Source of the DNA: Hydnum rufescens UP504
Taxonomy: Eukaryota > Basidiomycota > Agaricomycetes > Cantharellales > Hydnaceae
Reading direction: 5' to 3'
Assembly: GCA_014904985.1 (NCBI GenBank)
Contig: MU128949.1
Span: 95,323 to 159,322, forward strand
DNA length: 64,000 bases
Part shown: piece after piece, positions 1 to 64,000 of the stretch
Layout of the letters: each line of letters opens with the position of its first letter
Numbering within the stretch: the stretch's first letter is position 1
Translations under genes and position numbers: made by a program
The notes under the pieces: model-generated
The model's input: the letters and a program-made list of their open reading frames with translations, nothing else
What the model was told of the DNA's origin: nothing
Databases searched by the model: none

Positions 1-2825
1 AATTTGTGAGAGAGATGCATTGCAATCTTGGGCTAGTGCTGTAGTTGCAAGAAATGTTGACAAGAACAGGCAAGAGTGCAATACCTCGTGAGAAGGAAGC
101 AGGGCAGCACGATCTCAATTTAATCCTCAAGCCGAGAATGTGTACAATACTATTATTCACACCAGGACCTGCCAGTGTGCAAGCCCAGAAGCCGTACTAC
201 GAGCATGGTCCTTCTCTTTTGCAAACGGAGTTTATCATACGCAAAGGAAATCCAAGCAGCATTTAAGTCAGACCAGAAAGAAATTGCCATCAGTTTGACC
301 TGATCATGGTGATAGTTTTTGCTCCACATAATTGAGATGGATACCGGGCACACGATATATACGAATCCATGTTCAATTGTCTTAAACGTCACTCGCTCCC
401 TTACCGGACATATGGCGATTGCCATTGATTGAGTATAGATTCTGTAGTTACTAGACCAGGGGCAGACCAAAATAATCTAACACGAAGAGCAAAGGGGTTT
501 TATTCTACCTTAATGGCCGCAACACCTAAGGATGGGCGATTAAAGAGACCTTTACAGATAACGCAACCGGTTCTATCCCACTTTACCGGAGTCAGAAGGA
601 CGAGGGGGATCTTCGATCTTATCCGAGACTGTCAGGAGCGGCCCCATGATATGACTGGCATCGAGTCACTTACAGTTTCACTAATAGCTAAAATACATCA
701 CACTAAACCAGATTCCCTTCATCTACATACTAATCACTATCTCCGGCGAATCCGATAAAAACTGCAGGCAAGAGAAAGGCCCATCCATCCAAGGCACACC
801 CTAATAGAGCTAGCTGCTATCACCCCATTCCGATAACTTCTCCTGAATCATAGCCATACCCGGATTCTCAAATACTTCAAAGGAGTGAATATTCAAAAGC
901 TTTGCCATCAACCCTCCTGTAATTAGGCGAAAGTGCGCACCTGATTAGAGACAATTCATAAGTCACTGAGTGAAAGAGCGGATCCGTCAACCATGTACAC
1001 CGTATTGACCAACTCATACCTCTATCTAATCACCGCCTCGAAACAAAAGAACACGAACCATACAAATGTAGTCAACAAACCATAATGCTAGCGTTGCACT
1101 GCTGCTGAATCCATTCTTACCCAGCAAAGTTTCCATTAGGCCAATTGGCACCTCGCCGACACATCATCCATTCTTCCACCTCCTAACCTCCAATTCAAAC
1201 TTTGCGACCACATCACACCCTACTGCAGCCATGGGCGAGCTGCCAGGCACGCACAAATCGCACCACACAAATCAGTCACTGATACCCACCTAGGAGAGTG
1301 GACAGTCAACATATGCATCCAACCAGTCAATTAACCGATGATCAACTCCAGTTCAGGGAAGACACATATCACGCGCCAAGCCTTGCCTAAAAGTTTCTGT
1401 GAGAGGACTCCAACGGCCATCCCGCCACATTACTCAAAAGATCAATACATAGATGACGGCACTCGGGGGGCGGGGAACGCAGAGAGAAATGAAACACATA
1501 CCCGCTCCAGAAAGATGCACAGGTAGAAGATGGTGGAAGATTGAATGCATCCATATCTGGAGCGACCATACCACTCAATAAAACAAAAACAGATATCACT
1601 TCAGGGATCACCTGGATTGACTTGACAAAAATATAGTACTAAATCAGCAAGCGACTGAGCTAGATAAATCATTCGAAAAACAAATTCAACATCTATTGAC
1701 CGATTACATCCAAATCATGTCTCCACTTAATCTCATTACCAATCCATCTTTCATCTTTCAGGTAGTGAGACATGCTGTTGTTTGCAACGGTCCCATTGAA
1801 ACCCTACAAGACCAACGTTGTCCCTTTGCGAAACTTCGACCACATGCAAAATCTTTTGGGTCTTTGGATCAATTAACATACCGATTGCACTACGACATAC
1901 TGAGGGACTTTACAATCGTGATATCTGTATCGGTCAAGACTAGAGACTCGATATCGATATTTGGGCTAAGACCACAGGGGGAGGATTACCAAGATAACTG
2001 GTATAGCGGCGAGGTTATCGAAAGAGGCTCATGAGAACCCTTACGCCCACTTGATACGACATTGATAAAGAAAGACGTCGCGGTATAGTCCATTTATGCC
2101 AATACGAGGTATATGCGATGAGTTAGCATCTGATGCACACCAAGGGGCGTCACCTCAGCCTGCCCAGGACACGGCCAAGCCAGGGATTTACAGCAGGTCG
2201 AGAATTACAAGGAAATCCCCAGAGACGAGTCATACACCCATAGCATACAAGGTTGCTTGGTTGGTCTCGTCCCTGTTCAAAACAGACATCTTGAGATTAG
2301 TGCACACCGCACAATCACTACTCTGCATGCACCCATATTGGGCCACCAGGCAAGGGAGCTAGAGACCACCCCACTTACAAAGCGTCAATGAGCAGCCTTA
2401 TGCCGAAGCCCCACGCGAAGCGCAAGTAATGGAAGGCAAGAACCCAAGTGACAAAGGGACGATACAGGAGGCCATGTCCAGGACAGCATCTATGAACAAA
2501 ACACACAGTGCATCTTAAACCGTATACCTGTGAGTTGTCGACACGCCCACACTAACACCAAGAGCCAATCTGGCACAATTACAATCTACCGCGCTCACCC
2601 CTTATGCACCATCCCAAGACCAATTGACTTCTTAACACATCTGCACCATTACCATCCAAACACAAGTGACATCGCTCTCGTGGTGTGCCAATATCAGCAT
2701 AACACCCAAAACATCACTATATGAGTCAAAGCATACAGACACTTTCCACCCAGCCATTCAGCCATAATCTGAGCTGTCCCTCCCAATTATACAAGTGCCG
2801 TCCCATTGGGTTGTGGAATTACTCA
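1..2825. other. No supportable gene
   Basis: Open frames here are short (up to about 112 codons), overlap on both strands and show no motif I recognise. CpG content is ordinary, unlike the repeat-rich right half. I found no convincing chain of splice sites joining the short frames, and no tRNA or rRNA signature. It may be intergenic DNA or a very decayed repeat. Confidence 0.5.
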
Positions 2826-3330
2826 TCAGTACATAACAATCTTATACACGTCCCAAACAAGTCTGTACAAGACAATAGCCAAAACTCTCGAGAGAAATAC
2901 GATCCGGAATGTGTAGAGATATTTCATGGCCACCATAAACTCCGCAAATACTCTGGTGCTGGCATCGCGATCTGGACCATCACCTGGTTTTGGGACAATG
3001 GCCAGAGGAGCAGTCTGGAAAGAACCCCCATAGAATTGTTCAGCCTGTGGAACAGTGAAAGGGCCAGACATGCGCCCAAGTGCCACTTCCTTGTCCAGTT
3101 TGGCCTGTATAATCTGATCTTCTTCAGAGGTTTTGTAGTGATTGGGGGGAAGGAATGTGACAGAAATGGGAGGCATATCCAACCCAATTGGGAAACCATG
3201 AATAATGTTATGAATGAGAGTGGGATAATGAAGGGATAAGTGAGCATGGTCAAGGGCAGAAGCGAAGGCATCTGCATGCAGAGGAGTTATAGGGGACTCA
3301 GAGCACAACAGAGCACTTCTGAGCTGAGTG
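2826..3330 (-). pseudogene. Reverse transcriptase N-terminal remnant (DIRS/Ngaro-like)
   Basis: This frame begins inside the end of the gag-like gene, in another phase. It reads HADAF, then HGFPIGLDMPP, FLPPNHY, a GPF segment and PLAIVPKPG. In Agaricomycete retroelements of the tyrosine-recombinase (DIRS/Ngaro) type, the same order of motifs leads into the RT fingers domain. After VPKPG the similarity stops: no FRLVxDxS, no YxDD catalytic motif and no RNase H follow, so the pol region is truncated at about 2,990. The downstream residues are hydrophobic and unrelated. The overlap with the upstream frame suggests a gag-pol arrangement. The family call is inference from motif order only. Confidence 0.45.
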
Positions 3331-4587
3331 TGTGGAGGCAAGGCAGATGGAGCAGACATGGTTGTGCTCATGACCTTTAATGCATCCTTTGGCGGTGTTG
3401 AATAAGAAACAGACACAGTGATTGTTGGCTTTGGAAGTGAGGGCCCCATTCTTGAAGGTGCACTTGGAGGAACAGACAGTGCATGTTGGTGCCAAATGTC
3501 CCGCCTTTGCACAGAGGACACAATGAGCAGAGGAGGGAGCACGCTCATTGCCTGTATGAAACCGCGGGCCAGGGGAGGCACTGCGCCTCTGAGAACCCCC
3601 ATATGCATCCTCCCTACAACTACCAGACAGGCAATCCATGGAATCCAGCCACCTACGTGTGTCCACCTCACATTCCTCACGGACCTCCTGATCAAATCGC
3701 TCCAGGACTCGAAAGGTGTCATCACTATCCATTGCAAAGCGGCCATGTGGTTGTATCCAGGTCAAACGCATGTAGGCATCAAAGCATGAGATGACACTGA
3801 ACAAACCAGGGCAGTCAAAGAATTCGTGAAGGAAAAGGCGTTGCTGGTATCAACAAAAGTCACTGTGCACCTCTGCTGGAAAGACTTCCTGATGAACACG
3901 AGTGAAACCTTTGTAACATTCGATGAATTCATCACAGGTGATAGATCGTTCCATTGTGGCAAAGTCATCAGTGTTGATAACAGTCTTCTTCTTTGAGGTT
4001 ATGACGTCAACCTCGATTTTTGTGGGGTAGGCAATATTTGACAGGCAGCGTTCACGCATCTCCTTGACAGCAAACATGGGGAGAGGTGCATACTGCAAGT
4101 TACGAACATGCTGGACAAGGTCTGGGGCAGCATACTCCCCACTAGCCAGCAAGGCATCGAAACTCCAGCCTGGTTGGATCACTGCCTCACTTGAAGTTAA
4201 GACAGTGCTCCTGACCTCAGTGGTGCTCTGTTTAGCAGTACTGGACTTGCCGGGAAGAGTTATGGAGGGTGGAGAGGATGGCTGATTGTCAGGTGCATGA
4301 GTTAACCCTTTGGCGAGATCCCAATTGGCAAGCGAATCATTAACAGCATTGTTGACCTCCATCTCAGACATCACTTGATTGAGGCGGATGTTCCTAGCTG
4401 TGACAAGCCAAGTGAATATCTCGCGTGCCTCATTCCGGCCGCCAACATTCACATTGTTCTGAGGTTGAACTGTCGGCTCTGAGATACCGGCAGGACTAGC
4501 CCCGGCTACATCAAGACCTCCTCCTTCACCAGACACTGCAGAAGTCAATGGGCTTGTAACAGGGTTAAGAATGCCAGGAGAAACCAT
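3298..4587 (-). pseudogene. Gag-like protein with cysteine/histidine knuckles, one in-frame TGA
   Basis: The frame starts at ATG 4587 (MVSPGILNPV) and runs to 3298 in one phase, with a single TGA at 3850-3852 after DFC. A second copy at 53.46-54.23 kb starts MVSPGIINPV and also contains the TKIE/TKTE, KKKTVI, SITC, ECYKG and EVFP blocks, so this is a real repeated gene. The C-terminal third holds cysteine-rich segments (CVLCAKAGHLAPTC, then CVCFLF and CSICLASTHSAQKC), as expected for a nucleic-acid-binding Gag. The reverse-transcriptase remnant overlaps its end. The TGA may be a decayed CGA codon. The 5' flank (4,590-4,720) also resembles the flank of the other copy. It is probably an inactive retroelement; no LTRs were found around it. 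Confidence 0.55.
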
Positions 4588-5813
4588 GCTTAGGATGATA
4601 GGATTCTTGCTTGAGCGGTTTGAGTCTCAGAAGTTGAAGCAGAGAAGTGTGACTCAAACCACTTGCTTATCTAACTGTGAGTCTGATACTCGTGCCTCAT
4701 TCTCAGACTCCGGCATTTTAGCTTCAACTTAATAAAAGCGCAGGGGAGAAAAGTGCCTATCCAGGCCCCCGGCTACTTCCGGGAGCTTTTTTGCGGAAAC
4801 TCAATGTCAATGCTCAGAAGTCAGAATTGGATGCTAAATTGGCACAAAAGGGGTATGATTTCGGGTACTTTTTGGGGTCCACATCGAGAGCAATGGAAAA
4901 CTGAGCCTCGCGGGCCTTTGTTACCTCTCAGTTTTTTGGCGTAACGCATAACAAAGGGGCGATTATTTGTGTTAGCTCTAAAGTCAGTAACGTAACGCTA
5001 AATTTCCTTTCATAGACTTATGGCGCGTACAGTATGTGGCCATCACTAAAAGTTATGCTGATACTTCTGCACTCTTACACACGGGGTATGGTGTTTACTT
5101 ACATGTCGCCGTTCCGTTGCTGATATCAGACCCTAACCACCTGGCAACTCGCGATGCAGTCACCAGAAGCTTCTCCAGTGCCGACAAAAGTCGATTCGTG
5201 GCAGCTTACCGCCCGAGTAGCTCGGGTTGCTTATGGGACAGTACTAAGACCCCCTCTCCACCGCCTGCGGCCCAGCATCCATTGTGACTGCGCCAAGCTT
5301 TCTCATAACCCTAACGGGTATGATCCCTTCCTCATTTTACGGCACGCTGTATATCAATGCTCTCGGTTTATTTTTTCAGAAGTCTAGCGTCAAGGAGTTA
5401 CGTTCGGTATGAACTCCAGATTCAAGTTGGGGAACCAGAAGCAAAGCAATAAGACTTAGGCGCTGGTTTGCTTGTCCCCCCTCTACCAATAAATGGAACG
5501 GACCGGAGGGCGCACCACCGCCTGAGATAATGAGCAGGAAAAGGCGAATACTCACAAAGCTTCTTATCCAAGAATCCTCCATACATGCCTAGAAGCCACA
5601 GAGAGATATGGGGACAAACAGCTTTGTATGCGGCTTGTGGATGCAGTCCTAAGTTATCAATGGACGGCTTGGCCATAGCCAAGGACAGCATCGATGCGGT
5701 CTTCTAACCAGCGTTTACAAAATACTTTGGCCTTGTCGTGGGTCCCCCTTGTACCAGATGGGCGAGGAAATGCTTTTGACATTACCACGTGATGAGAAAA
5801 GTTGTACTGGGAC
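4588..5813. other. Intergenic, nothing recognised
   Basis: About 4,590-4,740 is the 5' flank shared with the second gag-like copy (54.24-54.41 kb). The remainder has only short overlapping frames and no recognisable motif. The last few hundred bases presumably contain the promoter of the ankyrin gene, but I see no clear TATA box. Confidence 0.4.
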
Positions 5814-6515
5814 ATGCCGCCAAGTCCAGACCAGGAGGAAGATCTTCTGCTCGCTTGCAGATACGGCGATATCGACGATGTCCGTATATTCGTAGAAACG
5901 TATGGGGCTCTTGCTCTCGAGGGGATCCGCGATGAGCATCAGAACACTGTCTTGCACATGCTTTGTGCTAATGGTCACGACGGTCAGTTAATATATATAA
6001 AATTCCACATCAGGGTTTCGATTTCTGATCTTTCCCTCTAACGTGTAGACCTGCTCGAGTATCTCTTGCCGCTAATAAATCCAACCCTTATTTCTGCCCA
6101 AAATTCCTCCAAATCCACACCCCTGCACTGGGCAGCCTTAAATTGTCACCTGCCCATCATCAAACGTCTTGTACAATTCCCCGGTGGCCCACAACTCGAT
6201 CTCATCGATATCAAAAATGAAGCGGGCCGAACGCCTATCGGCGAAGCTGAATTAGCTGGATGGGACGAGGGAGCTTCGTGGCTTGTGAGCGTAATGAAGC
6301 TTGATTCCGCAACGACGACGGCTGCCACTGCCGGGGACGACAATGTCGGCGCGGATGATGAAAGAATAGATGCTGAGGTGGTGGACATCGAGGTAGAAGT
6401 TGAGGATGCTGAGGGCCAAATATCGCGAATGTCAATGAAGACAGATGGAATGGGTGACTCCAAGTTGTCAGAATTGCCAAGCACGGTGTCGGCTGTACCA
6501 AGTTCTATTGCATAA
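5814..6515 (+). CDS. YAR1-like ankyrin repeat protein, two exons
   Basis: Exon 1 is 5814-5982, the intron 5983-6048 (GTCAGT...GTGTAG, 66 nt) and exon 2 6049-6515. Splicing joins NGHD to DLLEYLLP in frame and gives 211 residues. ATG 5814 is the first in-frame ATG. Residues ~5-130 contain ankyrin units with the hallmarks NTVLHMLCANGH, STPLHWAALNCH and AGRTPIGEAELAGW. The last ~70 residues are an acidic, low-complexity tail. Length (about 200 residues), few repeats and acidic tail match yeast Yar1, a cytoplasmic/nuclear chaperone for ribosomal protein uS3 (Rps3) in 40S assembly. Assignment to YAR1 rather than a generic ankyrin protein is inference from the LHW/EAExxG pattern and size. Confidence 0.75.
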
Positions 6516-7111
6516 TATGGACAACACCAAGCAACATGTGTTCATGTATGGATACATTTTGGGGATTACCAACAAGTACGGTTGAAAATGGGCACGCCGA
6601 CCACCGAGGGTCCATGATAACATTGCCAGAAATTCACCAGCCCGGGGAGTTCTACTTTCTCCTTTGTTGTAGAGCTATGTGGATACTGCGACTCTGCGAC
6701 CATGACATAGCTCAGCCTGACCTGCACTCAGGGGGCCCTCATTTTGCGCATGATTATTGTTGCCACTGCCGCGGACAGACAAAATTTATTCTCTTTTTGA
6801 ATTATTCAGAATTAGGGAATAACAGAAGAAGTTATGAGGTGGAAAGATCAAGCATCATCATCATTATCAACGTTACTTAGATGTCTGCAGCCAATGGCAC
6901 GACCAATTAGTCTATGGTGTTCCCTGAGGCTGTGATCCCCTAAAGGAATGTTAACGCCATAGCCTTGTAAGTATTTATCACACTACTCCACACTAAGTTT
7001 TTTAATTTCTATAATTGATGTGAGTGCTGGTAGGTCGTACTGAAATGGGATTGCATTAGTGGTTTAAACTGGAATTCCAAACATACCGGCTCTTTGGTAG
7101 GGTCACTTCCG
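6516..7111. other. Intergenic, nothing recognised
   Basis: Downstream of the ankyrin gene. Only short frames without motifs are present. Confidence 0.4.
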
Positions 7112-7455
7112 TCATTGAAGGGCAGTGACACCAATGGGAAGTGAATACCATTCCGATTCTGGGCATTGATTACCTGTCAGACATGAGTAGAAGAAAGTGC
7201 CATCTAAATTGCAATATTGGTTCCTACAAGGGTAAGTTTCCTCTCGATATTTGTCATTTGTTGTTGCAGATGATTTAGCTGTTGCTGCACAGGTTAAAAC
7301 CCTAGACCTTTCCAAAAAATTTAATAAGACATGAATCAGCATGAGGCTTCACCTACCTGGGTTCTCTCTCATCGCCTCAGCATGAGTGAGTGAATGTTCA
7401 TAAACCATTACGTGTCCTATATCTTCTTCGGTGGAGGCCTCACGATGACAACTTT
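7112..7455 (-). CDS. Possible spliced gene fragment, unknown function
   Basis: A plausible exon lies at 7357-7455 on the minus strand. It is preceded by an acceptor (CATTACAG at about 7456-7463) and followed by a GTAGGT donor. A 72-nt intron (7285-7356, ending GTGCAG) leads to 7112-7284. The exon reads HREASTEEDIGHVMVYEHSL and the joined frame continues to a stop at 7112 with four scattered cysteines. I recognise no family. The first exon and start codon were not identified; an upstream exon beyond 7,460 would be needed. It could also be an untranslated or chance pattern. Confidence 0.25.
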
Positions 7456-7463
7456 CTGTAATG

Positions 7464-8149
7464 AAGAATACAGTAAGTGTGGATCCAACAACACATACAT
7501 TGCGATGAATGCTACTTTGAATAATTATATTTTTGACTTCTAGGGCTTCCGACAGGTCGGTGGGTCCTGTGGGGTGGGGGGAACATCAACGCGACTGTCG
7601 CGAGACCTTTTCAGTTCCTGAAGTGGCATAGTGGGAGGTGAGAGCGGTGATATTTCAGTTCACCGCGCTCTCAAATACCCACTACATTCTTCAATCACGG
7701 GGTACTGTTGCAGCAAGAGACACGGCTGTGAGAACGAGGACCAGAGGCTTAGGGTACGTAGGTAGGGTGCCTCGTTGAGCAAGAACTAACATGAACTAGC
7801 AGTGAAAATACAACCCTCTCTCCTTTTTGGAGGAAAGCCCCCCCCTTGCTTGTGGGTTCACGGCGAGTAGCCATAATCCACTCATTCCACTGGAGCATCC
7901 AAATCCGCATCATCCGAAGAAACGAGGGATATCGATTGATCCCAGAAGAGGCTCGTTCCATTTTACCCATGTTCACTCTCTCGCCGACATGACATCTTGC
8001 ACAGAAATAAAATGGCGCGCACGGATGCACTGAACCTAAGGGTGTTGAAACCAATGCCCTCCATACACTGCATTGGGATCCTATACAGTAGTCAGTGCCT
8101 AACGGGCGAGAAATACAGTAGTACAAACAGCTCGGCCAATCAAAGAGTC
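7464..8149. other. Intergenic, nothing recognised
   Basis: Short overlapping frames only. It may contain upstream exons of the minus-strand fragment ending at 7112, and the 3' flank of the minus-strand gene that ends at 8150. Confidence 0.4.
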
Positions 8150-9370
8150 TCAGAAGACTATTACGTCCTCAACCTCAAGCTTATAATCATCCAATTCTTT
8201 AAACTCCGCGACCCGTCTCAACTTTGCCTTTACCCTTTGCTCACGGCTCTCGGGCTCCTGTGCGAGGGAGAAATTAATAGGAGTCTCATTGGAATGGCAT
8301 CGACATACATTATCTGAATCCTTCTCCGACGGAATATTAACTTTCTCAGTCTCATCGTCATCGACCGCCGCAGCCTTACCACGCCTTGCTCGTCTGGCAA
8401 CAAGCTTGGTTTTTGCAGCCTTCCCAAGCGACTTTGCATTTGTTTTACGAGCGTGTTTGCCTCGCTGTCGTCGTATCGGTTCGTCTTCGCTTTCTTCCTC
8501 TTCTGGCAGAGCCTGGGCTCGAATCCGGGTCCGTTTTGGTCTTGTCACAGGCTTAGTCGTCGTATTAGGGTCCTCTTTTCCCTTGCCCTTATCAATCGGG
8601 CGCTTCTCACTTATTGGGTCAGACAAGGATGGGGAGTACGATCGGGCGCGGGATGGTGTGGCGAAGGCCTCTCCATCAGAAAATGACGCCTCGGGCGATT
8701 CAATCGAGGCGGTAGTGGGGCCAGGGAGCGCGGCAATATAATCGGGGTTGACTTCCTTTCTGCGTGCCCGAATCTTCTTTTGCGCCTCGAAGAACCCGAA
8801 GGGATCGGGTGTGTCCTCCCTAACATTGTTTTGTGTTGGCCCCAGATCATCAAGGTCGGACACACTGAGGAGAGAGAGGGGTGATGGCGGTGACGACGGA
8901 GGAAGGGACGATGAAAGGGTATCACGTCTCGGACTGGGCGGCTTGGCGGACTGAGCTTGCCAAGAAGATATCGCGTCGTGGACTGCTTGATCGGGGGCCT
9001 GAAAGGATTCATCGATAGTCGAGATCGTTCGGTCCCCAAAACCCGCAAGAGGGTTGTCCGAATCGCCGTTTGCCACGTCCAGTTGGGCGGGGGCGCGCCC
9101 TTGCGTGCCTTCTTCCAATTGCCGATCTGCAAGAGGAGCACGATCTGGTTTCCTGGTAGAGGCCGAGGCCGACTTTGCAGGTGTTGAGGGTTCGCCTTTC
9201 GTGGGCAAGGCTGCCTGAAGATCTAAGTCAGCACCCGCGATATTCAAGACATTCAGAGCATCGTAGTGTACTTTACGCTTTGTTTTGCGTTTAAGAGCTA
9301 CAGGAGGAGGTGTAGAAGCTTTCTCAGAGGTAGTTTGCGCGTTCCGAGCAGAACGTCGGAGCGCAGGCAT
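8150..9370 (-). CDS. Basic nuclear protein, candidate fungal sororin (cohesin protector)
   Basis: ATG 9370 starts a long basic, Ser/Pro-rich frame. A 51-nt in-frame intron is likely at 8258-8308 (GTATGT...CTATTAAT...GCACAG). Removing it deletes 17 odd residues and gives about 389 residues. Three features in order recall animal and plant sororin: an LRRSAR motif at the N-terminus, an isolated FGF motif at residues 191-193 (DPFGFF), and a short conserved C-terminal end reading AEFKELDDYKLEVE. Between them the protein is disordered, with many SP/TP sites and several basic clusters that look like nuclear localisation signals. Sororin binds Pds5 and opposes Wapl to keep cohesin on replicated chromosomes. 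The assignment rests on short motifs, so it is a hypothesis; a generic chromatin protein is the alternative. Confidence 0.55.
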   Translation of the reverse strand: MPALRRSARNAQTTSEKASTPPPVALKRKTKRKVHYDALNVLNIAGADLDLQAALPTKGEPSTPAKSASASTRKPDRAPLADRQLEEGTQGRAPAQLDVANGDSDNPLAGFGDRTISTIDESFQAPDQAVHDAISSWQAQSAKPPSPRRDTLSSSLPPSSPPSPLSLLSVSDLDDLGPTQNNVREDTPDPFGFFEAQKKIRARRKEVNPDYIAALPGPTTASIESPEASFSDGEAFATPSRARSYSPSLSDPISEKRPIDKGKGKEDPNTTTKPVTRPKRTRIRAQALPEEEESEDEPIRRQRGKHARKTNAKSLGKAAKTKLVARRARRGKAAAVDDDETEKVNIPSEKDSDNVCRCHSNETPINFSLAQEPESREQRVKAKLRRVAEFKELDDYKLEVEDVIVF

Positions 9371-10690
9371 CACAAGGAATCAAGAAGTGAGATGGTGAAG
9401 TCGCGTGTAGGCCCGATTCGTGTCGGTATTCGCCGCTTTCCAGCAGACATGTCACATGTGACTGCGCAATTTCCTCTGTGCTCGACATTGCGAAACCCAT
9501 TTATAGCAAAGGCCCATAAGCATGCTTCCCTATCCAACTGTTGTGTCCTTTTTTTAGGGAAGGCTCTGTATTCCTGCGGAAGACACCAGACATTCGAACC
9601 CTTCAAGGGATTGCTAGCCAAGTGTTTGTCTTGATGATTAGGGCATTTCTCAAGTCTAATGCTATGATTTTCCAGTTGCCTCTCCTTCCCGTCATTTCCC
9701 ACAAGCTCCCATTTTTAACCCTTTTCCTTACCACGTAGTTACAAGACTCGGTGCTTCGGAGGGCTCTGGAAGATGCCGATGACCAGTCGCCCGGGTTTGT
9801 ACCGGTATGTTCCAAAAATATGGTTTAAACCACCATGGTTTAAACCAGTAAAAGGCAGTAGTATGTCAACTAATGCAGAGACTTTGTTCGAGTGTAAATA
9901 CAAATTGAGGGGACGTTTTGACGCGCTTGGGCACCACAGTGCCTTCAGATTTACCACTGCACATAGGCCAGGGCCACATTCCATAATCTGCAGCGGACTG
10001 GGACCGCGAGGCCCAAGTCTGACTTCCAATTGACAATTGATTGCGGCCGCTTCTCTGATATCCTCAACCCAGTCTTGGTCCAATGCAAATAGTTAGACCT
10101 GAAAGGCAAGACTTCAGGAAAGCCCCGGAGAAGCTTCAAAAGGAAACTAAGATCTCATTTAACCTCCTCCGGGGTTCTAGTTATTGAAGGATCGGGGCGG
10201 AGCTACTTAAATTCGCACACCCAGAGCGTTTGAAGCAAATACGCGGGAACTTCGGTACATTCAGAGATAAAGTTGAGCTGACTAAGCAGTGAGCGCGACC
10301 TCGTGCATCCCCATATCCAACACTAGGGTGGTCGCGGTCATACACATAAAGGGTCATACCGGCGAGGCGGACTTTATCTCCAATAGGGTACACTTCAGGG
10401 GGGAAAAAGGGACTACAAATTCCTCAATCACGCCAGACTTGATTTTATATACAGCCAAGCCACCTAGGTAAATAAATTCCAATAATTTGAAAAAAAAGCT
10501 TCACTTAGACACCTCCCGGCGGTCATATACATAAGACCTAGGTAAAAGACATGCCAAATTTGCACCCAACAACCGTGCCTGGAATAAACTGGTATAAACC
10601 GCCGAGGGGTTTCAGGAGGTGAGGTGTCTTCCTGAGCCCTAGTGCTTCGATGGACCACTCCTGGTGAATCCCGCCTAGTATAATATGGAA
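9371..10690. other. Intergenic; two GGTTTAAACC-type palindromes and a small inverted repeat
   Basis: No gene is supported. TGGTTTAAACCA-type palindromes occur twice at 9,822-9,848. A small inverted repeat lies at about 10,505-10,632. The rest shows nothing I recognise. Confidence 0.4.
10505..10632. repeat. Short inverted repeat, possible MITE
   Basis: The left end reads AGACACCTCCCGGCGGT. The right end contains ACCGCCG and, after a short insertion, GAGGTGAGGTGTCT, which gives imperfect terminal inverted repeats around a ~130-bp unit. No clear target-site duplication was found and there is no second copy in the window. Confidence 0.3.
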
Positions 10691-10891
10691 ACCCATCTCT
10701 CTATTCCATTCGTGGGAACCCTGTCAATCCTGAAACACCCGTGCTCAGGACACACAGGAATCGTATAAGGCTTTGTGGCGTGTTTTCTTCGGAGATTGTG
10801 GTACATATCCTTCAATTTATGAGGAATTTGACAGCTTCTCACTGGAAATTCTTGTTGGAATCTAGCGGGAAAAAGCCAGAAACGAGCTGTG

Positions 10892-10897
10892 TATAAA
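10892..10897 (+). promoter_or_regulatory. TATA box of lipase copy 1
   Basis: TATAAA lies 60 nt upstream of the ATG, inside a block (TATAAAGGCCATCTGG) conserved between the two lipase copies. Confidence 0.6.
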
Positions 10898-10956
10898 GGC
10901 CATCTGGTGTTTGGTGTTCTGAACCCTACGCCCAATCGCGGGGTTCTCAAGTGACG

Positions 10957-12671
10957 ATGTTTGTCACCACAACTGTCTCTTTACTCCTCACACTTCTAGC
11001 TTCTTTGGTGCTCGCATTTCCTGGAGCCGATCTGAATGAGACCAGGAGCGCCATCACATCGGTGCCGCCGTCGACCGTGACAGCATTGACAATCTACGGA
11101 CAGGTGCTATCTCCCTGGGATACTGCTATTTTCGAGGTCACTCTACAACTACCCGCCATCACAGTTCTCTCGCGCATCCTATTGTCCTCCCACCCAAACC
11201 TCTAGTTGGGCGTGTGGACGTCAGTCACATTTCAGATTTTCATTTGTTCGAATCCATACACATAACGCATGTCCACATAGAGGCCTGTAGTGCACTTCCG
11301 GGTTTCGTTCCGTACGTCCTTGTTCCCCACAATGATGTTGCGGGGCCTGCATCTATTAACCTATCGTCAGTTACCTCGTTGGCGGTGATGATGGACCCAC
11401 ACCATACTACTACGTGGGATATTGGCCCACGAAAAATACGGGTAAGATCTCAGGTTTACTGGGTCGCAGTAACAGGGACCTTCGCTCAAGTGCTTATTCG
11501 GAATGGATGCCTGATTTATATATAGCTGTTGTTGTGCATCAAGGCAGGGCACCATACTATGTCAGTTATGCCATGGCTATGAATTCGGTTCAACTTTAAT
11601 CGTGGCATACAGCTTGAATCGGTCCTAGGTGACCTCGGAATGACCTTGTCGACCCTTGATAGCACGCTCTTCCCTGGACTTAGCTGCTCCATTCGGGTAT
11701 TGTTTACCGTTGCATTTCCCAAACTGTTGCATTCAGTATGTATTTACCTGTATTTTGCTTCCAGGTTCACAGTAAGTTCAAATCGATTCTTCGGAGTTAT
11801 CGGTGAAATGTACTTGATCTGTTGCAGCCGGATTTGCCCATGTACAAGCTTTAACCGCAACTACCATCCTCGCCGCGGTCGACAAGATCCTATCAGATCA
11901 CTCCATCACCAAAGTGACTGTTATAGGACATTCATTAGGTCAATGATCCCGATCCTGGGACGCAACGTTCAATTGAACTCATATTCTTCGATAGGCGCTG
12001 CCGTCGCCATGATCGACACGGTGTATCTTCAGTTGCACCTGCCGTCCTCTACGTCACTCAAATTCATTGGTCACGGCACTCCGCGCGTTGGTAACCAGGC
12101 CTTTGCAGACTATGTCGATGCAACCGTGTGTTTTATTCTCTTCGCTTCTCCACCTGGGTACATCCATTTTCTGTTGCCAACGCGAAGGTTTCTCTAGTTC
12201 TCCGATGTCACACGTATCAATTACGCCAAGGCAGCTCTATTCTCTCGCTTACCATACTAGTAACCCCCGCTTACCTGCAGATGCATCTGTATCTAGGACC
12301 CGATTCCCATCGTCCCCGACCTATCTCTGGGCTACCGCCATGTCTCAGGCGAAGTACATATCCTCGAAAACGATACATGGATCGCATGCGCAGGCATGTA
12401 CTTGAATTTCATCGAGCATCCCCCTTGATCTTTCATGTTTGACCCTCATGGTCGGCGGGCTCCACAGGCCAGGACAACCCCAATCCCGAATGCTCAACTG
12501 GCGACGTTCCTACCATCTTGAACGGGAACTTCATCGATCACCTCGGTCCGTACAACGGCATTTGGGTGAGTTCTTCATTTTTGTTGGTCTTGCGAGTTTG
12601 CCGTAGCGCACATCCAAAATGGCCTCTGATGTTACCTATATGGATAGATGGGCCCCACGCACTGTACGTAG
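10957..12671 (+). CDS. Secreted class 3 lipase, copy 1 (13 exons, 307 aa)
   Basis: Exons: 10957-11103, 11165-11219, 11281-11311, 11371-11441, 11526-11560, 11613-11696, 11765-11771, 11828-11938, 11995-12125, 12198-12230, 12297-12393, 12468-12565, 12648-12671. They total 924 nt and read without a stop. Residues 1-~20 form a signal peptide (FVTTTVSLLLTLLASLVLA), so the enzyme is probably secreted. It has the class 3 (Rhizomucor-type) lipase order: GYWP block, V-H-x-G-F, nucleophile elbow GHSLG with Ser179, RVGN, catalytic Asp236 in DPIPIVP, and catalytic His292 in DHLGPYNG. The likely role is hydrolysis of acylglycerol esters outside the cell. Introns 10 and 11 need GC donors, and exon 7 is a 7-nt micro-exon encoding V-H. 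Unspliced, the gene looks broken in every frame. Confidence 0.85.
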
Positions 12672-14214
12672 TATGACATTCCTTGCATATTGGGCCTCGA
12701 ACGTTCGATAAATGTCATCGGCGCTCGTGCTTGTATCGCTTCCGTTGCATTTGTTCGTCTGCCTGAATAAATAAAATGGGATCGAAAGAAGGTTTTGCAT
12801 ATCTAGTGCGGCCAAGTGGAAGTGGCACATCACTCGGAGACACTATTATTGAGGACAAGATGATCTTTCATTTTGTCTGAGTGGCGCGAGGAGAGGGAAG
12901 AGCGAGAGGTACAGGCGAACTAGTATAGTTCAGGAATCCTTGTGTGTGGGCGCAGCGATGAACGGGAATGGAAGATAGATGAAGTGGAAGGGATACGATG
13001 GTCGAATAGCAAACAGCGAGGGGTGCATCTATACATCCATATGCAGCAGTCACTAGGCATTGTTTAAACACGGACATTAAGCGACATGTGGTGACCATGC
13101 TAGCTCGTCTCTGATGCAAAGAATGTGGCTAAGCCACAATCTCGTAGTGGGTCTGGTCCACAACGGGAGGGGCCACAATATTTCTGAATCGGGGGGATCA
13201 TCGGCGGGGGGGGGGGGGGGGGGAATGGAGCTGACCTGGGGGGGCGCGCTCGATCACGGTGGTATTCAAATTCAATGCAATAGTCATCCAACTACTCATT
13301 GTCCGCTGTCTAAGCTCGGGATCATCCAGTCCAGCGTACTCATCGGCTGTTGTACTCTGGCGTGGTTCTGCGCGCGCGAGGGTACACGGCCGGTCTAAAT
13401 ATATGTAGCTTGCCTTGAAGTTTAATCCTTGGTCTCGCTCGAACTTCCAGTCAAGAGCTTCGTTACTGGAGACAGAAGAGGGTTCAAGTTACGTAAGCAC
13501 CAGAACGTCGAGCCTGACGAGCACTAACGCTTAGCACTTCGTTCGCTGAAGGTTGATAAACTCAATGATAGACCTTCTTTGGAACTCGGAGCGCGAGAGA
13601 ATCTAAGGAGTATGGCTATGCAACCCTGTTTTCGGCGCATTTGTTTTAATGACAATAAAAGGGAGGTGGGCGGGTGAAGAAAAATGGGTGCTCAGCGACG
13701 CGAACGAGGGGGGCGAGCAAGGTATGGATTATGGTGGCGTGATGATTCTTCTTGCACAAGGAAATCGTTTTACGTAATACGTTTGTTACCTCGCTTTATT
13801 CCTGGCATTCTCTTATCTAGCCTTGCATCTAGGCGCTTGTGCCTCGCACCTAGCTGCTGAATTATTGACGCATGGTATCAGCCGCTGTAGCCAGACCCTC
13901 TTACCAGAGAGACCTTTTGTATCACCGAGAATCTCTTTGCCTGAGTCTTGGGATTACCAGGGATTCTTAGCTTTCATGTGTTCATGTGCTGTGTTCGGGC
14001 TGCGCGTCCAAATCAATGGGTGGCATGGGGGGGATTCCATTGTTGTCCACGCTCTATTCCTGCCTGTCACTTCTGCACATTCTGTTCCTTGGCCCTTCTC
14101 CTTTTGATACACCGCCCCGACCACGTAATTGTCCACTTGTAAAGAGTGAGTACCACTCTCGGCGAACCCCATGTTCGAGGTACAACCCGGTATAGTATAC
14201 AAACGCATCTTTCT
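12672..14214. other. Spacer of the tandem duplication; unidentified minus-strand frame
   Basis: 12,850-13,300 is repeated at 16,740-17,290. On the minus strand both copies end in a frame reading FASETS before its stop, and the open frame is shifted relative to the other copy across a G homopolymer (18 G at 13,206-13,223 against 11 G at 17,103-17,113). This may be the remains of an unrelated gene next to the lipase, but I do not recognise it. 13,300-14,214 holds nothing identifiable. Confidence 0.4.
13206..13223. repeat. G18 homopolymer
   Basis: Eighteen consecutive G residues. The duplicate region has 11 at 17,103-17,113, so the tract length differs between the copies. Confidence 0.9.
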
Positions 14215-14413
14215 CCCTATTGGTGGGAGCCACGCCAATCCTGAGAGTTCATCCTCGGGAATCGTCTCTACGGCTTAACGTTTTTCCTTTGGGGATTTCG
14301 ATACGGATGCTTCGATTTATAGCTAAAGCTGTTCTCAGGAAAGCTTGTAACTGGATTCTTGTTGTAATCCGGCCAGGAAAAGCCGAAAACCATTCAGGCT
14401 TTGTATAGGCACG

Positions 14414-14419
14414 TATAAA
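14414..14419 (+). promoter_or_regulatory. TATA box of lipase copy 2
   Basis: TATAAA lies 53 nt upstream of the last base before ATG 14472, in the same conserved context as in copy 1. Confidence 0.6.
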
Positions 14420-14471
14420 GGCCATCTGGTGCTCTGCACCCCATGCCCAATCGCGGGATTCTGGGGTAACG

Positions 14472-16185
14472 ATGTTCGTTACTACAACTGTCTATTTACT
14501 CCTCGCACTTCTGGCTTCTTTGGTTCTCGCATTTCCTGCAACCAATCTGATTGAGACCAGGAGCACCATCACATCAGTGCCGCCGTCGACCGTGACAGCA
14601 TTGACAATCTACGGACAGGTGCTATCTCCCTGAGATACTGTTATTTTCGAGGTCACTCACAACTAGCCCCTGTCACAGTTCTCTCGCGCATCCTATTGTC
14701 CTCCCACCCAAACCTCTAGTTGGACGTGTGGACGTCAGTTACACTTCATATTTTCATCTGTTCGAATCCATACACATAGCACATGTCCACATAGAGGCCT
14801 GCAGTGCACTTCCGGGTTTCGTGCCGCACGTCCTTGCCCCCCAGAATGATGTTGTGGGGCCTGCATCTATTAACCCATCGTCAGTTACCTCGCTGGCGGT
14901 GATGAAGGACCCACACCATACTACTACGTGGGATATTGGCCCACGAAAAATACGGGTAAGATCTCAGGTTTACTGGGTTGCAGTAACAAGGATTCCCACT
15001 CACTTATTTCGGAATGGATGCCTTATTTATATATAGCTGTTGTTGTGCATCAAGGCAGGGCACCATACTATGTCAGTTACGCCATGGCTATGAATGCAGT
15101 TCAACTTTAATCGTGCCATACAGCTTGAATCGGTCCTAGATGACCTCGAAATAACCTTGTCGACCCTTGATAGCACACTCTTCCCTGGACTGAGCTCCTC
15201 CATTCAGGTATTGTTTACAGCTGCATTTCCCAAACTGTCGCATTCCATATTTACCTGTATTTCGCTTTCAGGTTCACAGTAAGTTCAAATCGATTCTGAG
15301 TAGTTATCGGTGAAATGTACTTGATTTGTTGTAGCCGGATTTGCCTCTGTACAAGCTTTAACCGCAACTGCCATCCTCGCCGCAGTCAACAAGATCCTAT
15401 CAGGTCACTCCACCACTAAAGTGACCGTCATAGGTCATTCATTAGGTCAATCATCCCGATCCTGGGACCCAACGTCGTCGAAGTTCAATTGAACTGATAT
15501 TATTCGATAGGCGCTGCCGTCGCCATGATCGACATGGTGTATCTTCACTTGCACCTGCCGTCGTCTACGTCACTGAAATTCGTGGGTCACGGCACCCCGC
15601 GCGTTGGTAATCAGGCCTTTGCAGACTATGTCGATGCAACCGTATGTTTTGCTCTCTTCTGTTGGCACATCCATTTCCTGTTGCCAACGCGAAGGTTTCT
15701 CTAGTTCTCTGATGTCACACGGATCAATCACGCCGAGGCAGCTCTATTCTCTTCTTTACCATATCAGTCAACACTGCTTACCTGAAGATGCATCTGTATC
15801 TAGGACCCAATTCCCATCGTCCCCGGACTATCTGGGGGCTACCACCACGTCTCGGGCGAAGTACATATCCTCGACGACAATACCTGGATCGCATGCGCAG
15901 GCATGTACTTGAATTTCATCGAGCATCTCCCTTGATCTTTCAGTTTTGATATTCATGGCCGGGGCTCCACAGGCCAGGACAACCCCAGTCGCGAATGCTC
16001 AACTGGCGACGTTCCGACCGTCTTGAATGGGAACCTCATTGATCACCTCGGTCCGTACAATGGCGTTTGGGTGAGTTGTTTTTTTTTGGTCTTGCGAGTT
16101 TACCGTAGCGCACACCCAAAATGGCCTCTGATGCTGACTACCTACCTACCTATATGGATAGATTGGCCCCATGTACTGTACGTAG
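14472..16185 (+). CDS. Secreted class 3 lipase, copy 2 (13 exons, 307 aa)
   Basis: Exons: 14472-14618, 14679-14733, 14795-14825, 14885-14955, 15037-15071, 15124-15207, 15272-15278, 15335-15445, 15511-15641, 15705-15737, 15804-15900, 15973-16070, 16162-16185. Every exon has the same length as in copy 1. The frame is open over 307 residues with signal peptide, GHSLG, DPIPIVP and DHLGPYNG all present, so this is a potentially active secreted lipase. It ends WIGPMYCT. Three introns need GC donors (introns 3, 10, 11); intron 3 has GT in copy 1, so one donor changed after duplication. If GC donors are spliced poorly this copy would express less. Substitutions are scattered and none hits the catalytic triad. 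Confidence 0.83.
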
Positions 16186-16351
16186 TACGACATTCCTTGC
16201 GTCTTAGGCCTCGAACATTCGATAAATGCAATCGGTGCTCGTGCTTCTATCGCTGCATTGCATTTGTTTGCCTGCCTGAGTACATAACATAGGATTAAAA
16301 GAAGGTTTTGCATATCTAGTGCGGTCAAGTGGAAGTGGCTCATCACTCAGA

Positions 16352-16736
16352 GTAGTGAGAGTTACGGTGTTCGAGCAAGATCTCCCCCTGATTACTAAGC
16401 GGGTGAGGACGAATTTGGACGATCGGAGAGCCTCAGTTGCTTAGATGAATAGAGGAGTGTGATGGGAGGAATACAGAGAAGATCCTTAGTATTTTTGGTG
16501 AGCCTAAGCCTGGCTTTTATAATATTTACAGGAGGTTTAGAGAAACACATGCAGATGGGATAAGATGGAAAATATGACCGAGTACTGGTGGCGGTGAGGT
16601 GGAGAGTAAAAGATCGCAGGTGAAACCTGGCTGCGGGATCCAAAAGGTAGATTGGCGAGGTCGTCGCCATAGCCTCTCAGGGGTCACTCTCCGACGTCAC
16701 ACCCGGCCGCTTCCGTATTCGCTCACTCCAGCATGG
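16352..16736. other. Segment present only in duplication copy 2
   Basis: Copy 1 reads CACTCGGAGACACTATTATT straight through at 12,831-12,850, while copy 2 has about 385 bp between the matching halves. A 91-codon minus-strand frame lies here without recognisable motifs. It is either an insertion in copy 2 or a deletion from copy 1; no clear target duplication is visible. Confidence 0.5.
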
Positions 16737-17290
16737 AGACCCTATTATTGAGGACAAGATGATCTTTCATTTTGTCTGAGCAGGGTGAGGAGAGGAAAGA
16801 GCTAGGGTACAGGTGAACTAGCATAGTTCAGGAATCCTTGTGTGTGGTCACAGTGATGAATGGAAATGGAAGATAGATGATGAAGTGGAAGGCATGTGAT
16901 GGTCAAATAGCAAATAGTGAGGGGTGTGCATCTATTGCATCTATACATGTATATGCAGCAGTCACTAGACATTATTTAAACAGGGAGATTAAGTGATATA
17001 CGGGGTGACCATGCTAGCTCGTCTCTGATGCAAAGACTGTGGTTGAGTTGCAATCTTGTAGTGGGCCTGGTCCACCATGGGAGGGGCTGAAATATTCTAA
17101 ATGGGGGGGGGGGAATGAGGCAGGGCGACCCAGGGGGGCACACTCGATCAAGGTGGTATCCAAATTCAATGCAATAGTCATCGCCTGCTGTCTAAGCTTG
17201 GAATCATCCAGCTCATCGGCTGTTGTACTCTGGTGCCAACTCCAGGATGGTGGGAGTGACATCCGTCTTGTTGCAGATTACATCCTTACC

Positions 17291-17629
17291 CCCAAGTGAA
17301 GCCATTGTACCTGTGGCAAAGGATGAATGGCCTAGGCAGGTTCCTTACCACCCTTTATATAGAGGTTGGGACCCACTTGAATACCACATTACCAGTTCCC
17401 TGAGCTCGGTGTGAGGCACAAGCCCCTAGCTCCAGGACTTGATAAGTGTAGTAGACCCAATTAAGCGAGATGTTCCTTTTCCCCCAATACTGTAGTGTTA
17501 CGGTCTTAGTGATATCACATGACATTACGTAATTTCTGTCACACCCCAGATCTGGTGATACCACCTTGAGGAGGGTGTGACACCCCCCCAATTAACAATA
17601 TGGGGTAACTACTGGTGGAAGTGTCAGCA
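17291..17629. other. Boundary between gene-bearing DNA and CpG-poor repeats
   Basis: No gene. CpG frequency drops in this stretch and stays low to the right except in a few islands. It contains the paired words CACACCCCAGATCTGGTG and GGGTGTGACACCCC, which may be the edge of a decayed element. Confidence 0.4.
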
Positions 17630-17735
17630 CCTACATCAGGAAAATGAACTTTGCTTCTGAAGCCTTTGAGGGGCTCTGAAGGGCTTCAGAGCCCTTTGAA
17701 GGCTTCAGAAGCAAAGTCAGTTTTCCTGATGTAGG
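17630..17735. repeat. 106-bp near-perfect hairpin (foldback repeat)
   Basis: The left arm begins CCTACATCAGGAAAA and the right arm ends TTTTCCTGATGTAGG. The arms pair almost throughout, through TTGCTTCTGAAGCC and its complement, around a GGGCTTCAGAG centre. A diverged single arm appears at about 18,042-18,120. It may be a MITE or a foldback element. Confidence 0.75.
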
Positions 17736-18156
17736 TTTCCTGGGGCTGTCCAACCATCAGTGCCATCACCCCAGCTGCTAGAATGTGGTGCTAGAAATCT
17801 GATCTGTATGGAAGCAGTGTGATTGCTAGGCACTGCTAGTGTCAAATTAGTGTTTGATGTCCAGTGAAATTTTTTGTGTGTTTGATTTGTTCCCCATTCA
17901 CACACACTCTCTGGTATCAGGCCACTGAACAGACTATGTGAGCAAGAGCTCTTTGGAATTCTACCTTCCATCACATATTTTGCATATTTGTCCTATGAAT
18001 CCAAATCTTGATAGGATTGTCCACTTTCCTGCTTCATCCATCTACATCAGGGAAATCAATTTGCTCCTGAGATTGGGTGTATCTTCGAAGGCTTCTAAAG
18101 CTCTGAAGGTCTCAGAAGGCATGGATGTGCACAAGTCAGGAAGCTTAATTCTGCAA

Positions 18157-18960
18157 TTACACTTTCAAAGTATAGTCACTTCTGGTAGTGCACAAAATGA
18201 CAGATTTTTCCCATGTTATTTCGAGTCTGGTTACTACTATAATATGGCAGCTGTTGCACCAGCTGCAGCAATCACGGGCATGGCAGATGCACAATATGGT
18301 CTGGGGCTCAGGGCAGTGGCTTCTCATGTTTGATGCCCTAATGGTGTGGCCAGGCTTCTGCCTGGAAGCTTCTATATTATTGGATGTACTATTAAGGCAG
18401 ACATTCGAAACACAAAGTGTGGTTGGGCTTACCAAATTTGCTTCCCAGCCTTTGCCATTATTGAGCAGTTTCCAGTCAAACATGGCATTGTCCATCTTGC
18501 TGCCAGCATGCAGAACTTTGATGAACAACTCTTTCAAAAATTCATAATTGGGCGTCTCTTCAAAGCCAAGTTTCTGCACCTAGTTGAGATAAATGCCAAA
18601 TTCCTCTGAGGGTTATTCAACTGAGTGGGAAGAAAATTGGGAACTCAAAAAGATACTTACCTGGACATCCTTTGCAAAGTTCAGATATTGGCATGCTGCC
18701 CTTCTTCTCACCTATGTGCTCATATTTTTGCTGATTATTGGCAGCCTTTAATCCTTTCCAAGGAAGACTTCCATGCAAGAAGTACATGAACACATGCCCA
18801 AGACCTTTGAGATCATTGTGCCATGATTGTTCTGCATCAAAAGAATGGTAAAACTTGCACACAATTCACAGAGACCTGTACCAACCTCAACCAAGATGCA
18901 TATTGATACTCATATATTGTGCTGTCCTGATGATCCAGGTCTGCTTATTGCCCATATTGC
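18157..18960 (-). pseudogene. Casein kinase I C-lobe, decayed
   Basis: Read from right to left, the minus strand gives TAQYMSINMHLG, then after a gap [33 protein letters not shown] and ELCKGCP. A 55-nt intron (18,606-18,660, GTAAGT...CTCAG) is followed by EEFGIYLN, QKLGFEETPNYEFLKELF and FDWKLLNNGKGWE. This is the C-terminal lobe of CK1-type Ser/Thr kinases in the correct order. The whole N-lobe (ATP-binding glycine loop, VAIK, HRD, DFG) is missing, an in-frame TAG follows YLN, and the activation segment is disrupted, so it cannot be an active kinase. The next sequence to the right (18,960-19,135, LHTKHGNMGN...) belongs to something I do not recognise. Confidence 0.7.
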
Positions 18961-19402
18961 CATGCTTGGTGTGAAGCCAGCTCAACAGTGCTGATTCCCT
19001 TTCAGGGAACAGTGGCATTTCTTCATGTATATGAGGGAGCAGCTCATCCTCCTCTCCATGCTGGGCAATTGCTAGATATTCACAGGCCCACTGTTGGAGC
19101 TTGGCATCCAGAACATGCCAATACCATTTGAACACATTGACCAGCTGAGTTGTCTACATCACACATGCTATATAACAGATCAAGAGGCTGTCAGCACACA
19201 CTAATGTCATGGTCACAGAGTGAGAGGATGATAGTATGCTGATGCTTCTTGATAGGTTCTAGGGAGTCCGCTCAAGCAGCCAAGTGAGCCATCATGTTGA
19301 GACCAAGATACTGAATGTTTGTCTCCTTAGACATGATGAACTGTGCAAGTAAAACAGCCACAGAGGCAACTAGCAATGACTTGGCATCAATATGGATGGC
19401 CA
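18961..19402 (-). other. Degenerate coding-like sequence flanking the chromovirus
   Basis: A minus-strand frame reading CEYLAIAQHGEEDELLPHI and ERESALLSWLHTKHG looks like real but unidentified protein sequence. It is cut by the chromovirus at 19,403-19,407 (target duplication GACCA); the other side resumes at 31,867. Confidence 0.35.
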
Positions 19403-19407
19403 GACCA

Positions 19408-19903
19408 TGTCAGAGTTTGTCCGTTTCCCAGTTAATTCCGGATTTGTTTCCGGTTTGTTTCTGGTTTTGGTTCTGGCCTGTTTGTGATTTGTCCCTGTCT
19501 CCATTTCATTTCCCCTTCATTTCCTCATTTCCTTTACTTCCAGTTCCCACACACTTACCCCTGGCCCTGTCCCTGTTCCCTCCACTTTCCCATCCCCTGC
19601 CTGCTCCCCCTCTTGTGCCTGCCCCCCTGTAACCACCTCTCATTAAGTGATCAATCCCCCATAGTATAGGAACTATGTATAAGTAGTCTGGGGCGACATC
19701 CAGAGACTCAGCTTTGGTCTCTCAGGATTTCTGCTTCTACTCTGGACTACAGGTTAGCCTCACTGTACCTATTCCCTTAATGTTAATCTCAGGATTTCCA
19801 CTTCTACTCCGGACTACAGTCCGAGTACTTTCCAGTTGACTCTGTGAGCTTAAGGACCACTGTGCTCGTTTCCACCTAGTCCCTTCCAGGCTGCTGGACT
19901 GCC
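19408..19903 (+). repeat. Chromovirus 5' LTR, first part
   Basis: It corresponds to the first ~496 bp of the 630-bp 3' LTR at 31,237. A TATA box (TATAAG, 19,678-19,683) and the predicted transcript start near 19,710 are included. It is interrupted after CTGCC (19,899-19,903) by the nested LTR element; the LTR resumes at 25,017. Confidence 0.9.
19678..19683 (+). promoter_or_regulatory. TATA box of the chromovirus LTR
   Basis: TATAAG, with the same spacing (32 nt) to AGCTTTGGTCT as in the 3' LTR (31,506 to 31,538). This makes AGCTTTGGTCT the likely 5' end of the element transcript. Confidence 0.55.
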
Positions 19904-20457
19904 TGTAACGAAGTGCCTCCCAGGTTCAGGAGGGCACTCGTTGTCGTACTTGGACAAAGTGAAGTCCACAGGTGGGGAGCCAGATGGGAGGGGATAAGGG
20001 GATAAGAAGGTGAAAGGGCAATCACACCACCCTTAGCACTGGCTTTAGGTGGAGGAGCTGCACACAGGGCTAAGCACTGGCTTTGCCCTGAGCACAGGAG
20101 AAAAGGTTGTAGATGGAATGGGAGGATGGTGAAAGATAGTAAAGTAGTGACTGGCCAAGTGGCACAGTCACTACCTAAGGAGAGAGTAGCAGGTCAGCAA
20201 GAAGAACAAGGTTCTACTCACTGTTTCCCTATTTGGGCCTGTAGGTGCAACTCCAAGATCCAGGGAAGACTAGTAGTTAATGGCCACTAGACAAGCCAGC
20301 CAGATAGCCCAATAGACTGAGTAGAGGCAGAGACAGAGGTTTCATGGTTCTCGCTAGGCATAGAGGTCCGGGCAAAAGATTCTTATTCCATCTTGGCATC
20401 TGCCATATATACATGACTTTTGAGTCCAAACTCCCTTATGTAATACACTATATTACA
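19904..20457 (-). repeat. LTR of nested element (left)
   Basis: 554 bp, TGTAACG...TATTACA, near-identical to 24,459-25,011, which suggests a fairly recent insertion. Confidence 0.9.
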
Positions 20458-20919
20458 GTGCCCCCCAGTTTGGACTCCAAAAGTCTTAACTGAGCACTTG
20501 GGCATAAGGAAGGCAGATGAAGTGGAAAGAATGTGTGAATTTTAGAAAAAGGCAAAAGAAAGACAGGATTCAATGAGAGAGTTCATAATCCAGTGCTGAG
20601 CTTTGGATTTCAAAACAATGGATCTTAGCCTTTGAATGGGGAAAGAAGAAGACAGGATGAAAGAAAGTGGCAAGGAAGAGCAAGAGAAGAGGGGAGAGAA
20701 TTGTGGCCTTTATCCAAATGTCTTCAAGCCTCTAAGATCCTTCTGCACCATGGCTGCTGCCCCCCAGGCTTGATGGCATTGGATAGCATTAGGTATGACA
20801 CCAAAGACTGAGAGGGTGGGTGGGCAAAGTCTTTGGTGGGACTAAGTATTTACATGCTGTGAAGTCCCACAGCCTACATGCAGAGGAAGGCTGGGTGAGG
20901 CAAGGCCTTAGGAAGGACT

Positions 20920-21110
20920 AGGCCACAGGGAAGGGCCAGGCCACAGGGAAGGGCAAGGCCACAGAGAAGGGCAGGGCCTCAGGGAAGGGCAGGGCCACAG
21001 GAAAGGGTGGAGCCACAGGGAGGAAGGCCATGGCAAGGGACAGGGCCATGGCAAGGGACAGGGCCATGGCAAGGGGCAAGGCCATGGAAAGAGGCCAGGC
21101 CATGGCAAAG
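20920..21110. repeat. 18-bp minisatellite in nested element
   Basis: Units such as GGCCACAGGGAAGGGCAA and then GGCCATGGCAAGGGACAG repeat with an 18-bp period. The minus strand reads as a proline/leucine/tryptophan/cysteine hexapeptide repeat, probably only a by-product of the tandem array. Confidence 0.75.
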
Positions 21111-22792
21111 GCAAGGCCGCAAGGAGCACAGCCATGCTAGGGGCCACAGGGGTAGGCACCACATCCTGGCCAGGTGATAGGGATAGGTTGGGCCACAAGG
21201 CAAGGCCAGGGAGGAGGGCCAAGATGCCATACAGGCTGGACTGCCTAAGGGGGTTAGGCTGCAGTCCATAGCCTGGGGCTAGCTGTAGCATCAAGGGAGC
21301 TGGCCTGCCACTGTATCTGGTGGAGGTGGCTGTGGCCCTAGAAGTGGCTGTGCCTGGCATAGTGATAGGCTGCAAGGGCCACAGTGATACAGAGGTGGCA
21401 GCCACAGCTTAGATGGCTCTGGGAAGGGCTAGTGCTGTGGCCATGGCCATGGCCACACGAGACATCCCTAGAGAGCCAAGGCCACATGTCTTGAAGAGGC
21501 CAATGCATAGGGGATAGCTTCCTTCCCAGGAAGCTTGCCCATTGCAGGATGTCCCATCCTCCCTAAGTCTGCCTTACAGCCAGGGGCCTGTAATCATATT
21601 CCCCTCCTGAAAGCCCATAGGCCAATTCCTTCCTTTCCCTTGGCCCCTCATACTACTCAGTACCCCCTACTGCCCCCCATTTTTTTTGGTGTTGATTTCC
21701 TTCCACACCAAAAGAAATCTTTCCCAGAGTATTTATCCATGAAGCTGGGATAGGGACATGTTTCTGGGGTTTGGTGGGTGGAATATGATTGGAAGGGGCC
21801 TAATGGAGAGTAGGGGTTTTTGGGGCGTCCATTGGGGCCATTTGGGAGCAATTTGGAATAGGGGTAGACCTGGGGAAAGAGATCTAGAGGAGGAATTTTG
21901 AAATTCATGGACTGAAGCACTAGCTTGACAGTCCAAGAATTGGGGATGGCCAATGGTGGAAAAAATAAGACAGGGAAAGACAGTCTTTTGCCATGAGAAT
22001 TAAAACCATGTAAATTGGGCCAGAATTGAAGAAGATATGGCAGAACTGGTGGGGGAGTCCAATTGAGCCTACAGTAAGGGAAGAATGTCCCACTATTCCA
22101 CAATGGGAGCTCCAAATTCCAAGATCAAGATGGATTATGGAAGCCTTTGATCTGACACTTCCATGAAAATTTAAACTGTCCAAATCCATTAGGAATTGAG
22201 GTGGATACAGGCAAATTGGCAGGGGGCTTCCAATGTGCTTTGGTGAGGAGAAGAGTGCCTCTTTACTCCACAGTGGCTGGGCCAAAATCTCCAAAATAAA
22301 TTGATGATGGAAGACCCAAATTTCCCGTATCCACAATATCTGAGATCACCCAAATTGGCCATTAATTGGAGGAGATATGGGAGGACTAGTGCCAAAAGAG
22401 ACCCATTTGGAGACACCACTGCCTAGCTCTCAATATTTATCCAATTGAGCTGTAATTAGGCCAAATGCGGAGGTGGAGATCATAGCTTTCTGTGGGATAT
22501 GATTACATGGCAATAGGGGGAGAACTGAGGGAGAATTAAGTGAAGGAGTGGAAGGGGTCCCCATGGTTTGCCAAGAGAGATGTTTACAATGGAAGGAATA
22601 TGGGCAGAGGGCACGAAATTGGAAGCCTTGTAGAAGTGTGCTCCATAGATTAGGAATGTATATGTTGTTGCATTATGTAGTTTGTCCCTTGAGGAAGTAG
22701 TCCAACTTGATTCCAGGGTCAAGCAATCTGAACTGCAGAGTGAGGTTAGAGTTCTGGAATTATGTAATCCAGACTCCAGTGTACTCGTTACA

Positions 22793-22985
22793 GTAACCTT
22801 CAGAAGTTGCCAGATTTGGTTCCAGAATCATGTGACCCAGACTCTGGCCTGGTCGTAACAGTAACCTTCAGAAGTTGCCAGATTTGATTCCGGAATCATG
22901 TGATCCAGACTCTGGCCTGGTCATAACAGTAACCTTCGGAAGTTGCCAGGTTTGATTCCAGAATCATGTGATCCTGGCCTGGATA
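22793..22985. repeat. 68-bp tandem repeat in nested element
   Basis: Units starting GTAACCTTCAGAAGTTGCCA occur at 22,793, 22,861 and 22,929 with an exact 68-bp period. A more diverged unit lies just upstream (from about 22,725). Confidence 0.85.
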
Positions 22986-23683
22986 CGAGCTTTCCAAAGG
23001 TTTGGCCAAGGTACTTGGGCTTGTGGACAAGGGATAGACTGTATATTTCCATTGAATGTACATGAATGAAGGGAGGAGTTTGTGCCAATGTACAAGGGGA
23101 TGAGGAGGGGGTGCAGGGAATTCCAGTAAAATGACGAGTTCTCCTGCAATCTCCAGCCAATCATCTTGGGAGTGGGGCTATTGGAAGGCCACAATTGGGA
23201 GCTTTCAATCGAGTATAAAGGCAGGGGGATAGGCAGGGAATTAGTGCATGAACTGGGAGAAGGGGGAATGGATTTCAGGGCCCCCAGGGTCATGCACCTG
23301 CTGGGCTGGTAATTCTTGCCAGATTGTCCAGCAAAGGCCCTTCTTGGGGTCAGATAGAGCAGGGGCCCATTCTGGACACCCCCCAAGGGCAGTTGGAGGC
23401 CATTTCCAGCAAGGGGAGAGGGAAAGGCTGTATTGGAAAGGGATGAGGAGAGCATGACCACTGGGCCTGCAATACTCATCCAATTCACTTGTAGTGGGGG
23501 TCATTGGGAAGCCTTCATCAAGGGTATTCAGGGAAGAATGATGATGAGGCAGAATATGGAGGTTCCCAAATGACTGGGGGTGAGGAGGGGAAGGGGAGGG
23601 AAGACTTGCTGAGGGAGTTGGTGGTCCAGGGAGCCTTTCTGCAGGTCCAGGTGGCTTAGGAATTCCTCCACTAGGAGTAGTCC

Positions 23684-24622
23684 CTAGCTGCTTGCCACCT
23701 TGCACCAAAATGAGGGGCATAGTCTGCTCCTAGGTGAAGGTTCCAGAGCTGGGACTCTCTCAACCTCAGGTAGACTTCCACAGAGCTCCAAGGGGAGGAA
23801 GAAGGAGCTCTTGGGGACTAGGGGAGAAGCCCAGCTGAGACCCTTATGCAGTCTCTCCAGCTTCTCAAGGTGAGCAAAGGCCAACTGAACTCTAAGCTTG
23901 AGCAGCTTGTCAGCTGTCCTTAGTTCCCTTAGATCCTTAGCCCTCCATAGCTTCTCAGATAATTCCAAATTGGGGTCTATTAGGAATCCTGGGGCATCTG
24001 CTCCTACAAGGGCTAGAGTATCCCTAATGACAGCCTGGAGCTTCTCTAAAGCCAGCTGAACAGCAACCATCCACCTTCTATCCATATACCATCCACCTAG
24101 GTCCTCATCAAATAGGAAGTAGGAGGGGCACTCCCTGAGCATGGGGCTGGCCCAGGTGACAAGGAACTGATATGTCGTGAGGGGAGGCCCTGGGGAGAAG
24201 GGAGAGTACTCATCCCTAGGCTGATCTAGATGCCTGAGGATCTCCAGGAACTGGTGTGGAGAGCAAAGGTGGGGAGGGATGAAGATACACTTGTGGGTTG
24301 AGGGGTGGTATAGGACAGTCTCCTGGGATGGTGTAGAGAAGGAGAGGGAAGACCTCCTGGGCTGGCTAAGCATCCACTTCCTTGTAGAGTAGACAGGAGA
24401 GGAAGTAGAAGGAAGGGATAGTGTTGGTTTGACCGCTTTGTCGGCTAGAGGGAACCAGTGTAACGAAGTGCCTCCCGGGTTCAGGAGGGCACTCGTTGTC
24501 GTACTTGGACAAAGCGAAGTTGACAGGTGGGGAGCCAGATGGGAGGGGATAAGGGGATAAGAAGGTGAAAGGGCAATCACACCACCCTTAGCACTGGCTT
24601 TGGGTGGAGGAGCTGCACACAT
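23684..24622 (-). CDS. 312-codon frame of nested element, possible gag-like
   Basis: ATG 24622 lies inside the right LTR; the frame continues into the interior. It contains a Ser/Pro-rich first 100 residues, then a helical region (LEKLQAVIRDTLALVG, ADKLLKLRVQLAFAHLEKL). No zinc knuckle or enzymatic motif is visible. Translation beginning within an LTR is unusual, so the real start may be a later ATG. It could be structural (capsid-like) or a chance open frame. Confidence 0.35.
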   Translation of the reverse strand: MCAAPPPKASAKGGVIALSPSYPLIPSHLAPHLSTSLCPSTTTSALLNPGGTSLHWFPLADKAVKPTLSLPSTSSPVYSTRKWMLSQPRRSSLSFSTPSQETVLYHPSTHKCIFIPPHLCSPHQFLEILRHLDQPRDEYSPFSPGPPLTTYQFLVTWASPMLRECPSYFLFDEDLGGWYMDRRWMVAVQLALEKLQAVIRDTLALVGADAPGFLIDPNLELSEKLWRAKDLRELRTADKLLKLRVQLAFAHLEKLERLHKGLSWASPLVPKSSFFLPLELCGSLPEVERVPALEPSPRSRLCPSFWCKVASS

Positions 24623-25011
24623 GGCTAAGCACTGGCTTTGCCCTGAGCACAGGAGAAAAGGTTGTAGATGGAATGGGAGGATGGTGAAAGATAGTAAAGT
24701 AGTGACTGGCCAAGTGGCACAGTCACTACCTAAGGAGAGAGTAGCAGGTCAGCAAGAAGAACAAGGTTCTACTCACTGTTTCCCTATTTGGGCCTGTAGG
24801 TGCAACTCCAAGATCCAGGGAAGACTAGTAGTTAATGGCCACTAAGCAAGCCAGCCAGATAGCCCAATAGACTGAGTAGAGGCAGAGACAGAGGTTTCAC
24901 AGTTCTCGCTAGGCATAGAGGTCCGGGCAAAAGATTCTATTCCATCTTGGCATCTGCCGTATATACATGACTTTTGAGTCCAAACTCCCTTATGTAATAC
25001 ACTATATTACA
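24459..25011 (-). repeat. LTR of nested element (right)
   Basis: 553 bp, partner of 19,904-20,457. It is followed by the target duplication CTGCC and the rest of the chromovirus 5' LTR. Confidence 0.9.
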
Positions 25012-25016
25012 CTGCC

Positions 25017-25151
25017 TCTCTGTCCCCTCCTATCCTCATTATCTCATTCTTGCCTGGATTCTCCCAGACTTAGCCAGAATTACACTGGACTTAGTTGGAG
25101 TTATCTGTGTTTATATTTGTTTGGTGCTCTTGTTGCAGCATGGCCCTGACA
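25017..25151 (+). repeat. Chromovirus 5' LTR, second part
   Basis: It matches the last ~135 bp of the 3' LTR (to 31,866) and ends CATGGCCCTGACA. The gag start codon lies in its last 12 bp. Confidence 0.88.
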
Positions 25152-26182
25152 GAAGACCAAAGCTCTTTCACAAGCCCACCATCTGGATTGCGTAGTATCG
25201 CCAATTTCCCTCCTACCCCTCATTCTGAAATGTCCGATGGTGCTCCAGTAGCCATTACTGCCAACCACCTCCAACACCACCTCACTCAACTCCAACAACA
25301 GAATGCTGCCCTTTGAGAAGAACTGGATGACATGCGAAACCAAGGGACACATGTCGCAGGCTTTGTGTCCACTGCAGTTCAGCAGACCCTCCAGCAACAA
25401 CCCCTGCCTACCCAATCCACTCGTGAGGCCAAGGGGGCAGACCCTGAACCATTCTTGGGAGACCGGAAGAAGACAGAAGGTTTCCTGTGCTCCATCTGGC
25501 TGAATATTGCTCTCCAGCCCAGAGTCTACCCCACGGAGCTGCACAAAATCCTGTACACCCTCTCCTGGATGAAGGACAGAACCGCTGGAGCATGGGCGGA
25601 AAGCCTTTCCACCTCTTTCCTGGACCCTGAGACTCACAACCCATATGAGACCTTTGAGGAGTTCCTGGTTGCCTTCAAGAGTGCCTTCAGGGAGCCAGAT
25701 TGAGAGTTCACTGCTCGGTCCCAACTTCAGAACCTGAAGCAGGGAAAGATGTCCACCAAGGGGTACACTGTGCACTTTGATGCCTTGGCAGGTCAAACCA
25801 GCTTCAGAGAAGAGGCCCTTATTGATGCATACCAATGAGGACTCAATGAACGATTGCTGGAGAAAATGCACCTCAGCGACCTACTAGGGACCCTTGGAGG
25901 ATGGCAGGACACGGCACACTGGCTGGACAACTTATACCTCCAGTTCTGACAGGCCACAGCGAGCATGAACCCCTATGCACCGAGGAACCCTCCAACACCC
26001 ACGGAGAAGCCCGGACAACACCCCCTGCCCCCAGGCCAACCCCAGTGCCTCCTGTGGCAACACATTCCTCATCAACTTCGTTTGCCCCCATGGACATAGA
26101 CTCCACACGGAAGCAAGAGGCACGACATTGTTACAACTGCCAGGAGCTGGGACACATCTCTCGTGACTGCCTGCACCCATGA
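25140..26182 (+). pseudogene. Chromovirus gag with CCHC zinc knuckle, decayed
   Basis: ATG 25140 opens a frame (MALTEDQ) whose first codons are the last bases of the LTR. Capsid-like sequence follows (DPEPFLGDRKK, WMKDRTAGAWAESL, YETFEEFLVAFKSAF). A nucleocapsid CCHC knuckle, CYNCQELGHISRDC, lies at about 26,129-26,170. In-frame TGA codons occur at 25,314 and 25,701 with further ones later, and the knuckle is in a different phase, so a frameshift lies near 25,950-26,000. The product would coat element RNA in cytoplasmic particles if intact; this copy cannot make it. Confidence 0.8.
25154..25164 (+). promoter_or_regulatory. Candidate self-primer binding site
   Basis: AGACCAAAGCT starts three bases after the LTR end and is an exact complement of AGCTTTGGTCT at 19,710-19,720 (and 31,538-31,548 in the 3' LTR). 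No tRNA-like TGG... primer site is seen after the LTR. Tf1-type elements prime reverse transcription with the first 11 nt of their own RNA, and the length and position here fit that mechanism. Confidence 0.6.
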
Positions 26183-26505
26183 AAGCCATGACAATTTGTC
26201 TGGGCAATGGAAGACATCAGAGCAATTGTCTGTGAGGAACTATGGAAGCTGTTCCCACCTGCAAAGGACACACTGGAACCCTCAGGATCTACTCTGCAGG
26301 GTTTTCCCAATGGTCAGCAGTGAAGGATGCATCCTGCCTGACCAACAGATTCACCCCCCTCCAAAACTGTACATACGGAATTGGAAATGACATGTTTTTC
26401 TCCGATGATGAGAGTGATGATTCTGAAAATGTATCCACCTATACCAACCCCATTTATAGCCCTCCACCCTCAATCTGCCTCCTCTCTGAAGATCCTAGAT
26501 GAGCC

Positions 26506-26862
26506 ATGGAAGTCAAGGTGAAAATCCAACCACCCTGGATGGGAGCCATCTGTGCTGGAACCACTCTACTGGACTCCAGAGCAACTGGGATGTTCATGGA
26601 CCCGGCCTTTGCAAAGGAGAATGGACTAGATGTATGGCCGCTCACCTGCCCCATCCCAGTCTATAATGTCAATGGAACACTCAATGAGATGGGATCTGTC
26701 TGCGAAGAAGTAGAAGTCATCCTCTGGATTGATGACCACTCTGAATGGGTGGTGTTCTCCATGATCAGACTGGGTAAAACCAAATTGATCATAGGGCACA
26801 CCTGGCTCCACCACCACAACCCGGAGATCGACTGGACAACAGGGAAGCTGACACTGACCTGA
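26506..26862 (+). pseudogene. Chromovirus aspartic protease domain, active site altered
   Basis: The segment reads TTLLDSRATGMFMDPAFA and later LIIGHTWLHHHNPEIDW, the layout of a retroviral-type aspartyl protease. The catalytic D-S/T-G motif is DSR (codon AGA at 26,578-26,580). A change from TCCGGA to TCCAGA would be a CpG transition on the opposite strand. It is in the same phase as RT and integrase. The protease would process the Gag-Pol polyprotein; this copy lacks the catalytic glycine. Confidence 0.75.
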
Positions 26863-26940
26863 TGCCTGTCTGACTGCTGAGCAATGATCTGGAGAATATG
26901 GAATATGGAATGCTGACAAGAGAGAGATGGTCGGAAAGCT

Positions 26941-28540
26941 GTGGAGACACCCCAGAATGAGCCCACACCACTGGGTGATGATGATGAGACCCTGACCTTG
27001 GAAAAAGGGGATGCTATTTTTGCAGCCTACTTCCCTGACAACAGCGAACACTCTGAAATTGTCCAAGCAATGTCCACCCCTTCTCAGAGGCTGGCAGAGG
27101 CTGCTAAGATGAAAGCAAATGAACCTGCCAAAACCTTTGAGGAGCTCATACCTGAGGAATTCCATGGCTTCCAAGATGTGTTCTCCAAAGACTCCTTTGA
27201 CCAACTCCCCACCCGGAAGCCATGGGACCACCACATTGAGTTTCAAGAAGGAACTCAGCTACCTCCTCCTGCCAAACTGTTCCCACTGTCCCCAGGTGAA
27301 CAGAAAGAACTTGATGACTTCCTGAAGGAGAATCTTGCTTCCGGTCAAATCCATCCATCAAAGTCTCCAATGGCCACTCCAGTGTTCTTCATGAAGAAAA
27401 AGGATGCAGGGTTCTGCCTAGTCCAGGACTACTGGAAACTCAACAACATCACGGTTAAGAATGCATACCCCTTACCCCTGATCTCTGACATCATTGATTG
27501 ACTCTGTGGAGCCAAAGTGTTCAGGAAACTTGACCTCTGGTGGGGATTCCAGAACATCTGGATGGCAGAAGGAGATGAATGGAAAGCAGCATTCTGGACA
27601 AACCGAGGACTGTTTGAACCATTGGTAATGTTCTTCAGACTTTGCAACTCCCCCAGGATGTTCCAGAACATGATCAATGACGTCCTCAGGGAATGGATCG
27701 ACAACAGAGTATGCATTGTGTACCTGGATGACATCTTATGCTTTGCCAAGACTCGAGAAGAGTATGTCCAAGGAGTCTGAGGCATCCTACAGACCCTCCA
27801 GGAAAACAAACTCTTCCTGAAACCAGAGAAGTGTGAGTTCTTCCAGGATCGGATCAAATACCTGGGGATGATATTCATGCCAGACCATGTGGAGATGGAC
27901 CCTGTCAAAGTCGGAGGTGTAATGGACTGGCCAGAGCCCAAAAACCTGAAAGAAACACAGTCATTCTTAGGGTTCATTAACTTTTATTGATGATTCATTC
28001 AGGATTTTGCCAAGGTTGCCAGACCTCTAAATGACCTCACCCAGAAAGACACACCCTTCCAGTGGACCGATGCAGAACGTAACGCCTTCCTCAAACTGAA
28101 AGCCCTTGTCACCTCCACACCAATCCTGGTGTTTCCCTCTGAATCCGGACACTTCCAAGTGGAAGCAGATGCCTCTGGGTATGCAACGGGAGCTGTACTC
28201 TCCCAACTCCAAGATGACGGGAAGTGGAACCCAGTGGGCTTCTTGTCAAAAAGCTTATCCAAGGCTGAGAGAGACTATGACATCTATGACAAGGAGCTCT
28301 TAGCCATCATCCGGGCCTTAGAAGCTTGGAGACACTACCTTGAAGGTTCCCCTCACTTGGTTGAGATCTTGATGGACCACCAGAACCTCCAGTACTTCCA
28401 GTCTGCCCAGAAGTTGAACCAGAGGCAAGCCCAGTGGAGCATATTCCTCTCTCAGTTCAACTTCACCCTCCAACACTGTTCTGGGACACAATCTGGGAAG
28501 CCTGATGCCCTCTCACACTGGTCAGACCATCCACATGGGG
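26941..28540 (+). pseudogene. Chromovirus reverse transcriptase and RNase H
   Basis: RT motifs appear in order: PEEFHGFQDVFS, FFMKKKDAGFCLVQDYWKLN, the catalytic YLDD at 27,721-27,732, and FLGFINFY. RNase H follows with VEADASGYATGAVLSQ, YDIYDKELLAI and the EILMDHQNL block. Stops at 27,499, 27,778, 27,988 and 27,991 are all TGA; at least three lie where related elements usually carry arginine. Apart from these codons the phase is constant, so decay is by substitution, not frameshift. Integrase continues downstream in the same phase. Confidence 0.88.
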
Positions 28541-30180
28541 ACTCTGACAATTCTGATGTGGTGCTCCTGAAACTGGCCACCTTCCAGACATGGGCCACTG
28601 ACTCCCCAGAGGTCATCACAGTCGAAGGGCCCAGCCAGAGTCTGATGGCATGGATTAAAAGGGCAATGGAGATCGACGATAAAGTGGTCCAGATCATTAA
28701 GGAGCTGAATGGGGATGGACTGAAGACACACCTCAAGGATTGGGAACTCCATGGCTCCATGGTTCTCTACCGAGGCCACATATATGTCCCATTGGACCCC
28801 AAACTCCATCATGACCTTGTGCACAAGCACCATGATACTCTGACCACAGGTCACCCTGGATGGTGGAAGATGTACGAGCTGGTGTCCCACCACTACTGGT
28901 GGCCGGGGATGTCTCGATACATTGCAACCTATGTCTCTGCCTGTGACACTTGCAATCAGACGAAAACCTTCCCCTCCAAGCTGTGCAGAACACTCCACCC
29001 CAACCCTGTGCCAGACCATTGATGGCAGGTCATATCCGTGGACATGATCACGGAACTCCCGGAATCACATGGATTTGACAGCATGATGATCGTCATTGAT
29101 CGATTATCCAAACAAATCCATGCAATGCCCATGACCACCACAGTCGATTCTGCCGGGGTCACCCATCTGTTCTGAGACAACATGTGGAGACATCACAGCC
29201 TTCCAGAAACCATTATCAGTGACCGAGACACCACCTTCACTTCCAAGTTCATGAAGGAACTGAACTCACTCCTTGGCATTAAGGTGAATTTCTCGACAGC
29301 ATTCCACCCCCAGACGGATGGACAGATGGAGTGTGTCAATCAGGAAATTGAGCAATACCTCCAGATCTTTGTTAACCACTGGCAGAATGACTGGGCGGAA
29401 TGGCTCCCTATTGCAGAATTCGCATATAACAACCATGTGCACTCCTCTACATGCCAGACCCCATTCCAGCTGGACTCTGGACAGGACCCTCGCCTTGGCA
29501 CTGAACCAGTCCATGCTGGGATGATTGAAGCTGCCTTGGACTTCATCACTCAGATGCGGAAGGCTACAGATGAAGCCCAGGCTGCCTTATGGAAGGCTGC
29601 AGAAGACATGGCACACTTCTATGATGCCCACTGCATGGATGCTCTGGAATACACAATTGGTGACCAAGTTTGGCTAGATGCACACGACATCTCCACCAAC
29701 TGCCCCACCAAAAAACTCTCCAACAAATGGCTTGGGCCCTATAAGGTTGATAAAGTCATCTCCCGCTCTGCCATCCATCTCAAACTCCCTGCCTCCATGC
29801 ATATCCACCCAGTGTTCCATGTGTCCAAACTCTGCCCCTTCTGACTGGACCAGATTGCAGAGTGCACAGCTCACCCCCCACCACCTCCAATCTTACCAGG
29901 AGGTGAAGAGGAGTATGAAGTCAAGCGAATTGAGAATTCCAGGTATTTCTGCTGGAAACTCCAGTACCTAGTGAAGTGGAAGGGGTACCTGGCTTCCGAC
30001 AATGAGTGGGTCCCCAAAGCCAACCTGGAAAACGCCCTGGAGGCTGTTCAAGAATTCCACTGGACTCATCTGGAGGCCCTGAGATGCATTAATGCCATGG
30101 AGTTCGCATCCATACTGTTCAGGACCACCCAGTTCCTTACAGAATCTCTGACAGACCTCCTGGACTGGTTGATGCATTGA
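28541..30180 (+). pseudogene. Chromovirus integrase with C-terminal chromodomain
   Basis: A zinc-binding HHCC module (HHDTLTTGHPGWWKMY, then SACDTCNQTK) is followed by the catalytic core with SVDMI, IISDRDTTF and QTDGQMECVNQE, a GPYKVDKV (GPY/F-type) segment, and a chromodomain (YEVKRIENSR, LQYLVKWKGY, NEWVP, near 29,910-30,060). Chromodomains direct chromovirus integration to heterochromatin. In-frame stops at 29,020, 29,173 and 29,842 are TGA. The final stop at 30,178 lies ~1.05 kb before the 3' LTR. Confidence 0.88.
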
Positions 30181-30263
30181 CGGATTCAAGGAACAACATA
30201 TTTGCAGCGAGGAAAAAAGAAAAAGGAAAAAGGGAGGAGTGGAAGACAGAACAACAACTTGGA

Positions 30264-30857
30264 CTACTCATTGCCCTCACCCTTGTCATCATTGTCTTCA
30301 TTGTCCATGTCATCATCCTCATCATCATCATCATTGTTACCACCTTTGCTTTCCGTTATGATGATGGGCTCCTCAGTACGCTGATGCTTGATCCTGCATC
30401 CGGATGACGGACCCCCACCAGAGGCTGGCTCAACCATTCCAGAACTGATCCCCATCCACTCCGGACTTGGGACCGAAGGACGAGAAACCACCTGGCGAGG
30501 GACCAGGTGCCAGGCAATGGCCTGGAGAGAGTCTTGCATCTCCCCCACCAACAATGCCATCTCCTCTGCAGCCTGGGCCTGCTTCTCCAATGCCTCGGCT
30601 GACCATTTGTGCACAAGCGTGCTTTGCTCTGTGGCTACCGCCAGTTGGAGCTGGGCATCCGCTGCAGGAGCATGAGCACAGCCCTGGCCCATTGATGGCT
30701 CGGCTCCAGATGCCCCTTCATCACCCAGCATGCATCGAATCTTCGCCATGAAGCACGGCCAGCATGCCTGTGCTCCCAGCTTGTCCTGGGGGACACAAGA
30801 GATCGGGTGCTGAATACAGCGGACGCACATGGTAGACCTGGAGGATATTGTTACCAA
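30264..30857 (-). CDS. Antisense frame in chromovirus 3' region: Cys cluster and acidic tail
   Basis: On the strand opposite to gag-pol, an open frame begins with MCVRCIQHPISC (ATG at about 30,830), then ACWPCFMAKIRC. This gives two CxxC pairs and further cysteines, a zinc-binding spacing. A helical region follows (SAEALEKQAQAAEEMALLVG), then a tail of Asp/Glu/Asn (30,270-30,330). Unlike gag-pol it has no in-frame TGA across ~190 codons. It resembles small fungal Cys-cluster DNA-binding segments, but I cannot name a family. It may be an element-encoded regulator or a captured host exon. Confidence 0.4.
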   Translation of the reverse strand: MVTISSRSTMCVRCIQHPISCVPQDKLGAQACWPCFMAKIRCMLGDEGASGAEPSMGQGCAHAPAADAQLQLAVATEQSTLVHKWSAEALEKQAQAAEEMALLVGEMQDSLQAIAWHLVPRQVVSRPSVPSPEWMGISSGMVEPASGGGPSSGCRIKHQRTEEPIIITESKGGNNDDDDEDDDMDNEDNDDKGEGNE

Positions 30858-30885
30858 GTAAGCTGAACTTCACCAGGACACGGAC

Positions 30886-31206
30886 TCATGGCTGGTTCGC
30901 AGAGTCCTCGCAGACCCTTCTGGCAGTAGCCTCTGTGGTAGCCTTAGCCTCCACGGCAGCCTTGGCCTCTGCAGCAGCCTTGGCCTCCACAGCTGCCTTA
31001 TGATGTGCCACCTCCACCACCTTCCACTTCACCTCCTCCTTCTTCCACTCCTCCACGAGCCTGGCCTCCTCCTGTGCCTCCCTCAATGCCTGTGCAGCCT
31101 CTTCATGGTGGAGACGAGCTTCTTCAAACAGAGAATGATTATTGCCTGACATGTTACATGGCACAAGAGCTCTGGATGTTTCCATGGATTGATCCTTCCA
31201 GCCCAC
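30886..31206 (-). CDS. Antisense coiled-coil frame in chromovirus 3' region
   Basis: A minus-strand frame of ~100 codons is rich in Ala, Glu and Lys with heptad-like spacing (EEAAQALREAQEEARLVEEW, KAAVEAKAAAEAKAAVEAKA). It stops at 30,886, 29 bp before the next antisense frame begins. The two may be exons of one antisense gene, but I found no splice pair that joins them in phase. Alanine-rich coiled coils can also arise from simple repeats on the sense strand. Confidence 0.35.
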   Translation of the reverse strand: MGWKDQSMETSRALVPCNMSGNNHSLFEEARLHHEEAAQALREAQEEARLVEEWKKEEVKWKVVEVAHHKAAVEAKAAAEAKAAVEAKATTEATARRVCEDSANQP

Positions 31207-31224
31207 TCGGGACGATCAGGCTTA

Positions 31225-31234
31225 AGAGGGGGGT
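31225..31234 (+). promoter_or_regulatory. Polypurine tract of chromovirus
   Basis: AAGAGGGGGG ends two bases (plus TAA-type linker) before the 3' LTR at 31,237, the expected position for plus-strand priming. Confidence 0.7.
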
Positions 31235-31236
31235 AA

Positions 31237-31866
31237 TGTCAGAGTTCATCTGTTTCCTGGTTAATTCCAGATTTGTTTCTGGTTTGTTTCCAGTTTTGGT
31301 TCCAGCCTGTTTCTGATTTGTCCCCATCTCCATTTCATTTCCCCTTCATTTCCTCATTTCCTTTACTTCCAGTTCCCACACACTTACCCCTGGCCCTGTC
31401 CCTGTTCCCTCCACTTTCCCGTCCCCTGCCCGCTCCCCTCTTGTGCCTGCCCCCCTGTAACCACCTCTCATTAAGCGATCAATCCCCTGTAGTATAGGAA
31501 CTATGTATAAGTAGTCCAGGGCGACATCCAGAGACTCAGCTTTGGTCTCTCAGGATTTCCACTTCTACTCCAGACTACAGGTTAGCCTCACTGTACCTAT
31601 TCCCTTAATGTTAATCTCAGGATTTCTGCTTCTACTCCGGACTACAGTCTGAGTACTTTCCAGTTGACTCCATGAGCTTAAGGACTGCTGTGCTCATTTC
31701 TGCCTAGTCCCTTCTGGGCTGCTGGACTGCCTCTCTGTCCCCTCCTATCCTCATTATCTCATTCTTGCCCGGATTCTCCCGGACTTAGCCAGACTTACAC
31801 CAGACTTAGTTGGAGTTATCTGTGTTTATATTTGTTTGGTGCTCTCATCGCAGCATGGCCCTGACA
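31237..31866 (+). repeat. Chromovirus 3' LTR
   Basis: 630 bp, TGTCAGAG...CCTGACA, followed by the target duplication GACCA. It contains TATAAG at 31,506-31,511 and the predicted self-primer AGCTTTGGTCT at 31,538-31,548. Confidence 0.92.
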
Positions 31867-31871
31867 GACCA

Positions 31872-33710
31872 ATAGCTTCAAACAGGATTGTGTTCTGTGC
31901 ATTATTATGCTGGACATTCTTTGATTGCTCTGACACACTTTGCATGATTGCTTGCAGTATGTGGTGGATTACAGAGTGTACCATTGGGTCCTCTGATGGT
32001 TCAGAATCAGTGCATCACAGAATGCACAGGTCATGGGTTCCACTCACTGGGTGTAGGATAATACTGCAACAAGCAAAGAAGCTTAACCTGCAACCAAGGC
32101 ATGGGAACTTTGTAGTAAAGATATTTGGCCAGGAACTCTTTTTCAATCATGATCTAATGGACTGGGGTCATCAAATATTGTCAGATATGGAATCTGGTGC
32201 ACCTTATGCAAGCAGTCCACAGATTTTGTGTAGCAGACTGCATATGCATCAAGATCATCTTGAGAAAGTGCCATGGCCAAACTTGTTACACAGATGATGA
32301 CACCCTATGAGCCAAATGTTATTAAAGCTCTTGAGCCCTTGAGATGCAAAATAGGAAAGGATGTCACACCAAATCCATATCATCCATGATGGACACTATT
32401 CACAATGCCCACTCATCAGCAGGAATCACATCAGGATGGTTCTGGTAGAGTTGAAGAAGTGTTAATAAAGCTTTCTTCTTCACAAAGCTTTGGAATGTTC
32501 TGCAAAATGGTGTCAGCAATGATCTCAAAATTGACTGAGAGACACCTATGGCAATGTTAATAATTGATGAACATCTGGAGCTAAGGACTAAGACTCTTGC
32601 ATTCGTGGTATGGAATGTGTTGCTGAGTCCACAGATCTTGCCAGAATTTGGCTATCCTGAAATTGACCATGTAAACCATGTCAGAGGTCTGAGTGTTAGG
32701 TAACCTGATGAGGAAGTTATCTATAGAAAAACCATAGTTAGTACTGTTGGTGGCTGCAGGTTGAACATCCTGAGGTGTGCATGCTTCTGAAGTCTGTTAC
32801 AAAAATAAGCATTGTCCTCGGGGGTGGTCTGCAATTCGAGTGTGTGCACTACAAGACATTAGTGGGATATATCCAAGAGAATGTTTTGACACAAAACAGT
32901 TGAAGAGTCAAAGAGCAATGTATAACACATTTGGGGCCTGCACATCACAGCAGTGACACTGCTTGAATTCTTTCATGTGGAAAGGAGGGAGGAGGGAGAT
33001 GAGGTTGTTGAAACCCTTTTCTAAGGCACTCACATCAGGGAAAGATGATATCACCCCAGTATGGATAGGCTTGATCTGGCTCTTGGTAATCATGGTAATC
33101 ATGCACATGAGATCACTGACAGAGCCAGCCAATTATTTCTCTCTCGAAGTCTCAGATTCAGTGGGTCTCCAGGCCACAATAATAAATACAAACTTACATG
33201 AATTGACTCACCTTTGGGGTAATCGCTGGAGTGACAGGTGGCAAACTTGATTGACCAAGCTTGAAGTGCCATGGCTGGATTAAGTTACAGTAGGAGTGAT
33301 TACAAAAGTTACTGGAGGTGTGCATAGTTGCTTTTACTGGCAAATGTGTTGATATAAAATGTGGAAATTTTTTCATACCTATTGATGCCATTTAGTGTAG
33401 TATCACACATGCCATTGAGGATGGGGGCAAGGGGGCAATATGAGACAATAGAAGAGAGGGGAGTGACTCCACCAGCATGAATCCCATTTGCCCACATCTG
33501 CTTATGGATTCAGTAGAGTTTGAGGAAGTGGACTGGAGAAGGTGGGATTGGGCAAAACCAGTGAACATATGCCAAAAGGGGCTGACCTGGTCCCAAGTGA
33601 AAGACAAGGCAGAGTTCACCAACCTGACAGTCTTACAATCATAAATTATTAGGATCAGTTAGGATCTTTGACACCAAGTAGCTTGGGGGTTTAATCCATA
33701 CCTTTGAGGT
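31872..33710 (-). other. Degenerate host-like coding remnants, unidentified
   Basis: Several minus-strand segments look like decayed protein sequence: GIHAGGVTPLSS with DTTLNGINRYEKISTFYIN (33.3-33.5 kb), ALEKGFNNLISLLPPFHM (33.0 kb) and QNIPKLCEEESFINT (32.5 kb). None has a motif I can name. They probably belong with 18,961-19,402 to sequence that the chromovirus split at GACCA. Stops and phase changes are frequent and CpG is rare. Confidence 0.35.
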
Positions 33711-33866
33711 AGGCTATTGCACGGGGTCCCCGCGGGGGAATTTAGGACCTCCCGCCCTGCGGGGTTGAAAACCCGCCCCCGTGACTCACGGGTGTAAAAG
33801 CCGCGGGATACAAGAAGGGGTTGAAAAACCCGGGGGACCCCGCGGGAACCCTGCGGGACAATGATC
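33711..33866. repeat. CpG-rich short interspersed element
   Basis: About 155 bp of CGCGGG-rich sequence begins AGGCTATTGCACGGGGT and ends near CCCTGCGGGACAATG, within otherwise CpG-poor DNA. The same 17-bp end occurs inverted at 38,028-38,044. It has no coding potential. It is either a separate small element or one end of a larger unit enclosing the palindrome. Confidence 0.55.
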
Positions 33867-34367
33867 ACAGTATTGATACCAGAGAATGACTGTAATTTGC
33901 TTGGGTGTGGTCCCTCAAGTTCCTTGTGCAATGTAGCAAGAGGGAGTGGCTGGAGGGAGAGGAGAGGAGTTGTGAGAGGGAATTACTTAGGAAGGATCAG
34001 GTCCTTGAATGAGATTGGCTGCCGACTCTCCACAGAGCCAGTGATTCAAAACTAATGACACTAAGTACTTAGGTGGGAAGGGGCCAAAGGGCTCATACAT
34101 TGGGACAGTCAGGGTGTTCATCTTCCACTAATCTCACCATCCACATCTTCATCCTCAACCATAATCCAGAGATTCCAGGGCACCATGAATGTCTTGATCC
34201 TTTCAAAAGTCGGGTGATCATCAGATTAATACACAGTAAAGACCTTGTGATGGGTTGAACATGGGCTTGAAGACTTCAGGGCAGATGTCACTATTTACAG
34301 AGTTGTGGGATAATGGATACATGGAGTTCGAACTGATTGGATAACGCGGAAACATGGAGGGGCTGAT
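33867..34367. other. Left flank of palindromic element
   Basis: No gene recognised. The sequence up to about 34,350 does not match the right flank of the palindrome (37,740 onward), so the inverted repeat starts at about 34,368. Confidence 0.4.
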
Positions 34368-35779
34368 TGCCACACACCCGCTTCGGCGGGTGTGTGGCTC
34401 CGTATTTGAGGTCGCCTCGTTGTATTGGTTGCGAATAGTCGAGAGTTAGGGTCTTGGGTGGCTGCGCGCATGCCTGTATTTCGCCCGGGCCTTGCCCGTG
34501 GATTCTTTGGACGGGGGTTTTGCGGAGTGAGAAAATCTAGAATAGTGCGTATGTTAGTTTTAAAAAAATAACAAAAGCAACGCCAAAAGAGCAGCCGGGG
34601 CTGCTCTTTTGGTGTCATTGTACACCCTGTAATAAAAAACACATACCTAATATTGCCACACACCCGCCAAAGCAGGTGTGTGGCACCGTACTTGTTTCGT
34701 CGTCGTATGGGTTGTGGGTACTCAAGAGTCGGGGTCTTGGGTGGCTGCGCACTCCTGTGTTTCGTGGTGCGTTGTCTGTGCATTCTCCGGGTTGGGTTTC
34801 GCAGAGGGAGAAAGAATTAAATACGTTAGTAAAAAAAAAACACAAGCAACGCCAAAAGAGCAGCTGGTGCTGCTCTTTTGGCGTTGTAATACACCCCATA
34901 ATTTTAAACAACGGACCTAATACACCCACCGAAGTGGGTGTGGCGCCGTACTTGATTCGTCGTTGTAGGGGTTGGGGATACGCGAGGGTTGAGGTCCTGG
35001 GTGGCTGTGCGCACGCCTGTATTTCGCCCGGGCCTTGTCCGCGGATTCTTTGGATGGGGGTTTCGCGGAGTGAGAAAACCTAGAATAGTGCATATGTTAG
35101 TTTAAAAAAAAAAACAAAAGCAACGCCAAAAGAGCAGCCGGGGCTGCTCTTTTGGCATCGTCGTACACCCCATAATAAAAAAACACATACCTAATATTGC
35201 CACACACCCACCAAAGTGGGTGTGTGGCGCCGTACTCGTTTCGTCGTCGTATGGGTTGTGGGCACTCGAGAGTCGGGGTCTTGGGTGGCTGCACACTCCT
35301 GTATTTCGTGGTGCATTGTCTGTGCATTCTCCGGATCGGGTTTTGCGGAGGGAGAAAGAACCTAGAATAATTAAATATGTTAGTAAAAAAAAAATACCAT
35401 AAGCAATGCCAAAAGAGCAGCTGGTGCTGCTCTTTTGGCGTCGTAATACACCCCGTAATTTAAAAAAACTGACCTAATACACCCACCAAAGTGGGTGTGG
35501 CGCCGTACTTGATTCGTCGTTGTAGGGGTTGAGGATACGCGAAGGTTGAGGTCTTGGGTGGCTGCGCGCGCCCCCGTATTTCACCCTTGGTGCATAATTC
35601 GACTGGGGTTTCGCGGAGGGAGAAAGGATCTAGAATAACAAATTTGTTAGTAAAAAAAAACAACACAAGCAACGCCAAAAGAGCAGCTGTTGCTGCTCTT
35701 TTGGCGTCGCCGTACACCCCAGATAGAAAACTTACCTAATAGTGCCACACACCCGCTGCGGCGGGTGTGTGGCACCATC

Positions 35780-36075
35780 TCGTGCTTGCTTCAGCTTAGT
35801 AGAGTAGAATCGGACGAGATTCAACACCGGCGATTGCTGGTCTCAAAAAAGCGCCCAAGTAGGGGCAGTACAAGGCTCATATAAATAGATAATAGATACC
35901 TACACATAGAATACTAAATAATACATATTTAGTATTATTCTATGTGTATCTATTATCTATTTATATGAGCCTTGTACTGCCCCTACTTGGGCGCTTTTTT
36001 GAGGCCGGCAATCGCCGGCATTGAATCTCGTCCGATTCTACTCTACTAAGGCCACCTGAAGCAAGCACGAGATGG
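35780..36075. repeat. Central core of palindromic element copy 1
   Basis: The centre lies near 35,924 in AT-rich sequence (TAGAATACTAAATA and its complement). Moving outward each side has AAAAAAGCGCCCAAGTAGG, then an imperfect CCGGCAATCGCCGGCATTGA-like palindrome, then AGTAGAGTAGAATCGGACGAG, before the innermost hairpin A. The GCGCCCAA and CCGGCAATTGCYGG words recur in the core of the copy centred at 59,844 and in the half copy at 55.5 kb. Confidence 0.75.
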
Positions 36076-36114
36076 TGCCACACACCCGCCGCAGCGGGTG
36101 TGTGGCACTATTAG

Positions 36115-37617
36115 GTAAGTTTTTTATCTGGGGTGTACGGCGACGCCAAAAGAGCAGCAACAGCTGCTCTTTTGGCATTGCTTGTGTTGTTTTTTTTTTA
36201 CTAACAAATTTGTTATTCTAGATCCTTTCTCCCTCCGCGAAACCCCAGTCGAATTATGCGCCGAGGGTGAAATACAGGGGGCATGCGCAGCCACCCAAGA
36301 CCTCAACCTTCGCGTATCCTCAACCCCTACAACGACGAATCAAGTACGGCGCCACACCCACTTCGGTGGGTGTATTAGGTCAGTTTTTTTAAATTACGGG
36401 GTGTATTACGATGCCAAAAGAGCAGCACCAGCTGCTCTTTTGGCATTGCTTATGGTATTTTTTTTTACTAACATATTTAATTATTCTAGGTTCTTTCTCC
36501 ATCCGCGAAACCCGATCCGGAGAATGCACAGACAATGCACCACGAAATACAGGAGTGCGCAGCCACCCAAGACCCCGACTCTCGAGTGCCCACAACCCAT
36601 ACGACGACGAAACGAGTATGGCGCCACACACCCACTTTGGCGGGTGTGTGGCAATATTAGGTATGTGTTTTTTTATTATGGGGTGTACGACGACGCCAAA
36701 AGAGCAGCCCCGGCTGCTCTTTTGGCATTGCTTTTGTTTTTTTTTTTAAACTAACATACGCGCTATTCTAGGTTTTCTCACTCCGCAAAACCCTCATCCA
36801 AAGAATCCGCGGACAAGGCTCGGGCGAAATACGGGCGTGCGCGCAGCCACCCAGGACCTCAACCCTCGCGTATCCCCAACCCCTACAACGACGAATCAAG
36901 TACGGTGCCACACACCCACTTCGGTGGGTGTATTAGGTCCGTTTTTTAAAATTATGGGGTGTATTACAACGCCAAAAGAGCAGCACCAGCTGCTCTTTTG
37001 GCGTTGCTTGTGTTATTTTTTTTTACTAATGTATTTAATTACTCTAGGTTCTTTCTCCCTCTGCGAAACCCAACCCGGAGAATGCACAGACAACGCACCA
37101 CGAAACACAGGAGTGCGCAGCCACCCAAGACCCTGACTCTCGAGTACCCACAACCCATACGACGGCGAAACAAGTACGGTGCCACACACCTGCTTCGGCG
37201 GGTGTGTGGCAATATTAGGTATGTGTTTTTTATTACGGGGTGTACAATGACACCAAAAGAGCAGCCCCGGCTGCTCTTTTGGCGTTGCTTTTGTTATTTT
37301 TTTAAAACTAACATACGCACTATTCTAGATTTTCTCACTCTGCAAAACCCCCATCCAAAGAATCCACGGGCAAGGCCCGGGCGAAATACAGGCATGCGCG
37401 CAGCCACCCAAGACCCTAACTCTCGACTATTCGCAACCAATACAACGAGGCGGCCTCAAATACGGAGCCACACACCCACCAAAGCGGGTGTGTGGCAATA
37501 TTAGGTGTGTGTTTGTTTTTATTACAGTGTGTACCATGGTGCCAAAAGAGCAGCACTAGCTGCTCTTTTGGCATTGCTTGTGTTCTTTTTTTTTTACTAA
37601 CCTATTTATTATTATAG
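36115..37617 (+). repeat. Right-arm array of intron-like and exon-like segments
   Basis: Intron-like segments: 36115-36221, 36379-36489, 36661-36771, 36937-37047, 37219-37328, 37505-37617 (107, 111, 111, 111, 110 and 113 nt). Donors are GTAAGT, GTCAGT, GTATGT, GTCCGT, GTATGT and GTGTGT. Each has hairpin B in the middle, a T-rich tract, CTAAC (or CTAAT) and an acceptor of the CTAG type. Exon-like segments between them are 157, 171, 165, 171 and 176 nt. Exons 36490-36660, 36772-36936 and 37048-37218 join in one open frame in the same phase. The left arm mirrors this on the minus strand (for example intron-like 35,630-35,735). Splicing is predicted only. Confidence 0.6.
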
Positions 37618-37894
37618 GTCCTCTCTCCCTCTGCACAACCCCACCTGAAGAATGCCACCCAAGACCCCAACCCCGAGTATCAATGACGAAATACATATGG
37701 TGCCACACCCACTTCGGCGGGTGTGGCAACATTCAGTTACATTTTATATTATGGTGCTCTTTTGTTGAATTTTTTTTCCTTACTAATGTAAATGTGTCTA
37801 TAATAATAATAAATTAATAAATAAATAATTGGTTACCTAACAGTGGACAGGAGATATGAATTTTGATGTTGAGATGATACATCCACTTACAGCC

Positions 37895-38044
37895 TCTGGT
37901 GGTTTCAAAACCCGCCTGCATATTCCCGGGGATGGCAAGTTCTTGGCGGGTTTTAGGCACAGGTCCACATTGGTACTCCCGCCCCACGGGGATTTCCCCC
38001 GCGGGGTCAAAACCCGCGGGTTTTGAAACCCCGTGCAATAGCCT
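37895..38044. repeat. CpG-rich short interspersed element, inverted relative to 33,711
   Basis: It contains GGTTTCAAAACCCGCC and CGCGGGTTTTGAAACC blocks and ends ACCCCGTGCAATAGCCT, the complement of the start of the 33,711 element. It adjoins the 3' cut end of the Plavaka-type gene, so it interrupts that gene. Confidence 0.55.
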
Positions 38045-39121
38045 AGTGAGAACAACATATGCATGGCAATTGATTTTTTGCCAGACATCTGACACAATGT
38101 TTCCCAGCATCAGATATGCAGTGTACATGACCTTATCACCCAAGAAGTTTGAGAGATGGGTCTTGTCAGTGGCAAGGATCACTCCAGTCAAAGTAACACC
38201 TCTGGGAAATGTATCCTATGGAAGGGTGAGCAATCTGGACACATAAAACAATTCTAAAAAAAAAAAAACCAACCTGGACTTCATTCCACAACAATCCAGT
38301 GACCATCTCATTATAGACATGGGTCACCCCATCAGGCTCAAAAACCTCAGGGGCCTCATACTGCATTGAATCCTGGAAGGTCAGATTGCCAAACAACTTG
38401 GCAATGCATTCATGGATGTTGTGATAAAATAAAATTTGTGGTTTGTCAGGTGCTTCCTCCATAACAATAGTCTTGGAAGACCACTGTGGACTGCAGTGCA
38501 TCACCTGTTCAACATGCTCATACATCTCCTTTGCAGATGTGAATGACAGTGTGCCCCTACTGCAAATCTTAAGATACATTAGTTGATGAATTTAGTTGAT
38601 GGCTAATTTACACTCACATATTTGAGATGCAAAAATTGATCAATTTTGGCAGCAGTGAGCTTGGACAGTGTCAGCCAAGCAACAAGATTGTATTCATCCT
38701 CAGTCACCCATGGATGAAACAGGAAGTCAGCATTTTCATTTTGTCAGATATTGTCCCATCGCATGCCTTCTTTGGGGCCCTTCTGTGCTGCTCCAGGGAC
38801 ACTGTAGATGATGTATTCATCCTTTGGGGCAGCTGGAACCATGTCATGAGGTGGTGATTCAGCAAAGTGTGGATTCTTGGTGATAACCCTATTGCTGTTT
38901 GTGTCCAGAACACTCTCATTGAGATCATTTTCATCCTCATTTGGATTGTCTTCCTCTGAGTCCTCATTTGGATCATCCTCATCAATATTTGTGGTATTGT
39001 CAGCAATGTGGTTCCTCAGGTCATGTTCATGTGCTTGTCTGCACATTGGTGTTTGGCTGACATGGCTCGAAAGGCCACGAGAAGACTTGAGACATTGATC
39101 ACAGTAGAGGCAATGATACAT
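38045..39121 (-). pseudogene. Plavaka-type transposase, N-terminal part, truncated
   Basis: ATG 39121 starts with a C2H2-like finger (HCLYCDQC, then GLSSHV and MCR). Exon 1 runs to 38,618 with one TGA after DNI. Intron 38,568-38,617 (GTGAGT...TTAAG) joins to 38,274-38,567, and intron 38,216-38,273 joins in phase to 38,045-38,215. The second and third exons give SSKTIVMEE, NIHECIAKLFGNLTFQDSMQY, YNEMVTGLLWNEVQ, and GVTLTGVILATDKTHLSNF followed by AYLMLGNIVSDV. These match the conserved start of Plavaka-group transposases of Agaricomycete DNA transposons. The catalytic core is lost where the CpG-rich element begins at 38,044. Acidic DNEDDPNEDSEE-like repeats lie between the finger and the core. 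Confidence 0.7.
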
Positions 39122-39314
39122 CAAGTCAATATGGTGTGGGAGAAGGTAACCCTCTGGATGTAGTTGAGTCAGTTATTAACTGTACAGATTTGCCAGATTT
39201 GCCAAGAGTGCACCTTTTGTAAACTGGAATGCTGCTTTTTCTCCCTCTCTCAGAGACTCTCTGTTATTCCCTCTACCTTCCATTTTACTCTTCCACCCAT
39301 GTCAGGTTCCCAAA

Positions 39315-39818
39315 TGTTAGTGGTGTCAAAGTCCCTTAAGCCACTTCAGTAGACTTATGGATCAAGGGATTGGCTCCCTAGTAGCTAGAACCCTTTTATT
39401 CCCTTTTCTCTCATTTTCTATCCTAAACCAGTGGGAAGCTTCTCCCACAGGGAGTTTGGTGCTGCCCTGGGAATTGCCACCTTACTTAGATAGTCTTCAT
39501 TAGTTACATAAGCTGTAAGGGAAAAGCTGTGGCAATGCCTGAAGCAATGTATCTTTTCTACCACCATCAACTGTCTGGCTCATAGAGTCACAGACCTGTT
39601 GAATATGCACTACACACTGTACAACTCCCAGCTTTATGACTAAACCCTCTTACTTTTTCCTAGTGGGAATAGAAACCCTAACCCTCCAGGAACTGCTAGC
39701 CTGTCGGGCTAGGCAGAATGGTCTCAGTCCCACAGACTGGACTAATCCACTGGATCTGGAACCTCCTCCATCCTCTGGTCCCCCCCCACTCCTTAATTCA
39801 GATACTACCGAATTAACA
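39315..39818 (+). repeat. Left LTR of 10.26-kb element
   Basis: 504 bp, near-identical to 49,072-49,572. Confidence 0.9.
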
Positions 39819-39891
39819 CTGGTGGAGTGTGTAAGAACTCCATTGGTGGGTCCCTACAGGACTGCCCATGGTTCGAACTCAGCACCCTCAT

Positions 39892-40524
39892 TGTCAGGGC
39901 CATGCTGCGACGAGGGCACCAAACAAATGTAAACACAAATAATTCTGGCTAAGTCTGGTGTAAGTCTGGCTAAGTCCACAAGAATCTGGGCAAGAATGAG
40001 ATAAGGAGGTCAGGGATGTTGGAGGAGTGGTCCAGCAGCCTGGAAGGGACTAGGTGGAAATGAGCACAATGGTCCTTAAGCTCATGGAGTCAACTGGATA
40101 ATACTCGGAGCTGTAGTCCAGAGTAACAGCGGAAATCCTGAGATTATGTAATATGAATATGGAATACATGAAGGCTGACCTGTAGTCCGGAGTAACAGCG
40201 GAAATCCTGAGAGACCAAAGCTGGGGTCTCTGGACTTCGCTCTCGGACTACTTATACATGATGACTATACTATGGGGGAGTGATCGCTAAACTGTGGGTG
40301 GTTACAAGGGGGACAGGAACAGGAACAGGAACTTGGCCAGGGGGCAAACCGGAAGCAATGGGAAATGAAAGGGAAATGAATAGGGTTGGATTGGAGTCAA
40401 ACCAGAAGCAAAGTGGACTTGGGCAAAGGAACTAAGTGGAGAACTGGACTGGAGGTGGGTGGACAAGGGCCAGAGTGATCTGGAGTGGACCGGAGTGGAC
40501 CAGAGTAAGGGACAAACCCTGACA
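39892..40524 (-). repeat. Solo LTR related to the chromovirus LTR
   Basis: On the minus strand it begins TGTCAGGGTTTGTCC and ends CATGGCCCTGACA. The target duplication is CTCAT (39,887-39,891 and 40,525-40,529). It shares the AGCTTTGGTCTCTCAGG block with the chromovirus LTR but belongs to a distinct subfamily, like 52,482-53,124. It was left by LTR-LTR recombination inside the 10.26-kb element. Confidence 0.88.
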
Positions 40525-40529
40525 CTCAT

Positions 40530-43500
40530 CCTCCTTCTGCACACCCTCAGATGCAAATGTTTGTGATTTGAATGTTGGCAAGAGTGCCTCCAGATCCTCA
40601 ACAGCTCAACCTCTAATGTCCTCATCCACTTATGGGAATCAGCTGCCTAACCCCCTGCCTTGCAGGTGTTACAAGTCATACTTGTAACCTCACTTACATG
40701 TGCAGAATAACCAAGCCAATCATGCCATCACGTGACCTTCCCCCTTGCTGCCATTGTGCCTTCCTCTTTCAGCAATTCCTATTATATACATCCCTCCTTT
40801 ATTCAATATCCCTTTATCCATAAACCCTTTTGATCTCTAGAAGTATAAGTAGTTACTTGATGTACACTTGCTCTTTAGAAGATTGAGAATATATTGTCAA
40901 CTGATTGAATTCCCCTTTCATGATCTCAGTTATTGCTCATGACTCTCATCTTAAACCTTCGCATATTAACTCTCAAGAAACCAGTCTTCCTCATACCTAT
41001 TCGTCTCTCATGACTTACATAATCCTTGCTTCATGTCTCTCTTGTCAATTGCCTTAAGGGCATTTCCTTGTATCTGACTTGATTATGTAATTGTATCTCT
41101 CACCTTGGGTACAACCCTTAACAGCAGGGTGGATACCTCAAGAAGGGTGGCCACTCCCCTTAAAAAATATGGTGACCCTAGTCTCATAAGGATCACCAAT
41201 GACTCATGCTTGTCTCATCCTAGACCTTACAATGTTCTTATGGATGCAAATGTAGCTCTTCCATCCTTCAAGGATCAGTCTCCTAGAACTTCTGTTTCCA
41301 GATGAGTCCACAAGCCACTCATTGACAGAACTCTTAGCCCCCTCTCAAACAGGGTGGATACCTCAAGAAGGGTGGTCACTCCCCTAAATTTGTGTCATAG
41401 ATATGGATGCCTTTGGTCTGGTTTAAACCTTGGGAACCTGGGTTTAAACCTAAACCAGACCCAGGTCTGGTTCCATTGGGGTCAGGTTTCCTTCAATTTT
41501 CCTCAGGTCTGGTTTAGGTTTTGCCCTTGCCCTGAATCCAAAACCTGGTTCAAACCCAGGTTTAAACCTGAACCTGAAAGGTAGGGTGTACCTTCCAGTC
41601 TATGTACTTTCACCCTTATTTCTCCACATATTATCATTATCATCCTTCTATACATTCAATTCCAGAAGTAAACCTAGCAATTTGCACACAGTACTGTAAT
41701 TTCAGAGTCAAAAGTTGCATGACTCTGGAATCTAATGGGGTAATCTGTGCAGGTTGCAAAGCACATGGCTCTGGGATCAAATCTGGAGGTTTGCACAGGT
41801 TACTGTAACTCAGTCTAGGGTCACATGACACAATTTAGTTAGCTAAGTTCCATCCCCTGGAGATATGTAAGCAGAAAATTGATGTGAAGGAGGGGTGTGA
41901 ATGAGATATGAATGGAAAATGGGATGCAAAGGAAGTGGTCAATGCAAAGACTCACACAGAGAGCCCAGATAGCCTGTAGTACTTACTAAAATGTTTTGCT
42001 TCTCCTATATCTCAGGTTTCAGGTTTAAACCTGGTTTAAACCCAAACCAAACCACTCTGGAACCAAACCTCAGGTCAGGTTCAGGTTTTGCCCTCATGGG
42101 TGATTTCAGGTTCAGGTCTGGTTTAGGTTTTGCCCAAGTTGGCAAAAACCAAACCAAAACCGAACCTAGGCATCCCTAGTCATAGACCAGGTTCACCTTG
42201 TACTCAGCTATCTGACACCTCTGTGGCTAGACAATCTAATGTACATCTGGACACACAATCCTTGAGCCACCACCAAGTTCATTCTGGCTATAATATGGGC
42301 TTGTGCCCTGTTCCCTCCATGGTGTCTAACTACCAGTCAAACAAGGCCTCAAGAACCACCTGGTCAGGGAACGCACATCATAAGACTCAGTTCTGCCATT
42401 CTGTTAACGAAGTCACCCCCTTGAGTCATAACTACTGTTCTGGGATTTGTAATCTGTCTTTCCCACCTTACAAGGCTATTTGGGCTTCACTGCATCGAAG
42501 CAATAAGTTCAACTTCTGTAAAGCCACAAATCTTATTTCTACATGGCTTGACTGGCTACTCTATGATCTAAATGTGGACTCAAGTTGTTTCCTTAGTCGG
42601 ATTGTGCATGAGTCCTCCAGGGTTTCAGTTCATTACAAGCTGGATATGGCACTAGCACACCCAATCTCACAATGCAGATACATACTACAGGAGGTAGTAC
42701 AGGAAACTGTACAACTTCATGGAGTAATGCCATGTGCAGGACACAAAGTCAGTTTGAGTGACCTCGAGTACTGAGACCTCATAAATGGGTCACACTCCTT
42801 GGATGGGCTCCAGTATATAGTCTTGCAAGCACAGCTGCGTCTCAGGGTAGCCTTGGACATAATAGCCTTTCATTCAAAACCCCCTGTGATAGAGTCCACA
42901 TTCCATGCTGTCCATTCCCAGGAGCCTGTTGCACAGCAAGGTGACTTATCGTGGATTGTAGGACCTAAATAGGAACCCAACCCCAGAATTCCGACTAAAG
43001 ATGAGCCCGGGGTAATCAAGACAAGGCAGCCCTGTGGTCATACTCTGGGGTTCAATGAAGGGTCTGATCAGTCCACTGCCATAAGACTCAAGTCAACCAT
43101 GAGTACCACACAGACCAAGCACCATATCGAGGATGTAGATATTGTTTCAGTCAAAGCTGAGGGATATCATTACAGTATGATGGAAAACACCTCCTGAACA
43201 CATGAGGTCACATCAGACTTGACCAGTCAATGAGTTCCAATTAAGATCCTGAATATGTCCAATGATCACTACCGGATGCTGAACTACTTGAGTTTTCAGA
43301 ATACAACAAAGGAATGCCCATCCTCCATGAGTAAACTAGGACCCAGTGAAATGGAGCTCCTGTGAAAGGACATCCTGAGGTCTAGCCAACAAGTCCCAAT
43401 TAAAGTCCTGAACTCACCCATGGATCACGGCCTGTCAAACATTGGTATAGCCAAGAAGGAAAGGGGGAACCTCATGCACCTATGTCTGTGAGTGGATCTA

Positions 43501-46500
43501 TGTCCACTGGACACATTTCTGAGCTCAGATCTGTTGACTGCTCAAAATGTAGGGTCTGAGTCCCCTTGTAGCACATGGCATCCAGGATCTAAGCACAAGA
43601 ATGAGCTCAAAGATATCACTCAGGGAAGTAATGCTCACATGTACAAGCACAGCCAAGTTCTGGAACCAGGTCCCATAAAGAAGGGATCAGCATCAATACT
43701 GAGTTCCACAACAAGGACTCCTGGGGATGCCGACAAGGATAATGAAGCTCATTCAATCAGACAGCTGACCATGCTCTCACATTTGCGAATGGGATGGTTC
43801 CCCTGGGATTGATCCCAGGATCCAGATTGTTCAGGTTCTCAAGATGCATTGAATAAAACCATTTGGGAAAGGTTGCCAGCCCAGAGGAGTGCAAACAAAA
43901 GCTATTGATATGGCTGGATTCATCTACAGAGGGATCATCCTTCATTGAACATCCAGACATGCAAGATGTCGTACATCACCAAACTCGAGCTAAGGTCTTG
44001 AAGTCTCCCCTGACATTAATGAGTGAAACAGGGCAGCCCAGTGTAGCGATCTTTATGAATGAAACCCCAGAGCCTGGACACAGCATTGTTGAGCCCAGGA
44101 AACCCAATACCATTGATGAGAGGGTTATGAGAACATTATATTCACCTGATCAGGGAAGGGATAGGCCTCATATTACTCTACTTCATGTTATACTCGACTG
44201 AAAATGGGAGGACCATTGTCCTGGTTCCCAGACCCACCTGCTTATGTCATTGAATTCCATGGCTGAAATGCTCCTTTGATGCCTAGAAAGGAATCCTGTG
44301 ACTGCATGGAGCATCAAGATTGACAAGAAGGGTGTCCTAGACCTCAACGGGGAGTCCCAAACATACAAGGAGAACAGGCTGACCGAAAAAGAGCACTCAT
44401 GCCCCCAATCTGTGAAGAGCAACAGCTATGAGCACCTCCTCAAGCCCAGGTCATCCGGAGTTACCAGAAGTCATGAGCAAAGCCAAATTCTACATTTGAG
44501 CACAATACTGGACATACCATATGAGTCTTTGCTTAATTGCAAGGCAATGATCCTGCAAACTCAGACCCAAGTCTTGAATTCATCTCCTCCTCCATGACCA
44601 GTTGATCCCATGAGGTATCCATACCACATAACAGTACTGGTTGGAGTCAATGAAGTCCACAGAACAGATGTAAGTACCATACCCATGATTGGTAATGACC
44701 TGCAACCAAGCATGATACAAGGTGAATGACAAGAACCCCCATTTGGCTACATCAGGACACTACAACATTGTCTGCAGCCACACTCCAATGGTCCTGAGTC
44801 TCCGCGAATGCAAGAGGACATACTGAACGAGACTGGCTGGCCTGTCCAGATCTCAGATCTTCCCATGGGTTATGATCAGCTGAATGCTGTCATGACCAAG
44901 GACAATGGGAGGCTGTCTCCAGACTGTTACTGACAGCCAAATTGGGGTGATGTTGTGCGACTAGTACCACAAGTGGGTGTATCTCCACCTAACAGACTCC
45001 AAATCTCTACTTGGCCAAGCGTTCAAGATGTAATGGGGCCTGAATAAGAGTATGGGTTCAAGCACTGTGTCAAGCACTGCCAATGGACTATCAAAACTGT
45101 TGCTTGAGACCACAAGACCCAGTCCGCAACCCATGTTGGAATTCATACCAGGCTAGAACTTGAACTAGTACCCGTCATGAAGAACTCAGTATCAGCAAAG
45201 GGACTGGTCTTCCCCAAATGTTCAAGCATGCAAGAAGATATGTCTCACAATGAACTTGAATGGGATGAGTCATTGTATTCATCCTTGTCTGTGAGACTGC
45301 CCCATCCTAAGCATCTGGTTGCTACTCTGGCCATTGTTACAAATGAAAAGAGTCAGCCCTTATTGCAAGACTGCCACCCATGAACAAAAAGGATTAACAA
45401 TGTAGTGTCACCATCATTGCAAATGGAATGAAGTAATATTGTGTACTTACATTCATGGATAAGCCTACCCCTGCTAGACATGTCTCAGATTCTAGACCTG
45501 TTGACTGTTCAAAATACAGGGTACAAGCCCCCACATAGTGTCAGGGACCTGGGACCCATGTGTAAGGACAAACCTGAGGATGGCATCAAGAGGAATGTCA
45601 TTTGCACATCTGAATTCAGCCAAGGACAAATGATAGAACCTGTCATTCAACACCTAGAAAGGCTAGCCTCCATCAACATGTCTAAGGGAAGCACAAATGG
45701 TAACAAAGTCATGGAACTTCAACATGTTGTGACCAAGCTGATCAGAGCTCCTATGGCTCACAGAGTGGGCATTAATGCTATTTTTGGGAACAGTATCCTA
45801 GAGTCTAAACTGAGGGAGTTGTCTGACTCGTTCAGGACCATGAAACCCAGGCAGATAGAGGGATTCTTGTGACCTGAACCTTCCGTGGTGATTACAAGTA
45901 TTGTTGCAGTCAGAAAAGACAAGTGTATACCACAAGACAGTACCCTGAACTCAAGCTCCATTGCGAGCAAGGAAGAGGAATGAAACTACGGATCACTCCT
46001 AAGAGCAACCACAGTTCTTCCACCTAGTCACAAATACCAGGTCCCAATTTGTACAGGCAGTCAAGATATGACAGGAGATGACCTCATGAGGACTCATCCA
46101 AGCTTCATCATAGCCCAGAACCACTGCAAGGACAGGTCTCAAGACATGTTGCCTATGAGTCCCATTACACAGCTGCCTCTGCAATTGATTGAGTCCATGG
46201 TGCCTCTGTACAATGCAACCAAGCTGATCATGGTCCCAATGGCCCATGAAGCAAGCATTGGTATGGTATTTAGGGACAACATTCCTGAGTTTGAGATGAG
46301 ATCCTCATGGTTCTTGCCTTCTGTCGTGATTGTCAGCACTACTGCAGCTGGAAAGGATGAGCGCACTTTGAAGGACTGCTACCTGCAAGCAGAATGGAGT
46401 AATGATGTAGCCTCACCACCTCCACAAATGGACATGATGCAGCAGAATGGATTCTGATGAAAAACCCTGGGAAGCTACTTCAAATCTGTCAGAAGATGTC

Positions 46501-49071
46501 TCAGTCAGGTTATCTTCCATCAACAATTCTTGGATGCCTACTTTGTTGTCAGTCTCTACAAGATGATCCTGAAGGGAGAGAATACACTCTCTGACCTTGA
46601 GAGTATCAATGTGGACCTCTTTCGTGGCATGACCTGGATTTTGGAGAGTGACACCACTGATCTCATCTTCAAAGCATTCACCACCCCCTTGTCTTGGTGG
46701 AATGGTTACTATTGAGCTCAAGCCAAGTGAGGCAGACATAACCATCACTGGGAAAAATAATGAAGAATTCGTTGTAACCATCACTGAATACCATATCCTG
46801 TGCTGTCTTGGTAGAGTCTTTGATGAACGCAAGCTTAAGCTCCTCCCCATTGGCATGTCTGTTATCAATGCCAGTAAATCTTCTAAGGACATGCCTGGAC
46901 CCTCTGAATTCATATCTGTATCAAACCAGTTTACAATGAAACCCAAGAAGTGCCCCCACCTGGTCATATGCATGAGAAGGATTAAGAACCAATCTCACAG
47001 ATCCTCACAAAGTGTTGTACACCTATCCAGAGTCTGACTGGCACTTGGGCTATGCAGTAGGGTCATGAAGATGATAAAAGCTCTTGGCCAGACACAAAGA
47101 ATCAATAGGCACAATAATGACAGAGGATATTCCTACCTGAATGAGAACAGTTGGTGATGAATTGTAACCCATGCAGAGAAACCTGCCACAAAAGGACCAG
47201 CTTCCACAGGAGAAACCCTGCCCAGAGGGACAACCTACATGTTCACTCTGGTTGAAATGAATGTCATAGATGAAAATATCAGAACTAGCACAGTTCCATG
47301 GAAGGCAGGAGTGCTACATGAAACTTGGCAGAATTGTGATGACTCTCCAAGTTTGGGAGGAGCAGAGGTCACACCTGACAAAACCCACACAAGAGCATCC
47401 AACAAAGAAGCTCGCCCAAAGAGGATAGTCTTGGTGACCACATACTGGAAAGATGTGAATCCAAGAGGTGAACAAAAGCCATCAAAACACTCAGATCCAT
47501 TGACAAGAAGAATACTGTCCTCCCCTAAACATACGGACATCCAGGGTGATGTAAGGTCTTCTGGAGTGAGGAGCGAGAGGTCCAGCTGTCCTATTGAAAC
47601 CATGGTCATCCATGGGTGTAGTGACAGCATAGGGTATCCTTATCAGGACAGATGGGGCTCCATAGCAAGGATTAGACCCACAGTTTATTCAATAACTCTT
47701 CACCCAACTGTTCTTGAAGGAAATGGGTCCCCTACCGCCCAATTACAAGCTATACCTGAGACTATGAACCTTGCCCAGGGACATTGTCACAAACCCCAAC
47801 CACCTGAAATTCATGAACGAGGTCAAGCTCCATGCCTGGGTGCACAGTTACCTATCAGCCTCCCGTTACTGAGGCCCATGACAGTTTCAGCTGAAGATAA
47901 GGGACCTAACTGGACTATAATACAGAACTCACCATGGGAACCCTGGTCTGGCTACAAAGTCATGCAACAGTACTGTCTTTGGTCCAATACCAATGATGAC
48001 AAATGACATTGTCACCAAGGAACAGATGGGAATGGCAGTATGCAGCCACCTCTGCAGTCAGGCGGGACCATGGAGTCCCCACATGGCATAACTGAGGATC
48101 ATCCCCAGTTTCATCTCAGATGAATCAAGCTTTTGTGTCAATGCAAACATATCATCACTAGACTCACCTCCAGGAAGCAAATGGAACCCTTGTGGGACTG
48201 GACCCTCCCTTCCAGTTTGGGGATCACATACCTAGGTGTAGCTTACAAAAGGATGAATCCACCACTGTTGGATTTTGTAGCCAGATTCACTGGGACAGTC
48301 CCTCCCTGGACATTTGAACAACCAGGATGTCAGTTTGTTGTAATGGCAGAAGATCCTAGTTGAGCACCTAGATGAAATGACAATGCAGGAGGTCCCTATT
48401 CAAGCAGCAGGATCCCAGCCATATATGTACTTTGCACATGGGAGAACAAACACTGTCCACAAGACCCACTGGATACTCTGTTACAACTTGTCTGGGTTTT
48501 AATGCACAAGATCCCTAGAGTTGCCCCAGTTAAGACCAAGGAGTGCAGCATGGTACAAGGCCCATTGTGGGAATCCTCTTTCCTCTGCAAAACAACACCC
48601 CCGGATAGTCTTTGATCTGACAATGGTTTTATTACACCCCTGTGACTGTGTGAAGGCATATGGAGATCATCTGATCAGCAAGCATCGACTGAATTTCCAA
48701 ATCTACCTACATTCCACCATGTTAGGTCTATGGAAAATTGTGGCCATCGTATTACAGGAATGAGGGATGACATTCCAAGGAAAGGATCTCCCATGTGCGA
48801 GAGTCAAACAGTGTACAGCACCCTTACAAGAGCTACCATACTCCACATAAAGGGGCCAGGAACAGGGACCTTTCGCAAGACCCAGCCAGGCCAGTCACAC
48901 AGAATGAAACTGGCCTGACTACTATGAAGGACACTGGTAGTGCATATTGTCATACAAATGGCCAAAGCATGGGTGGTGCCCCAAGTCCCCAAATGCAAGC
49001 TCATCAGGGAGTCTCTTATGATTACCTATGGGAAGCAATGCCCCTTCACAGCTGAAGGGACTGGTGGGCAG
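40530..49071. other. Interior of the 10.26-kb element
   Basis: No family recognised. Direct repeats CAGGGTGGATACCTCAAGAA occur near 41,121 and 41,349. AGGTTTAAACC/GGTTCAGGTT-rich stretches lie at 41,410-41,590 and 42,010-42,180. Two diverged internal duplications are visible: 43,530-43,640 resembles 45,497-45,610 (both with CTGTTGACTG.TCAAAAT), and 45,720-45,920 resembles 46,190-46,365 (both with AAGCTGATCA). All open frames in 42-49 kb are isolated pieces with many stops. Confidence 0.5.
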
Positions 49072-49572
49072 TGTTAGTGGTGTCAAAGTCCCTTAAGCCA
49101 CTTCAGTAGACTTATGGATCAAGGGATTGGCTCCCTAGTAGCTAGAACCCTTTTATTCCCTTTTCTCTCATTTTCTATCCTAAACTGGTGGGAAGCTTCT
49201 CCCACAGGGAGTTTGGTGCTGCCCCAGGAATTGCCACCTTACTTAGATAGTCTTCATTAGTTACATAAGCTGTAAGGGAAAAGCTGTGGCAATGCCTGAA
49301 GCAATGTATCTTTTCTACCACCATCAACTGTTCAGCTCATAGCATGGACCTGTTGATTATGCACTACACACTGTGCAACTCCCAGCTTTATGACTAAACC
49401 CTCTTACTTTGCCCTAGTGGGCATAGAAACCCTAACCCTCCAGGAACTGCTAGCCTGTTGGGCTAGGCAGAATGGTCTCAGTCCCATGGACTGGACTAAT
49501 CCACTGGATCCAGAACCTCCTCCATCCTCCAGTCCCCCCCCACTCCTTAATTTGGATACTACCGAATTAACA
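49072..49572 (+). repeat. Right LTR of 10.26-kb element
   Basis: 501 bp, followed by the target duplication CCAAA. Confidence 0.9.
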
Positions 49573-51835
49573 CCAAAGCTCCCAAGGAGAAAGTTCTGAC
49601 TCACACTGAGTCCTCCCTTCTGACGAAGAAGTCAGACTCAAGTGCTGTGGCCACTATGCCCATTCTCAATCTGAAAAGCACAAAGAAGACACTGAAAAAG
49701 CCTGTTGCCATCTCTTCAAGTGACTGAGTGACTCATCTCTCAACAGGCAACACAAAGCCTATTCCTATCAACCCAAATAACTCTGAAGTTCCTGTAATCA
49801 CTCACCGCCACTGCTGCCAAGTTATAATGAAGCCCTTGCACCATGGTCCAGCCAGACAGTCCCATCTGGATTCTGGTAATGTTACTTTGATTTATCATGT
49901 AGATCATGAGCTGATCATGGTCTCAGTAGCCAAGCATGATGTGATCATGAAAAGACAGGCTGCTGAGGATGAGCAGTGTCAAATTGAAGATGAGGAGTTA
50001 TCCTTCATCCCCCCATCATCCTCAACTGCTCAGAGAGCCCCTCATGTTGTGCAAAACCAGCTGAAAAAGAAACTTGGGGTGAGGATGATGATCTTACAAC
50101 TGGGTACAGTACAAAGGGTGAGTCATTTTATCCTATCCTCAGATTTCTTTATACATACACACAATCTTTAAAGGTGATCATGGCCACAATCCTCTTGAGA
50201 TCTCTTCAATGGATCCCATGAGTGAAGATGACAACAGAGTCATGAAATCCCATATCAATACACCCTCTGACAAGAACATAGATGTAATCAGCAATGGTAA
50301 TTCATTGAGGCTGTCTTCTCCTGATCCTGACTTGCCTTCCCCTGGTTTCCTGGGTGAAAGCACTGGAATGTCAGAATATGATCTAGAAAATAGTGGGCCC
50401 GTTGGTACTGGCATGAGCAACATAGGCGATGATTTTGGGGCTGGCAATGGTGATGTCTTTGATGATGGTAATTTTGGGAAGAGTGATCCCATCAACTTTC
50501 AGCAGGGCTATGGCCATGAGCTACTCAGTTGGCCACCTGCAAAACAGGCCAGTGACTTTGAGTCCAACACTGAGGATGTTGAAATTCTTTCTGCTGCCAA
50601 GAAGCCCCAGCTGGTGAGTCAGTTGTAATAGGATCTTATATCTCAATCACTAATAAATTTGTTTTTTGAGTTGAAGGCCATCAAGTCTAATCCTTTGCTT
50701 TCAATGTCTTCATGCACAACTGAGAAAAAATCTTCAACAATGCACCTATCTCAAGGAATCAAACCTCAGCTCCAGGTACTGTTTCATTTATCTCTTTCAC
50801 AATCATTGATTCGAAGCATTAACCACTATGATGAGATAGAAGAAATTTTGTTCCCATATTGTGCAGGCTGTGGGTACTGACACCCAAGAAGAACTGAGGA
50901 GCTCCAATGCCTCATTATCATGTTCAGGAACACCTGCTGGTGACAAGTATGCAAGCACCAACACCAATCATCAGGTCATCATCAAAATGACAAAGTCCCT
51001 ATACTACCTGGCCCTGATTACAAGCAACCCTTGGGCAACTATGGGTACACAAGACACACTCATCAACAACTCATTCAAGATAGCCCATTGACAAAATCCT
51101 GACATCCCACATTTCTGAAAGATGGCTGAGCTCCACAAGAATGTGAGACTGACAAACCAATAGTTTCAAGTACTAATTAGATCCCTTTGAGCAGATCATG
51201 GGGGTCCACTCACAATTCCACAATCAATTCAAGCAGGCAGCCCAAAAGCATGTGCCTTCATTTTATGGCCTCATCAATATGTCACCAGCAAGCATCAGTG
51301 CCAAAGTTGCTGTTGCTTTGGCTAATGGGAACTATCATGCCAAAATGTTTGCTGTGGGCAAGGTATGGATTCTACTCTATCCACAGGTCCATTCTGAAAT
51401 CATCCTGCCAGACTCAGACTGGACTTTATGAACACCCATGTATCTTGGCCATTATCAATGAGGGCTATTTTCTAAATGACAAGAGTGAAGGAGCAGTGCA
51501 CTTTGCAAGCTTCACACCATGGATACCCATCCCAACAGTGTGCTTTGCTGTTACTGTGGTAGAGTTCTAAACCTTTCCTCTTTGACCGATGTACTCTCAT
51601 ATACAATCCAGATCAAGGCTGCACTGTCTGAGTATGCTTCTGGGATTTACAAGCCCACTGAATTTTCAGCAAAGGTTTGGGCACCTGATTATGAAGCAGA
51701 AGTTGCCAACTGGAAGTTTTGGGCAAGCAAGGATGATGCACCTGTTGTGACATCTCACCATATACTGACATCACTGTCAAACCTCGCAGCATACTACCTT
51801 CCATCTTTGAGTATTCCCCATTACTAATACTTGAT
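49573..51835 (+). pseudogene. DUF6532-type gene, split by LTR element and decayed
   Basis: Right after the LTR the frame reads KAPKEKVLTHTESSLLTKK, typical of the start of Basidiomycete DUF6532-containing proteins. An acidic Ser-rich region follows (50,209-50,628, spliced), then YGLINMSPASISAKVAVALA, HPCILAIINEGYFL and FTPWIPIPTVCFAVTVV. After an intron (about 51,560-51,610) comes IKAALSEYASGIYKPTEFSA with VWAPDYEAEVANW. These last blocks are the DUF6532 core. Stops occur (for example after ISSSD and at 51,429). The first codons probably lie before the LTR element, around ATGTCAGGTTCCCAAA at 39,299. The function of the family is unknown; TE-associated copies are common. Confidence 0.55.
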
Positions 51836-51960
51836 CTAAATACAGGAAAGCTTGCCAATACAATGCTGCTGGAAGTACCAGCAATGTAATCCTGGATGAT
51901 GATTAGCAGATCTGCCACTTGTACATTCATACTCAATGACTTGAACACTCATGCACCAAC

Positions 51961-52189
51961 TTGTTCTTAGATGTTTGCACACTGACTTGTTCTCTGACAT
52001 TTGCACACCCACTCATTCTCTGACATTCACATGCCCACTTGTTCTCCAACATTCATGCATCTGCTCATTCTTGGGTGTTCATGGACTCACTCATTCTTGG
52101 GCATTTGCACCCCTGCTTGTTCTTGGATGTTCATGCATCCACTGGTTCTTGGATGTTTGTGAATTCACTCATTCTTGGATGTTTGTGGA
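51961..52189. repeat. 26-bp minisatellite
   Basis: Units anchored by TTGTTCT/TCATTCT recur exactly every 26 bp (51,961, 51,987, 52,013, 52,039, 52,065, 52,091, 52,117, 52,143, 52,169), about nine copies, ending directly at the solo LTR. Confidence 0.85.
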
Positions 52190-53402
52190 TGTCAGAGTTC
52201 ATCCATTTCCCAGTTAATTCTGGTTTTGGTTCTGGTTTGGTCCCAGTTTGTTTCTGGTTTTGGTTCCAGCCTGTTTCTGATTTGTCCCCGCCTCTGTTTC
52301 ATTTCCCCTTCATTTCCTTTGCTTCCAGTTCCCACACACTTACCCCTGGCCCTGTCCCTGTTCCCTCCACTTTCCCATCCCCTGCCCACTCCCCCTCTTG
52401 TGCCTGCCCCCCTGTAACCACCTCTCATTAAGCAATCAATCCCCCATAGTATAGGAACTATGTATAAGTAGTCTGGGCAACTGTCAGGGTTCCACCCCTT
52501 TTTCTGATCTACTCCAGTCAACTCTGGTCAACTCCTGCCAACTCCAATACACTCTGGTCTATTCCAGAACTCCCCTCCCTCTGTCTGTTCCACTCCACCC
52601 CTGCTTCCCCTGAGTTTGGTTTGCTTCTGGTTTGCTTCCAATTTAATTTAATTTCCTTTTCATTTCCCATTGCTTCCAGTACACTCCCATGCATTCCTGT
52701 TCCTGTCCACTTTCCCCCTGCCCATGTTCCTGTTCCTGCCCCCCTGTAGTATAGCAGTCATGTATAAGTAGTCTGGCAGTGAAGTCCAGAGACCTCAGCT
52801 TTGGTCTCTCAGGATTTCCACTGTTACTCCAGACTACAGGTCAGCCTTCTTGTATTCCTTGTTCATATTACATAATCTCAGGATTTCCACTGTTACTCCA
52901 GACTACAGCTCTGAGTATTTTCCAGTCGACTCCACGAGCTTAAGGACTGCTGTGCTCATTTCTGCCTAGTCCCTTCCAGGCTGCTGGACCCCTCCTCCAA
53001 TGTCTCTAACCTCCTTATCTCCTTGCCCAGATTCTTGCAGACTTAGCCAGACTTATGCGAGACTTAGCTGGAATTATTTGTGTTTATATTTGTTTGGTGC
53101 CCTTGTTGCAGTGTGGCCCTGACAGCAACATCCAGAGACTCAGCTTTGGTCTCTCAGGATTTCCGCTTCTACTCTGGACTACAGCTCTGAGTGTTTTCCA
53201 GCTGACTTCATGAGCTTAAAGACTGCAGTGCTCACCTCTGCCCAGACCCTTCTGGGCTGCAGGGTTCCTCTTCCATTCTCCTGTCTCTTACTATCTTACT
53301 CTCACCCAGATTCATTCGGACTCAGCTGGACTTACACTGGACTAGCCAGATTTATTTGTGTTTACACTTGTTTGGTGCTCTCATCACAGTGTGGCCCTGA
53401 CA
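52190..53402 (+). repeat. Solo LTR of the chromovirus family, split by another solo LTR
   Basis: TGTCAGAG... at 52,190 and ...GGCCCTGACA at 53,402 bound an LTR of the 19,408 family. It is interrupted after GGGCAAC by 52,482-53,124. Its own target duplication is not obvious (GTGGA before, GCCCC after), possibly because the left side is the edge of a minisatellite. Confidence 0.8.
52482..53124 (+). repeat. Solo LTR nested in the LTR at 52,190
   Basis: 643 bp, TGTCAGGG...GGCCCTGACA, with target duplication GCAAC (52,477-52,481 and 53,125-53,129). Same subfamily as 39,892-40,524. TATAAG precedes AGCTTTGGTCTCTC here too. Confidence 0.88.
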
Positions 53403-53459
53403 GCCCCTGGGGGCCCCCTGCTGTAAACATCTAGTTAGATATAATAAATGCAATGTTAA

Positions 53460-54232
53460 TTATATCTAATATGATGCAGAAAAGTGGCTGACCAGCCTGG
53501 GTATTTGCAGAAGTCATTGAAGACATCAGGAGGGAAGACCTCTTCATAGACCTGGGTCAGGCCTTTGTAGCACTCCACAAAATCCTCACATGTGATTGAC
53601 TGTTCCTTGATGGCATAACTGTCCATAACAATGACAGTCTTCTTCTTATTGGTTGAAATGTCAATCTCGGTCTTTGTTGGATAGTTGGTGTTAGAGAGAT
53701 GGTGTTCTCACATCTCATGAATGGAAAACATGGGGAGGGCATATTTCATTTCACAAATGTGCCTCACAAGGTCAGGGGCTGTGTATTCCCCACTGGCCAG
53801 TAAGCCAGCAAGGCTCCTCTCTGGCTGAAGGGTGGCAGTACTAGAAGGGGAGAGGGATGCAGCTGGATCACAAGGAGTGTTGCTCTCTGTGGCCCCAGCC
53901 CCTGGGTTGGGTCAGCTATCACCTCTGTTGCCTACAGTGTTGGTAGCTTCCCAGTCCACCATGTTTTCAACAATAGCTGCCTCAAACTCAGACTGAGACA
54001 TTGTGAGTCCAAGTCACTCATTCTTTGCTTTGAGGAGCCAGGCAAAAAGTTTTTGAGCCTTGTTCTTTGCATTGCTCTCCTGTGCTGGATCTGCACTGCC
54101 AGGGTTAAGGGGGCTGTTTGACAAGCCTGGGATGACATGACTAGGGGTCATATCACTAGGTGCAACCCCACTATCAGCAGCACCAGCAGTCAAACCACTC
54201 TGGACTGGATTGATGATGCCAGGAGAAACCAT
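53460..54232 (-). pseudogene. Second copy of the gag-like gene, decayed
   Basis: It starts MVSPGIINPV at 54,232 and contains AQKLFAWLLKAKNE, ASGEYTAPDLVRH, YPTKTEIDIS, KKKTVIV, SITCEDFVECYKGL and EVFPPDVFNDFC, matching the copy at 3,850-4,587 block for block. Several TGA stops occur (for example after KAKNE at ~54,014 and in the EM/EHH region). The cysteine-rich C-terminal part and RT are absent; the sequence ends near 53,460. This copy is CpG-poor whereas the 4-kb copy is not, so the two sit in different mutational environments. Confidence 0.6.
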
Positions 54233-55353
54233 GATGAATGCAAAAGTTATATTCAAACTGATGAGGAAGATTGATGTGTGAGAGTTCCAGTCAAGTGGAT
54301 CAAGTACAGTCAAGAACACATGACTCTGCCACTTGACTGATTATCTAACTGGGAGACTGAGGCTCATTCCTCATTCTCAGTCTCTGTCAGTACAGTAGGC
54401 TGATGAGGTTATGGCATGTTTTGAGGCAAATCCATCCATCTCAGATCCATGGAATGGACAAGAGAAGATGATTGGCCATGTTCTAGTGATAGCTCCTGCA
54501 ACCCAAATGGTATAGCTAGATGGGCACCAATGATTAAAATGATTCTAGTTGACAAGGTGGAGCCATCAAGCTAGGGGTGTCTGGTAACAAATTCATATCT
54601 GACTCAATTGACTGCAGACAATTAGGAGGTGAATGAGTCAAAGCCTGAGATAAACAGGGACCATTGTGGTATCCATCCTCATGACATGGATTACTCCAAA
54701 ATATGGGTGAAGCCAAGGTTGCACTGGCCTGGAAGCACTGCCATGGACAATTTTTAACTAAATATGGAAATTTTCAGGTCACCTGATGACCTCTTTCTCT
54801 TGAAAACCCTTTCTTACATAAACATAAGAGCAGGCTGGTCAGACACTCTTGGGGGCCTTAAAAGGTATGTCATTTTGATATCTGTATAGTGCCTGATAGG
54901 CTTGTATTATGTTTGATATCAAAAAGTGATCAAAAGAGTATTTGATAGCAAAGAGTTGGGTTTTGAGCTCAAGTTGAGATCAATTTGAGATCAATTTTGG
55001 AACTTGTAGAATTCTGCACTGGCCGACCTGTCAATTACCTAATATCCTAAATAGGTAATTATGTAATCCACCCAAAAAAGCAGTGACATAATCATACATA
55101 ACAATAATAGTATTATGTAATATTAAATTACATAATTAGCTGATGATATAATCAAATATATTATGTAACATGGTACTTAATATACATAATTACCTAATTA
55201 ATTATTATCTAATTAATTACACAATCCAGGTTGCATGACCACCACACCAGCAAGAGGGGGCACCCCTGCCCCAGACCAACTAGAGGGGTGGGGGAGGGGC
55301 TAGAGGGGCCACCAGAGGGGAAGGGGGCCCCAGGGTGTGCACTTAGGGGGATC
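54233..55353. other. No gene; AT-rich tract
   Basis: 54,233-54,410 resembles the flank of the other gag-like copy. 55,020-55,220 is very AT-rich (many TAATTA and TTATGTAA words). Nothing else was recognised. Confidence 0.45.
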
Positions 55354-55640
55354 CTATAATGGGGGAATGACGGGTTAGTTGAAAAAATCAATATTAGTGC
55401 AAAAAGGGCAGCAAGAGGCAGCCCTTTTTGCACTAGAGTAGCTAAAATGCAATAACATACCTTAACACCACACCCCAGTCTATACTGGGGTGTGGTGGCT
55501 TGTCCTGGGCTCTTGGTAGATGGAGGTGGTGGTGTCACACAACTGAAAAAATTGCCGGCAGTTGCCAGTAAATTGAACCTGGGACTCAATGCCGGCAATT
55601 GCCCAGTTTCAAAGGCAAGCCACCTGCTGCTATGAAAAAA
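55354..55640 (-). repeat. Half copy of palindromic module element
   Basis: On the minus strand, hairpin A (55,467-55,497, ACCACACCCCAG paired) is followed by a 107-nt intron-like segment (55,354-55,460, GTATGT...CTAAC...TATAG) with hairpin B inside (55,396-55,434, GCAAAAAGGGCAGC paired). To the right lie core words CCGGCAATTGCC (about 55,594) and a related CCGGCAGTTGCC. The mirror arm is missing. Confidence 0.7.
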
Positions 55641-55779
55641 CCTAAATGCAGTAACTAGATAGACCAATATAATAGGGTTGATTAGATAATACACCATAAT
55701 AACTTTGGATCAAATCTCATTACATAATACAGTGATTACTATTAAAAAAAGCCTAAATGCGGAAATTGAATGAAGTACA

Positions 55780-56190
55780 TCCAAATAAGTGCTGAGCAGA
55801 TCACTCTGAAATTTGGTACATGATTAGAGACTACTTCTATGCAAATTACATCAAAATTTCAGCCACCTTGGTCCAAGGCTTATGGAGATATAAGGCAAAC
55901 AAGTCTGGATATTGAAAATTCATTTCCTCCCCTTCCAGACCAGCTAGAGACTCAAAATCGGCAGGAATCCAGATGATATAATGTACTAATCATGTGCCAA
56001 GAATCAGCCCAATCCATGCACTTTAAGGGAATGAACTGCACAATAGGTACCAGAAGCACTGGAAATTGCTGAAATGCAAGGAGTGTGAGGATCGTTCTGA
56101 ATTTTGGCACGTGATTAGACACTGTTTGGACGAAGAACATATCAAAAGTTCAGCCAGATCCATGCATTAATTACAGAGATATGGGGAAAA
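55780..56190. repeat. Diverged direct repeat, ~300-bp unit
   Basis: GATCACTCTGAAATTTGG... TGATTAGAGACT... TTTCAGCCA at 55,800-55,880 recurs as GATCGTTCTGAATTTTGG... TGATTAGACACT... TTCAGCCAG at 56,089-56,160. The second unit passes into the left arm of the next palindrome. Confidence 0.55.
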
Positions 56191-58062
56191 CAAGTTTAAA
56201 CATTGAATATCAATTTACTCCCCCCACAGACAAGCTATGGACTTGAAATTTAACATGGGGAATGATCATATAATTAACTAACTATGTGCCAAAAATCAGC
56301 TTATTCTGTGTACTTCTAGATATTCAACTCCCTTTTCAGGCAAAAAGAGAACAACAAGCTACCATGAATGTTAAACACTTTCAATAACACCCAAAATAGG
56401 TCAAATGGTCTGGTAATATTATAGCCCTGACTGTGTCAAACAATGGAATCACTTGGATGTGTGGAAGTAGCTGAAATTGAGGGGGAGGTGGAGGAAGATC
56501 AAAGTGCATTACATAAGATGTAGAGCAGGGGTGGCTTTGATATTACACCACTGAGTTAATACATATATGGGGAGTCCACATGCCAGATTTCAGCCCAACT
56601 GGACTCCATTTAGGCAGTTTTCCACAGGTCTCCCCCCTAAACAACAATTTCCTCCCCAGAGCCTTCCATCCACACAATTCCCTTGAAAATGCACACTTAG
56701 ATCATTCAAATGCATCTATACCATCCCTCAAATTTTCAAACTCATGACTCCAGTGTCAGAGTCTCCATAATATTTTCAAGTTTCACTGAAATACACCCTC
56801 CAGTTGGGACACTTCCAGATCTCCAATCACTCTGATTTTTTGTAGGAGACACCCAGTCACCATTTGAGGCTCAGCCAGCCCATTCTAAACACTTTTGACA
56901 CCAGTCACATGACTAGGTTCTTCCCCTCCCCCTGCTCCACTCAGTGATCCAATTTGTATGAACTTTGATGCCCCATGTAGTAGTAGTATATGAGAGTGCA
57001 TGATTCAAATTTCAGGACACTCCATGCAATATTCATTGAGTTATTCAAGAAATATGCTAGATCAATTCACTTTGGGGTCAGAACTATGGTAAATACTTGG
57101 ATGTACCATAGTTCTGACCCCAAAGTGAATTGATCTAGCATATTTCTTGAATAACTCAATGAATATTGCATGGAGTGTCCTGAAATTTGAATCATGCACT
57201 CTCATATACTACTACTACATGGGGCATCAAAGTTCATACAAATAGGATCACTGAGTGGAGCAGGGGGAGGGCAAGAACCTAGTCATGTGACTGGTGTCAA
57301 AAGTGTTTAGAATGGGCTGGCTGAGCCTCAAATGGTGACTGGGTGTTCCTACAAAAAATCAGAGTGATTGGAGATCTGGAAGTGTCCCAACTGGAGGGTA
57401 TATTTCAGTGAAACTTGAAAATATTATGGAGACTCTGACACTGGAGTCATAAATTTGAAACTTTGAGGGATGTTATAGATGTGTTTGGATGATCCAAGTG
57501 TGCATTTTTAGGGCAATTACATGAATGGAAGGCTCTGGGGAGGAAATTGCTGTTTAGGGGGGAGGCCTGTGGAGCACTGCCTAAATGGAGTCCAGTTGGG
57601 CTGATATCTGGCATGTGCACTCCCCATATGTATTAACTCAGTGGTGCAAATATCAGAGCCACCTCTGCTCTACATCCCATGTAATTCACTCTTGATCTTC
57701 TTCCCCCTCCCCCCCAATTTCAGCCACTTCCACACATCCAATTCATTCCATTTTCAGATATAGTCAGGGTTATAATATTATAAGCCTATTCCACCTAGTT
57801 CAGGTTTATTTTGAACTGTTTAACATTCATGGTAGCTTTTTGTTCTCTTTTTGCCTGAAAAGGGAGTTGAATACCTAGAAGTAAACAGAATAAGCTGATT
57901 CTTGGCACATGTTTAGTTAATTATGTGGTCATACCCCATGTCAAATTTTAAGCCCATACCTTGTCTGTGGGGGGGAGTAAATTGATTTTCAATGTTTAAA
58001 CTTATTGTCCTTATAGCTCTGTAATTAATGAACGGATCTGGCTGAAATTTTGATATCTTTTT
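56130..58062. repeat. 1.9-kb palindrome with ~960-bp arms, no modules
   Basis: The centre is near 57,094 (GGTCAGAACTATGG and its complement). The arms pair through CATGGAGTGTCCTGAAATTT, TAGCTACCATGAATGTTAAAC-type words and CAGCCAGATC near the outer ends. The arms differ by scattered substitutions and small indels, so it is not recent. It has no open frame of note and no hairpin A/B modules, so it is a different foldback family from its neighbours. Confidence 0.85.
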
Positions 58063-58235
58063 CACCTAAGTAATCAGCCCTGGCTGTAAGATTATATGCT
58101 AAAAACCCACAAAGCTCCTGTAATAATTCATGCCAGCTTCATGGGATAGCATATGATTACTAATACAGCCCTGGTTGTCAGATTGCATGCTAAAACCCCA
58201 CAAAGCCTGTTGTAGCATTTGATTACTAATATTCA

Positions 58236-58275
58236 TTATTATTATTATTACTTATTTATTTATTTATTTATTTAT
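58236..58275. repeat. ATT / TTTA microsatellite
   Basis: ATTATTATTATT followed by five TTTA-type units. Confidence 0.85.
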
Positions 58276-60277
58276 CACTATCTATATTATTTACATACAT
58301 CCACAGTAGCACAGAAAGAGTAGCCACAGCTACTCCTTCTGTGCAAGTGTATCTACAACAATAAAAAAGACCTTACCTTACACCAGTAAGGCGGGTGTGG
58401 TGCATGGCTTCCTGTGTTTTCATTTCGTCTGTTTCGTGGGTTGTTATTCCCAGGTGTCATATTTCATTCAGTGGACCTTCAGTTCGTGGTTCATGTGAGT
58501 TTCAAGTCAGGAGGGGGATTGTCACTGGTTCTGGGCTTGGATAACAAAGCATTAGTGAAAAAAGAAAAAGAAAAAAAGTACTTACCTTTAAATCACCACA
58601 CACCTACTAAGGCAGGTGTGTGGTGGAGTTCCCGCACTTTCATTTCGTCTGTTTGCACAGGTCGTCATTCCACATGCAGGCTTGGGGTCGCAGGGTTTTT
58701 CTCGGCAGGTTTGGGATCATGGGGTTTGGGGTGGCAGGTCTGGCATTGTGGGCAGATCTAGAAAAATAACAGTGTTAGTTAATGAAAGAATAAATAAAAC
58801 AAGAGGAAAGTTGTGCAAAAGGAGCAGCTGGTGCTGCTCCTTTTGCGCGATGGTACTGGTAGCCAGAGTACTTCAAAATCACCACACCTGCCTCAGCATG
58901 TGGTGCATGGGGTTTCCACATTTTCATTTTGTCCATGTCACGGGTTGTCCTTTGCACACATTCTGGGGTCAGGTTGTTGTTGGGCATATCCCTGGGTTGT
59001 CACTGGGTGAGTTTTCACCTTGATCATGTACAATAAAAGATAAGATTAGTTAAAAGTAAAACCAGCACAAAAAGAGCAGCCTTTGCTGCTCTTTTTGCGC
59101 AGTTGGGGACATTGGGGGGGGGAGGACTCATCTCATATAGAGAACCACACACCTGCTATGGCAGGTGTGTGGTTTGTGCTGTCACTCACTGGGCCCATTG
59201 TCGTCCATTGTCGTCGCATTCATTGCAGTTGTTGCATTCATTGCAGTCATCATGTTCATCATGTTGCTGTGGTTTTCTTTGTCTGACATGGTCCCATTGG
59301 GGCCCTTGTCATTTGGCTGGTTGTCAACTGGTACCTAGGACCAGGGTGTGTAAGTAAATAAGTTCAAAGCAGCACAAAAAGAGCAGCTTTTGCTGCTCTT
59401 TTTGTGCTGTTGTAGCTACTACAAGAAAACTCACCTAGTGACCACACACCCGCAGTGGCAGGTGTGTGGTCATCTATTTCCTTGTTGGGTGGTGGCTGCG
59501 TAGTTGTGAGAAAGAACACAACTCAATGCCGGCAATTGCTGGGATCCAAAAAGCGCCCAAATGCCTGGTGCCATGAGTGCTGTATGAATCAGAAGCAAGT
59601 AGCTAGGTGTATAATAAATAATAAATAAATCATATTTTCCCAAAAAACGAAGAAGACCATGACAATACTCAGAGTTCAATAAGGGATGATATGCTGCATT
59701 GAAAAGTGGATTGGGCAATTTGTATGGTTCAGAATTGGCCCAAATTTAAATATATTGCTGGCATACATGACCCCCTACATGGGCGATTAATTATTTTGGA
59801 CACTCCCTTCATTTTTCAATTTTTCATGCCCTCAATTCCCTAAATAGGGAATTGAGGGCACAAAAAATTGAAAAATGAAGGGAGTGTCTGAAATAATTAA
59901 TCGCCCATGTAGGGGGTCATGTATGCCAGCAATATATTTAAATTTGGGCCAATTCTGAACTGCACAAATCACCCAATCCCCTTTTCAATGCAGCATATCA
60001 TCCCTTATTGAACTCTGAGTATTGTCATGGTCTTCTTCATTTTTTGGGAAAATATGATTTATTTATTATTTATTATACACCTAGTTACTTGCTTCTGATT
60101 CATACAGCACTTGTTGGTGCCAGGCATTTGGGTGCTTTTTGGATCCCAGCAATTGCCAGCATTAAGTTGCCTTACTTAGCAGCTATGCAACAACCCACTG
60201 AATGAGGAGCAGATGGCCACCTAGAAAGGCAAGCAAACAACCACACACCTGCTGCAGTGGGTGTGTGGTCATACAAG

Positions 60278-61844
60278 GTGAGTTTTTTTTAAATCCTAGT
60301 CACTACATCAGTGCAAAAAGAGCAGCAAAAGCTGCTCTTTTTGCACTTCTTTTACTTCTTAACTGACACCCTTTTCTTTCAAATCTAGGTTTGATCTTTC
60401 ATGCAAATGAATAGCAACACAAAAACCCCAACAGCCCCCCATATCAACACCAGGCCAGTAGTAACAGGGATGATGTATGAAGAACCACCCAAGCAAGAGT
60501 CTGCACAACCCAAAAAGCATGACAGTGCATGGATGGAGCAAAATGAGGTACCACACACCCACCATGGCGGGTGTGTGGTACTACAAGATGTTTTTTTTTT
60601 TTAAATTATTTCTTAATTATTTTGTGGCACAAGAAGAGCAGCACAAGCTGCTCTTCTTGCTAAGTTTTAATCATTTAACTAATATTGTTTATTCTCTAGA
60701 TCTTAAGCTCGAACCTGCATGAACACGCTGAGCCTAACCCCGTGACCCCAAACCCACAGAACAAATGCCTGCCCAATGAAAACTCACCATATGAACACCA
60801 CCCACCCAATGGAAACCTGCCAAACAAAGAGCCACCAAACACAGACTGCCAAACACAGACTGCCAAACACAGACTGCCAAACAGAGGCCCACCATACAAA
60901 AACCCCACACACCCACTATGGGGTGTGTGTGGTTATATATAGGTAAGTGTCCTGTGTATGTGACTGCACAAAGAGAGCAGCATTTGCTGCTCCCTTTGTG
61001 CTGGTTTCAAATTTTAACTAACATCTCTATTACTCTAGGACCTTGCCTGAACCAGAAGCCACTGGACGAACACACACCAAACAAGCCCCCCCTCTTGAAT
61101 GACAATCTGGTGGATGAACACTGCCAAATGAACCCCCGCCTGATGAAAACCCGCCAAATGAAGAACCCATGCCAACCACATGCCTGCTGCAGTGGGTGTG
61201 TGGTGTGATATAAGGTAAATAGATATAGTGTATGCAACTGCACAAAAAGAGCAGCATTTGCTGCTCTTTTTGCACTGGTTATAAATTTTAACTAATATCT
61301 TATTGATTTTTCTAGGACATCGCCTGGACCAGAACCTGGTGAATGGAACACATGGCAATTGAGCCCTCCCCCTCCTCTCTTCCCAAATGACAATCTGCCA
61401 AGTGAATAGCCACCAAATGAAGAACCCATGTGAACCACACACCCACTGCAGTGGGTGTGTGGTCCTATATAAAGTAAGTCACCCCCAGTAGATACAGCCA
61501 TGCAAAAAGAGCAGCTTAAGCTGCTCTTTTTGTGCTGGTTCAAATTTCTAACTAACTTATATTTCATTATTCTAGGCCATGATCTGAACCAACACCTGCA
61601 TGAGCCCAGCTGAAACTCCCTAAAAGGAAAGCTGCCAACTAAAGACCTGCCAAGCAAAGCCCCACCGAATGAAAAACCCTTGCAAACTGCACACCCACCA
61701 CAGTGGGTGTGCAGTTCTATATGAGGTAAGTAACACTGTGTACCCCAACAGTGCAGAGCATGAGTATGATCACACAAAAGGAGCAGCACAGGCTGCTCCT
61801 TTTGTGCTTTTTTTTTTTTTTCACTAACATGTTGTTTATCTTAG
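60278..61844 (+). repeat. Right-arm intron-like/exon-like array of copy 2
   Basis: Intron-like segments: 60278-60388, 60588-60699, 60943-61038, 61215-61315, 61474-61575, 61726-61844 (111, 112, 96, 101, 102 and 119 nt). Donors are GTGAGT, ATGTTT (altered), GTAAGT, GTAAAT, GTAAGT and GTAAGT. Each contains hairpin B (AAAAAGAGCAGC paired, or a variant), an AACT or CTAAC-type branch region and a YAG acceptor. Exon-like segments (199, 243, 176, 158 and 150 nt) each end with hairpin A. Their sequences are rich in CCAAATGAA/CCAAACA words and differ from copy 1 exons, although the module layout is the same. Confidence 0.6.
60835..60888. repeat. 14-bp tandem repeat
   Basis: CCAAACACAGACTG is repeated with a 14-bp period about 3.5 times within an exon-like segment. 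Confidence 0.85.
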
Positions 61845-62060
61845 GCATTCTTCTGAACCCACAGCCACACAACCTGCATCAACCCCCCCACCCAAAAGAA
61901 CTGCCAAGCAGAGGCCCACTGAGTGAACACTGCAACCCCGCTGAATGAATGCCACAACCCCGCCGAGTGAAAACCATGACCCTGTGAATGAAAACCACAA
62001 CTCTGCCAACTGGAAACCCACAACCCTGCCAAATGAAAACACGTGACCCTGCAGAGCAAA

Positions 62061-63351
62061 ACATGGGGCCCATAGATAGATGTGTATAATATATATAATA
62101 ATAAATTAATAATTATCCATGAGAATAAACAATAATAAATAAATAATCATAGTTGCTGATAAGCCCATTTGGCCTGTTGACCCACTTGGGGCATTCCCAG
62201 GCTTGCTGGGACCTATCCTGATACCCCCAGCCAAATATATCCATGTGCTTCTGTTCACAGTGTTATTTGAGCTGTGGGGCAGACAGACCTAAGGTCACCC
62301 TCTTGAGATTATTTGATATCAAAGGATTTTGATGCCCATTAGGCTTTTGATTTGATGCAGTTTGACCTACCTATTGAGGCCCCTCTAAGTGGCTGACCAA
62401 GGTGCAAACCATCGGTAGCAGTGGCAAGTGCCAATCCCTGACTCTAAAGCCATTGGGATGGTCCGGATGGTGGGGGCGATGCATTGGGATGTACTGATGG
62501 TTTAGGAGAGAGGCACCTTAATCCTTACTGTGTATCATGCAGTTCAAGAGTTGTGTTGTTTCATCCAAGATTTTCTTTGTAGCTGGGTTCAAGGCTTTAG
62601 GTTGGGTTTACTGATGTCAAAATAATGGCATTCATGGCCATTGGATGATGATGTAAACTTTGCAATGGATACATGAAGAGATGTGTATAAACTGAGCAAC
62701 AATTTCTCATGCTTATTTGATGAATTGCAAAGCAAAGTCTGAGTCAAGACAGAATTCACTGATCCACTGCCTCTTGAACGTAGTCAATCATCCTCTAAAG
62801 ATTCAGCTCTGATTGTCATTATAGCAACACTCTTGATGAGGGCCACAAATATGAACCCTTCCCATCTCCATCTCACTGTCCAATGTCCCCCAAACACATT
62901 CTGGATACTCTTTAGGTGCATGGTCATTCATCCTGACAAACCAGTCAGCCATAATTGTATATCTAGTTAGGCCCTTTTGCCTTGCTTTTATTCAATCTAA
63001 GAGTGGGTTTTTAGGTGGGGGCCCCTGGGGCCCACTGGGTGATTTCATGGCATGAGACAAGGGGCCCCTCTCACCTTAGACTGGGACTTAGAGATTCTCA
63101 GACAATGGCAAGAAGTCACGGTCTTTCAGTCTGACTTAGAGATTCTCAGACTTGCAGGACAGCAGGCCATACAGGCTTATCAGGGATAGTATGTTCCATT
63201 TATAATTATTTATTTATTATCACTATATTATACTTATGCTACCCCAGGTCAGCAGGGTTTCATTCAGCAGTCCCATTATTCTTATTATTTATTTATTTAA
63301 ATACTGTATCTGTGGTACTCAGTAGAAATCCAAAGAAAAAACACTACTTAG
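62061..63351. other. CpG-poor sequence without recognised gene
   Basis: 62,080-62,150 is A/T-rich simple sequence. Degenerate minus-strand frames near 62.8-62.95 kb (WFVRMNDHAP, EMEMGRVHICGPHQE) might be relics of a gene but match nothing I know. Confidence 0.4.
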
Positions 63352-64000
63352 TAGCACCACACACCCACTCTAGCGGGTGTGTGGTACTGTCCATAGAAAT
63401 AAAAGAACACAAAAATTAAAATAAAAACTATCTAGTAGCACCACACACCCGCTTGGGCGGGTGTGTGGTACCGGGGGTGTGGCTTGGCACTTCACAGGTG
63501 GGCATGGGTTGTGGGTTGCCATTGGGGTGGGTCGTTGTTTTGGATCCTAGAATCATAGTGTATATTAGTAAAAAAATTCAAAGTAACACAAAAGGAGCAG
63601 CTTGTGCTGCTCCTTTGGTGCAGTTGTACTTATAGAGGGCAAATACTTACTTTAAAAATTATCACACCCGCCGAAGCAGGTGTGGGGTTCATCCGGGGCT
63701 TCTGTGGCCTCGCGTCGTGTTCTGTCGTTTGCGGGTTTCATTTGGGGGATGGGTTGCTGTTGTTGCGTATTTATTCGGCGGGGTCGTGAGTCTTGATTGA
63801 GGGTTTAGAAGAATACCTATGATAATAAGTAATAAGTTAGTAAAAAAAGAAAAACCATGCAAAAGGAGCAGCACATGCTGCTCCTTTTGCGCGGTCGTAC
63901 TTAAACAGTAAATACTTACGTTAAAAATTATTATCACACCCGCTGAAGTGGGTGTGGGCTTCATCTGGGGCTTCTGTGGCCTCGCGTGTTCTGTCATTTG
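63352..64000 (-). mobile_element. Palindromic module element, copy 3 (left part, cut by window end)
   Basis: Hairpins A at about 63,357, 63,441, 63,662 and 63,933 alternate with hairpins B at about 63,590 and 63,857 (CAAAAGGAGCAGC paired). On the minus strand the intervals have CTAAT/CTAAC followed by CTAG or TAG acceptors, so this is a left arm whose centre lies beyond the window. CpG content is intermediate between copies 1 and 2. Confidence 0.7.

Follow-up and report, generated by a model that had tools for sequence, protein, structure and literature searches.

Host genes for small nucleolar RNAs (snoRNAs) combine non-coding exons, repeated exon-intron units and structure within the intron. 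Several kinds of mobile DNA share some of these features. Introners are mobile DNA with spliceosomal intron signals, and many of their families have terminal inverted repeats (TIRs) or target duplications (partial text of PMC9860276). Galileo, a foldback element, has long inverted repeats that contain tandem repeats, the number of which differs from copy to copy (PMC3573991, in part), and the symmetrical stwintrons of Hypoxylaceae are fungal introns with internal symmetry that are able to fold back (PMC8469720, in part). Zisupton elements make target duplications of 8 bp, while Kyakuja elements make duplications of 7 bp and have no TIRs (excerpts of PMC12730594). Searches of the open-licence literature found no palindromic element with iterated introns.

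The element described here lies at 33710–38045 of the window, a 64,000-nucleotide stretch of the genome of Hydnum rufescens, and resembles each of these systems in part. It shares 8-bp duplications and TIRs with KDZ/Zisupton elements, and five KDZ domains (among the matches listed) lie inward of the same TIR in concordant orientation; unlike these elements, the window copy lacks a transposase, and the excerpts of PMC12730594 mention no palindromic intron-like arrays. As in foldback elements there are long inverted repeats with tandem subrepeats, but the inverted repeats are not the termini, since the 18-bp ends lie 656 bp and 310 bp outside the arms, and splice signals are present in the subrepeats. 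Introners are single introns in genes, the boundaries of the element being those of one intron, whereas here the mobile unit spans many modules and carries many candidate introns in one apparently non-coding array. Stwintrons, as far as the available part of their description goes, also occur singly in genes and without target duplications, in contrast to arrayed introns that each hold an internal hairpin. With snoRNA host genes the element has in common non-coding exons, repeated units and intronic structure, but it is mobile and palindromic, its masked introns are not better conserved than its exons, and the window holds no known structured RNA in an intron (no tRNA, and 0 Rfam matches at the gathering score). 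By the features tested, the element is neither a terminal foldback element nor an introner; it is a TIR DNA transposon, probably of KDZ type, and resembles a foldback element with spliceable subrepeats.

The initial annotation, made from the letters of the window, had delimited a palindromic element at 34368–37735. The palindrome is real (34366–37735), but the true element is larger. We aligned genomic copies, as the annotation had proposed for finding ends and target duplications, and homology started and stopped at 33710 and 38045, enclosing 4,336 bp. The ends carry 18-bp TIRs, TAGGCTATTGCACGGGGT at 33710–33727 (plus strand) and its perfect partner at 38028–38045 (minus strand), which match at 18 of 18 bp. 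In the genome (63.2 Mb, 539 contigs), a 16-base word from the TIR occurred at 86 + 82 sites with at most one mismatch, against 0 and 1 for the control. Ten copies had both ends: five were flanked by exact target duplications of 8 bp, one by 9 bp, one by 7 bp and one by 8 bp with a single mismatch. Duplications were absent from the other two, L021 and the window copy itself, which for the window copy speaks against our reading. The family thus shows both the terminal inverted repeats and the target duplication of constant length that mark TIR DNA transposons. The window copy (33710–38045) encodes no transposase. Given the perfect 18-bp ends, the target duplications in other copies and the repeated TIR word, the window element is a non-autonomous TIR DNA transposon.

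Transposases of the hAT type usually make 8-bp duplications too, so the duplication length fits KDZ/Zisupton yet is not diagnostic. KDZ transposase domains gave at least 154 matches in the genome. Among 100 listed TIR sites and 150 listed KDZ positions, six KDZ domains lay inward of a TIR within 7 kb and two outward (contigs C373 and C374). Five of these inward domains were concordant, at 4,649, 4,653, 4,726, 6,185 and 6,856 bp from the TIR; the remaining one, at 6,976 bp, had the opposite orientation, which counts against a KDZ source. Candidate loci for an autonomous partner are C19:124849, C26:386337, C50:222691, C87:13064 and C163:77127. Within 15 kb, the listed matches comprised nine inward and five outward. 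For comparison, two of 90 listed hAT matches were situated inward of a listed TIR at distances below 7 kb (2,731 bp, and 5,490 bp for a match that lies past the opposite end of that copy), and one lay outward. Mobilisation by a KDZ/Zisupton-type transposase is likely, though not proven.

The palindrome comprises a left arm at 34366–35899 (minus strand, five modules pointing left), a right arm at 35946–37499 (plus strand, five modules mirrored by the left arm and pointing right) and, at 37500–37735 (plus strand), an extra outermost right module with the hairpin A that follows it, which have no left partner. There are thus six modules on the right and five on the left. The mirrored arms are about 1,534 nt each and their in-register inverted pieces are 96–99% complementary, confirming the earlier description of two inverted arms in which hairpins A and B alternate. 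The core (35795–36050) is a 105-nt inverted pair around 46 nt with outward blocks that are predicted to be promoter-like. The block conserved at core edges consists of a TATA-like stretch, TACTTGGGCGCTTTT and then a GCAATYGCC box.

Read outward, a module runs from an exon-like stretch through hairpin A (CCACACACCC...GGGTGTGTGG, shorter in some modules), ATTAG, a GT donor, hairpin B (GCCAAAAGAGCAGC, four bases, GCTGCTCTTTTGGC), a T-run and CTAAC or CTAAT to TAG. The arrays of intron-like hairpin modules that had been annotated are therefore real, but their repeat unit is an exon plus an intron, not an intron alone: the exon, about 157–176 nt, ends in hairpin A, and the intron, about 110 nt, has hairpin B inside. 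Right-arm modules are spaced 264–286 bp apart. On the plus strand the predicted introns are R1 at 36115–36221 (GTAAGT, CTAAC, CTAG), R2 at 36379–36489 (GTCAGT, CTAAC, CTAG), R3 at 36661–36771 (GTATGT, CTAAC, CTAG), R4 at 36937–37047 (GTCCGT, CTAAT, CTAG), R5 at 37219–37328 (GTATGT, CTAAC, CTAG) and R6 at 37505–37617 (GTGTGT, CTAAC, ATAG). Those of the minus strand are at 35630–35735 (L1), 35362–35473 (L2), 35080–35190 (L3) and 34537–34646 (L5); module L4 keeps the stretch from donor (34916) to branch (34829–34916), and its acceptor has been lost by a short deletion. Right-arm introns measure 107–113 nt (n = 6) and left-arm introns 106–112 nt (n = 4). U2-type signals (GT donor, branch and AG acceptor at fitting distances) are present in 10 of the 11 window modules. 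The initial annotation had put every hairpin B in a donor-to-acceptor segment of 106–113 nt with CTAAC and a CTAG-type acceptor. This holds for all modules except L4 as regards the segment, and for five of the six right-arm introns as regards each motif, the exceptions being one CTAAT and, in the outermost intron, one ATAG. Its suggestion that splicing hides the hairpins from transcripts could apply only to hairpin B, because hairpin A is exonic.

The exact hairpin-B pattern occurred at 539 places genome-wide and at none in the control; the pattern is palindromic, so both strands report the same sites. Because hairpin B served as the search key, its presence is no evidence in itself, but the adjoining splice signals are. 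In 45 sources (the window plus 44 loci, taken as 38 stretches and then six more), 285 of 362 hairpin-B cores were accompanied by donor plus branch-acceptor in a single orientation, compared with 2 of 362 when the sequence was reversed. A looser scan of 47 sources, for which there was no usable control, gave calls in 372 of 403 cases with a median intron of 110 nt; CTAAC or CTAAT was present as the branch in 296 of the 372 introns, and the donors are best script matches, some of them misplaced. Of the 288 modules no more than 2 kb from a core edge, 286 pointed away from the core, as had been noted for both arms of the window copy; the copies are related, so these counts of orientation, like those of signals and of conservation, are not independent. 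An inverted repeat preceded the donor in 313 of 328 well-oriented modules, which bears out the annotated position of hairpin A at the end of the exon, and 294 of these repeats were of the CACAC type. The end of the loop lay 19–21 nt before the called donor in 201 of the 294; in many of the others the script had called a donor inside the hairpin.

We compared copies at the splice sites themselves, since the annotation had asked whether genomic copies keep GT, branch and AG at corresponding positions, and they do. Among F1 copies (17 alignments of 10 loci, both arms counted), GT had changed in 0 of 168 and the acceptor in 0 of 252 site comparisons, and in the two sets of F2 copies GT had changed in 0 of 94 and 0 of 44 and AG in 0 of 96 and 0 of 42. 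Differing sites amounted in F1 to 7.2% of exon, 5.2% of the rest of the intron, 6.6% of hairpin A and 2.5% of hairpin B, and in the two F2 sets to 6.0 and 6.3% of exons, 3.7 and 2.7% of the rest of the intron and 3.8 and 3.2% of hairpin B. Against our reading, hairpin B in F2 thus changed at least as fast as the intron around it (3.8 vs 3.7% and 3.2 vs 2.7%), and outside CpG-type contexts the gap between exon and rest of intron became smaller in F1 (2.6 vs 1.9%) and slight or reversed in F2 (1.3 vs 1.7% and 1.2 vs 0.9%).

Between nine module groups (at most four modules per group), unmasked introns were more alike than exons in 36 of 36 group pairs, which we do not take as conservation because it is partly a consequence of how modules were found. 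With hairpin B, donor, branch and acceptor masked and the last 45 nt of exons dropped, introns exceeded exons in only 25 of 36 pairs, with a mean excess over shuffled sequence of 0.065 vs 0.057, and we withdrew the proposal that introns are better conserved than exons. A second, diverged element in the window makes the same point: against the first, its masked identity is 0.44 in introns (shuffled 0.42) and 0.50 in exons (shuffled 0.50), yet five of its six right-arm modules still pass the strict donor and branch-acceptor test. Between distant families, hairpins and splice signals persist, and intron and exon filler drift alike, as the similar masked excesses indicate.

Because diverged relatives keep splice signals and hairpins while the intervening sequence has drifted, it is likely, judging from sequence, that the host splices RNA from the arms; we infer transcription, splicing and selection for splicing as the keeper of GT, CTAAY and AG. 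We give about an even chance to the following reading as a whole: 33710–38045 is a non-autonomous DNA transposon whose palindromic body consists of two outward arms, each a likely non-coding unit that would be transcribed from a core edge resembling a promoter, with splicing predicted at its intact modules; tandem duplication probably produced the modules and inverted duplication the arms, the hairpins are probably kept for a DNA-level reason, and KDZ transposase acts in trans. Each arm would then be driven outward from a bidirectional core, and splicing would remove every hairpin B and leave hairpin A in the RNA. The RNAs of the two arms would not pair with each other, because both would be of the same sense. 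Movement would likely depend on a KDZ (Zisupton-type) transposase supplied in trans. RNAi is coupled to splicing in Cryptococcus, and a coupling of that kind is one idea of why a transposon might keep introns. If the introns are indeed spliced out, the element is mobile DNA in which each arm retains a row of five or six introns although everything between their signals diverges, and it would offer a direct system for asking why transposons maintain introns, how introns multiply along with exons, and whether splicing alters the silencing of fungal transposons.

The strongest alternative, unlikely in our view but to be taken seriously, is that the arms are foldback-like and kept for DNA reasons only, the hairpins being dyad sites for transposase or host proteins, or cruciforms, and the intron signals relics of an amplified exon-intron fragment that is not spliced today. 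Tandem repeats in foldback-like arms have indeed been proposed as secondary transposase binding sites in Galileo (PMC3573991, in part), and the mismatches in the stems speak for this alternative. In transcript orientation, G.T and A.C mismatches numbered 43:41 in hairpin A and 42:52 in pairs 0–12 of hairpin B; a nominal excess of G.T in hairpin B (67 vs 44, p = 0.036) includes 20 G.T at one outer position. Relic signals, however, should have decayed together with the filler. Instead, donor, branch and acceptor are still present where the filler is no more alike than shuffled sequence, and GT and AG are unchanged in all copies compared. In the preferred reading, too, the hairpins have a DNA-level role. 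Selection on an RNA stem should be more permissive of G.U than of A.C, and the equal mismatch counts are evidence against selection on RNA folding; selection of the stems at the RNA level was not supported. Since neither strand is favoured among the stem mismatches, a second reason, at the level of DNA, probably maintains the hairpins, for example as cruciforms or as binding sites with dyad symmetry. Either such maintenance or renewal through template switching may account for the stems. A separate reason is needed for the splice signals, which are strand-specific.

We consider it improbable that the arm is a host transcript and hairpin B a small structured RNA freed from its introns after excision, in the manner of snoRNA host genes. 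Non-coding exons and tandem exon-intron units would suit such an RNA, as would the stem itself: hairpin B covaries, most clearly at pairs 5, 11, 13, 14 and 15 of 17 (against shuffles that ignore relatedness), and three introns folded in silico, a check the annotation had suggested for its modules, were stable with z of −4.4 to −5.1. The stem is short, however, G.U is not preferred over A.C, masked introns are not better conserved than exons, and Rfam has no match in the window.

It is more doubtful still that the transposon carries ordinary genes in its arms, with exons that encode a repetitive protein. Exons are more open than base-shuffled sequence, with frames of up to 216 aa in spliced chains, and in one of three arms variable sites are skewed by codon phase (p = 0.013), which weighs against our reading; but the openness applies to both strands, antisense frames being open equally often. 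Exon lengths modulo 3 are spread (77/58/83), and codon phase is flat in the other two arms (p = 0.85 and 0.82) in this test, which counts variable sites and restricts one arm to its first four introns. Raw substitutions per phase, in which shared changes are counted many times, were 329/324/269, 171/137/210 (a set that includes a stretch with an uncalled intron) and 90/44/52. No Pfam match above cut-off was obtained with four arm frames. Coding exons were thus not supported by substitution phase, exon length, open frames or Pfam, and on these sequence features we read the exons as non-coding, with a reserve for the one skewed arm and the open frames. That the palindrome is an assembly artefact, a mirrored or collapsed contig as the annotation had cautioned, is barely credible: near-perfect arms are all that suggests it, whereas palindromic copies with differing flanks, duplications and module numbers occur on many other contigs, and an extra module and a deletion set the two arms of the window copy apart.

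The copies, TIRs and duplications support the central claim of the initial annotation, a repeated element with iterated, outward-pointing candidate introns each holding a central hairpin, and show it to be mobile. The same modules also occur in elements with other ends. The second window element (54900–62404) contains two palindromic cores, near 57.1 and 59.8 kb, and introns at 60.3–61.85 kb that point right. Its left end was not found; at its right end, at least five listed matches stop at 62404 and one a base later, and the end there resembles those of the CACCTTGGACAGCC type. Elements with CACCTTGGACAGCC ends include C138, L024, L025, L035 and L040. For the second family one end was found, with matches continuing at least to C138:164799; its inverse copy was not found in the stretches examined. 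A third element with module hairpins starts at 62937 and runs past the window (62937–64000), and its end sequence, CAAACCAGTCAGCC, is that of C169:11916, L027 and L032. We tentatively raise a wider possibility, which we regard as doubtful: an iterated non-coding RNA unit that depends on the spliceosome and comes in mirror-image pairs may be a mobile cassette common to transposon families whose ends differ (TAGGCTATTGCA TIRs with 8-bp duplications; CACCTTGG.CAGCC; CAAACCAGTCAGCC), kept since repeated passage through the spliceosome would benefit their RNA or DNA, for example by splicing-coupled silencing.

Some smaller observations concern the element and its host. The outer ends are rich in AATAAATAA. 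Abundant KDZ domains, short introns and the branch motif point to a basidiomycete as the likely host. Introns of the host look shorter than those of the modules, since 10 of 11 gaps between neighbouring actin matches measure 40–67 nt; if hairpin B folded, the 110-nt intron would come closer to host intron size.

Exon changes among copies of F1, the family of the main element with its 18-bp terminal inverted repeats (TIRs), were mostly transitions (91% across 36115-37617), and C-to-T or G-to-A substitutions formed the majority over the same interval (523 of the 785 exon changes of the listed types). Taken together, these sequence biases suggest methylation or a RIP-like process. Separately, in the right arm of the C138 element (locus L010, 8962-9917), exon variable sites were skewed by phase, at 37, 20 and 18 (p 0.013).

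The window holds two further module-bearing elements. The second (54900-62404) follows the design of the main element and has two palindromic cores, at 56849-57346 and 59576-60111; its exon sequence is almost unrelated to that of the main element. Its listed copies lie on contigs C34, C28, C455 and C101, among others. The third, which has different ends, is represented only by its start (62937-64000), as it is cut by the window edge.

We also found words resembling the F1 TIR (e.g. CAGGCTTTTGCGTGGGG) inside exons of the second family, whose module-bearing elements have other ends, at six loci: L010 (6940), L024 (1493), L025 (1466), L035 (1476), L038 (1608) and L040 (1488). Such words may have arisen by chance, or they may be remnants of a common ancestry. 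Elsewhere, two facing F1 TIRs spaced only 376 bp apart (G000:C77:200874-201249) are perhaps a MITE of the F1 family.

Two other high-copy repeats lie near the main element, at 31001-31880 and 39880-40535, and pieces of an LTR retrotransposon, with RT RNase H, integrase zinc-binding and Tf2-1-like SH3 domains, occupy 27994-29841. A class 3 lipase-like open frame lies at 11583-12194 (Pfam E 5.7e-6); judged by eye, introns of about 56 nt apparently break it up.
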